A stretch of DNA of 41,105 nt from positions 1 to 41,105 of the forward strand of contig JADHVI010000007.1 of the NCBI GenBank assembly GCA_016784125.1, given 5' to 3'. Made by a program: the position numbers and the translations under genes. The stretch comes from Candidatus Woesearchaeota archaeon (GTDB taxonomy: Archaea; Nanobdellota; Nanobdellia; Woesearchaeales; GCA-2686295). The notes under the pieces are model-generated. The model saw only the letters and a program-made list of their open reading frames with translations, was not told the DNA's origin and did no database searches. How positions within the stretch are numbered: the stretch's first letter is position 1; every line of letters begins with the position of its first letter. This document shows, one piece after another, positions 1-41,105 of the stretch.

Positions 1-369
1 CCATTTAAAGATGATGCGTTTGATTTGGTCTCATGTATTTCAACATTGGATCATATTCCTAATCCTTTGAAAGCGTACAGAGAATTATGTAGAGTTTCGA
101 AAAAATATGTTTTAATTGGACAAGGAAACAATATGTTATCATTGCATTTACAAAAATATTTTGCACCATTAACTACTACTAAGCCAAAAGATCATCTAGG
201 TCATATGTGTTGGATTCCTTTTTGGAAACTTAACAAAATTTCAAAAAAAGAAGGATTGAAATTGTTAGACACTGTTTATTGGGGAATTGGCTTATCCTCT
301 TTTGGTCGAAAACTACCATCCATATCTATAAATATTTCTCGGTTCTATTTTGTTTTATACAAAAAATAA
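1..369 (+). CDS. SAM-dependent methyltransferase, C-terminal part (cut by window edge)
   Basis: The reading frame is open from base 1, so the gene begins outside the window. The first visible residues, PFKDDAFDLVSC, match the motif after the third strand of class I (Methyltransf_11 type) methyltransferases. They are followed by a DHIPNP stretch and a helix typical of that fold. About 122 residues remain, including a short C-terminal region. The SAM-binding glycine motif is missing because it lies upstream. The gene ends one base before the convergent glycosyltransferase gene. The substrate cannot be told; the neighbours suggest sugar or lipid modification, which is inference. Confidence 0.75.
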   Translation, partial: PFKDDAFDLVSCISTLDHIPNPLKAYRELCRVSKKYVLIGQGNNMLSLHLQKYFAPLTTTKPKDHLGHMCWIPFWKLNKISKKEGLKLLDTVYWGIGLSSFGRKLPSISINISRFYFVLYKK

Positions 370-370
370 T

Positions 371-1435
371 TTACTTAGAGAATTCAATAGTCTTTAATCT
401 TACAATCCAGCAGTAAACCCAAACAAACTTGTTTATGAAGCTCATCAGACTATTAAAAGAAGTCATTTTCTTTGGATCATAAATTTTGTAACTTAATCTG
501 TTTACAATTATGTCGTCCGAGACTTTTCTCACTGATCGTATAAATTTTCTTTTCTCATGAATATATTTTGGGTGAAATAATATCCAAAGGTAGGCTTTTA
601 GATGATCTGGAATTTTTTTAACTTCAATTAGGTTGCGAAGTATTGCTTTGAGAATCATTAAAGGTATTATCTTTAAGGTATTTTTTGGACTGAAAAAAAT
701 CAGCATGTTAATATACATATTTCTCTCTGCTAAAAATGTGAAACGATGATTAATTTTGCTGCCACCGGTTTTTTTAACGATGTTATGGAAATGATCTCCA
801 CGAGATTTTGTTGCTTTTATAACTCTATAACCCATTAGTTGAATTAGCCAATTGAAGTACGTTTCTTCTGCGTAGATAAAATATTCTTCAGGAAAAGGTA
901 GATCAATAACTGATCGATCATAAATAAGTGCGCACCCGCCTACAGAAAACTGATCGACAAATGTGTCATCCTTCAATGGTTTTTTTCTATTAAAAAAAAC
1001 TGAATAACCTGTGAGTGTTTTGGTAACACCAACTTTTTTGGAATCCACTTTAGGATTTTTATGTCCCACTACAGGCATGTCTGCGCCCACAACTTTTACT
1101 TTTGGATCAATTTTGAATCCTTTGACAAGCCATTCAAGCCAGTCTTTTTGAACAACTGTGTCATTGTTGAGAATCGCCACGTAATCACTGTTTGTTCTTT
1201 TAACTGCATAATTGTTGCCGCCAGCATAACCAATATTTTTACCAGTTTGCATAACTTTTATTTTTTTATTATTCTTGAATTCTTTCTTGAAAGTTTCAAA
1301 GGAACCATCCTCACTATTATTATCGATGATTACTATTTCAAAATCTTTGTATGTTTGTTTTAGCAAACTTTCTACACAATCAATTGTTAATTTTGCTTGC
1401 TTAAAATTAAGTACTAAAATTGAAACTTTTGGCAT
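371..1435 (-). CDS. GT2-family glycosyltransferase
   Basis: A 354-residue GT-A fold glycosyltransferase of family 2, probably moving a sugar from a nucleotide sugar to a membrane-bound or surface glycan. The N terminus (VSILVLNFKQ) is the usual first strand. VIIDNNSEDGS (about 35-45) binds the nucleotide. LNNDT (89-93) stands where the DxD metal-binding motif of the family lies. An acidic YAEETYF stretch near residue 190 fits the catalytic-base region. It resembles rhamnosyltransferase-like members, but the sugar cannot be assigned. It lies 27 bases downstream of a methyltransferase gene and is probably the last gene of a three-gene unit starting at 2661. No strong membrane segment is evident apart from a hydrophobic stretch near the C terminus. 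Confidence 0.88.
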   Translation of the reverse strand: MPKVSILVLNFKQAKLTIDCVESLLKQTYKDFEIVIIDNNSEDGSFETFKKEFKNNKKIKVMQTGKNIGYAGGNNYAVKRTNSDYVAILNNDTVVQKDWLEWLVKGFKIDPKVKVVGADMPVVGHKNPKVDSKKVGVTKTLTGYSVFFNRKKPLKDDTFVDQFSVGGCALIYDRSVIDLPFPEEYFIYAEETYFNWLIQLMGYRVIKATKSRGDHFHNIVKKTGGSKINHRFTFLAERNMYINMLIFFSPKNTLKIIPLMILKAILRNLIEVKKIPDHLKAYLWILFHPKYIHEKRKFIRSVRKVSDDIIVNRLSYKIYDPKKMTSFNSLMSFINKFVWVYCWIVRLKTIEFSK

Positions 1436-1462
1436 AAACTTAAAAAAATTAAGGCGCTTAAA

Positions 1463-2110
1463 TTATTTTCGGTCATTCCGTCTTGCGATAATGCCTATTC
1501 TTGTTAAATTAGCTGGAAAGTCTTTTATTGAAAATTTAATTGTTGAAACTTCAAAACCTTCATTACTTATTCTGCTGACTAGTTTCTTTAAGCATATTGG
1601 TTTATAATTATATTTAGATCCAATTAACTTTCCAAAGAAATTTTCATTCATTTCTATATTAATTAGATATCCTCCTTTTTTGATTAATCCTGATAAAACC
1701 TTTAAGGTGTCTTCTTGGTTTTTTGAATAGCCTAATGAACCACCCATACAAACAATGTCAAATGAGTTTGGTTTTAATTTTTTGGATAAATTTGTTTTTG
1801 TTGGATTAGAAATATCTAATATGCCAACGGAAATACGATTTTTTTCAATAGCTCTTTCTTTAGCATTTTTCATTGTTTCATTCAGAAATGTTTCTTCAAT
1901 GTCTGTTGCTAGAAGTGTTGAAGAAGAGATTTTTTTTATTAGCTGAAGGCCAACAATGCCGGTTCCACACCCTAAGTCCAAGATTGTGCAATCTTCAGGA
2001 CAGTCTATTTTTAATCTGTTAATAAAATTATTAAGACCTCTTTCAAATCCAATAAATTTTAAGGCTTTATCATATAAACCTGGTTTTTTGTACAAATTTT
2101 TGTCAATCAT
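1463..2110 (-). CDS. Class I SAM-dependent methyltransferase
   Basis: A 215-residue methyltransferase. ILDLGCGTG (43-51) is the SAM-binding motif I, TDIEE (about 75) is the acidic motif II, and FDIVCMGGSLGY is the motif IV region. The protein is short and has no clear substrate domain, so the target is unknown. Its start codon overlaps the stop of the upstream HXXEE gene as ATGA, which supports this start and implies translational coupling. The glycosyltransferase gene follows 27 bases later, suggesting a common pathway in cell-envelope or metabolite modification (inference). Confidence 0.82.
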   Translation of the reverse strand: MIDKNLYKKPGLYDKALKFIGFERGLNNFINRLKIDCPEDCTILDLGCGTGIVGLQLIKKISSSTLLATDIEETFLNETMKNAKERAIEKNRISVGILDISNPTKTNLSKKLKPNSFDIVCMGGSLGYSKNQEDTLKVLSGLIKKGGYLINIEMNENFFGKLIGSKYNYKPICLKKLVSRISNEGFEVSTIKFSIKDFPANLTRIGIIARRNDRK

Positions 2111-2661
2111 TTATGCAGTGTTTTTTTATTTAATTGCCATATTTTAAAAAATATTAATCCGAATAAAATGACAAGAGCGATTATTGCGATTACGTGACTC
2201 ATTGGACTTAAATTGGCTTTTAGCTCAAGCATGATTATTGATATAATTGCTACCGGAAACTGCATAATACTTACGATGAGTCCAGGTGTGTATTCGCGTT
2301 TAAATGCACTTAAGGCAATATGTGTGATGGAATCAACCGCAGCCACATATGGAAGCAAAAGTCCAGATGCCATATCAATGAATGAAGTTATTGCCAGAAT
2401 TGGAAAGAGAATCCACGAAATGGGCGCATCTACACGAAACAATTGTTTATCACTCAGAGTTTTTGACTTGAATAGTTCTTTATTAGCAAACTTTTTGAAC
2501 CTTCCTTTGCCGTGTTCTTCAAATTGATGTAAAAGTTGTAATGGAACATTAACCCAAACCCAGAACAATGCGCTGTTGATGGGGATGAAAAAAACAATGA
2601 CTGCTGCAAATATGATTGCTGCTATTAATGAGATTCTGGGCCAGAGTTTGTAAAAGTCCAT
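2107..2661 (-). CDS. HXXEE-motif membrane protein
   Basis: A 184-residue integral membrane protein with about five hydrophobic segments. The stretch LLHQFEEH near residue 43 carries the H-x-x-E-E signature of the HXXEE family (unknown function; the clustered His/Glu residues suggest metal binding). Further downstream are conserved-looking polar positions inside membrane segments (DMASG, DSITH). A TATA box centred about 26 bases upstream of the ATG indicates a leaderless transcript and the start of a three-gene unit. No catalytic role can be claimed. Confidence 0.7.
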   Translation of the reverse strand: MDFYKLWPRISLIAAIIFAAVIVFFIPINSALFWVWVNVPLQLLHQFEEHGKGRFKKFANKELFKSKTLSDKQLFRVDAPISWILFPILAITSFIDMASGLLLPYVAAVDSITHIALSAFKREYTPGLIVSIMQFPVAIISIIMLELKANLSPMSHVIAIIALVILFGLIFFKIWQLNKKTLHK

Positions 2662-2683
2662 AAAAAGAATATTTTAGAATAAA

Positions 2684-2691
2684 TATATAAA
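2684..2691 (-). promoter_or_regulatory. TATA box for the HXXEE/methyltransferase/glycosyltransferase unit
   Basis: The plus strand reads TATATAAA, so the minus strand reads TTTATATA. Its centre is about 26.5 bases from the ATG at 2661, the canonical archaeal spacing to the transcription start. Transcription would begin at or next to the start codon, giving a leaderless mRNA. Position and composition are seen; promoter activity is inferred. Confidence 0.6.
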
Positions 2692-2696
2692 TTTTT

Positions 2697-3554
2697 TCAA
2701 GGAATAATAACTTTTAACTTCTTTGGTAAGACTTCTATGTCAACAGGCGTTTTATCTCCTATTTCTGCATCTGTATGGTAAAGGACGGGCTTTTCTGATG
2801 TAATGCTAGCTTTCTTTATTTGGTAATGTTTTATTCCTTTGAGCCGAGTAATATGCCCTGTTACACCGCCCACAACGTATTTCATCACACTCCAAACGTC
2901 TTTGTTCTGGAAGATACAAATATCCAAGTATCCATCGTCTAGTTTTGCTTTTGGTGTTATTTTAAAATTTCCACCATAATTTTTCACGTTGCTAGCAAGT
3001 ACGAAGTATCCTTTCTCTGTCTTTCTCCCGATTTTAATTGTTAGTTCTTCTGCTTTATGTTTAAAGAGTGTTTCCAAGCCAGCTATCTTGTATGAGTGTT
3101 TACCAATCAGTTTCTTCAATTTTGGTCTGATTTTAGTTATTGCGTGTGCGTCAAAGCCTATTCCTGCTACAAAAATGAATTTCTTTTTGTTAATAACGCC
3201 TAAATCTATTTTTCTTGTTCTTCCTTTTAAGATAACCTCGCAAGCTTTCTTTATGTCTTTGGGAATTTTGAGTTCTGTTGCAAATATGTTCTCTGAACCT
3301 ACTGGTATTAGTCCAATTTTTACTTTGTAATCATTCAATCCATTAACTACTTCGTTGATTGTTCCGTCTCCTCCTACGATTATGATTAAATCGTTATCCT
3401 TGCTTTTTTGTGCAATATTTGTTGCATGTCCTTTCTTGTCGGTATAAGAGAAATTTAGTGTTATATTTGTATCTTTGAAGAATAATCTTATTTTTTTCTC
3501 AAAGTCTTTTGATTGTCTTCCTGCTTGTGGATTAATAATAACCTTTGCGTTCAT
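2697..3554 (-). CDS. Diacylglycerol kinase/YegS-LCB5-type lipid kinase family protein
   Basis: A 285-residue protein of the DAGK catalytic family. It starts with INPQAG (about 7-12), the usual first motif. IIVGGDGTINEVVNGL (about 58-73) is the nucleotide-binding and active-site signature, with GGDGT at 61-65. A later segment, GIGFDAH (about 132-138), and the C-terminal DGYLD region also match the family. Such enzymes phosphorylate lipids such as diacylglycerol or sphingoid bases; in archaea an ether-lipid substrate is plausible but unproven. It is divergent from the YdjM-like gene and shares its TATA box with it. Confidence 0.85.
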   Translation of the reverse strand: MNAKVIINPQAGRQSKDFEKKIRLFFKDTNITLNFSYTDKKGHATNIAQKSKDNDLIIIVGGDGTINEVVNGLNDYKVKIGLIPVGSENIFATELKIPKDIKKACEVILKGRTRKIDLGVINKKKFIFVAGIGFDAHAITKIRPKLKKLIGKHSYKIAGLETLFKHKAEELTIKIGRKTEKGYFVLASNVKNYGGNFKITPKAKLDDGYLDICIFQNKDVWSVMKYVVGGVTGHITRLKGIKHYQIKKASITSEKPVLYHTDAEIGDKTPVDIEVLPKKLKVIIP

Positions 3555-3575
3555 ATGTTCTTTTTAACACACTAA

Positions 3576-3583
3576 TTATATAA
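3576..3583. promoter_or_regulatory. Single palindromic TATA box shared by two divergent leaderless genes
   Basis: The only good TATA element in the 51-base gap is the perfect palindrome TTATATAA. Its centre is 25.5 bases from the ATG of the minus-strand gene (3554) and 26.5 bases from the ATG of the plus-strand gene (3606). Both distances equal the standard archaeal TATA-to-start distance, so one box appears to serve both genes, each as a leaderless transcript. Confidence 0.6.
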
Positions 3584-3605
3584 ATGTTTTTTCTATAGCA
3601 TATTT

Positions 3606-4040
3606 ATGAGAGGAGTAACTCATTTGGTTATTGGATTGTTTGTGGCTTTGTTGATATTAGAATTTACTGATGTTAACTCTTTAGCGTTAGTTATAATTGT
3701 ATTAGTGGCATCTCTTCTGCCAGATATTGATGAGCGTCATTCTCTTATTGGAAGAAAGTTTCTCCTTGTTGGTTGGTTCTCAAGGCACAGAGGGTTTTTT
3801 CACTCTGTTTATCCAGCAGTAATTTTTTCGTTAGTAATGCTTGTTTTTTCAAATATGTTTTATGCGTCTGCTTTTTTTTTAGGTTATTTCATACACTTAG
3901 TTTTTGATGCTATGACTAGATCAGGTATTTCTTTTTTCATGGTTGGGAAAAAAGTTAAGGGTTTATTTAGAACAGGTGGAATAGTTGATTATCTATTATT
4001 CTTTATTTTTTTAGTCTTATCAATTTTGTTGATTTTATAG
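3606..4040 (+). CDS. YdjM-like membrane-bound metal-dependent hydrolase
   Basis: A 144-residue protein of the LexA-binding, inner-membrane hydrolase-like family (YdjM). The family's metal-ligand pattern is visible: H6 in GVTHLV, D40 and D42 in LPDID, H61 and H66 in HRGFFHS, and H97 and D101 in HLVFDAMTRSGI. Three or four membrane segments separate these motifs. The family resembles phospholipase C/nuclease-type membrane hydrolases, but the substrate is unknown. The gene runs towards the RPA-like gene, leaving a two-base gap. The TATA box at 3576-3583 predicts a leaderless mRNA, which fixes the start. Confidence 0.83.
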   Translation: MRGVTHLVIGLFVALLILEFTDVNSLALVIIVLVASLLPDIDERHSLIGRKFLLVGWFSRHRGFFHSVYPAVIFSLVMLVFSNMFYASAFFLGYFIHLVFDAMTRSGISFFMVGKKVKGLFRTGGIVDYLLFFIFLVLSILLIL

Positions 4041-4042
4041 AA

Positions 4043-5302
4043 TTAGTTTTTGTTGATATCTTCCAAATCATCTATTGACATAACATCTTTATCATTCTCA
4101 GCGTCTGATTCTTTTACAGCATTTTCTACTGCGCTTGTGTCTTCGTCTGGGAAAATTTCTTCCTCTGCAACAGATTCTTCCTCCGGTAACTTTGGAGCTG
4201 GTTCAGGTTCAACAGCTGGAATTGGTTCTACTACAGGTTGTGGTGTTGTATCAGGAGTTTTCTCTTCAACTACAGGTTTTTTTTCTGTTTCAGTTGTTAT
4301 CGCTATGGGTTCTGTTTTTGGAGTCTCTGCAGCTAATTTTTTTATTTCTTCTTCAGGATCAATATCTTTGAATATGAGGTTTGCAATTAATTCTAATCTT
4401 TCAAATGCATCATTTTTCTTCACTCTTCCTACAACTTTAACTATTGTTCCTAATAAGTCTGTTTTCACGTTTTCGAATGAGGCAGGATCTTCTCTAAATT
4501 TCAGAACTTCTTCGTTGGTTAGGCCTAGGAGTTTTTGAATTTGGTTTCGCCATAGTACTGTTCGAACGTTGTCACTTCCATCATCTAAGAATAAGTTCAT
4601 GACATATGCATAACCAATGTTTTCAATTTCTTTGTCTCCTGCATAAAATTTTCCTTCTTTTTGTATTGCGCGTTTTCCTGTATTAGGGTCAACTTCGAAG
4701 AATCTTGGATCAAATACTTGTACTATTGTTGCCAATACTTCAACATTATCATCTCCTTCTGCTAATTCTGACAATTTCTTTCTTGCAACTGTTTCTTCAA
4801 GAACTGTTATTTCAACACCTTTAGGATTAATAATCATCTCTGCACTTTCATTTAGGTGTAATTCTTTTCTACCATTATTTTCTCGGATATAACCATTTTT
4901 TATAGTAATTATATTGCCTTCTTTTATTTCTTCAAACTTGTCTGTCTGATCATTCCACAACAAAACCCTTATGAAACCAGTTTCATCTGATATAATGAAA
5001 CTAGCTATTTTTCCAGACCTTTTCTCCGTATTGAATTCTCTAAGTTCAAATTTTCTTGTTACTTTTCCAGTTACTTCAATATTTTTCATGCCTGGAAGAA
5101 TACTTTTTAGCTTCAACTTTTCCCCAGGTATAATGAGTTTGACTCCTAGTTCATTTGCTATTATGTGTGCTGCGCCTTCCTCAGAAATGAGACCTGATAA
5201 TTGATCTAATTTGGCTTTAATCTTCTGATTAACTTCATCTTCAGAAAGAGAACTCTGTTCTTTGATTTTAGCCTTTATATCTGCCAATGGTAATGTTATC
5301 AT
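4043..5302 (-). CDS. OB-fold single-stranded DNA-binding protein, RPA-like
   Basis: A 419-residue protein. Residues 1-60 form a helical, DUF2240-like N-terminal region. About 73-155 is a typical nucleic-acid-binding OB fold (EVTGKVTRKFELREF, then FIISDETGFIRVLLWND). About 175-290 looks like a second OB-type domain (VEVLATIVQVFDPRFFEV, DDGSDNVRTVLWRN). No zinc finger is seen. The last 100 residues are Pro/Glu/Thr-rich, ending in a short acidic helix (MSIDDLEDINKN). Archaeal RPA-like proteins of this kind protect single-stranded DNA in replication and repair. Upstream is a TATA-like TTTTTAAAG at 5331-5340 and a GGGGGA stretch just before the ATG. Confidence 0.85.
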   Translation of the reverse strand: MITLPLADIKAKIKEQSSLSEDEVNQKIKAKLDQLSGLISEEGAAHIIANELGVKLIIPGEKLKLKSILPGMKNIEVTGKVTRKFELREFNTEKRSGKIASFIISDETGFIRVLLWNDQTDKFEEIKEGNIITIKNGYIRENNGRKELHLNESAEMIINPKGVEITVLEETVARKKLSELAEGDDNVEVLATIVQVFDPRFFEVDPNTGKRAIQKEGKFYAGDKEIENIGYAYVMNLFLDDGSDNVRTVLWRNQIQKLLGLTNEEVLKFREDPASFENVKTDLLGTIVKVVGRVKKNDAFERLELIANLIFKDIDPEEEIKKLAAETPKTEPIAITTETEKKPVVEEKTPDTTPQPVVEPIPAVEPEPAPKLPEEESVAEEEIFPDEDTSAVENAVKESDAENDKDVMSIDDLEDINKN

Positions 5303-5365
5303 GTTTCCCCCAATATTTGTGGTTTTCCCTACTTTAAAAACTTTGCTGTTATAGAATTTATATGT

Positions 5366-7774
5366 TCAATTTACTCTTAGTTCTGCTCCTTGAACCATGT
5401 CTTTTTGATTCTTGAAGTTATCGATCCCCACAACTTTAAAGACATAAGTATTATTACTTAATAAAATGAGGTCCGCGGATTTTATCATGAAAGAATATTT
5501 TCTTTTATCACTTTGATTTTCATAGTAAAGTTTGTTGTAGTCATTTGGGCTTGCTTCTTCCGCGTTATATTCATAGTATGCACCAATTTCTTTCTTAGAT
5601 AGAGGAATATTTTTTTGTTCGTAGGTAATATTATACATTGTGAAATCTTCTGTGTGTTTATCCATCCATGTCAATTCTATTTTTCCTTCAAAGCTTTCTT
5701 TTACTTCTAGATTTTGCACTTCTACAGGTGGAACTTCATCAATCAAGGTCATTGCAAATTTTATTTTTGTAGGTTCATAAGTAAGCTCGTTCTTAACAAT
5801 CGTCTTCTTTAATGTTGGAATTAAATAATTGGTTTTTCCACAAACTCTAAATGTCTTTTTTGCCACTGGACAAATATCTTTTATGAATGTTGTGTCTTTA
5901 GTTGGACTAAACAAATTTTCTTTTGGAGCAGTATTAAGTATGTTCTTGAGCGCGTGTAATATTTGGCTCATTGCGCCTGGCTTGAACTCCACCCATAAAG
6001 AGTAATGTTTATCTTTTACAACCATAAAAAGTTTTTCGAAGTTTTTCAAAGTATATTTTTTGTTAGCTAATGAATAATAAAAGTTCAAGTCATAATTATA
6101 CAACTTCTTGTTTTGGTACCAGAAGGTGTAAGTATTTGGTTCCCAGAAAGTCTGATCTGGAATGCTAAATTGAGATTGCAGTTCCATTGGAGTTGTAAAA
6201 TTCATGTTTATGTATAAACTTTTGTCAGTTATTGGTCTTGGTGTGTTGTCAACACCAAATCTGGCTTCGTATCCGCCTGTTAAATTCTTTATTTCTTCAC
6301 TCGTATAATTCTCTGTTATTTGACATTTGCAATTGTTTCCCCATGCCTCACCACAATCATCAAAGTTTTCGATTAAGTCATAGAATACTCTCTCGTTTCC
6401 TTCTTCACAATCGTGAAGATCTAGAATTTGAACATCTTGACTATTATTATTGAAATCGACTTTTTTCTCTTCTAAACAAACAGCAACATTGTCTTTACAA
6501 TCTCTAATTGTTTCTTCTGCGAATGTTTTTAATTTGTCATAAACAGACAGATTATATGGTGTTTGTATTCTGAAGTTTTGTCCGAATTCAAATGTGCCTA
6601 TGACTGATGGCATGAACATTGATGTTCCACCCCATGCAACATAGTAAGCACTTACTTTGTTGACATAATCTTTTATTTCTATAACCTTTGCTTGGTTTTC
6701 AGCATCAGTCCAACCTTTGTAAGGACTATATTTTTTTAAAACATCTACTGTGATATATTGAGAGACTTCTTCCCATGACGGGTCGTCTTTACCTGTTAGT
6801 TTTATAGCATCTCTAATAGGTCCATATCCTCCATTGTATGCTGCAGCTCCAAATGCTAATTTATCAGTTGTATCCTTTATGGCTTTTTTACCTAGAATAT
6901 CTTCAATTAGTTCTCCTGCGTTAATTATAGATTTGTGAGCGTTTGATCTGGGATCTTTTTTTATATCTGCTAAGCTGCAACTTCTTGTTTTGGCACAGTC
7001 ACCAATACTTTTGATGTTTTTTTTATCTGCTTTGTCAAAATAATCCCTTGCAGTACTATAACAGAATTGTTGTATTCCTATACAACCTGATTTTGAAACC
7101 GCGAATTCATACCCTTCTGATTCCTGTGTTATAATTGCTTTTTGAAATGCGGGATCATACTTATGTAGTGCACCAGTTCTCGTTATGATATCGTGGAATT
7201 TGTTGATTCTGCCAATTGTATCTGCAGGAATTTCAGTTGGTAAAACTTGAGTTTGTTTTTCAATTATGTCCCCTGATAATGTTATGACAACATCTATTTT
7301 ATCGTTTGTTTCTCCAACAACTTCTAACTGTTCTCCTTTTTGATTGAATGTTAAATAGTGATTGCTGCTCAATGATAATAGTTCATATTTTGAGAACTCT
7401 ACACCTAATCTGTCACGCATCATGATTCTTAAATTATTTTCAGAATCTGGCCAACAAGTATTTGTTCCTTCATTCCACAGATTATAACCTGATGTTCCAC
7501 AATCGGCTGTTATTAGTCCACCTTTTCCATTTATTTCATCAATTGATTTCCAAAGAGCAATTTTGGCAGAGTTATCTATGTGAATAAGCGCTTCTTCTTG
7601 TTGTTGATAAGATTTTATTACTGCATTTGCGTACATTCCAATAACAGCTTTTTGTCCATTTACTTCTCTTGAATTTGATTTATCATTATGAATTAATACG
7701 AGCGCTATTAACGCGAATATTACTACGAGAACTACTATTAATGGTAATATTTGTCCTTTCTTGTTTTTCATCAT
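5366..7774 (-). CDS. Prepilin-like protein with lytic transglycosylase (SLT) domain and a C-terminal Fn3-like domain
   Basis: About 802 residues if it starts at ATG 7774, which overlaps the upstream stop as ATGA; an earlier ATG at 7789 would add five residues. The N terminus MMKNKKGQILPLIVV is a class III signal followed by one membrane helix. About residues 193-380 carry the motifs of lytic transglycosylases/goose lysozymes: QESEGYEF with the catalytic Glu (about 218), SGCIGIQQF, AYNGGYGPI and DYVNKVSAYY. The next 300 residues contain several Cys and are unassigned. The last 100 (VPPVEVQNLEVKESFEGKIE onward) look like a fibronectin type III domain. It should sit outside the cell. Archaea lack murein, so the target may be another cell's wall. 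Confidence 0.82.
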   Translation of the reverse strand: MMKNKKGQILPLIVVLVVIFALIALVLIHNDKSNSREVNGQKAVIGMYANAVIKSYQQQEEALIHIDNSAKIALWKSIDEINGKGGLITADCGTSGYNLWNEGTNTCWPDSENNLRIMMRDRLGVEFSKYELLSLSSNHYLTFNQKGEQLEVVGETNDKIDVVITLSGDIIEKQTQVLPTEIPADTIGRINKFHDIITRTGALHKYDPAFQKAIITQESEGYEFAVSKSGCIGIQQFCYSTARDYFDKADKKNIKSIGDCAKTRSCSLADIKKDPRSNAHKSIINAGELIEDILGKKAIKDTTDKLAFGAAAYNGGYGPIRDAIKLTGKDDPSWEEVSQYITVDVLKKYSPYKGWTDAENQAKVIEIKDYVNKVSAYYVAWGGTSMFMPSVIGTFEFGQNFRIQTPYNLSVYDKLKTFAEETIRDCKDNVAVCLEEKKVDFNNNSQDVQILDLHDCEEGNERVFYDLIENFDDCGEAWGNNCKCQITENYTSEEIKNLTGGYEARFGVDNTPRPITDKSLYINMNFTTPMELQSQFSIPDQTFWEPNTYTFWYQNKKLYNYDLNFYYSLANKKYTLKNFEKLFMVVKDKHYSLWVEFKPGAMSQILHALKNILNTAPKENLFSPTKDTTFIKDICPVAKKTFRVCGKTNYLIPTLKKTIVKNELTYEPTKIKFAMTLIDEVPPVEVQNLEVKESFEGKIELTWMDKHTEDFTMYNITYEQKNIPLSKKEIGAYYEYNAEEASPNDYNKLYYENQSDKRKYSFMIKSADLILLSNNTYVFKVVGIDNFKNQKDMVQGAELRVN

Positions 7775-8310
7775 GGTAATAGTATCCAAGTTTCAAATTC
7801 TAAATTTATATTTGATTCAAAGCCAGGTATTGTTTTTGTAATTGTAATTTTTTTATCAATCGGAAGCATACCATAATATCCTGGTCCAACAAACATTCTT
7901 GTCATAATATTTTGTAACCAAGTTCCAACTTTTTGTCTCTTGTAACTATGACCATATATGATTGGGTTTTCGTTTGGGAATTCTAGCTCTAAACTCCAAT
8001 ATTCTCCGTACATTTCATTGAATCGGCTTTGAATTCTTTGTCTAATAGTGGTTCTTTTATCAATGTCATATTCTGCTTCCATTATAAGTTCAGAAATTGT
8101 GTATTGTTTTCCTTCATGACTTACTGGTTCTCTTAAAAACATTAATAGTTTAGTTTCGTAATAGCTTATAGATGAACCCTTGATTTCTCTTTCAGCGCTA
8201 CCTGCTTGAAGAGTTGATGTTAGGATTAAAACTACTATAACACCTATTACTAACCAAATGTATGAGAATGTGCTTGGTATATCTTCATATCCTTTTTTGT
8301 TTCCTATCAT
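7771..8310 (-). CDS. Minor prepilin-like protein
   Basis: A 179-residue protein starting MIGNKKGYEDIPSTFSYIWL, a class III-like signal, then one membrane helix (about 15-35) and an external domain of about 140 residues with no cysteines. The segment KLLMFLREP followed by QYTISELIMEAE resembles FIISFLKMN and KYTMEDLIQDCA in the product at 15799-16287, so the two look like paralogs. The start ATG overlaps the upstream stop as ATGA. Probably a minor subunit of a pilus-like structure; family not recognised by name. Confidence 0.7.
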   Translation of the reverse strand: MIGNKKGYEDIPSTFSYIWLVIGVIVVLILTSTLQAGSAEREIKGSSISYYETKLLMFLREPVSHEGKQYTISELIMEAEYDIDKRTTIRQRIQSRFNEMYGEYWSLELEFPNENPIIYGHSYKRQKVGTWLQNIMTRMFVGPGYYGMLPIDKKITITKTIPGFESNINLEFETWILLP

Positions 8311-8801
8311 GTTGTTCCCAGTACCACTTCAATTTTTATTGGAGAAGATTTTAGTTGATTATTCTCAACGTAAGAAACCCAGAACTCTCTGGATTTGTAT
8401 TCAACGCTGGTTGCTCTTTTTAGACTGCTCTGCGCGATTGGTTCTAGTCGCTTATACAAATTTTCATTATAGAAAACAGGATCTTTTCCTCTAAGTGTTA
8501 ATTTAGCGGCTATTTGTTTATCACTTGAATAATCAATTGTGCTTTCCAGATTTGTAGAATTAAGCTTGGTAATATCAATTCTTCCAAGGTAGCTTCGATC
8601 TATGTCTTCATCGTAGTAAGCTAATGAATTGACAGAATATATTATTCTATTGATAAAAAGGTTGATTTCGGTGTCTTCAGTTTTTATGTCTGTGAGTGTA
8701 ACAAAGTAAGCAAAGAATATTATTAGAAGTGTGACAATAGCTAGAAAAATCATTTTGTGAATTGCTGCAATTGTCTTCATTCCTTCGTCGCCGTCACCCA
8801 T
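8307..8801 (-). CDS. Membrane-anchored minor pilin-like protein
   Basis: A 164-residue protein with one N-terminal membrane helix (about 18-36) and an external domain. It lacks the KKG motif of its neighbours. Inside the first 22 bases is GGTGA (8794-8798), which could serve as a ribosome binding site for a second ATG at 8780, so the real start may be MKTIAAIHKM. The segment LFINRIIYSVNSLAYYDE followed by LGRIDITKL resembles QVVYALPEI and CVDLLKF in the product at 16271-16771. It is followed by a gene resembling the one that follows that paralog. Function unknown; likely part of the same envelope structure. Confidence 0.65.
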   Translation of the reverse strand: MGDGDEGMKTIAAIHKMIFLAIVTLLIIFFAYFVTLTDIKTEDTEINLFINRIIYSVNSLAYYDEDIDRSYLGRIDITKLNSTNLESTIDYSSDKQIAAKLTLRGKDPVFYNENLYKRLEPIAQSSLKRATSVEYKSREFWVSYVENNQLKSSPIKIEVVLGTT

Positions 8802-9636
8802 AGAAATTAATCACCCCTTTAGCAATAGATTTTCCAATGTTATCATTGAGTTTTGCTTCCACAACTAATCCGTCTTCTGCTCCAAGAAGTTTTGTGAATT
8901 GGGCTGAATTTCCATCAATTCTTTCTATGTTTGTAACGAATAACTCTTCTGAACTTGATTCAACAATTTCATTTGTAATGAGACAAGTCAATCTTTCACT
9001 TTTTCTAAGATTTTTTTTATAGTAAAATGCTAGTGATTCTCGATCACTGTTTTCAATTAGTATTCCTAAATTAGCATCTTTGGCTTTATCTGCAATAGTG
9101 AATCCTTCTCTTGACAATCCACTTTCTACAAGTGCGGCCATGAATGCATCGTTTGATTCAACATAGATGGTAATGTCTTCAGGTTTTTCTGAAGTATTAA
9201 AATTAGCACAAGTTTGAGTTTTCAGAGCTTCTTCAGATATCTTAACAGAGCTCGCGCTCAAATAAATTTTGAAGTAAGAAGTGAATAATTCTTTATTCTC
9301 AACGATCACATTTGGTCCGCTGGCAAATCTGAAAGAAGTAGGTCTTGGATTATCAATAAAATCACTATACTCAAAAACTTGAACCGAATTTTCTTTGAGT
9401 TCAAAAACCAAAGGTCTGGTGGCTTGAACAAGATTATAATTAATTTCTAAGTCTCCTCTGCCGGCTTGTCCGATGTCAATGAGCATTGCAGGATCTCGGG
9501 CGTAAAAAACCTTCCAGAAAAAAGTTCCGTCAGAAGCATTTCCAACACCTTTGAATATCGCCATTGTGACGATGAGAGCGAAAATCCCCATGAAAGCTAG
9601 GTACAATATGTAATTCTCCACCCCTTTTTTATTCAT
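8794..9636 (-). CDS. Prepilin-like protein, unknown family
   Basis: A 280-residue protein starting MNKKGVENYILYLAFMGIFA: a class III-type signal with Glu two residues after the predicted KKG cleavage site, then one helix to about residue 28. The external domain is mixed alpha/beta with two cysteines and a C-terminal stretch NIGKSIAKGVINFYG. No enzyme motif is seen. A TATA-like element 19-28 bases upstream suggests it can be transcribed on its own. The next gene overlaps its 3' end by 8 bases. Confidence 0.68.
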   Translation of the reverse strand: MNKKGVENYILYLAFMGIFALIVTMAIFKGVGNASDGTFFWKVFYARDPAMLIDIGQAGRGDLEINYNLVQATRPLVFELKENSVQVFEYSDFIDNPRPTSFRFASGPNVIVENKELFTSYFKIYLSASSVKISEEALKTQTCANFNTSEKPEDITIYVESNDAFMAALVESGLSREGFTIADKAKDANLGILIENSDRESLAFYYKKNLRKSERLTCLITNEIVESSSEELFVTNIERIDGNSAQFTKLLGAEDGLVVEAKLNDNIGKSIAKGVINFYG

Positions 9637-9651
9637 AAGAGGAGAATTGTG

Positions 9652-9670
9652 TTTAAAAGTTTAAAAATTT
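9652..9670 (-). promoter_or_regulatory. Probable internal promoter before the 280-residue prepilin-like gene
   Basis: The 62-base gap 9637-9698 is one of the few gaps in the cluster. On the minus strand it contains two overlapping AT-rich boxes, AATTTTTAAAC and CTTTTAAAC, centred about 28 and 19 bases before the ATG at 9636. The first has the spacing expected for a leaderless archaeal transcript. Confidence 0.4.
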
Positions 9671-9698
9671 TTGTATTTAACTCAGAAGAAAATTAGTT

Positions 9699-10937
9699 TT
9701 ATGGAATAGGATTTTGAGTGACGCCGTAGTATGGGATGTTTGGTTGTGTTATTGGTGGCGTACTACAGTCACAGTTGCAAGGATTTACTGTTTCAACCCA
9801 TTTATCATTATCGTATAAATCGCAGTTACATGCCTCTGTACAGTTTTCACAAGTGTTAGGTTTCAAACTGCCAATTATGGGTGCTTTGGCATCCCAATAA
9901 CAATCTCTATCTAAACCGCAAAGATTGAAAGTACAAGCATACTTATCTGAATCATATTTTGTGTCGGTTTTATAGTCTCCACAGTCATCTATTCTTTGTG
10001 GGTAGCAATAATCATTGTAAAGATCTCTTGGTAAGTCGGTTTTGTAGTGCTTGTCTTCAATGCAGAATCCACTTGTTCTTGCTTGACCTTCACAGAAGCA
10101 TTCGCTCTCAATAATTCCCATTGCACAAGGTTCTATGGCTTCTTTTTCACAAGAATTATTGTTTTGATTAAACTTACATACAAAGTCATTGCTTTGTTCT
10201 TGGAATATAAAACCATACTTTTGGTTTACACAAGCAGCGTAAGATCCTGCTGGGCATGTATGGATTGAGTAGTATCTGTCAACATTCACAGAGTTATCCA
10301 AATCAATGAAAATTTCCATGATATCACCTGGTAATTTTCTAGTTTGAATTGTTAAACCTTTAGATCCCCAATATCCATGGTCAACACTATATCCTGCCAA
10401 ACACACATATTTATACTCATAAACGTTTCCATTAACTGATTCACTTTCATCAAGCATATCATAACAGTATGGCTTAATGTGATTATTATAATCTGGACTT
10501 TCAAATCCGGTGTGTATTTTTGTTTTCTTAAATTGTTTACAGTTAACAACCCTTTTATCATTAATGTTTTTTTTATTCAAATCATTGATCAAAGGTTCTT
10601 TAAACAAACATAAACAACTTTCACTTTTACAAGTTTTAGGAGTGGAAATTATTCTTCCATTTCCAATAGCAGAATCGTCATTTTCATAAAAGCTGATTAT
10701 TACAAAGTCATCTTCTAGTTCCAATGTTATATCGTTTATCCCGCTTTGACTGCCTGTTTCGATTAGTCCTTCAATTATGCTAGTGAGTTTTATGAACTCT
10801 CTATTTGAGAGGCTGTCGGCTTCACTTGAGAATAAATCTATGTCAACTGTTTTCACGGTTGCTCCTAGCACTGTAACTAAGAATAAGCACGCGATGACAA
10901 TTTTTACAAAGAATCCCATATCTCCTTTTTTATTCAT
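9699..10937 (-). CDS. Cys-rich prepilin-like surface protein
   Basis: A 412-residue protein starting MNKKGDMGFFVKIVIACLFL (class III-like signal and one helix). The external part holds roughly 30 cysteines, several in CxC or CxxC spacing (CLCLF, CNCDLYDN, CNCDCSTPP), and so should be disulfide-stabilised. DDCGDY, then CTFNLCGL, then CYWDA, resembles the Cys/Trp module repeated in the neighbours at 11227 and 21471. No catalytic motif is seen. The gene starts 7 bases after the stop of the upstream small prepilin-like gene. Confidence 0.68.
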   Translation of the reverse strand: MNKKGDMGFFVKIVIACLFLVTVLGATVKTVDIDLFSSEADSLSNREFIKLTSIIEGLIETGSQSGINDITLELEDDFVIISFYENDDSAIGNGRIISTPKTCKSESCLCLFKEPLINDLNKKNINDKRVVNCKQFKKTKIHTGFESPDYNNHIKPYCYDMLDESESVNGNVYEYKYVCLAGYSVDHGYWGSKGLTIQTRKLPGDIMEIFIDLDNSVNVDRYYSIHTCPAGSYAACVNQKYGFIFQEQSNDFVCKFNQNNNSCEKEAIEPCAMGIIESECFCEGQARTSGFCIEDKHYKTDLPRDLYNDYCYPQRIDDCGDYKTDTKYDSDKYACTFNLCGLDRDCYWDAKAPIIGSLKPNTCENCTEACNCDLYDNDKWVETVNPCNCDCSTPPITQPNIPYYGVTQNPIP

Positions 10938-10944
10938 TTTTTAG

Positions 10945-11217
10945 CTACGAGAATTTTGTTATTGCACAACAGATTTTTTCTTCTCCACAACCAAATGAGT
11001 AACTGGTTCCGCCTTTTTCTTTACATGCCTCTTTGTTGTCCAAGCACTCGGCGCTTTCAACGCCAGGCATATTTGTGCATTTAGTAAAATCTTCAAAATC
11101 AGGTCCTCTTTGGATTACGAATCTGTCTATAAAAACATATGATATGAATATTAGAGCTATGACTATTATTGCAGTCACAGTTAGTCCCATTAATTTTTCT
11201 ACTCCTTTTTTATTCAT
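10945..11217 (-). CDS. Small prepilin-like protein with six-Cys domain
   Basis: A 90-residue protein: MNKKGVEKLMGLTVTAIIVI signal and helix, then about 50 external residues with exactly six cysteines ending in a CC pair (CGEEKICC). The spacing C-x10-C-x6-C-x11-C-x5-CC belongs to the pattern shared with the three genes upstream in the cluster. A GGTGA ribosome binding site lies 6 bases before the ATG and overlaps the upstream gene's stop. It could be a small subunit or tip protein; no named family is recognised. Confidence 0.68.
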   Translation of the reverse strand: MNKKGVEKLMGLTVTAIIVIALIFISYVFIDRFVIQRGPDFEDFTKCTNMPGVESAECLDNKEACKEKGGTSYSFGCGEEKICCAITKFS

Positions 11218-11226
11218 TTAATTCAC

Positions 11227-12630
11227 CTACGAGCAAACATTGTTGCTCCATTCACAACTTAAATAGTTACATGGATTTGATTGGCATGTTGCTTCATCAT
11301 TATATTCTCCGCAGCTGTTTGTGTTTTGATAATCGCCGCAAACATGACAGTATCCTCCACTAAAAGTTGACCACGTACAATCTCCTCCATTAACACTTGT
11401 TACGCCGCATGGATTATTGTTGCATGTGTCTCGGTTATTATAAGCTGGGCAAATGTCAATTCCTTCACATTGGTCTACTAGCGCTTGATCTTCAGGAGTT
11501 TTTTCAAGACAATCTCCTGATTCCCATTTGCATCCAATTGAACCATAAGTACAAGGGTTTTCTTCACAAGTATTTCGACTTAGGTAATCTTCACAATTAT
11601 TGGTGTTTTGATAATGATTACATACTTGGCAGAATCCTCCGCTTATAGGTGCCCACGCACATCCTACGCCACTTGTTTCAATTGTGCAAGAATTATCATT
11701 ACAGGCTTGTTCATTATTATAATCTAAGCAAGCATCTACTCCACTACAGCTTTTGCATTGATCTGGAATTGGCCACCATCGATTATGCCAGTAACATGTG
11801 CCATCAGATGTTGTACATTCATGACACAAGTCAGCATTTTTTATGCTTGTACACTCATTGTGTTGGTCACAACTTTCACTCTCGCTCAGACCTTCATCTT
11901 CACTGTTAACAATTGTCAAATAATATTTTGTGGATCTTTGCCAATCAGTTAATTGCCAATCGTCTTTATTTGCAGGTTCAACATCTTTATTGAAAGCAAT
12001 AACATCTATTTCTACAGGTCCATATGTTACATGGCTGCTGTCAGGTTTGAAACTAATAGTTGATCCTTCAATGCATTCATATACTTCAAATCTTTTAATT
12101 AGTCTTGGTTTGTCTGTAGGGGGATTATCAGAAGAATACCATATTTGAATTAAACATTTATTTATGTGCTCGCCTGATCCATAGGTTCTAAATTTGTATT
12201 CTTTATTTACAAGATATTTTCTGCTAGTGTCAAACTCTTGTAGAGGATCTTTATCAGGCATTAATTCCATAAAAAATCTCACAGGTCCTGTTGGGGCTCC
12301 CGCACCGATGTTGCTTCCATTCTCACTACCATTAATAAGTCCGCCAATAATCTCAGAATCTATTTCGTTTAAATCTCTATCAGGAACACAGCAAACACTT
12401 TGTCCTGGGCAAGCTTTGTTTAGATGTCTATAAACAACTCCATTTCTGTCATTAACACAAGTATTGGCTTCTAAGCATTCTGCTCCGGGAACATTGTTTT
12501 CACATTTATTTGTATCAAATAAAGATGCTATTATATCATCAGAGTAAAAGAAAACTACCACTAGTATTAATACAACTATAATTGCACCTATTAGAAGGCT
12601 CCAAGTCATACCTTCACCTTTTTTAGTCAT
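11227..12630 (-). CDS. Prepilin-like protein with six-Cys domain and five Cys/Trp repeats
   Basis: About 467 residues from ATG 12630 (MTKKGEGMTWSLLIG); a TTG at 12636 would add two. A class III signal and helix lead into a six-Cys domain ending PGQSVCC. A beta-rich region (about 115-245) follows, then five tandem repeats of 35-43 residues with the theme C-x2-Y-N-x4-C-x3-PC and a later C-x-W pair. The repeats resemble PSI/plexin-like disulfide modules only loosely. The product is expected outside the cell. It sits between two small six-Cys proteins of the same type, so the three may form one assembly. Confidence 0.7.
   Translation of the reverse strand: MTKKGEGMTWSLLIGAIIVVLILVVVFFYSDDIIASLFDTNKCENNVPGAECLEANTCVNDRNGVVYRHLNKACPGQSVCCVPDRDLNEIDSEIIGGLINGSENGSNIGAGAPTGPVRFFMELMPDKDPLQEFDTSRKYLVNKEYKFRTYGSGEHINKCLIQIWYSSDNPPTDKPRLIKRFEVYECIEGSTISFKPDSSHVTYGPVEIDVIAFNKDVEPANKDDWQLTDWQRSTKYYLTIVNSEDEGLSESESCDQHNECTSIKNADLCHECTTSDGTCYWHNRWWPIPDQCKSCSGVDACLDYNNEQACNDNSCTIETSGVGCAWAPISGGFCQVCNHYQNTNNCEDYLSRNTCEENPCTYGSIGCKWESGDCLEKTPEDQALVDQCEGIDICPAYNNRDTCNNNPCGVTSVNGGDCTWSTFSGGYCHVCGDYQNTNSCGEYNDEATCQSNPCNYLSCEWSNNVCS
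11230..11853 (-). repeat. Five tandem Cys/Trp-rich protein repeats
   Basis: These bases encode residues 260-467 of the prepilin-like protein. Five units can be lined up by landmarks such as ACLDYNNEQACNDNSC, CEDYLSRNTCEENPC, CPAYNNRDTCNNNPC and CGEYNDEATCQSNPC, each followed by CAW, CKW, CTW or CEW. The longer units also share SGGFCQVC or SGGYCHVC, which suggests pairwise duplication of a two-unit block. Confidence 0.75.
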
Positions 12631-12632
12631 CG

Positions 12633-12887
12633 TCAATCTCTAAGTGGAACTGGACTACAGCAAAATTTTGTTCCATCATCACCACAAAGATTTACTCCTT
12701 GGACTCGCTTGTTGCTATCACAGGTTTCTTTGCAAACCCCACCCTCTGTAAAGCACTTAGTGCCGTCAGAGACATGAGTTCCGGATCTCGCAACCAGAAT
12801 TGCTAGTATAATCAATACAAGAAGAGCTATTGCGGCTATTATAATTACATTGATACTGAGTCCTTGTCCTTTCTTGTTTATAATCAT
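12633..12887 (-). CDS. Small prepilin-like protein with six-Cys domain (tandem paralog)
   Basis: An 84-residue protein starting MIINKKGQGLSINVIIIAAI, a textbook class III signal (KKG before Q). The external part has six cysteines spaced C-x6-C-x3-C-x11-C-x7-CC. The membrane segment INVIIIAAIALLVL is identical to that of the next gene upstream, and the two lie 5 bases apart, so they arose by tandem duplication. The external halves have diverged apart from the cysteines. Confidence 0.7.
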   Translation of the reverse strand: MIINKKGQGLSINVIIIAAIALLVLIILAILVARSGTHVSDGTKCFTEGGVCKETCDSNKRVQGVNLCGDDGTKFCCSPVPLRD

Positions 12888-12892
12888 TGAGG

Positions 12893-13159
12893 TTATGTTC
12901 CTATCTTAACACAGCATTTTAATGTATCATCCGAGCATGGTGCTCCTGTGTTCACTGAAAAAATAGTCGTGCCTGTTGATAATGATGCGCAATCAGGTGC
13001 ACATTGTGCTCCTGCGAGTGCTTCGCATGATGTACCATCAACGATTGTTCCGCCACCTCTTAACAGAAGAACTGACAAAATAACTAACACCAGAAGTGCT
13101 ATCGCGGCTATGATTATTACGTTAATACTTATTCCTTGGGCTTTCTTGTTCAAAAACAT
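12893..13159 (-). CDS. Small prepilin-like protein with six-Cys domain (tandem paralog)
   Basis: An 88-residue protein starting MFLNKKAQGISINVIIIAAI, with KKA before Q as the predicted processing site. Six external cysteines are spaced C-x7-C-x3-C-x17-C-x6-CC. A GGTGA ribosome binding site lies 6 bases before the ATG, and a TATA box lies about 40 bases before it. This is one of the clearest leadered starts in the cluster and probably opens a sub-operon running to 9699. Confidence 0.72.
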   Translation of the reverse strand: MFLNKKAQGISINVIIIAAIALLVLVILSVLLLRGGGTIVDGTSCEALAGAQCAPDCASLSTGTTIFSVNTGAPCSDDTLKCCVKIGT

Positions 13160-13195
13160 CTTGTTTCACCTCTATTCATTTATGTGTGATTACCA

Positions 13196-13203
13196 TATAT
13201 AAA
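13196..13203 (-). promoter_or_regulatory. TATA box for the six-Cys prepilin sub-operon
   Basis: On the minus strand TTTATATA lies in the 61-base gap between 13160 and 13220. With the usual spacing, transcription would start near 13174, giving a leader of about 15 bases that holds the GGTGA ribosome binding site of the gene at 13159. Confidence 0.55.
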
Positions 13204-13220
13204 TTTTTTGTAAATTTTAA

Positions 13221-13700
13221 CTATGTTCGCAATGTGATCTCACCTTCGCGCAGGTCAGAAAGATATTTTTCAATTTTTACTTGAATGAAATAAGTTCCAG
13301 TCGGTAAGTCTCTACCTTTTTCATCTTCTCCTCTAAAATCAAAGGTGTATATGCCAGGTTTCTTTTTTTCGTATGTAAAACTTGCTTTCATATCGCCATG
13401 ATGATCCGTTATTCTTACATAAACATCCTTATTTTTTGACCACGGAAACCTGTTCTTTCCAACGGAATATTTGACTTCTATTTCTTCACCCACACTCGCG
13501 TCAAAAGTTTTTGGTTCAATGTGAATGACACTATTAGTTAAATTTGAATTATTCCCACCACCAAACAAGCCCGCTCCAAATCCTAACATGCCTGAATGAT
13601 TTCCTGATATCATTGGAAAAACTATGAATCCAAATGCCACTAATAATCCAAGAGAGATTAAGATTGTTGCGCCTGTGCTGAGTCCTGAGTCGTCTGTCAT
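13221..13700 (-). CDS. Membrane-anchored protein with one Ig/FlgD-like beta domain
   Basis: A 159-residue protein: a short N terminus without KKG, one membrane helix (about 10-30), a glycine-rich linker, then a beta-sandwich of about 95 residues. The pattern KKPGIYTFDFRGEDEKGRDL followed by PTGTYFIQVKIEKY is typical of FlgD-like or other Ig-like bacterial and archaeal surface domains. It starts two bases after the stop of a 46-residue membrane protein. Probably a small extracellular scaffold subunit; not identified further. Confidence 0.65.
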   Translation of the reverse strand: MTDDSGLSTGATILISLGLLVAFGFIVFPMISGNHSGMLGFGAGLFGGGNNSNLTNSVIHIEPKTFDASVGEEIEVKYSVGKNRFPWSKNKDVYVRITDHHGDMKASFTYEKKKPGIYTFDFRGEDEKGRDLPTGTYFIQVKIEKYLSDLREGEITLRT

Positions 13701-13702
13701 TT

Positions 13703-13843
13703 TTATGATAAAAATCCAAAAACATTATCTAAAATTCCTGCTGAAGCATCCGATGAGTTGGATATCAGCATGAACACTATTACCAATAAGAGTAATCCCA
13801 TTATTAGTGAAATAATAACCCATGAAGTCATGCCTTTTTTCAT
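13703..13843 (-). CDS. 46-residue prepilin-like membrane peptide
   Basis: A short gene of 46 codons, beginning MKKGMTSWVIISLIMG: a KKG motif, one long hydrophobic helix, then a short polar tail (SNSSDASAGILDNVFGF). It fits neatly between its neighbours (27 and 2 bases) and has the same N-terminal design, which is why it is called as real. Its small size recalls a bare pilin helix, with little or no globular head. Confidence 0.6.
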   Translation of the reverse strand: MKKGMTSWVIISLIMGLLLLVIVFMLISNSSDASAGILDNVFGFLS

Positions 13844-13870
13844 TTTAGTAAAATATTGTTTCTCTAGTAT

Positions 13871-14776
13871 TTATTTGTTATGTTCTGGGCCAACAATTTC
13901 GCAACCCATTTCCTCAAATTCTGCTTTGTTATAATCTTTTATGAGTATAAATGACAACCAACCAGGAATATCATTGACTTCTTTTCCTGCGACGAATAAG
14001 CCTGAAATGTCTTTATGTATCTCTTTATTTAGATGTATTGTGTTTATGCAAACATTGTTGATAAATCCTGACAAAAAGAATCCACAAGTAGTTCCAGAAT
14101 CAATTGCTCCACCTATAAAACCCAGTGCACTTCCTGCCCCCATATTATTTGCAGCAGTGTCTAGTAATTCAGTTGTTTCAAGTATTTTGTTTTGATTTTT
14201 TGTGTAATAAAATATTACTGCTTTTTTACTGTCGGTTTTGAAACTTGACTGCATTTTTAGTAAAGCTTTTTCTTCTCTGGCCTTCTCTGCTGAGAATTCT
14301 TCATTTTCTGTTTCGCTAATAAAATACTGTAAGTAAGTATAATCCACGCCAGGCATCTCTGTTCTTGAAAGGAATAATTGAAAATCATTTATCAAAATAT
14401 CTTTCTCCTCAAAATCAAGTAAGTAGCAAACTCTACAATCAGTTACCTCAGCACCATACAAATCTGCTTGTCCTTTCTTCCAAGTTTTCCAACAGGATTT
14501 CATGTTTTCTGCCATAAGAAATTTTACTTCTTCAACGTTTTTGCTGACAATTGTTTGGTTGACAGTCTCGCATCTGATAGGTTTAAGATTTTTCCCACGG
14601 GATGCTTCTTTTGTGAATATATGAGATATGACTTCTCTTTCACAAGCACCATTTTGAATAACATCAATGGTTCTGTTTCCTATGTTTCCTGCAAACGCAT
14701 ATGCAACCGCTAAGAATATTATTACAATTATAAAAACAACCATGTAGTGTGGAACTACTCTTTGTCCTTTACGCAT
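13871..14776 (-). CDS. Prepilin-like protein, CW/CRxC family, copy 1
   Basis: A 301-residue protein starting MRKGQRVVPHYMVVFIIVII (RKG before Q, one helix). The external part contains MAENMKSCWKTW, then TDCRVCYLLDF, closely matching IADEIVDCWRKF and VGCRICSEIEF in the next gene upstream, so the pair are paralogs. A second hydrophobic, glycine-rich stretch (about 205-235, ALGFIGGAIDSG) is absent from the partner. The external cysteines probably form disulfides. It starts 9 bases after the upstream stop. Confidence 0.68.
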   Translation of the reverse strand: MRKGQRVVPHYMVVFIIVIIFLAVAYAFAGNIGNRTIDVIQNGACEREVISHIFTKEASRGKNLKPIRCETVNQTIVSKNVEEVKFLMAENMKSCWKTWKKGQADLYGAEVTDCRVCYLLDFEEKDILINDFQLFLSRTEMPGVDYTYLQYFISETENEEFSAEKAREEKALLKMQSSFKTDSKKAVIFYYTKNQNKILETTELLDTAANNMGAGSALGFIGGAIDSGTTCGFFLSGFINNVCINTIHLNKEIHKDISGLFVAGKEVNDIPGWLSFILIKDYNKAEFEEMGCEIVGPEHNK

Positions 14777-14785
14777 CTTAAATCA

Positions 14786-15643
14786 TTATTTGAAAGGGTT
14801 GTATGGTAATGTCCTTCCTCCGCAAACCTCTCTTTTTTTATCTTCGCTTATGACATAAGTATTTAAGTCTCCTTCATTACGAACAATGTTTTTTCTTACA
14901 AACACAACGAAGTACTTTATATTGCTGTCAAAAACTGGATCAGTATTAATATTATGTTTAATGGCGAATTCTTCCCAACAATTCTCGCCCCAATAATATT
15001 CGTCTGTGCAACTAGGAGGTCCTTCATGTTCTGCTAATAATTCATAGTATTTCTTTGCGCCTGTTTCTTGTTGAGATCCTGTTCCTAGATCAGAATCTTT
15101 CAAATGTTGTTTGAAACCACTGAACTTTTCAGGTGTGTCAAGATTAAATTCTATCTCTGAACAAATTCTACAACCAACCGCGTCTATGTTATCATTAAAC
15201 CAGGATTTGTATGTTCCTTCACGCCAATCTCTTGGAACAAAAAAAGTGTCTATGGCGCCCCGTCCGAATTTTCTCCAACAGTCTACTATTTCATCAGCGA
15301 TAACTTGGTTGACACGGTAATTAGTTAATGTTTTGTCAAGGTATTCTATATCTCTAGAAGGAATATCATCTCTGAAAATCTTGCCTGCTGTTTGATTAAA
15401 TATGATTGTATATTTTGGACAGTTGTCATTCAAACTAGTTTCGTAATCCCAAAAACCAATTTCAAAGCTTCCAAGGGTATTTAGTAAAATATTTTTTTGA
15501 CAGTCAAAATCTCTAACTGAGTCCATAACTACCGAATGTACTTGTCCTTGAAGTTGAGTGCCAGTGATTAATACAACTATTGCAACTATTCCCATAATTA
15601 ACGTGTTTTTTGTTGTTTCAAATCCTTTTTTATTCATTTTCAT
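14786..15643 (-). CDS. Prepilin-like protein, CW/CRxC family, copy 2
   Basis: A 285-residue protein starting MKMNKKGFETTKNTLIMGIV. The first ATG overlaps the stop of the 39-residue gene as ATGA; an in-frame ATG two codons later is also possible. After one helix comes an external domain with DCQKNILLN, the CWRKFGRGAID motif and GCRICSEIEF. The C-terminal region includes a predicted strand (KYFVVFVRKN) like KAVIFYYTKN in copy 1. No enzyme signature is seen. Likely a repeated structural subunit of the surface system. Confidence 0.68.
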   Translation of the reverse strand: MKMNKKGFETTKNTLIMGIVAIVVLITGTQLQGQVHSVVMDSVRDFDCQKNILLNTLGSFEIGFWDYETSLNDNCPKYTIIFNQTAGKIFRDDIPSRDIEYLDKTLTNYRVNQVIADEIVDCWRKFGRGAIDTFFVPRDWREGTYKSWFNDNIDAVGCRICSEIEFNLDTPEKFSGFKQHLKDSDLGTGSQQETGAKKYYELLAEHEGPPSCTDEYYWGENCWEEFAIKHNINTDPVFDSNIKYFVVFVRKNIVRNEGDLNTYVISEDKKREVCGGRTLPYNPFK

Positions 15644-15759
15644 ATGATGGGTGTGCTCATTGTACCAAGCATGCTCCTAATAATAAAGAATATTATGAGT
15701 ATTATGATTGCGAAGAATATTATCCTCTTCAAATAATCCATCTCAATTGATATTCCCAT
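15640..15759 (-). CDS. 39-residue single-span membrane peptide
   Basis: A gene of 39 codons reading MGISIEMDYLKRIIFFAIII, with one very hydrophobic helix of Ile/Phe and a short tail ending STPII. Its stop overlaps the next start as ATGA, and a TATA box lies 25.5 bases before its ATG, so it probably heads a sub-operon as a leaderless transcript. It lacks KKG, so it is either a small accessory membrane protein or a coupling ORF. Function unknown. Confidence 0.55.
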   Translation of the reverse strand: MGISIEMDYLKRIIFFAIIILIIFFIIRSMLGTMSTPII

Positions 15760-15780
15760 AGTAGAAAACCTGTTTTAAGA

Positions 15781-15788
15781 TTATAAAA
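15781..15788 (-). promoter_or_regulatory. TATA box before the 39-residue gene
   Basis: The plus strand reads TTATAAAA, i.e. TTTTATAA on the minus strand, centred 25.5 bases from the ATG at 15759. It lies in the 39-base gap between the two genes. The spacing fits a leaderless transcript. Confidence 0.5.
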
Positions 15789-15798
15789 AACTTTCGTA

Positions 15799-16287
15799 TC
15801 ACTTGCAGATGTCCAGCCTTACAACTACGGTACCGGGATGTGGGTACAAACTGATTGGTTGGAATGCCGCGTTCTTTTCTGAATCATCCGAACATTCATG
15901 TTCCACATTTATATCCATTGTGGGCATCTCTACTATGAAATCAAATTTCTTCTGCCACACCATAAGAGTTTTGTTAGCAAGCGAATTCATTACTCCTTCA
16001 ATATATGTACAAGTATCTGTGCCCCCACAACCTAATCTTCGATCAACGGCGCAATCTTGAATGAGATCTTCCATGGTGTATTTATTGCAGTTTGAACCCC
16101 CATTCATTTTCAGAAATGAAATAATAAAATTTGATGATAATTGATCATCTTCATATGTTCTTTGAACTTCTTTTTTAGGTTGACTGGCTTTGAAGGCCAC
16201 AACGAAGAACATTCCCAGAGTCAAAAGTATAACTATAACTATCAGGCCCATTATTTCCATTTGTCCTTTTTTAGTGGAATTTCTCAA
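15799..16287 (-). CDS. Minor prepilin-like protein
   Basis: A 162-residue protein starting MRNSTKKGQMEIMGLIVIVI. KKG before Q-M-E is a very good prepilin-type site, with the Glu typical of many type IV pilins. The external domain contains FIISFLKMN and KYTMEDLIQDCA, similar to the product at 7771-8310, then five further cysteines. The C-terminal VVVRLDICK is a likely final strand. The start overlaps the upstream gene by 17 bases, which is needed to keep the signal. Confidence 0.7.
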   Translation of the reverse strand: MRNSTKKGQMEIMGLIVIVILLTLGMFFVVAFKASQPKKEVQRTYEDDQLSSNFIISFLKMNGGSNCNKYTMEDLIQDCAVDRRLGCGGTDTCTYIEGVMNSLANKTLMVWQKKFDFIVEMPTMDINVEHECSDDSEKNAAFQPISLYPHPGTVVVRLDICK

Positions 16288-16771
16288 TTGTTAATACTCC
16301 AAAATCATTTGAATCATCAACAGGATTGTACAAAACTATTGGCATGTATATGGTGCTTTTAGATGTCCAAGTATTGTTGCCAACATATAACTCCAAATTA
16401 TTAGTGAATCCTGCGGCGTTCATTCTATCAATACTGATACGAGCCTTTCCAAATATTTCTCTATAATAAAAGTAATTTGTTTTGTCGTATCCATAATGAC
16501 TCTCATTTATGATGTTTGAAAGAGATATAAATTTCAATAAATCAACACAACCATACTCTGCACCTCCGGCAAATGAACATTGTATTTCGGGTAAAGCATA
16601 CACAACTTGAGAAAGTTTCACTGCATCTAGTTCTTCGAACAACACTTTTTGCTCACCAATACTAGATGATTTTACTTTGCCGTAGAATACAAAACCGAAT
16701 GTTATCAAAACTATTATTATGATTATAACGGCAATGGATTCACCCATATGAATTTGTGCTTTACGTCTCAT
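16271..16771 (-). CDS. Minor prepilin-like protein
   Basis: A 166-residue protein starting MRRKAQIHMGESIAVIIIII: RKA before Q and a Glu at position 11. A long Ile-rich helix is followed by an external domain with two cysteines (about 63 and 74) and the segment CVDLLKF. It resembles the product at 8307-8801 in this region, and each is followed by a similar second gene, suggesting a duplicated two-gene cassette. Function unknown beyond likely pilus-type assembly. Confidence 0.68.
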   Translation of the reverse strand: MRRKAQIHMGESIAVIIIIIVLITFGFVFYGKVKSSSIGEQKVLFEELDAVKLSQVVYALPEIQCSFAGGAEYGCVDLLKFISLSNIINESHYGYDKTNYFYYREIFGKARISIDRMNAAGFTNNLELYVGNNTWTSKSTIYMPIVLYNPVDDSNDFGVLTIEKFH

Positions 16772-16772
16772 C

Positions 16773-17753
16773 TTAATATATTAAAGGACATTTTTTTGCC
16801 CTCATAAGATTATCATTGTCTTGTTCTAAGTTCGCAGAATTTTGATATATTGCAACTGTATTAGCAAGTGTGGGGTTATTAGTTATTGTTTGTATTTCGT
16901 CGAGTGCCCAACTATAAAATGTTCTGCAACTAATATCTGTCACACTACTACTCAGATTTTCAATTCTATTTTGATTTAATGTCATCAGAGTGTTTAATCT
17001 TTGGAATGATTTGTTCATAGTACACTCATAAAAAGCTGCATCTTCAGAAAATATCGCGCCGAATAAAGATTCTTTTTTCAAAAACTTATGTGTTTTGTCG
17101 TCGTCAAATGTTATCTCTCCATAAGAATCTATGTCGGTTGTATTAATTGTAATTTTGTGAACTTTGTTAGCTCGCATATGTACATTAATGCCATCATGCT
17201 CATTACCAACAAACTCTATTATTTTGTAGGAATCATAATTGAGTTCTTCTAACTCTGCATCTTGATCAACCAGCATTTTTGTAATGTTTGAAGGTAATTC
17301 ATCATATAATTCTTCTGCGGAGCCACCCAAATCCTTCACTACAATAAACAGCGTTCTCTTAGTTGTTAAATACTGAAAAAATCCGATCCTAAAAGGCAAA
17401 TCCCAACTTCTTGTCCAACTAATAAGTTCGTGACCTCGAAGTTTTGATTGTGAAAAAATTATGTCATAAGGAGTGTCTTTTTTTACTCCATTTCCAATAT
17501 CGTAAAAAGATATGTCTGGCTCACAGACAAATTCAATTGTGATATCAGGCATTTGTATCAATTTCAAACTCCCGCTGCTTTGCTCGGAACTCTTTATGAC
17601 TGTGTCAAGATTATTAATTAGTGCTCCTGCCAATTCAAAATTAGCATCTTTGGTTTGAGATTGAACAATCATTACAAAGAATAATAAAATTACTGCGCCA
17701 ACTATGAATACAAATATCCAATTAAGTTGAATGCTAATCTGTGCTTTTTTCAT
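16773..17753 (-). CDS. Prepilin-like protein of a conserved DPANN type
   Basis: A 326-residue protein starting MKKAQISIQLNWIFVFIVGA, with KKA before Q. The N-terminal pattern QISxQxNWIFVxIxGAxIL is one I recall from hypothetical proteins in several DPANN genomes (memory, not checked). The external part is a mixed domain with few cysteines (CEPD, CTMN, CRTFYSW) and ends MRAKKCPLIY. No catalytic motif is evident. The start overlaps the upstream stop by one base (TGATG), implying coupled translation. Confidence 0.7.
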   Translation of the reverse strand: MKKAQISIQLNWIFVFIVGAVILLFFVMIVQSQTKDANFELAGALINNLDTVIKSSEQSSGSLKLIQMPDITIEFVCEPDISFYDIGNGVKKDTPYDIIFSQSKLRGHELISWTRSWDLPFRIGFFQYLTTKRTLFIVVKDLGGSAEELYDELPSNITKMLVDQDAELEELNYDSYKIIEFVGNEHDGINVHMRANKVHKITINTTDIDSYGEITFDDDKTHKFLKKESLFGAIFSEDAAFYECTMNKSFQRLNTLMTLNQNRIENLSSSVTDISCRTFYSWALDEIQTITNNPTLANTVAIYQNSANLEQDNDNLMRAKKCPLIY

Positions 17754-18229
17754 CAGTCCGCACCGATTCTTGTTTTCTTACCAAGACCTTCAAATTTAAG
17801 ATAGAACTTGCCACCCCTACTTTGAATGCATAAAACGTCTTCATTCAGTGATATCTGAGATACAAAACCTACAGGTTCCGTCACGTCATCATTAACCAAA
17901 AAAATATTATCTTCAATACCATTCCACACACTATCTTCAATTATTGGATTATCTGGAAATGATATGTGCTTATTCTCATCAATCGCACTAGTATTGGCAA
18001 AACAAAGAGTGGTAAATGAACAAGGTGTGCTCAAAATTTTTTTATGTACGTCGCCATAATCAGAAAAAGATTCAATTTTGGATTCAAGATCGCTTGCAAA
18101 AGTTGCTCTTTCAACATCACAACCCTGACCCATTAATCCACCAATGGATTTGTATCCAAGCAACAAAATGAGTCCAACCACTATTATTGTTAATATGTAA
18201 ATAAATACGTGTTGAACTTGTCCTTTCAT
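17753..18229 (-). CDS. Small prepilin-like protein
   Basis: A 158-residue protein starting MKGQVQHVFIYILTIIVVGL: KG before Q immediately after the initiator Met. One membrane helix is followed by an external domain with about four cysteines (GQGCDVERA, STPCSFTTLCFAN, DVLCIQS). The start overlaps the end of the upstream 1080-residue gene as ATGA. The N terminus is of a kind I recall from DPANN conserved hypothetical proteins; no function is assigned. Confidence 0.68.
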   Translation of the reverse strand: MKGQVQHVFIYILTIIVVGLILLLGYKSIGGLMGQGCDVERATFASDLESKIESFSDYGDVHKKILSTPCSFTTLCFANTSAIDENKHISFPDNPIIEDSVWNGIEDNIFLVNDDVTEPVGFVSQISLNEDVLCIQSRGGKFYLKFEGLGKKTRIGAD

Positions 18230-21200
18230 TTTCCCGTTAACTCAAGCTCTTTTAGCAATTCAGACACTTCTTTCTTTGTCAATAATTCTGTGTCTAGGAA
18301 TTCAAAAAGAATCTCTGCAACTGTTTGCTTAGAGAGTTTTCCTTTTGTTAATAATTCTGATAATATGGCTTTAAAAACATTTGCATCGATTTGTTTCTTT
18401 GAAGTAACGTTGGCAAAAACTTTCAATATATCGGCACTCGAAACCTCTTTTTTATCAACAGCTTTTTTGACTTCTTCATGATCTTTTCCGGCCAATGCAG
18501 CTAGTTTCTTAAAAATATCATCTGATTCTAAAACAATATTTTCATCTTCTTCTGTTTTTTCATCTTCTAATTTTAAGGGGAGTTTTTCTTCTTCTTCAAG
18601 TTCTATTTTTTTCTCTTCTTCTTTCTCTTTAACTGCAAAATGTTCTTCAGATTCCTCATCTACAGATGCTTGTTTTTTTATCAACTCTAATTCTTGGAAC
18701 ACATCTTTTCCAAGGTTTTCTTTCTCAAGATTTTCCTCTTTTTCTTTGAGTGTAGATACATCCACATACTCATCTTCTTTTTTAGTTTCACCTTTTTTGG
18801 GTTCTTTATTAAAAGTTTTTTTGGCTGCTTCTTCAGTTTTTGAGTCTATTTTGAAGTGCTCGTTCTTCCTAGGTTCTGAACGTTTGAATTTACTGAAGAT
18901 TTCTTTTCTTTTTTCTTTTCTAACATCGCTTTTCTTTTCAAAAGTACTTTCTTCCCATTCCTTGGTTTTCTTTTCTTCAGCGCTAGGCTCCATTATTGGT
19001 TTTAACCCTTTATTATCAATCAATCTTGGTGACGCAAAACCTTGTTTTTTCTTTTTGTTCTCTAAAATTAAGTATATAATACCAAATATAACGAATATTA
19101 ACCCCACTACCATGAAAATCATTGGAATAATACTTTTTCCTTCCTCATCAGTCTCCATCATACTTGGTGGAGTATCATCTGTTCTTTTTCTAGGACTGTT
19201 TTTATCTCTAGGATCAGAACCCGCTCTAAACTCTTCTAAGTTTGTCAACTCATCTCCATCAGGATCTTCATCTGCATCTGAAGGATCTGCTGGTTTCAAC
19301 TCGTATTGTATTTCCCAGTAATCAGGCATGCCATCACCATCGCTATCAATATCTAAGTCTTCAGAACAAAAATTATTTTTACATATGCCTGAAATACAAT
19401 CACCATCTCCAGAGCATATAAATCCTGCTTCGCATTGCTCACAATCTCCACCACAGTCAATATCTGTTTCATAACCATCTTTGTGAAGATTATTACAAGA
19501 CGGTTCTATACACTGACCAATTAAAGGATCACAGGCTTTGCTAATACAATCATTATTACTTGTACAAGCTGCTGCTGCTCCGCAAGGAGGGCAATCACCA
19601 CCACAATCAATATCTGTTTCTGTATCATCTGGTAATTCGTTAAAGCAATGAATTGGGTACGCTTCTTCAGGCGTTAAGAATTCTACGAACTCAGAGCCAG
19701 ATGCATTATTGCCTTTAGTATCATAAACTGTCCAGCAAAATGTTTGATCTTCTGTTGTAATAATACTATTAGTTATCAACTCTGTCCAAGCAACAACACA
19801 ACTATCTGCACCGCCAGCCAAGCCATATGTAAAGCTATTTTTACATCCTGATCCAGAATCAAAACACTGAACATCTATAAGCATTCCTTCACTAGTAGCT
19901 CTTGTTTCAATAGATGTTGTGGGTGGGTTAAAGTCACATTCTGAGGATGAAGAGCTCTTTGCGATAATAGTTGTTTCATCTTCTTCATAATTGCCTGCAT
20001 TGTCATAAGCTGCAACACTAATTCTATAGGTTTCATTTTCTGATAGTTCAACACTTTTACTAAAAGTAGAACCAGAAGAACCTTCTCCTATAATCTCCGC
20101 TCCAAGAACTATAGTATAATTATAATAGTCTATACCACTAATCTCATCCTCTGCTGAGAAAGTTCCACTAATAGTTGATAATGAACAAGTTGGATCTTGC
20201 ACATCAACAGTTAAGTTTTCAGGATCAGTTCTATCAACAGTGAATGAAAAACTCTTTCTTTGATCACCGTATCCAACACACCTGGTTTCATAAGAATATT
20301 CTCCCTCATCCAATAATCCTAGTTCAACAGAATATATTTTATTGCTGTAAATAGTCGTAAAATTTTGATTTGGTGAAGATTCACCATACTTGCATCCTCC
20401 AAGAGTTTGAATACTAGTTTCAATTTCAAACTCAGTTGAATCATCATTTGTATATTCTCCAGGTTCATTCATCACAATTGCAAATTCTTCGTTGAAAGCA
20501 ACTGTTAAAGTAGCTGTTTGAAGAGCTGATTCAAAACCAGCAAGATTTGTGCAGCGTATATCATATTGGAATGATTCTTGTTGGAAAAGCAATGCTCCTT
20601 CCCTAAGAGCCAAATCTGAGAAGTCCAATGCTAAAGTATGTTCTTTTTTATAAGCAGAGAAATTTTCAAGGTCATAGCCTTCAAATGTTTTGTATTCTCC
20701 GTTTTCTGTGTAACTACAAATACTTCTATCACTGCTCAAAACCGTTAGTGTGGCCATAGGCTCTTGTGGATCAGTAATAGGATTGGGAGTTATAGAAACT
20801 CCCAAAACTGGTGGTGATGGATCATTAGCAATATATAAGGATTTTGGATGAATCAAATTATTTTCATCAACACATTTCACATGAAAAGTTCTATGAAATC
20901 CATCTTCATCAGGTGATTCATCAAACAATGAAAAACTATTGTCAGTATTAATTCCTAAGATTGTGTGGTTGGTTCCTTCATCAACATCAAATAATAAGTG
21001 AAAATTATCCATTTGTGGTGGTTCAACAAAGAACATACTATATTTACACTCAGAATCACTTCCAGTAGTGATTTCAACGTCAAAGACTTCTTCAGATGAA
21101 ACACCCAAATGAGGGGAAGTAATATCTATACTCATATATGGTGCCTCAACTGTAAATGGTTGGACTACCTGACTTGGATTGCCCATCCCGTCTTGAGATA

Positions 21201-21468
21201 TAATATATAAAGTGTAATCTCCATTCATTAAATACTCTTCTGCAAACATGTTAAAAGTTGTGTTGTCAGCAGAAGAATAGCTTACATTAAACTCATCAGG
21301 GAGTTTCCAGATATAAGCCATATGAATTGTTACTGGTTCATCATATTCAACGATTATTTCTGGATATGCGTTTGTAACATTTATAGGTCCTTTTTCATAA
21401 ATAGGCATGGCTGTAGTCAATAAACTAGCTAATACTAATAATACACCTAGCACCCATAACTTTTTCAT
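18226..21468 (-). CDS. Large type I membrane surface protein with Ig-like, Cys-repeat and calcium-binding regions
   Basis: A 1080-residue protein with a classical signal peptide (MKKLWVLGVLLVLASLLTTA), not a KKG type. Residues about 30-600 are beta-rich, Ig-like domains with scattered cysteines. About 620-700 holds two copies of ETDIDCGGDC repeats. About 705-755 has Asp-rich thrombospondin type 3/EF-like motifs (DIDSDGDGMPDYWE, DEDPDGDELTNLEEF), likely calcium-binding. A helix at about 780-802 spans the membrane. About 278 Lys/Glu-rich residues then lie inside the cell, ending in amphipathic helices (EVSELLKELEL). It could link an outer structure to cytoplasmic parts. It starts just after the 2140-residue gene. 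Confidence 0.78.
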   Translation of the reverse strand: MKKLWVLGVLLVLASLLTTAMPIYEKGPINVTNAYPEIIVEYDEPVTIHMAYIWKLPDEFNVSYSSADNTTFNMFAEEYLMNGDYTLYIISQDGMGNPSQVVQPFTVEAPYMSIDITSPHLGVSSEEVFDVEITTGSDSECKYSMFFVEPPQMDNFHLLFDVDEGTNHTILGINTDNSFSLFDESPDEDGFHRTFHVKCVDENNLIHPKSLYIANDPSPPVLGVSITPNPITDPQEPMATLTVLSSDRSICSYTENGEYKTFEGYDLENFSAYKKEHTLALDFSDLALREGALLFQQESFQYDIRCTNLAGFESALQTATLTVAFNEEFAIVMNEPGEYTNDDSTEFEIETSIQTLGGCKYGESSPNQNFTTIYSNKIYSVELGLLDEGEYSYETRCVGYGDQRKSFSFTVDRTDPENLTVDVQDPTCSLSTISGTFSAEDEISGIDYYNYTIVLGAEIIGEGSSGSTFSKSVELSENETYRISVAAYDNAGNYEEDETTIIAKSSSSSECDFNPPTTSIETRATSEGMLIDVQCFDSGSGCKNSFTYGLAGGADSCVVAWTELITNSIITTEDQTFCWTVYDTKGNNASGSEFVEFLTPEEAYPIHCFNELPDDTETDIDCGGDCPPCGAAAACTSNNDCISKACDPLIGQCIEPSCNNLHKDGYETDIDCGGDCEQCEAGFICSGDGDCISGICKNNFCSEDLDIDSDGDGMPDYWEIQYELKPADPSDADEDPDGDELTNLEEFRAGSDPRDKNSPRKRTDDTPPSMMETDEEGKSIIPMIFMVVGLIFVIFGIIYLILENKKKKQGFASPRLIDNKGLKPIMEPSAEEKKTKEWEESTFEKKSDVRKEKRKEIFSKFKRSEPRKNEHFKIDSKTEEAAKKTFNKEPKKGETKKEDEYVDVSTLKEKEENLEKENLGKDVFQELELIKKQASVDEESEEHFAVKEKEEEKKIELEEEEKLPLKLEDEKTEEDENIVLESDDIFKKLAALAGKDHEEVKKAVDKKEVSSADILKVFANVTSKKQIDANVFKAILSELLTKGKLSKQTVAEILFEFLDTELLTKKEVSELLKELELTGK

Positions 21469-21470
21469 AT

Positions 21471-24400
21471 TTATTCGCTAGCCAAGAATGTAATCTCCGG
21501 CTCATGTGGCGCTTCAAGATCCAAGAGTATATACAACGAACTGGTTGTTTGCCAACCAGAGTAATCTGTCAACGTTAAAATAATTGTGTTTAGCGTCTCA
21601 AAAGAATTACTCCCATTAACAATTAAGTTAAACTCAAAAATATCGTCTCCCGGTAATCTTTGTATGCAATTTTCAACACCACCTGTGCATTCATAGATAC
21701 AGTTGACCTCACCTCCTCCTGTTTGTTGATAACACAATGCGTTAGTGTCATCATCAACAATGCCTCTAATAATTATTTCTCTTTGTCCAACAGTTCCATT
21801 CGCAGTATTAGGAATTAGGAATCCTCTGTCGGCTTCTAATGATGTGATAAGTATAGCTGGTGGAGACATATCAAGTGTTACAGTTGTTGTTCCACTTGTT
21901 TGATGTCCTGCATAATCTTCAAGAGTTACATAAATGGTTTTTAAACCTTCATTACCCCATTCAAAGTCCGCAGGAATAATAATTAAGTATTCGTTATCAA
22001 TTCTTTCTGTTTGCAATATTCTTTCTTGTCCTTGAACCTCAACCTGAGCTAATAAATCAAATTGTTCATTTGTAACATCTGCAAATATTGCCACTGGTTC
22101 ATTTGGTTGCAAGTATAAATTCTCGGGTTGAAGAGTGAATGAAGGTGCAGTATTGTCAACTATTATTGACAAGGCGTTTCCAGACACATCGTGTGAAAAT
22201 ATTCCTGCAGGGCCAAGACTTCCATTTGGAAATATCTTTGTAGCTGAAGCAGTAAAGGAATATAATCCCTCTACCAATGCATTGTTAAAACTGCAACTAA
22301 ACAAATTATTAGTAATTGAATCTTCTAAGCAAGTAATGGTTGCAGAAGTTACATAATCCGTTAGTGTTACAACTGGAGTTGTAATATCAAGAGACTCTAT
22401 GGATCCATTTGAGTTCATAGTGAAATCTAACAAAAATACTGGTTGATTATTATCAATCACTGTTCTTTTTGCAGAGTCAATATTATCTGCGGTTGCATCG
22501 TTAACAGAAAATGATGGTGTACTAGGAATTCTTCCGTCAACTACAAATAAAAGATTTCCATCAAAAAACTCTGAAGTATCTATTTTGTTTCCAGCATTAT
22601 CTTCTACATTTATTGAAACATTGTAAGCAGCATTTTCCCACCCACTTTCTGGAACATATTCTAATTTGTATTCTCTATAATCGCCAGCGGTTTGTAATTC
22701 TGTTAAAACTAAGCCATTGTCAAGGGTTTTTACGTAAGGAACTTCATCTTGATAAATTGTGAATCTTAATGAATCTTCTTTCAAACCAGAGCCACCAATT
22801 TGTTCTTTAAATTCAATAATTATTGGTTGGTTATCTTGTATTGATCCGCTTGAAGGGTTAATGTAAGTTGCAATGGGTGCGGCAGTATCTACAAATAATA
22901 AAATTTCTTCAGATAGACCAACATTTAGTGAATCATTCAGTCCCAACACTAGAGAGTAAAGATTGTCGCCTGCTGGTGAATATTCCAATGAAATTTCTTT
23001 TCCAAACCACTGATAGTAATGGCTGTTATTAAACAGATAAACATCCATGCCTGCAGTTAAATCTTCTTGTAAGCTTGGAGTGAAATTGATTCTATGACCA
23101 AGACTTGGTCCTAAGAAAGTTGATTCTATTATTAAGTAAAATTTACCATAATTCTCATAATCTGTTCTTCCGATATTGTCACTTAATCCGTGGAAGTTAA
23201 CATAAGTTCCAGGTGCCCAATTACTGGTGAGCATCTGAGTAGTATTGATCATGACATAATCTGATCCTTTGGCAGTATTTTGTTTCAGCGTTTTTTTATT
23301 CAAGCCCCATTCTACTCCATCTGAAGTTAGTTGGTTGTAAATGTATCTTGGAACAAAACCATCATAGACTCCTTCAATTAAGAAGAATAAGATTTCTCCC
23401 TGCATTTCTTCACTGTAACCAGTGATGAAAAGTTGTGGTTCTCTGATTATATGAATATTATTATATACATCATCATCAGCAGATGTAAATTCTTCATAGA
23501 ACACAAACGGATACCAATAATCATAAGCATCCTTGTATCCAAGTCCACTACCCATTGGAATGTCCTGATAAACTAGTGGATTAAAAATAGGTGTTGCAAA
23601 AGGAGCTGGAGGACCTATTGTGTAAAAATTCTTTTCAATAAACTCTGTGATTTGCATTCCATGAGTATCTTCTACTGCAACAGTGAAAGTTAAATGTCCT
23701 TGTTGATCGTAGAATAATCCAGAATCCAAAGTCATAAAGACTGAGAAGTCATATTCATTAAGATCATTTGGAACTTGATTAACCATTGCTATTGGTTCGG
23801 ATGTTGATCCATCACCATAATAGATAATATATGATAATCTTGCAACGCCTGCAATTGATTTTGTTGAAGTAAATGTTAATTTGTAAGTACCATATGTTAA
23901 AGTATCAACTGATACATTATTCTTAGTAACAATCAATTCTAATGTTGCAGGATTAGGATCTATTAGAACTGTGAAGTTCCTCCTTGTTTCTTTATTTTTA
24001 TTGAATTCATCAGATGAATCCTTGGATTGGAAATAAATTGGGTGATTTGTTTCTTCTTCATCATCATATTCAACAGTATACTCTCTTGTTTGACCGGTAG
24101 GTTCCAATATACACGCTTCTTCATCACAGAAGAATATCTGCTCACATCCAAAAGAACCATCCCAATACTCAGTTTCCATTCTTTGAACATTTCCATTGTG
24201 ATCAAAGAAGTAGGGTTGCTCTTCACACGAAAATTCTAACTCAATGTCTTGGTAATATCTGTCGAATTCTAAGGTGCCAATATCATCCAATGGATCAGGA
24301 GATAATCTGTTAATCATTGTAATTGGTGGTATTCTATCAACTGATAAAACAATCCAATCACCATCATTTCCTTCAGTCACATTCCATACTGTGCCATCTT

Positions 24401-27400
24401 CAAGTGAGATATTACATGCAGTAAATAATCTGTAAACACCTGAATAAGAAAAGTTTATATTTTTGTAATGGTGGTTTCCATTGTTTGTATCAAATACTCC
24501 TTGGTATCTGTGTGCTTCTTGATCTTCAATTTCATTAGTCATGTTTGAAAATCTGAAAGTCTCAGTGCTGTATCGGCATTCTGCAAAATTAGTTGTGTTA
24601 ACAGATATTTTGTGTTCTCGATTGTAAAATTTATTTTCAAATGGATATACTCCGTTAATGCTGCTGTCAGCTTCAACCTTTATGTATACTGTTTCGTTGT
24701 TTGCACGGTTGTTATTATCATCAACACAGTTAAGATTAAAAGTGTATAATCCATCTTCTAATGGCTCATAATCAATCAAAAACTCCGTACCATAAGAACC
24801 ATTGACTATTGGCGTTTGTATGTTGCCTTGGTGGTCTGTTAAGTTGATAGAACAAGTTACAAATTCATCAAATACAAAACTTGTCTGTAATATACTCAGG
24901 CTAGTTATCTCTGCAGATTCATAATAATATTCAAAATCAATCAGAGAAGGTTTTTTTGCATCAACGTTTATGGTCACGGTTTTCACAGCTTCCAAATTTT
25001 TGGCTGCATCCGCAGAATAATAATTTAACAAGTAAGTGTCAATCTGATTATTAGACTCAAGAAAAGTCTTGTTAATATAAAGAACGTCACCCACCAACTC
25101 TGCTTCCTCATCGTATAGTTCTGCTATCTCGCAAGGAGCAGCATTCTGAGATAAACAGTAATAAGTAGTAATATTTCCTGCTTCATAGACATTATCTGAA
25201 ACTAGAAGAGGAATCTCAAGTAACCTTCCAAAGGTGTCTCCATCAACAACATCCATTGTTGTAACAGGAGATTCAAAATCTTTCTTACAAATAAGATCTG
25301 CATCTTGGCAATCTATCTTTCCAATCTCCAATGGACCAGGTATGCTGTCTGCATTATCATCCGCATCTCTATAACATCTTCCAGCCCCGCCATCCCATTT
25401 ACATTTGCTAAAATTGAAGTGGTCATCGCTAAATGTAGGATTATTCATTGGGTCCAAACTAAAAACTTGATCTCCCGTACAAGCGGTTGCATCATCATAT
25501 TCTTCACAAGTAATATCTGCGAATCCATAACAAGCCGTTGTTGAATCATCAGGAAAATAAGCATTGTAATCAGAATAATAGCAGTCGCCGAATAAGTTAC
25601 AAAGATCAAAATTACAAACGGGGAAGATAGGGTTTTCTTCAGTAGTACATAAGCCGCATTCCTGTAAGTCTAAATCTTTTGGATGACAAACACCCAAACC
25701 AAAATCTGAGTCTGCTTCAAAAGAAGACCATTCGCAACCAAAAGTTTCATCTTCTAAGAATTTACCACAAGGATTGGCCGCTATACATGTATCAGCTGCT
25801 TTGTAATCATAACAACTATCGACATCCGAACAACTCTGAAGCATATCAACACTCTTGGTCGTTTGTTCCATAAAACAAACCTTGTCATTCTTCAACAAAG
25901 CACAAGAATAAGTTGTTGGATTTGAGCTTACATCGGCTGTATATGTAACCCAGAAATCTGTGAAACCACTAGTTCCCAAGTCCAATGAGAATTGCCCGAA
26001 CATACCATAAAAACTATTACAATCCTGGCAAGCTCCAGAACCAACGCAGAAAGCATCATCGTTAATATCTACAGGTTGATAACAGTCGCCTGCACACGAA
26101 GCATTTGTTAATGCATTGTTTGTATCACAGTGGAATCTTTCATTAAGCCCAGTTAAACAAAAATAATTTCTTCTTGGTTGGAAACAATCACTATCTCCAG
26201 AAATTATGTCTATAGAATCTGATGATTCTTCATCACCATTTTGATAAAAAAGAGACACATAATAAGTGTATAATATATTTGCAGACACATCATCATCAAA
26301 ATGTGTTACTGAAGTTTCGAATGTAATTCCTTCACTAGGTCTGGAAAAAAACGAGCTGCCTTCTTCACAACTCTCACCAATACATCTATAGATTTTGAGA
26401 TAATCCCATTCACTTGTACAGTCAGAATTTGTAGGTAAATCCCAAGTTAGTCTAATCTTATTAGTTTCCGGAATGTGACCAATGCCTAAATTCATTGGAG
26501 CAAGCTGGTCAGTATTACAGGGAGGAATACAATTACACTGGTTGTCACAACCAATAGAGCTTTCAGGACAAATAGTTTCCCAATAATTAGTAGGGTCAAA
26601 ATCAAAGTCAACGTTTGGATCACACGATTCGACAGCTTGTCTGGTTCCATCAACAACGCAACCAGTTTGAACATTCCAACTACAATCATTATGACAAGTG
26701 TCATAATCAATGGTGTTACCATCATCACATTGTTCATGACTTTGAACTTCACCATCACCACAACAATCAGGGCCACTACAACAAGTAAATGGATCTTGTA
26801 AGGAACAATAATTACAGTAGTCACTAGAAGTCCAGGCGCTTACACCAGGACCACACCATTGACTTGAATCAATGTCACAGTTATAACCACAATCAGGATC
26901 TTCTCCCGGACCACAGTTTACAGGACATTCACCATTACAAGCACTATCGGATTCACAAGGTCTGTTAATACAATCTGCATCATAAGAACACAAAGCACAA
27001 TACGCATCAAGTTCTCCTGATTCTGAAATATCATACATTAACCAAACAGATTCTGCAGTACAATAAGCATTAGCAGTAGTTGAACATTCTTGGTAAGTGC
27101 AATCTTGTTCAGTTATATCAATTGCTTCACAAGAATCAACCGCTGCGTTGCAACCAACATAGCAAAGGTATCCTGCGGCACAATCATAACCACTTGAAGG
27201 AGAGCCATCTACACACTCAGAATTAGATCCGCAGCAAATGCCAGGACATTCTGGAAGTTCAACGTCACATGTAATTGTGAAATTCAAAAAATAATTATCT
27301 ATGAATGGAATATTTGTACTGGATTCAACACAGTTAGGTGCTCCGGCTCTTACAGTAATTGAATCAGACTCGGGGATAATAAGAGAATAAAAACCATTTG

Positions 27401-27893
27401 AATCAGTGTATTCGGTGAATGAACCGGCAATAACACTTGCACCACTCACAGTGTCTCCATGTGTATCAAACACATAACCTGATAAAAGATAACTATTGAA
27501 ACTAGGTGCACACACAGAACTCGCTTCACAAGAAGTTTGGTCAGCAAAGACATTTATGCTAGGATCAGAAGCACAGCAAAAACCTGCGTTAGCTAAAACA
27601 TCTCCGCACATACAAGGCAAATCTATATTTTCATCTTCGCATGATAAGAACGAACAATCCTCTGCAGGTGCACATAACTGTGAACATTCATCATCATCAG
27701 CAGGGGTAGTACTAAAAGACAAGTAATTGTAAGTTTGACACTCAGTCTCATTAATACCATAATAATAACTGGCTGAAGGTTCATCTACACAACAGCAACC
27801 CTCGGGTTCAATTTGCGCAGAACTCAATCCGCTAAAAACTATAACGAGAAATAAGCTTACAAATAAAACCTTCTTCAACTCAAGCACCACCAT
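21471..27893 (-). CDS. Giant secreted Cys-rich and Ig-repeat surface protein
   Basis: A 2140-residue protein with a Sec-type signal peptide (cleavage likely after SGLSSA, near residue 26). About 30-130 is Cys-rich. About 137-208 resembles a carboxypeptidase-regulatory/CNA-B-like beta domain (SGYVFDTHGDTVSGASV). About 378-404 has a CGDGEVQSHEQCDDGN motif of the DUF4215 Cys-rich repeat. About 465-560 looks like fibronectin type III. About 684-840 has Cys/Trp modules like those of the gene at 11227. The rest, to the end, is a chain of beta-sandwich domains. No C-terminal membrane anchor is seen, so it must be retained by binding partners or released. An adhesin-like role is inference. Confidence 0.75.
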   Translation of the reverse strand: MVVLELKKVLFVSLFLVIVFSGLSSAQIEPEGCCCVDEPSASYYYGINETECQTYNYLSFSTTPADDDECSQLCAPAEDCSFLSCEDENIDLPCMCGDVLANAGFCCASDPSINVFADQTSCEASSVCAPSFNSYLLSGYVFDTHGDTVSGASVIAGSFTEYTDSNGFYSLIIPESDSITVRAGAPNCVESSTNIPFIDNYFLNFTITCDVELPECPGICCGSNSECVDGSPSSGYDCAAGYLCYVGCNAAVDSCEAIDITEQDCTYQECSTTANAYCTAESVWLMYDISESGELDAYCALCSYDADCINRPCESDSACNGECPVNCGPGEDPDCGYNCDIDSSQWCGPGVSAWTSSDYCNYCSLQDPFTCCSGPDCCGDGEVQSHEQCDDGNTIDYDTCHNDCSWNVQTGCVVDGTRQAVESCDPNVDFDFDPTNYWETICPESSIGCDNQCNCIPPCNTDQLAPMNLGIGHIPETNKIRLTWDLPTNSDCTSEWDYLKIYRCIGESCEEGSSFFSRPSEGITFETSVTHFDDDVSANILYTYYVSLFYQNGDEESSDSIDIISGDSDCFQPRRNYFCLTGLNERFHCDTNNALTNASCAGDCYQPVDINDDAFCVGSGACQDCNSFYGMFGQFSLDLGTSGFTDFWVTYTADVSSNPTTYSCALLKNDKVCFMEQTTKSVDMLQSCSDVDSCYDYKAADTCIAANPCGKFLEDETFGCEWSSFEADSDFGLGVCHPKDLDLQECGLCTTEENPIFPVCNFDLCNLFGDCYYSDYNAYFPDDSTTACYGFADITCEEYDDATACTGDQVFSLDPMNNPTFSDDHFNFSKCKWDGGAGRCYRDADDNADSIPGPLEIGKIDCQDADLICKKDFESPVTTMDVVDGDTFGRLLEIPLLVSDNVYEAGNITTYYCLSQNAAPCEIAELYDEEAELVGDVLYINKTFLESNNQIDTYLLNYYSADAAKNLEAVKTVTINVDAKKPSLIDFEYYYESAEITSLSILQTSFVFDEFVTCSINLTDHQGNIQTPIVNGSYGTEFLIDYEPLEDGLYTFNLNCVDDNNNRANNETVYIKVEADSSINGVYPFENKFYNREHKISVNTTNFAECRYSTETFRFSNMTNEIEDQEAHRYQGVFDTNNGNHHYKNINFSYSGVYRLFTACNISLEDGTVWNVTEGNDGDWIVLSVDRIPPITMINRLSPDPLDDIGTLEFDRYYQDIELEFSCEEQPYFFDHNGNVQRMETEYWDGSFGCEQIFFCDEEACILEPTGQTREYTVEYDDEEETNHPIYFQSKDSSDEFNKNKETRRNFTVLIDPNPATLELIVTKNNVSVDTLTYGTYKLTFTSTKSIAGVARLSYIIYYGDGSTSEPIAMVNQVPNDLNEYDFSVFMTLDSGLFYDQQGHLTFTVAVEDTHGMQITEFIEKNFYTIGPPAPFATPIFNPLVYQDIPMGSGLGYKDAYDYWYPFVFYEEFTSADDDVYNNIHIIREPQLFITGYSEEMQGEILFFLIEGVYDGFVPRYIYNQLTSDGVEWGLNKKTLKQNTAKGSDYVMINTTQMLTSNWAPGTYVNFHGLSDNIGRTDYENYGKFYLIIESTFLGPSLGHRINFTPSLQEDLTAGMDVYLFNNSHYYQWFGKEISLEYSPAGDNLYSLVLGLNDSLNVGLSEEILLFVDTAAPIATYINPSSGSIQDNQPIIIEFKEQIGGSGLKEDSLRFTIYQDEVPYVKTLDNGLVLTELQTAGDYREYKLEYVPESGWENAAYNVSINVEDNAGNKIDTSEFFDGNLLFVVDGRIPSTPSFSVNDATADNIDSAKRTVIDNNQPVFLLDFTMNSNGSIESLDITTPVVTLTDYVTSATITCLEDSITNNLFSCSFNNALVEGLYSFTASATKIFPNGSLGPAGIFSHDVSGNALSIIVDNTAPSFTLQPENLYLQPNEPVAIFADVTNEQFDLLAQVEVQGQERILQTERIDNEYLIIIPADFEWGNEGLKTIYVTLEDYAGHQTSGTTTVTLDMSPPAILITSLEADRGFLIPNTANGTVGQREIIIRGIVDDDTNALCYQQTGGGEVNCIYECTGGVENCIQRLPGDDIFEFNLIVNGSNSFETLNTIILTLTDYSGWQTTSSLYILLDLEAPHEPEITFLASE

Positions 27894-27910
27894 CTTTTTC
27901 TAAGTTAATT

Positions 27911-27929
27911 TATATAGTACTACTATATA
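27911..27929. promoter_or_regulatory. Perfect 19-bp palindrome over the TATA region of the giant-protein gene
   Basis: Left arm TATATAGTA, central C, right arm TACTATATA, in the 48-base gap upstream of the 2140-residue gene. The minus-strand TATA candidates overlap it: TATATAAA at 27909-27916 (about 20 bases from the ATG) and a second at 27924-27931 (about 35 bases). The element could be an operator bound by a dimeric repressor covering the promoter, or simply a symmetric TATA region. Confidence 0.5.
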
Positions 27930-27941
27930 TAGTTTTTGAAA

Positions 27942-30900
27942 TTAATTAATTGTCCAACTACCACCTGAACAAATGTCATTTACTCCATCACCATTAACAT
28001 CTTCTGTGTCTGTAGTATCTACATAGCAATTCTCATTAAAAGTACAATCATTGGAATTGTAACAGCAAAATTCTTGAGAGTAAGCGTTTGCCGCTTTGAA
28101 AGTTTCATCATCATCTCCACAACATCTTTTGTCTTGAGGAAGCCAAGTTGAATTGTAAACAAAACCATTTCCTGCGCAACCAGGTGCACTCTTGCAAATG
28201 TTATAAAATTCGTCAGGATCATAATTTCTTTCCGCACATGTTTCTTTAACTTGAGGCGTAAATCTGTCAATGTGTTCATTGGAAGCATAATACTCTATAA
28301 ATACGCAATCGGACCCTGGACAATCAACACACCTCTCTGTTAAAGCACCTATTGGTTCAACAAAATCCAGGATGCATCCTTCGCCGCATTTTCCTTCCGC
28401 GCCATTAGTACATTGAGAATTATCGAGTGGTTCATCTCCACCATCTCCATCAGTTGCAGGTAAATCTGTTCTGCAATCTTCACAAGTTGAAGTAATAGTT
28501 TTTGTACAACCGCCAGCTCCGTCACACGTAGCATTACAAAAGTATTCTCCACCCACATTGTATTGTCCAGTGCCACCAACCAAAGTAGAGCAAGCTTCTT
28601 CGTGTTCACAACTACCAGTACCACCAAGATCAAATGCTAATTCAAAAGTTGTATATTCATAGTTTTCGCAACCAAGATTATTTCTAGTTGTAGGAAAAGT
28701 AGATCTATAATCTAAATCTGGCCCAACACATCTTTCTTCTAACCCTGCAACGAAATTAGGACAAGCATGAATTGTGATTGTTTGTTCTGCAGGACCTTTA
28801 CAAACATTTCCTCTACTACCATCACATTCTCTTGTAAAACTTCTTTCGAAAATATCATTAGTTCTATCATCTGAATTAGCCAGACCATCCATCCCAAATT
28901 CAATCCAATTATTATTGATTTCAGCTTCAGGATTGTACGTGCCCCAAGAAAACTTGTTCAGATCTAAATTAAAATAACTACCATAATCTGTATATTCATA
29001 ACAATTAATGCCTGATACAACTTCAAAGTTATCATTGCAACAAGTATGGTCTGCTTGGAAAGGAAGAGAATTATCCACATAATCAACCATTCCATTATCC
29101 TCACTAAAATCATTGTATGGATAAGGTGCTGCATCATCTCTATGTGGTAAACATTCATGAACAACTATTGGGAAAACTGAAGCAGTTGTCCAAGTCTCAA
29201 CTCCGTTGTCATCAAATTTACCTCTCAAGGTTATATTATGGCTTAAGAAAACCTCAAATATTTCACTATCAATCGTTTCAATATTGGGTGCATCTGTTGG
29301 GATTATTGTTTGAGCCATATCTGTGATTATATTGAAAGGTTCTGCTTCATCAGCCCATTCAAATTCTAATATGTTAGTAAAGTAAGACATTGCCACTGCA
29401 TCTAAAATATAAGGGTCTTCCAAAGAAGCATTTCTAGATCCAACATCGATAAAAGGATTGGTTCCAGAAGGAATGACAACTGGTATATCTGTAACCATTA
29501 TAGAAATATTTTGAAAATCTTCTAATCCTTGTTCATCTCTTACATGAACTAATGTGTAATGCAACCCCATATCTTGTCTTGAAGTTCTATAACTGGCATT
29601 TTGCCAAGTATCTTTGTAAACTTGAGATTGACTCCAGTTTTTAACTTCCATTTCTTCGTTTTCAACAAATAACGCTGGGTTGTTTTGACACGCAACTATG
29701 TTGACTGCACAACCAGTTTCATCAAAAGAACTGTTAATATCTTCCTTCCAGCCAGAATAATAATATGACACAAAGTTTTCGTCAGGATCTTTACCAAAAG
29801 GATCAATCCTAATTTCTTGCCCTTCTCTAACAACTATATCATATTTTTGCCCAGATTTAATCCAGTCAACTACAGGTGCTCTATTCTTAACATAAAATAA
29901 GAACACAAGGGGACTTCCTCTAATGGTTGTTTTGTTGTCAACCATCTGGAACAAATCATCGTATATACCTGTGCTGCAACCAACGCAAGGATTAGAAACT
30001 CTCAAAAGAGATATTGCTTGGTCCCAACCCATAAAAGTATTATCATAACCGCTTTCAATATCAAAGTTAATATCTTTGTACTCCTTTTGAAGTAAACTCT
30101 GAATATATTCATAAAACTGTTTAAACCGAATATCTCTCTTTGAATCAAATGATGCATGAGTCTTAAATCTTGATCTCCTGAGTTGAACATATAAAGGGTA
30201 TTGAACGCTCGCAATAAAGTATTCGTCGGCAAACGTAACGGTTGTATTGGGTTCATTCAAAACAGATATGTTATAACCATAATTTTCAAAGACGGTGAAA
30301 TCAACACAACTTTTAATTGCGTTAGAAATATACGTTTCTAACTGTACTTGAACACTATTGTCGCCGTATCCAAATTTACAACTTCCAAACCTGTAAAAAC
30401 TTTGATTATTTCCTGTCACGTTTATTCTGTTACTTCCAGTAGGATCACAAAGAGGTGGAAGTGAAAAAACACCGAATGCTCCAGTATCAGAACCGCATAA
30501 ACCAGTAAGCACACTCTTATTATGATACTTTGATTTAATCATATCCAAGCTAGTATTAAAAAAAGGGTAACCAGGTAAAGAAAGATATAAACAACTAGAA
30601 TTTAAATTAGGAAGAATACCATAAGATACATTAGAACTATTATAAAAACTAATATTGTGAAAAGACTGAGAAAAATTGAAAGTTAAATAATTCTTTCCTA
30701 AATCAGCTGGATTAGGATCTGGAAAACTTCCACCTTGACTAGTGTAAAGCCTACCTCCTTGTAAAGATAGAAGATATATGGCATCATCACCAATTCTATC
30801 AAGACAGCTCTCAACATAAATATTAATATTGCTACTTTCAATAGCTTCCCGTACAACTATTTCGGCCTGAGTTTGTAATTGTCCTTGCAAAATCGTGCTT

Positions 30901-30986
30901 CGAGCAAAAAGCAAAAAAGCGAATGTAACAATTAACACAAATCCGAGAATAATAAATATTGTGATCTGACCCCTTTTTTTGCTCAT
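27942..30986 (-). CDS. Large prepilin-like protein of a conserved DPANN type, Cys-rich C terminus
   Basis: A 1014-residue protein starting MSKKRGQITIFIILGFVLIV (KRG before Q). Residues about 40-85 contain VESCLDRIGDDAIYLLSLQG, a motif I recall in DPANN proteins that begin with QxTIFIILG (memory only). About 365-510 is a cadherin/PKD-like beta region (FGKDPDENFVSYYYSGW, LVHVRDEQGL). About 610-1014 is very Cys-rich. It is the first gene of the cluster in transcription order. A TATA box 26.5 bases upstream predicts a leaderless mRNA. Its helix could act as the pilin-like core carrying a very large head domain. Confidence 0.75.
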   Translation of the reverse strand: MSKKRGQITIFIILGFVLIVTFAFLLFARSTILQGQLQTQAEIVVREAIESSNINIYVESCLDRIGDDAIYLLSLQGGRLYTSQGGSFPDPNPADLGKNYLTFNFSQSFHNISFYNSSNVSYGILPNLNSSCLYLSLPGYPFFNTSLDMIKSKYHNKSVLTGLCGSDTGAFGVFSLPPLCDPTGSNRINVTGNNQSFYRFGSCKFGYGDNSVQVQLETYISNAIKSCVDFTVFENYGYNISVLNEPNTTVTFADEYFIASVQYPLYVQLRRSRFKTHASFDSKRDIRFKQFYEYIQSLLQKEYKDINFDIESGYDNTFMGWDQAISLLRVSNPCVGCSTGIYDDLFQMVDNKTTIRGSPLVFLFYVKNRAPVVDWIKSGQKYDIVVREGQEIRIDPFGKDPDENFVSYYYSGWKEDINSSFDETGCAVNIVACQNNPALFVENEEMEVKNWSQSQVYKDTWQNASYRTSRQDMGLHYTLVHVRDEQGLEDFQNISIMVTDIPVVIPSGTNPFIDVGSRNASLEDPYILDAVAMSYFTNILEFEWADEAEPFNIITDMAQTIIPTDAPNIETIDSEIFEVFLSHNITLRGKFDDNGVETWTTASVFPIVVHECLPHRDDAAPYPYNDFSEDNGMVDYVDNSLPFQADHTCCNDNFEVVSGINCYEYTDYGSYFNLDLNKFSWGTYNPEAEINNNWIEFGMDGLANSDDRTNDIFERSFTRECDGSRGNVCKGPAEQTITIHACPNFVAGLEERCVGPDLDYRSTFPTTRNNLGCENYEYTTFELAFDLGGTGSCEHEEACSTLVGGTGQYNVGGEYFCNATCDGAGGCTKTITSTCEDCRTDLPATDGDGGDEPLDNSQCTNGAEGKCGEGCILDFVEPIGALTERCVDCPGSDCVFIEYYASNEHIDRFTPQVKETCAERNYDPDEFYNICKSAPGCAGNGFVYNSTWLPQDKRCCGDDDETFKAANAYSQEFCCYNSNDCTFNENCYVDTTDTEDVNGDGVNDICSGGSWTIN

Positions 30987-31008
30987 AACTATAGATTAGA
31001 CTATTGGA

Positions 31009-31016
31009 TATATAAA
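31009..31016 (-). promoter_or_regulatory. TATA box for the start of the surface-protein cluster
   Basis: On the minus strand TTTATATA is centred 26.5 bases before the ATG at 30986, so the first gene of the cluster is probably leaderless. It is back to back with the ribosomal operon promoter about 45 bases away. Confidence 0.6.
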
Positions 31017-31050
31017 AATTATCATATAAATGACAAAAGTTTCCAAAAGG

Positions 31051-31059
31051 TTTATAAAT
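31051..31059 (+). promoter_or_regulatory. TATA box of the S13-Rpo10 operon
   Basis: TTTATAAAT preceded by the purine-rich AAAAGG, a good archaeal BRE/TATA pair. Transcription should begin near 31080, leaving a leader of about 60 bases before the S13 ATG, unlike the leaderless genes nearby. Confidence 0.65.
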
Positions 31060-31092
31060 TGAACATTGTTCCATCAAGATATTATCCGAGTG

Positions 31093-31121
31093 AATAGCGC
31101 ATAGGGTGACGAAAAGCTATT
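31093..31121 (+). promoter_or_regulatory. Possible hairpin in the S13 operon leader
   Basis: AATAGC (31093-31098) can pair with GCTATT (31116-31121) around a 17-base loop containing GGGTGACG. The GGTGA in the loop is the only Shine-Dalgarno-like string in the leader but lies over 30 bases from the ATG. A role in autoregulation by a ribosomal protein is only a possibility. Confidence 0.3.
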
Positions 31122-31141
31122 TCTCTCAAAAATACAAAAAA

Positions 31142-31597
31142 ATGGTACAAGAATTTCAACACATAATAAGGATTGCAAACACAGACTTGGTAGGAAACAA
31201 AGCTATTCTATACGGTATGAAAAAAATCAAAGGTGTAGATGTAATGATTGCAAATGCAGCATGTTCACTGGCCGGCGTAGATAAAACAAAGAAAGCAGGA
31301 AACCTTTCGAGCGCGGAAGCAGAAAGACTAACAAATGTTCTACAAAATTTAGTGAAGAGTGGAGTTCCAGAATGGATGTTGAATAGAAGAAAAAATCCTG
31401 AAACAGGAGAAGAATCACATCTTATTGGACCAGAACTACAATTTGCAAAAGATAATGATATTAAAAAATTAAAGAAAACAAAATCTTACAGAGGACTCAG
31501 ACTTCAATGGGGTTTACCTGTAAGAGGACAAAGAACTAAATCCAATTTCAGAAAAAATAAAGGAAAAGGCTCTCTAGGAGTAAAGAGGAAAAAGTAA
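31142..31597 (+). CDS. rps13: 30S ribosomal protein S13 (uS13)
   Basis: A 151-residue archaeal S13. EFQHIIRIANTDLVGNKAI is the conserved N terminus, followed by the helix-hairpin-helix region (KKIKGVDVMIANAACSLAG) and a C-terminal GLRLQWGLPVRGQRTKSNFR, which contacts tRNA and the small-subunit head. An upstream in-frame GTG at 31106 would add 12 unconserved residues; the ATG at 31142 fits family length. It is the first gene of the conserved archaeal cluster with S4, S11 and Rpo3. Confidence 0.95.
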   Translation: MVQEFQHIIRIANTDLVGNKAILYGMKKIKGVDVMIANAACSLAGVDKTKKAGNLSSAEAERLTNVLQNLVKSGVPEWMLNRRKNPETGEESHLIGPELQFAKDNDIKKLKKTKSYRGLRLQWGLPVRGQRTKSNFRKNKGKGSLGVKRKK

Positions 31598-31598
31598 A

Positions 31599-32315
31599 AT
31601 GGGCGATCCAAGAAAAATTAGGCGAAAATACGATACACCATCACATCCATGGCAGAAAACCAGGATAGAAGGAGAAATAATCCTTAAAAGAGAATATGGC
31701 CTAAAAAACAAACAAGAAATTTGGAGATTAACTTCACAACTAAAAGCCTTTAAAGGTCAACTAAAAAGATTGAACGCTTTAGGCGGTGCTCAAGCCGACA
31801 AAGAAAAAGAGCAATTAAGAAACAAATTATTATCATTAGGACTAATAACAAAAACGGACCCATTAGAAACTGTACTAGGACTAGAAACAAAAGACTTAAT
31901 GGAACGAAGATTGCAAACAGTCCTATGCAGAAAAAATCTTGCGCGAACAACAACTCAAGCGAGACAATTCATAGTTCATAGACATATAACTGTTGCAGGG
32001 AAAAAAGTAACTGTACCTTCATACTTAGTAAAAGTTGACGAAGAAGATAGCATAGCATTTGTGCAATCATCATCACTGGCAGATCCAATGCATCCAGAAA
32101 GATACGAAGAAATGCCTAAAGAAAAAGAAGTCAAGAAAAGAGTTCCAAAGGAAGAAGAAGAAGTTGCGGCTTTTGAAGAAGTGCCAAAAGATGAAGAGCA
32201 ATTAGCAAAAGATTTAACCAAGAAAGAGCAAGAAAAAGCTAAAGAAGCAAAATCTGGAGCAGCACCAGAAAAAACAGATGAGAAAGAATCTGAAAAGAAA
32301 GGTGAACAGAAATGA
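31599..32315 (+). CDS. rps4: 30S ribosomal protein S4 (uS4) with long charged tail
   Basis: A 238-residue archaeal S4. [18 protein letters not shown] is the archaeal N terminus, and the S4 RNA-binding domain lies around residues 100-155 ([20 protein letters not shown], then [18 protein letters not shown]). The family usually ends near 175 residues; here about 65 extra residues of Lys/Glu-rich low complexity follow (after HPERYEEM). S4 binds 16S rRNA early in small-subunit assembly. It starts one base after the S13 stop, and its end overlaps S11 as ATGA. Confidence 0.95.
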
Positions 32316-32710
32316 GAGACTCAAACACCAGATGGGGTGTAGCGCACATATATTCTTCATATAACAATACGATAATTCATATAACAGATATAACAGGAAA
32401 TGAAACAATCACACTATCAAGTGGAGGGCAAGTAGTCAAAGCAGACAGACTAGAATCAAGTCCAACAGCCGCAATGACTGCAGCTAAGAAAGCAGCAGAA
32501 ATTTGCTTGGACAAAGGAATAAACGGACTTCACGTAAAAATCAAAGCTCCAGGCGGTCACAACGGACCAATGAACCCAGGACCAGGAGCACAAGCAGCAA
32601 TCAGAGCATTATCAAGAAAAGGATTAAAAATAGGCTTTATAGAAGATGTAACACCAATTCCGCACGGTGGATGTAGAAAGAAAGGCGGAAGAAGAGGGAG
32701 GCGAGTATAA
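32312..32710 (+). CDS. rps11: 30S ribosomal protein S11 (uS11)
   Basis: A 132-residue archaeal S11: [37 protein letters not shown] and the C-terminal [20 protein letters not shown] are all family hallmarks. The protein lines the platform of the small subunit near the mRNA exit. Its start overlaps the S4 stop, and Rpo3 begins directly after its stop codon, consistent with strong coupling. Confidence 0.97.
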
Positions 32711-33451
32711 ATGGAACTAAAAATGCTTTCAAAAAATAAGACTCAAATAAAATTTCTAGTAAAAGGAATAAACCACGCATACGCAAACACCCTAAGAAGA
32801 CTGGTAATGTCAGAAGTCCCAACATTGGCAATTGAAGAAGTGGATTTCAAAACAAACAACTCAATATTATACGACGAAATCGTTGCACACAGACTAGGAT
32901 TAGTACCATTAAAAACTGATCCGAAATTAGCAGACGAAAAAACACAAGTCAAATTTACACTCAAAGCAAAAGGACCAGGATTTATACATGCATCAGACAT
33001 AAAATCCAAAGATGCCAAATGTAAACCAGTACATCCAAACATGCCGATCGTGAAATTACTAGAAAAACAAGAAATACAACTAGAAGCAACCGCGACATTA
33101 GGTACTGGCAAAGAACATATGAAATGGAGTCCTGGATTAGCATTCTTCGTTCAAGAACCAGTACTTAAAATTAATAACAAAAGTTCAAAATTAGCAGAAT
33201 TTAAGGATAAATACCCGCCACAAGCATTTGACAAAAAAGGATTACTGGTTGAAAAAAACATAATGGAACTAGACCTAGTTGATGCATGCGATGGAGTATG
33301 CGAAGACATAGTGAAGGTTGAATACAGCAACACAAATTTTATATTCACATTAGAAACGTGGGGACAAATGGATTGCACAACCATAATCACAACCGCTATA
33401 GACATATTCAATAGTCAACTAACAGAGTTTTCAAAACTCATGAAGAAATAA
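32711..33451 (+). CDS. rpo3: DNA-directed RNA polymerase subunit Rpo3 (RpoD)
   Basis: A 246-residue Rpo3, the archaeal counterpart of bacterial alpha. Together with Rpo11, Rpo10 and Rpo12 it nucleates polymerase assembly. The dimerisation domain (NHAYANTLRRLVMSEVPTLA) and the RLGLVPLKTD segment are clear. The inserted ferredoxin-like domain (about 160-203) keeps its outline (YPPQAFDKKGLLVEKN, DACDGVCEDIVKV), but only C193 and C197 of the usual four cluster ligands remain. A 4Fe-4S cluster is therefore unlikely. A tRNA gene follows 16 bases after the stop. Confidence 0.95.
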   Translation: MELKMLSKNKTQIKFLVKGINHAYANTLRRLVMSEVPTLAIEEVDFKTNNSILYDEIVAHRLGLVPLKTDPKLADEKTQVKFTLKAKGPGFIHASDIKSKDAKCKPVHPNMPIVKLLEKQEIQLEATATLGTGKEHMKWSPGLAFFVQEPVLKINNKSSKLAEFKDKYPPQAFDKKGLLVEKNIMELDLVDACDGVCEDIVKVEYSNTNFIFTLETWGQMDCTTIITTAIDIFNSQLTEFSKLMKK

Positions 33452-33467
33452 AGCCCTCTCAACACTC

Positions 33468-33553
33468 GCGAGGGTGTCGGAGTTTGGTCAAACGACTACG
33501 GTTGAGGGCCGTAGGCCTTAGTGGCTGCGCGGGTTCGAATCCCGTCCCTCGCA
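33468..33553 (+). tRNA. tRNA-Leu (anticodon GAG)
   Basis: An 86-base type II tRNA. Acceptor strands GCGAGGG and CCCTCGC pair perfectly. The D arm contains TTTGGTC, the anticodon stem is TACGG/CCGTA around TTGAGGG (anticodon GAG, reading CUC/CUU), and the long variable arm is GCC-TTAGT-GGC. The T arm is GCGGG-TTCGAAT-CCCGT. The discriminator is A, as leucyl-tRNA synthetase expects, and CCA is not encoded. No intron is seen. It lies inside the Rpo3-L18e gap, a known archaeal arrangement, and is probably released from the operon transcript by RNase P and tRNase Z. Confidence 0.95.
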
Positions 33554-33571
33554 TACAACCAAAGGATAAAA

Positions 33572-33916
33572 ATGAAACACGAACAACTAACACAACTGAT
33601 TAGCGAACTCAAAAAGAATTCAATAGTCAATGATGTAAAAATCTGGAAGAGAGTTGCAACTGACTTAGAGAAACCTACAAGGATTCAAAGAACAGTTAAT
33701 ATCTATAAGATAGAACAAAACGCCAGACCAGATGAAATCATAGTTGTGCCAGGAAAAGTGTTAGGAACAGGTGAACTGACAAAAAAAGTCAAAGTAGCAG
33801 CATATAATTTCTCAGATTCAGCATACAAAAAAATCAAAGAAAAAGGAGATGCAATCTCCATACTTGAATTATTGAAAATAAACCCTAAAGGGAAGAAGGT
33901 GAGGATACTAGGATGA
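33572..33916 (+). CDS. rpl18e: 50S ribosomal protein L18e (eL18)
   Basis: A 114-residue L18e starting MKHEQLTQLISELKKNS. IWKRVATDLEKPTRIQRTVN and IIVVPGKVLGTGELTKKV are conserved family stretches, and the end (ISILELLKINPKGKKVRILG) is typical. A longer frame opens inside the tRNA at 33521, which makes that start unacceptable; the ATG 18 bases after the tRNA end is chosen. The stop overlaps the L13 start as ATGA. Confidence 0.94.
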   Translation: MKHEQLTQLISELKKNSIVNDVKIWKRVATDLEKPTRIQRTVNIYKIEQNARPDEIIVVPGKVLGTGELTKKVKVAAYNFSDSAYKKIKEKGDAISILELLKINPKGKKVRILG

Positions 33917-34329
33917 TAGTCATAGACGGAACAAACCTAATACTTGGAAGACTTGCAACTCATGTAGCGAAAAAAGCATTATTAGGGGAAACAGTTAGTG
34001 TAATCAACTGCGAAAAAACCGTTATATCAGGAGAAAAGAAAGAAATTTTAGCTAGATATAGACAAAAAAGAGAACGAGGAGCTCCACTTGTAGGACCATA
34101 CGTGCCAAGACAATCAGAAAGATTAGTCAAAAGAACAATTAGAGGAATGTTACCATACAAACAACCAAAAGGTAGAGAAGCATTCAAAAGAGTATTATGT
34201 TACAAAACAATTCCAAAAGAATTACAAGATAAAAAAGCAGAAACAATAAAAGAAGCAGATATTTCAAAAGTTGTACACGCAAAATATCTAACGATGAAAG
34301 ATGTGTGCGCATTTTTAGGTGGAAAATGA
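33913..34329 (+). CDS. rpl13: 50S ribosomal protein L13 (uL13)
   Basis: A 138-residue archaeal L13: MIVIDGTNLILGRLATHVAK at the N terminus, GEKKEILARYRQKRERGAP in the middle and RTIRGMLPYKQPKGREAFKR later, all characteristic. It binds 23S rRNA early in large-subunit assembly. It overlaps both neighbours (L18e and S9) by ATGA, so translation of L18e, L13 and S9 is likely coupled. Confidence 0.95.
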   Translation: MIVIDGTNLILGRLATHVAKKALLGETVSVINCEKTVISGEKKEILARYRQKRERGAPLVGPYVPRQSERLVKRTIRGMLPYKQPKGREAFKRVLCYKTIPKELQDKKAETIKEADISKVVHAKYLTMKDVCAFLGGK

Positions 34330-34721
34330 AAGTTATACATGTATCAGGAAAAAGAAAACACGCGATTGCAAGAGTTACACTCAAACCAGGAAGCGGAAAA
34401 GTCAAAATAAACAACTTAAACATAGATCATCACGAACCAAAACTTGTTAGAATGAGAATAAAAGAACCATTAATATTAGCTAAAGACGTCGCAGACAAAG
34501 TAGATATCAGTATCAACTTGATTGGTGGAGGAGTAATGGGCCAAGCAGACGCAGCAAGACTGGCAATTGGAAGAGCGTTAGTAAAACACAATTCAAAATT
34601 AAAAGAACTATTCTTAGATTATGACAGACAACTATTAGTTGCAGACATTAGAAGAAAAGAATGTTCAAAACCAAATAGTCAAGGACAAGCCAGAGCAAAA
34701 CGGCAGAAATCGTACAGGTGA
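34326..34721 (+). CDS. rps9: 30S ribosomal protein S9 (uS9)
   Basis: A 131-residue S9. It begins MKVIHVSGKRKHAIARVTLK and has GGVMGQADAARLAIGRALVK. It ends QARAKRQKSYR, the basic tail that reaches the P-site tRNA. The start at 34326 overlaps the L13 stop; an upstream in-frame start at 34305 lies within L13 and adds unconserved residues. Confidence 0.95.
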   Translation: MKVIHVSGKRKHAIARVTLKPGSGKVKINNLNIDHHEPKLVRMRIKEPLILAKDVADKVDISINLIGGGVMGQADAARLAIGRALVKHNSKLKELFLDYDRQLLVADIRRKECSKPNSQGQARAKRQKSYR

Positions 34722-34728
34722 ACAAAAA

Positions 34729-34926
34729 ATGATTATACCGATAAGATGCTTTTCATGTGGAAAACCAGTAGGACACCTATGGGAAGAATACCAAGAACGA
34801 TTAAAGAAGAAAGAAGATCCAAAGAAAATCATGGATTCATTAGGATTAGAAAGATACTGCTGCAGAGCATTATTCCTGGGTCACGTAGATTTAATAGACA
34901 CTGCGGCTCAATTCAAAAAGTTTTGA
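34729..34926 (+). CDS. rpo10: DNA-directed RNA polymerase subunit Rpo10 (RpoN)
   Basis: A 65-residue Rpo10 starting MIIPIRCFSCGKPVGHLWEE. The zinc ligands are CFSC near the start and the RYCCR pair near residue 45, as in all members. It bridges Rpo3/Rpo11 to the large subunits. It starts 7 bases after the S9 stop and is the last gene of the operon; the following gene has its own TATA box. The usual archaeal followers (Rpo6, enolase, S2) are not here. Confidence 0.95.
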   Translation: MIIPIRCFSCGKPVGHLWEEYQERLKKKEDPKKIMDSLGLERYCCRALFLGHVDLIDTAAQFKKF

Positions 34927-34944
34927 ACTTTTTATTTGAAAATG

Positions 34945-35057
34945 TTATATAACTCAGCTAAAAACACATCATTGCTGCTGTTATAGAAAGCTCTCTATCA
35001 ATTCTTGAGAGCTAAAGAAAAAATATATTAATCAGCAGACCAATAAGAAAAATAAAG
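34945..35057 (+). promoter_or_regulatory. leuS promoter and structured 5' leader
   Basis: TTATATAA at 34945-34952 predicts transcription from about 34975, giving a leader of about 83 bases, unusually long for this genome segment. The leader can fold: AGCTCTC (34989-34995) pairs with GAGAGCT (35007-35013) over an 11-base loop. The outer arms CTGCTG (34975-34980) and CAGCAG (35033-35038) are also complementary, closing the whole leader. Structure is seen by complementarity; regulation of leuS by it is inference. Confidence 0.45.
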
Positions 35058-37745
35058 ATGATTGAAAACGAATTCAATAAGATTGCAAAGAAATGGCAGA
35101 AGAAATGGGTAGAAGCAAAAATATTCGAAGCAAAGAAAGACTCAAAAAAAGATAAGTTTTACTGTCTAGAAATGTACCCTTATCCATCAGGAAAATTGCA
35201 TATGGGTCATCTAAGAAATTATTCTATAGGAGATGCTTTTTCACGTTATAAAAGAATGCAAGGATTTAATGTTCTTTATCCGATGGGATATGATTCCTTT
35301 GGTTTACCAGCAGAAAATGCAGCCATAAAAAACAAAGTTGATCCTGAAAAATGGACTAATGACAATATCAAAGAAATGCAGCGACAACAAAAACAATTAG
35401 GTTTAAGCTATGACTGGAGCAAAAAAGTTATGTCCCACGATCCAAATTACTTCAAATGGAACCAGTGGGTTTTCTTGAAATTCTTAGAAGAGGGATTAGC
35501 ATATAAGGAAAAATCAGCTGTTAACTGGTGTCCAAAATGTGAAACTGTTCTAGCAAATGAACAAGTCAAGAATGGAGTGTGTTGGCGACACGAAACAACC
35601 GATGTACAACAAAAAGATCTTGAACAATGGTACTGGAAAACAACTGAGTATGCACAAGAATTATTGGATGATATTGATAAATTAAAAGATTGGCCAGAAA
35701 GAGTAAAAACTATGCAAAGAAATTGGATTGGAAGAAGTGAAGGAGTAGAAATATTCTTTCAACTAGAAAAATCTGATAAAATACTACCAGCCTACACCAC
35801 TAGGTGTGATACCATTTACAGTGTAACATTCATAGTCATTGCTCCAGAACACCCATTAGTAATGGAATTAGTCAAAGGAACAAAATATGAGAAAGAAACA
35901 AAAAAAATTGTTGATGTGATTAGAAAACAAACCGAAATTGAAAGAACAAGCCCTGAAGGAAAAGATAAGATTGGATGTTTTCTAGGAAAATATGCTATTA
36001 ATCCAGTAAATGGCGAGAAGGTTCCAATATATGTGGCGAACTTCGCACTTATGTATGGAACAGGCATAGTAATGGCTGATGCTCATGACCAAAGAGACTT
36101 TGAATTCGCAAAAAAATATGATATTCCACTAAAATTTGTAATAAGTTATGATGGATCAGAAATTAATCCAAAAAAAGCAACGAGAGCATATATTAACGAT
36201 GGAATACTATACAACTCAGGAGATTTCTCAGGCATGCAAAACATGGATGCTTTGCCAGAGATGACTGATTGGATACACAAATCCAAATATGGGGAAAAAA
36301 CTGTTAATTATAAACTACGGGATTGGTTAATATCAAGACAAAGATATTGGGGAACACCCATACCCATAATTTACTGTGATAAATGCGGAACAGTTCCCGT
36401 ACCAATAAAAGATTTACCTGTAAAACTACCAAAAGATGTAGATTTCTCATCAGGTGGAAATCCACTTGAAACTAGCAAATCATTTCTTAATTGCAAATGT
36501 CCAAAATGTGGCGGAAAAGCCAGAAGAGAAACAGACACCATGGATACATTTGTAGACAGTAGCTGGTACTTCTTAAGATATTCAGATCCAGGAAACAATC
36601 AGAAAATATTTGATCCTGAAAACGTAAACTATTGGTTGCCAGTAGATCAATACATTGGAGGAATTGAACACGCAATTCTGCATTTACTATACGCCAGATT
36701 CTTTACCAAGGCATTACGAGATTTAGGATTGCACAAAATAGACGAGCCATTTCAGAGATTGCTATGTCAAGGAATGGTATTAAAAGATGGAATTAAGATG
36801 AGCAAAAGCGTCGGCAACGTAGTTGACCCTGGAGAAATAATAGGCGAATATGGACCTGATACAGCGCGTTTATTCATGTTATTCACTGCTCTGCCTGAAA
36901 AAGAACTTGAATGGTCAGACAAAGGCGTTGCTGGCAGCTACCGATTCTTGAAAAGAGTGTACAAACTATTAGAACCAACTGTTGAATATAGGAAAGATAA
37001 GAATAACAAAGATAAACATTTGATATCAAAGCTTCACAGCACCATAAAGATTGTAACAGAGTACATGGAAGAATTCAAACTTAGTTTAGCAATAGGGAAA
37101 ATGATGGAGTTAGTTAATGAAATAAACTCATACACAGAAGAAAAAGTCCACAAAGAAATATACTTTGAAGTAGTAGAAAAATTAGTTCTATTAATTTGTC
37201 CATTTACACCACACATATCTGAAGAAATGTGGATGAAATTAGGACACAAAGATTTTTGCAGCAAAGAAAAATGGCCCTCTTATGATATGAAAAAGATTGA
37301 TGCTAAAGCAGAGGCGTACGAAGAATTTGCTCATAATACAACTAGTGATATTTCAAAAGTAATAGCGCTAATAGGAATTAAGAAACCAAAAAAAATAACT
37401 TTGATAGTTTCAAATAAATGGAAATATAATTTCTTTAAAATATTAAAAGAAGAAATTGAAAAAACAAGGGATATAAAAGCTTTGTTTGGCATAGTAATGG
37501 GAGAAAAAGAATTGAAGAAACATGGACAAGACATCTCCAAGATGGTGCCTGCGCTTGTAAAAGATACTTCGAAAATGCCTAAAGAAGTTTTAGATCAAGA
37601 AACAGAAGTTAAAAGTTTAAAAGAACTTAAATCTAAACTAGAAACAGAATTTTCTTGCACTGTTCATATCGAAGTAGCAGATGGTTCTAAACAAGCAAAG
37701 GCAAAAAACGCTAACCCGGGAAAACCCGCCATAGTAATAGAATAA
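35058..37745 (+). CDS. leuS: Leucyl-tRNA synthetase, bacterial-type core
   Basis: An 895-residue class I synthetase charging tRNA-Leu. [16 protein letters not shown] holds the HIGH-type signature (48-51) and [10 protein letters not shown] the KMSKS loop (580-584). A zinc-binding region ([13 protein letters not shown]) is followed by [12 protein letters not shown] and an editing domain with TTRCDT and [15 protein letters not shown]. These are features of bacterial LeuRS rather than archaeal enzymes. After the anticodon-binding helices, the last 120 residues (from about 774) resemble the archaeal LeuRS C-terminal domain, ending GKPAIVIE. The bacterial VNGKxR C-terminal motif is absent. It may be a chimera. 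A tRNA-Leu gene lies 1.5 kb upstream. Confidence 0.93.
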
Positions 37746-37754
37746 GAATGCTTT

Positions 37755-37880
37755 TTACTTCTTTAATTCTTCATGATACTTTCTTGCTTTTCGCTTCGCA
37801 AGAACGTAGATTATCCAAATAACCACAACTATTAGAATTAAGCTAAAAACTCTTGATAAGATTTCAACTAGTAAATCCAT
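37755..37880 (-). CDS. 41-residue single-span membrane protein
   Basis: A gene of 41 codons: MDLLVEILSRVFSLILIVVV, one membrane helix, then a basic tail (LAKRKARKYHEELKK) that should face the cytoplasm. It starts two bases after the stop of the zinc-ribbon gene, so both probably share a transcript. No family recognised; the tidy spacing and coding-like composition are the support. Confidence 0.5.
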   Translation of the reverse strand: MDLLVEILSRVFSLILIVVVIWIIYVLAKRKARKYHEELKK

Positions 37881-37882
37881 TG

Positions 37883-38005
37883 TTATCTCTTTTCTACTTT
37901 ATATCCGCAAGAACTACATTTCCACAGCTCAAAGACATCTGTCTTAAAAGAGAATGGCAGTAATGTTCCCGTATCACATTTTGGACAATTTGGTAATAGA
38001 CTCAT
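37883..38005 (-). CDS. 40-residue zinc-ribbon protein
   Basis: A gene of 40 codons: MSLLPNCPKCDTGTLLPFSF with a CPKC knuckle and a second knuckle, CSSCGYKVEKR, 20 residues later. This makes a complete treble-clef/zinc-ribbon fold of minimal size. Such proteins bind zinc and often act in transcription or translation; the role here is unknown. It lies directly downstream of the SRP RNA 3' end on the same strand. Confidence 0.6.
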   Translation of the reverse strand: MSLLPNCPKCDTGTLLPFSFKTDVFELWKCSSCGYKVEKR

Positions 38006-38009
38006 AATG

Positions 38010-38302
38010 TTCGCCTTAAATTAAAGTGCACGCCTGAAGGTGGACGAAAACATAAAGTCACAAGCGACCCTAACCTTTCCTCAGCCCTGCAACCCTCTAG
38101 GCACCGCGATTAAAACTTAGAGCTGCTTCATTCCTGATCTGACTCAGTTCATAAAAACCACGATCTTAGAGGACAAGACGTCGACAGTCCAGCCAGGACT
38201 TCTGGCTCAAGCAACGCCGCCCTTCAGGCTTCAACTCTGCCGTGCATCCCATTTGCAGTTACAGGTGAGGGCGAACCACCCAGTCTAGCAATAAAAGCGA
38301 AC
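38010..38302 (-). ncRNA. Signal recognition particle RNA (7S RNA), archaeal type
   Basis: The minus strand contains both conserved parts of SRP RNA. The Alu-domain motif GGTGGTTCGCCC, then CCTGTAAC, lies at about 38252-38281. The helix 8 SRP54-binding site TCAGATCAGGAATGAAGCAG, with a GGAA tetraloop, lies at about 38118-38143. TGCACG and GCCTGAAGG near the 5' side pair with CCTTCAGG and CGTGCA near the 3' side (helix 5). TTCGCTTTTA and its partner near 38010 may form helix 1. Ends are estimated from pairing, give or take about 12 bases. A TATA-like TTTTTAAA lies just upstream at 38312-38320. Local GC content is much higher than in neighbouring genes. Confidence 0.88.
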
Positions 38303-38336
38303 GAAATCGGCTTTTTAAATGTTTTCAGAATAATAT

Positions 38337-39311
38337 TTATTTATGCGCGATAATTACTGTATGAGGTCCGACTAAGTGTTGCTTTTCAATATTTTTAAAA
38401 CCAATATTTTCTAACCAAGTTTTTATTTCAGAAAAAGTATATGATCTTCCACCTTTGGTTTGCTTTAGCATGTTCAAACTAAACAAAGTAGGGAATAATG
38501 GGCCTGTTTTATCTTCGTTTAATAAGAATTCTGTTATGATAACAAGACCGTTTTCTTCTAGTTTTTCATAAACTTTTTTTAGTAAAAGATTATTTTGTTC
38601 CACAGAATTACTGTGAAGGATTTGTCCAAATAAAGCGATATCATGACTGGGAAATTCAACTTTAAAATAATCACCCTCTAAAGTTTCTATTTTATCTAAA
38701 TTCCCTTCTCTTTTTACATATTCTAAGGTTGTTATACAAACAGCTGGTTGTTCAATCACAGTTGCTTTGAGATTTTCAAACTTGTTTGTTAAAATTATCG
38801 AAAATGCACCTGAACCGCCACCAATATCAAGCAAATGATTTTTATCATTAAAATCAATCAGTTTAGATAAAACTCTTGCAGGCGCTTGAGCATTATTATG
38901 CATTGCTCTTGTAAATCCTACTCTAGCCAATTCTTTTCTATTATCACCAGTATCAGGCAAACCAGTTTTAATTACTTCGTCTAATGCTTTAGTCGAATTA
39001 TCTGATTCTTCATTCATGAGAATGAAATCTCCATAATACGCATTGGATGATTTTACCAGGAATTTTGAGGATATTGGTTTATTAAAATACAAATTCGCTT
39101 TTTTCTCAAGTAACTCCATTGCGACAAGAGTATTCAATAATCTTTCAAGAGGATCTAATTCTAATTTAAGTTCATCTGAAATTTTTTTTACATCTTGAAT
39201 TTGTTCCACAACATTAAACACATTCAATTTAACAGCCGCTGTCAGAACTCTAAATGTCCATAGACTTGTCGTGATTGAAGATATTGGCTCTATTGTGATT
39301 TCATTATCCAT
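38337..39311 (-). CDS. SAM-dependent O-methyltransferase with winged-helix dimerisation domain
   Basis: A 324-residue protein of the HIOMT/plant-COMT-like O-methyltransferase family. About 15-85 is the winged-helix dimerisation domain (SLWTFRVLTAAVKLNVFNVV). LDIGGGSGAFS (161-171) is the SAM motif I, and ENGLVIITEFLL (about 252-263) is the usual post-motif strand. The catalytic His of true O-methyltransferases would lie in IALFGQILHSN (about 230), where a His is present. The substrate is unknown; such genes in archaea may modify quinone-like or secondary compounds. A TATA-like box (TTTATTAAA) about 25 bases upstream suggests a leaderless mRNA. Confidence 0.85.
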   Translation of the reverse strand: MDNEITIEPISSITTSLWTFRVLTAAVKLNVFNVVEQIQDVKKISDELKLELDPLERLLNTLVAMELLEKKANLYFNKPISSKFLVKSSNAYYGDFILMNEESDNSTKALDEVIKTGLPDTGDNRKELARVGFTRAMHNNAQAPARVLSKLIDFNDKNHLLDIGGGSGAFSIILTNKFENLKATVIEQPAVCITTLEYVKREGNLDKIETLEGDYFKVEFPSHDIALFGQILHSNSVEQNNLLLKKVYEKLEENGLVIITEFLLNEDKTGPLFPTLFSLNMLKQTKGGRSYTFSEIKTWLENIGFKNIEKQHLVGPHTVIIAHK

Positions 39312-39461
39312 AGTTTGCCTGAGCTCATGTAATTTAATAAAGCTTTCTGTTTTTATTTTTTAGTTCCTGAAAACTATTTCATTTAATATCATAATGTTTT
39401 TCCTTTGATTTCCGAAAATTTTATTAACTTCTTAGAATATATTTACTATTGGGGGATAGTT

Positions 39462-40274
39462 TTGAAGAATGCCATAATATTTCTGGGTACTGGAGGCGAT
39501 TCTATAGTCGTCGGAAAACAAGTTAGAGCTTCTGGTGGAATAGTACTGCGATTTGGAGACAACCAGTTTCATATTGATCCAGGTCCAGGAGCAGTAGTAA
39601 GGGCGAAGCAGTATGATGTGAATCCTAGAGAGACAACAGCAATTTTAGTTTCTCATAATCATTTGAATCACGCAGCTGGTCTGAATTCATTGATATCAGC
39701 TATGACTTACTCAGGGATTGATAAAAGAGGAGTTTTGGCTTGTGATGAAGAAACCTTACACGGTTCTGTAAATGAGAACCCTTCTGTGTCTAAATATCAT
39801 AAAGGACTTGTTGAAAGATTTATAGCTTTAAAACCTGGAATGAAGATAGGAATCAATGATGTTAATATAATAGCCACTAACGCCAAACACACAGATACAT
39901 CAATCGGTTTTAAGTTCTACACAGAGAACTTTGTAGTTTCATACGTCTCAGATACGGATTACTGCAAAGAATTAGTTGAAGATCATCAAGATGCAGATGT
40001 TATTATCATTAATTGTAAATATCCATTGGGACTTACTCAGAAAGGTCATTTGAACTCTGAAGATGTAGTTAAATTTCTCGAGAAAGCAAAGCCAAAACTC
40101 GCTATTCTCACACATTTTGGCATAAAGATGCTAGACGCGGATCCAATATATGAGGCTCGAGAAATACAGAAAAAAATTAGTAATACTCAAGTTATAGCTG
40201 CCAAAGATGGATTGGTTGTTAACCCTGTTTCATATGCTTCTTCTTTGAAACAACGAAAATTAGATGCTTTCTAG
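39462..40274 (+). CDS. Metallo-beta-lactamase-fold hydrolase with altered metal motif
   Basis: About 270 residues from a TTG start at 39462 (reads M/L-KNAIIFLGTGGDS), preceded by a GGGGGA stretch. A longer TTG start at 39405 would put unlike residues before the usual first strand. The MBL signature is SHNHLNHAAG, where the HxHxDH Asp is Asn; later ligands are present as NAKHTDTSIGF, VSDTD and LTHFG. These enzymes are usually two-metal hydrolases or nucleases. The Asp-to-Asn change may affect the second metal site. A TATA-like ATTTAATATC at 39380-39389 is the likely promoter. Function unknown. Confidence 0.75.
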   Translation: MKNAIIFLGTGGDSIVVGKQVRASGGIVLRFGDNQFHIDPGPGAVVRAKQYDVNPRETTAILVSHNHLNHAAGLNSLISAMTYSGIDKRGVLACDEETLHGSVNENPSVSKYHKGLVERFIALKPGMKIGINDVNIIATNAKHTDTSIGFKFYTENFVVSYVSDTDYCKELVEDHQDADVIIINCKYPLGLTQKGHLNSEDVVKFLEKAKPKLAILTHFGIKMLDADPIYEAREIQKKISNTQVIAAKDGLVVNPVSYASSLKQRKLDAF

Positions 40275-40279
40275 CAAAA

Positions 40280-40287
40280 TTTAAATA
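40280..40287 (+). promoter_or_regulatory. TATA box for the 188-residue membrane protein
   Basis: TTTAAATA centred about 27 bases before the ATG at 40311. This predicts a leaderless transcript and argues against the TTG three bases earlier as the start. Confidence 0.5.
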
Positions 40288-40310
40288 TCTAGTTTCTAAA
40301 GTCTTTTTTG

Positions 40311-40877
40311 ATGTTAGAATCAATTGCAGGATATTTGCAGCATAACGCGGGAGAAATAGCTGTGAGATTCTTTGATTTGCTCAGCCAACCATTTAGACAT
40401 GGAGACATGGTTTGGATAATAATACCTGTAATACTAACTATTATTGTAATGGAGTGTTATTATTCAAGACACTCCAAAGAAGAAACTGGTTGGAATACTG
40501 CAACAGCTAACAGTTTAGTATTGATATTTATTTCAATGGATCTTTTCAGATTTTTATCGATTAGAGGAGAATTATCATTCTTACAACCAAATTCATATGC
40601 TTTTGCAGCAAGCCTACTAGTGCTTATAGTCTTGTTAGAAGGAATATTTATGTTTGTAATGGACTTTTCACATTTATGGCCTAAATTCATAGCTTTTCAT
40701 TTCACTTCACATCTTACTGTAAACTTGATAGCCTATACCTCAATAGTGCTAATTTACGGCGGAATACTAATAAACTTGGCAACTATTATCGCAGCCATAA
40801 TATTTTTCATAATAATTAACATATTAGTATTTGTACTGAGATTTGCTTATGCTCATAAAAGAAGAATTATTGCATAA
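40311..40877 (+). CDS. Polytopic membrane protein, unknown function
   Basis: A 188-residue protein with about five membrane helices (around 33-52, 67-85, 100-120, 137-155 and 158-180). Polar features lie between them: ECYYSRHSKEETGWNTATAN and MDFSHLWPKFIAFHFTSHLT, the latter with several His near a membrane face. No family is recognised. The basic end (AHKRRIIA) should be cytoplasmic. Its 3' end overlaps the convergent protease gene by 25 bases. ATG 40311 was chosen because of the TATA spacing. Confidence 0.65.
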   Translation: MLESIAGYLQHNAGEIAVRFFDLLSQPFRHGDMVWIIIPVILTIIVMECYYSRHSKEETGWNTATANSLVLIFISMDLFRFLSIRGELSFLQPNSYAFAASLLVLIVLLEGIFMFVMDFSHLWPKFIAFHFTSHLTVNLIAYTSIVLIYGGILINLATIIAAIIFFIIINILVFVLRFAYAHKRRIIA

Positions 40878-41105
40878 CCAATCAAACAACCAATAGTTAT
40901 AGTGGGCATGGCAGGATAAAATTTCTCTTTCTTTGCAAATACGAATAATGAAAATATTGCAATGGTTGCAAATACTGCCACGATGCAAGTTTGTAAAAAT
41001 GCGATTTGCAAACTCAATCCTTGTCTGATTAATGTTTCCATTACTACACCTGCAAATATTAATGGGAACGCAACGTCTCCTCCGCCCAGAATTGCATTCT
41101 TAACT
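40853..41105 (-). CDS. Presenilin-like intramembrane aspartyl protease, C-terminal part (cut by window edge)
   Basis: The frame is open to the right edge, so the N-terminal part lies outside. The visible 84 residues hold LGGGDVAFPLIFAG, which contains the second catalytic Asp of the GxGD motif. KFYPAMPTITIGCLIGY then corresponds to the PAL motif that shapes the active site of presenilin/signal-peptide-peptidase homologs. Archaeal members cleave membrane helices, including signal peptide remnants. The first catalytic Asp (YD motif) would be upstream, outside the window. An ATG at 41041 is internal and not the real start. Confidence 0.8.
   Translation of the reverse strand, partial: VKNAILGGGDVAFPLIFAGVVMETLIRQGLSLQIAFLQTCIVAVFATIAIFSLFVFAKKEKFYPAMPTITIGCLIGYAIILLL

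Follow-up and report, generated by a model that had tools for sequence, protein, structure and literature searches.

Gene content of the locus

The window analysed here is the whole 41,105-nucleotide stretch of contig JADHVI010000007.1 (assembly GCA_016784125.1, Woesearchaeales), in which a long run of reverse-strand genes ends in a gene for a protein with a lytic-transglycosylase (LT) domain, hereafter the terminal gene (Table 1). About 15 same-strand genes between 7.8 and 18.2 kb encode proteins that start with a single transmembrane (TM) helix, most of them class III-like (prepilin-like), and the terminal gene brings their number to about 16. The two very large proteins at the upstream end are uncertain members of the same machine and possibly adhesins.

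Table 1 Features of the terminal gene and its surroundings (window coordinates)
Feature	Position	Strand	Remarks
Conserved small membrane protein	3606..4040	+	Linked to the anchor gene
OB-fold-like gene w4043	4043..5302	-	Almost always adjoins the terminal gene; survey anchor; OB-fold name from sequence inspection alone
Terminal gene, class III (prepilin-like) protein with SLT/GH23 domain	5366..7789	-	807 aa from TTG
C-terminal part, residues 389-807	5366..6625	-	Conserved F/YxxxPSF or FEFGQNF element and FN3-like beta domains
SLT lytic-transglycosylase domain, residues 190-388	6626..7222	-	Pfam, MltE alignment, AF2/Foldseek, conservation
Catalytic Glu223 codon	7121-7123	-	
N-terminal region, residues 1-189	7223..7789	-	Class III signal, TM helix and conserved small domain (family 'tipN')
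Prepilin-like neighbour w7771	7771..8310	-	Conserved in the order and in sister orders
Single-TM neighbour w8307	8307..8801	-	Partner with the widest conservation
Prepilin-like neighbour w8794	8794..9636	-	
Cys-rich prepilin-like protein w9699	9699..10937	-	Gene at the same position can hold a murein hydrolase in sister orders
Four prepilin-like genes	10945-11217, 11227-12636, 12633-12887, 12893-13159	-	
Seven further single-TM, mostly class III genes	13221..18229	-	Starting at 13221, 13871, 14786, 15799, 16271, 16773 and 17753
Secreted Ig/TSP3-like protein	18226..21468	-	1080 aa; one TM helix and cytoplasmic tail; conserved in the genus
Pair of very large Cys-rich proteins, secreted or class III	21471-27893, 27942-30986	-	2140 aa with 100 Cys and 1014 aa with 42 Cys; upstream end of cluster

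The contig is archaeal, carrying genes for S13, S4, an Rpo3/RpoA-type subunit and leucyl-tRNA synthetase. Contamination was ruled out on the strength of the archaeal ribosomal genes together with synteny over many metagenome-assembled genomes (MAGs). One contig labelled as an Aminicenantes bacterium (L091, JAFCCF010000002.1) also bears the archaeal cluster and is therefore probably misbinned.

The terminal protein and its SLT domain

Translation of the terminal gene likely starts at an ATG at 7774 or 7771; since the in-frame ATG at 7774 nearly abuts the stop codon of the upstream gene, 5366-7774 makes a sensible gene. The 807-aa product begins MDTITMMKNKKG/QILPL; its N-terminal MKNKKG/QILPL is followed by a single hydrophobic stretch (residues 9-40), an arrangement that fits a predicted class III signal. 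The 'tipN' domain, recognisable by IG..Q..., a Cys pair and GYxLW, is the common denominator of the terminal-protein family.

The Pfam family SLT (PF01464) matched residues 211-335 (E = 1.7e-8, 34.5 bits against a cut-off of 21.3) and was the sole family found in the protein at E < 0.1, with no wall-binding domain detected there; across the 953-kb genome the terminal gene gave the only SLT match. A sequence-only search of the PDB was marginal (E = 0.07), and structure prediction was therefore used. The AlphaFold2 (AF2) model, built from 10 orthologs, comprised an all-helical domain at approximately residues 188-385 (pLDDT ~ 90) followed by beta domains. Foldseek comparison with the PDB returned MltE as the closest structure (3t36, E = 5e-6, TM-score on target 0.63), together with MltC, MltF and Slt, while matches for the C-terminal part were FN3 proteins. 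In a phmmer alignment, Glu223 of QESEGYEF fell on MltE Glu64, a placement read from the sequence alignment, and Glu223-Ser224 was invariant among 10 aligned SLT orthologs. Family profile, lysozyme-like LT fold and the aligned Glu thus all place the domain in GH23/SLT. A phage origin of the domain was considered and rejected, as no phage match was obtained.

These results bear out the earlier note, which had read the gene as a prepilin-like protein with a class III anchor and a lysozyme/lytic-transglycosylase fold with an intact catalytic Glu; each of the motifs it quoted (QESEGYEF, SGCIGIQQF, AYNGGYGPI and DYVNKVSAYY) is present in the reading frame. A fold unlike lysozyme, which by the note's own account would have spoken against its reading, was not what prediction gave. 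Full-length orthologs occur in three congeneric genomes (40-47% identity); with the invariant Glu-Ser pair, they show that the observation is not due to chance.

Survey of related loci

A whole-protein scan of genome contigs for close relatives of the terminal protein gave no match, and the conserved neighbour w4043 was used as an anchor instead. The 80 named loci fetched in this way are the best matches to the anchor rather than a random sample, and nearly all derive from Candidatus Woesearchaeota or Nanoarchaeota MAGs; the evidence is comparative throughout and consists of predictions from MAG sequences. In 64 of the 80 loci a protein sharing the N-terminal domain was present, nearly always one to three genes from the anchor, and most of the remaining loci end at a contig edge. 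In-house HMMs were iterated on this same protein pool, and the Pfam tallies given below are independent of them.

All surveyed terminal proteins share the N-terminal domain and differ in the domain inserted behind it. Among the first 20 loci the slot was occupied by SLT, M23, Amidase_2, M74, 3D or a combination of Amidase_2, M23 and SLT. The Pfam tally for 65 slot proteins was SLT 19, Amidase_2 7, M23 6, NLPC_P60 4, M74 3, M15 3, 3D 2 and VanY 2, with one each of Phage_lysozyme, VgrG3-like C, CHAP and DUF2272; the families other than murein hydrolases were TPM and fn3. One terminal protein (L055:8636-12178, the same as L075:6401-9943) combined SLT with a TPM domain.

With in-house HMMs and Pfam taken together, 40 of 64 terminal proteins contained a murein hydrolase, representing about 10 unrelated kinds. 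By comparison, such domains were found by Pfam in just 2/111 genes located one to three positions upstream of the terminal gene (Fisher test, 3e-20) and in 3/642 genes beyond the anchor (8e-45), two of these three adjoining a terminal gene in inverted arrangement. A hydrolase was present somewhere in the cluster in 42 of 64 clusters. The 24 terminal proteins in which the same HMMs and Pfam recognised no hydrolase may be unarmed, may contain unrecognised enzymes or may rely on another gene. A woesearchaeal gene away from any recognised terminal gene (L124:10751-14848) encodes a 1365-aa protein uniting GDSL esterase, M15_4, M23 and NlpC/P60 domains.

Mapping the slot domains onto the anchor-protein tree gave at least 25 changes of label. 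M23 + SLT, NlpC + SLT and Amidase_2 + SLT proteins stood side by side in a single clade with SH-aLRT of 100, and another clade mixed Amidase_2 and M15. Residues needed for catalysis were largely retained: the SLT Glu-Ser pair in nearly all of 28 copies (some of which, e.g. L114, were assigned weakly by in-house HMMs), the M23 HxxxD/HLH motifs in 10-11 of 12, the NlpC FDCS in 5/5, and the M74 SHQxGRDxD motif, the exceptions being L060 (M23) and L114 (SLT).

As judged from their families, the slot enzymes have a predicted substrate in common, bacterial murein, and neither fold nor chemistry. This is our main argument: since the substrate is the only property common to them, the machine that carries them appears to be aimed at bacterial murein, and we regard the repeated swapping of one murein hydrolase for unrelated others as strong comparative evidence for that substrate. 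Of the two functions proposed in the earlier note, action on bacterial walls is consequently the likely one, with activity predicted for the enzyme. Its other suggestion, a non-catalytic SLT fold reused to bind glycans or to serve in the assembly of an archaeal surface structure, would accord with the moderate Pfam score of this copy and with catalysis being a prediction. We nevertheless consider such reuse very unlikely, because the same slot accommodates some 10 unrelated murein hydrolases, most of them catalytically intact by sequence: almost every SLT copy retains Glu-Ser, and the other families keep catalytic residues of their own.

Dedicated LTs are part of many bacterial envelope machines, VirB1 and FlgJ for example opening the murein of the very cell that makes them, and by analogy the terminal enzyme could remodel its producer's own wall. 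No penicillin-binding protein (PBP) transpeptidase was found in this genome, however, and only 3 of 79 relatives gave a match. The murein substrate of the slot is thus unlikely to be the archaeon's own, and remodelling of own murein was rejected as scarcely credible. PBP transpeptidase matches in relatives include G017:C1:1062871-1063686 (E = 1.6e-32) and G054:C263:5644-6258 (E = 3.4e-14), which may represent a transferred gene, contamination or another function.

Synteny, ATPase linkage and distribution

Gene order was largely kept across 20 loci of the same order, ranging from members of the genus to different families, with the SLT gene standing as the last prepilin-like gene before the OB-fold-like gene. 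Class III signals, predicted by motif, were found in 370/438 same-strand upstream genes as against 38/574 downstream genes (Fisher-tested). A Pfam pilin family (Pilin_N) was matched by only 1 of 111 neighbours. The AF2 model of the N-terminal domain showed long helices and a small sheet, and fold search with it gave neither a significant PDB match nor any match to a pilin. The label 'pilin', as applied to these candidate subunits, rests on the class III signal, the ATPase and synteny rather than on fold; signals of this class are widespread in these archaea.

Twelve loci from sister orders keep the gene order in reduced form. There, the cluster adjoins a gene for a 727-782 aa ATPase matching the archaeal GspE 2oap (E = 7.5e-30) and also CpaF and FlaI, next to which a polytopic partner of 697-727 aa is encoded (~700-740 aa for the conserved partner gene as a whole). 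The partner gave one weak match to T2SSF (E = 2.3e-4, below cut-off); its matches to GPCRs were dismissed as composition artefacts. In all eight own-order genomes inspected the ATPase-platform pair was also present, side by side or within ~ 1 kb, and located away from the cluster; no dedicated ATPase was found in the present MAG (84% complete). The same MAG has, on contig C20, another locus of the conventional archaeal pilus kind (L155, G000:C20:7001-27000), which encodes canonical pilins (KKGQSSLEYL...), an ATPase of its own and a pair of platform-like proteins.

Of 279 genomes sampled from the phylum, 182 contained the N-terminal domain. Among the matches listed, all proteins from outside the order were ≤309 aa long and 101/122 from inside it exceeded 320 aa, in a hand-transcribed comparison from which partial frames below 200 aa were excluded for the other orders. 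In 4 of the 12 sister-order clusters the terminal protein was short and the hydrolase resided in another prepilin-like gene of the cluster (SLT + Amidase_2 in L159, 3D in L164, SLT in L169 and, by in-house HMM, M15 in L158). As the enzyme occupies different cluster genes in these loci, it is the cluster, and not one gene, that acts as the hydrolase carrier.

The same data bear on another account, in which the terminal protein is an anchored antibacterial weapon or nutrient enzyme operating without any filament, its class III signal serving just as a tether, while the other cluster genes encode unrelated surface proteins; such an enzyme would kill competitors or digest bacterial debris close to the cell surface. 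Killing of bacteria by archaeal murein hydrolases has been demonstrated (Woldo, PMC12352652), and both the lack of a pilin-fold match for the N-terminal domain and the unlinked position of the ATPase in the own order agree with this account. We still hold it to be unlikely, since about 10 partners stay in conserved order over the class, a dedicated ATPase is linked to the cluster in sister orders and the hydrolase shifts between genes of one cluster, a combination that speaks for a machine built of several proteins.

A competence-like or conjugation-like filament opening bacterial walls to reach DNA would be a more specific purpose of such a machine and is compatible with the reading we prefer. 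It draws on the OB-fold-like w4043, found right next to the terminal gene in the majority of loci, and on small relatives of w4043 lying beside the ATPase-platform pair in five of the eight own-order loci (L170:10407-10691, L171:10324-10608, L174:864-1280, L175:12069-12461 and L177:9442-9729). The presence of OB-fold-like genes beside both the cluster and the pair possibly indicates a link to DNA. Relatives of w4043 were, however, present in 188/192 genomes, so that it may be a mere adjoining housekeeping gene, and we rate DNA uptake as quite improbable.

Proposed function

Collectively, the observations are probably best explained by a dedicated type IV filament-like machine that breaches bacterial walls by means of a displayed, exchangeable murein hydrolase. 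According to this model, the cluster would supply approximately 16 subunits, each with a single TM helix and most of them bearing class III signals, the terminal protein being a prepilin-like subunit among them. A FlaI/GspE-type ATPase and its TadC-like polytopic partner would assemble and move these subunits, and the terminal subunit, presumably at the tip of the filament, would expose the murein hydrolase outside the cell. In the present organism the SLT lytic transglycosylase would cleave MurNAc-GlcNAc bonds by means of Glu223. Contact with a bacterium would then lead to local opening of its peptidoglycan, allowing the filament or the cell to attach, penetrate or extract nutrients, and lineages would swap enzymes, presumably in keeping with the kind of wall that their current host or prey possesses.

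Woesearchaeales are among the most diverse archaeal groups and their hosts are unknown; a statement in PMC11291902 holds that every cultivated DPANN archaeon requires an archaeal host. Extending the model, we tentatively propose, with a chance of being right that we set a little below even, that the cluster represents a previously undescribed, class-wide filament machine by which these DPANN archaea breach walls, one slot of it taking interchangeable murein hydrolases, and that much of Woesearchaeales attaches to or preys on bacteria, the type of enzyme recording the wall chemistry attacked, possibly in connection with DNA uptake. If true, this would give the type IV filament superfamily a member that cuts walls and would offer a source of new murein-degrading enzymes. 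The finding can be put to the test with the specific genes and domains that it names and with a mutant of the catalytic residue.

Comparison with known systems

The SLT domain shares with the GH23 enzymes MltE, Slt70 and MltF its fold, the catalytic Glu and the GLMQ-like and AYNGG motifs; the latter enzymes, however, are bacterial and remodel the murein of their producer. Carriage of a murein hydrolase across a wall by a machine is likewise known from VirB1-like LTs of T4SS, phage tail-associated lysins and the T6SS protein VgrG3, and the slot of one relative even contains a VgrG3-like lysozyme domain; those machines are non-homologous to the present one, which belongs to an archaeon with no sign of making murein. 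With the archaellum, archaeal type IV pili and type II secretion systems with their minor pseudopilins, the cluster has in common predicted class III signals, clustered small subunits and a large domain on one subunit, and in sister orders it adjoins a FlaI/GspE-family ATPase as well. It differs from them in its exchangeable hydrolases, and fold search gave no pilin match for its N-terminal domain. We know of no type IV filament system with an exchangeable set of murein hydrolases, and the open-licence papers searched described none.

Murein transglycosylases in Woesearchaeota and Pacearchaeota are prior knowledge. Large extracellular murein-like LT (GH23) proteins were reported from both groups as fam00969 (module 98), with bacterial hosts or attachment to walls suggested (Castelle 2021, PMC8204110), and predation was proposed in a study that also dealt with murein-like LT proteins (Vigneron 2022, PMC9723730). 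The terminal protein resembles fam00969 in lineage and domain and may be a member of it. By contrast, the main text of Castelle 2021 contains none of the terms 'operon', 'pilin', 'pili' and 'class III', nor was an exchange of LTs with amidases or peptidases in one slot found described there.

Woldo and Danwoldo are modular archaeal peptidoglycan hydrolases which kill bacteria; the screen that yielded them, as it is described, demanded a wall-binding and a catalytic domain, and Sec/Tat signals were found (Strock 2025, PMC12352652). They have in common with the terminal protein that archaeal enzymes of murein-hydrolase families are directed at bacteria and that domains are shuffled. Unlike them, the terminal protein has no wall-binding domain recognised by Pfam, so it is not a modular hydrolase in that sense of a catalytic and a wall-binding domain in one protein; it has a class III anchor and resides in a gene cluster. 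In the main texts of open-licence papers we found no cluster with an ATPase, no slot exchange of unrelated hydrolases and no shift of the enzyme between cluster genes. What appears to be new is therefore the context, a cluster with its ATPase and an exchangeable hydrolase slot, rather than the LT domain itself.
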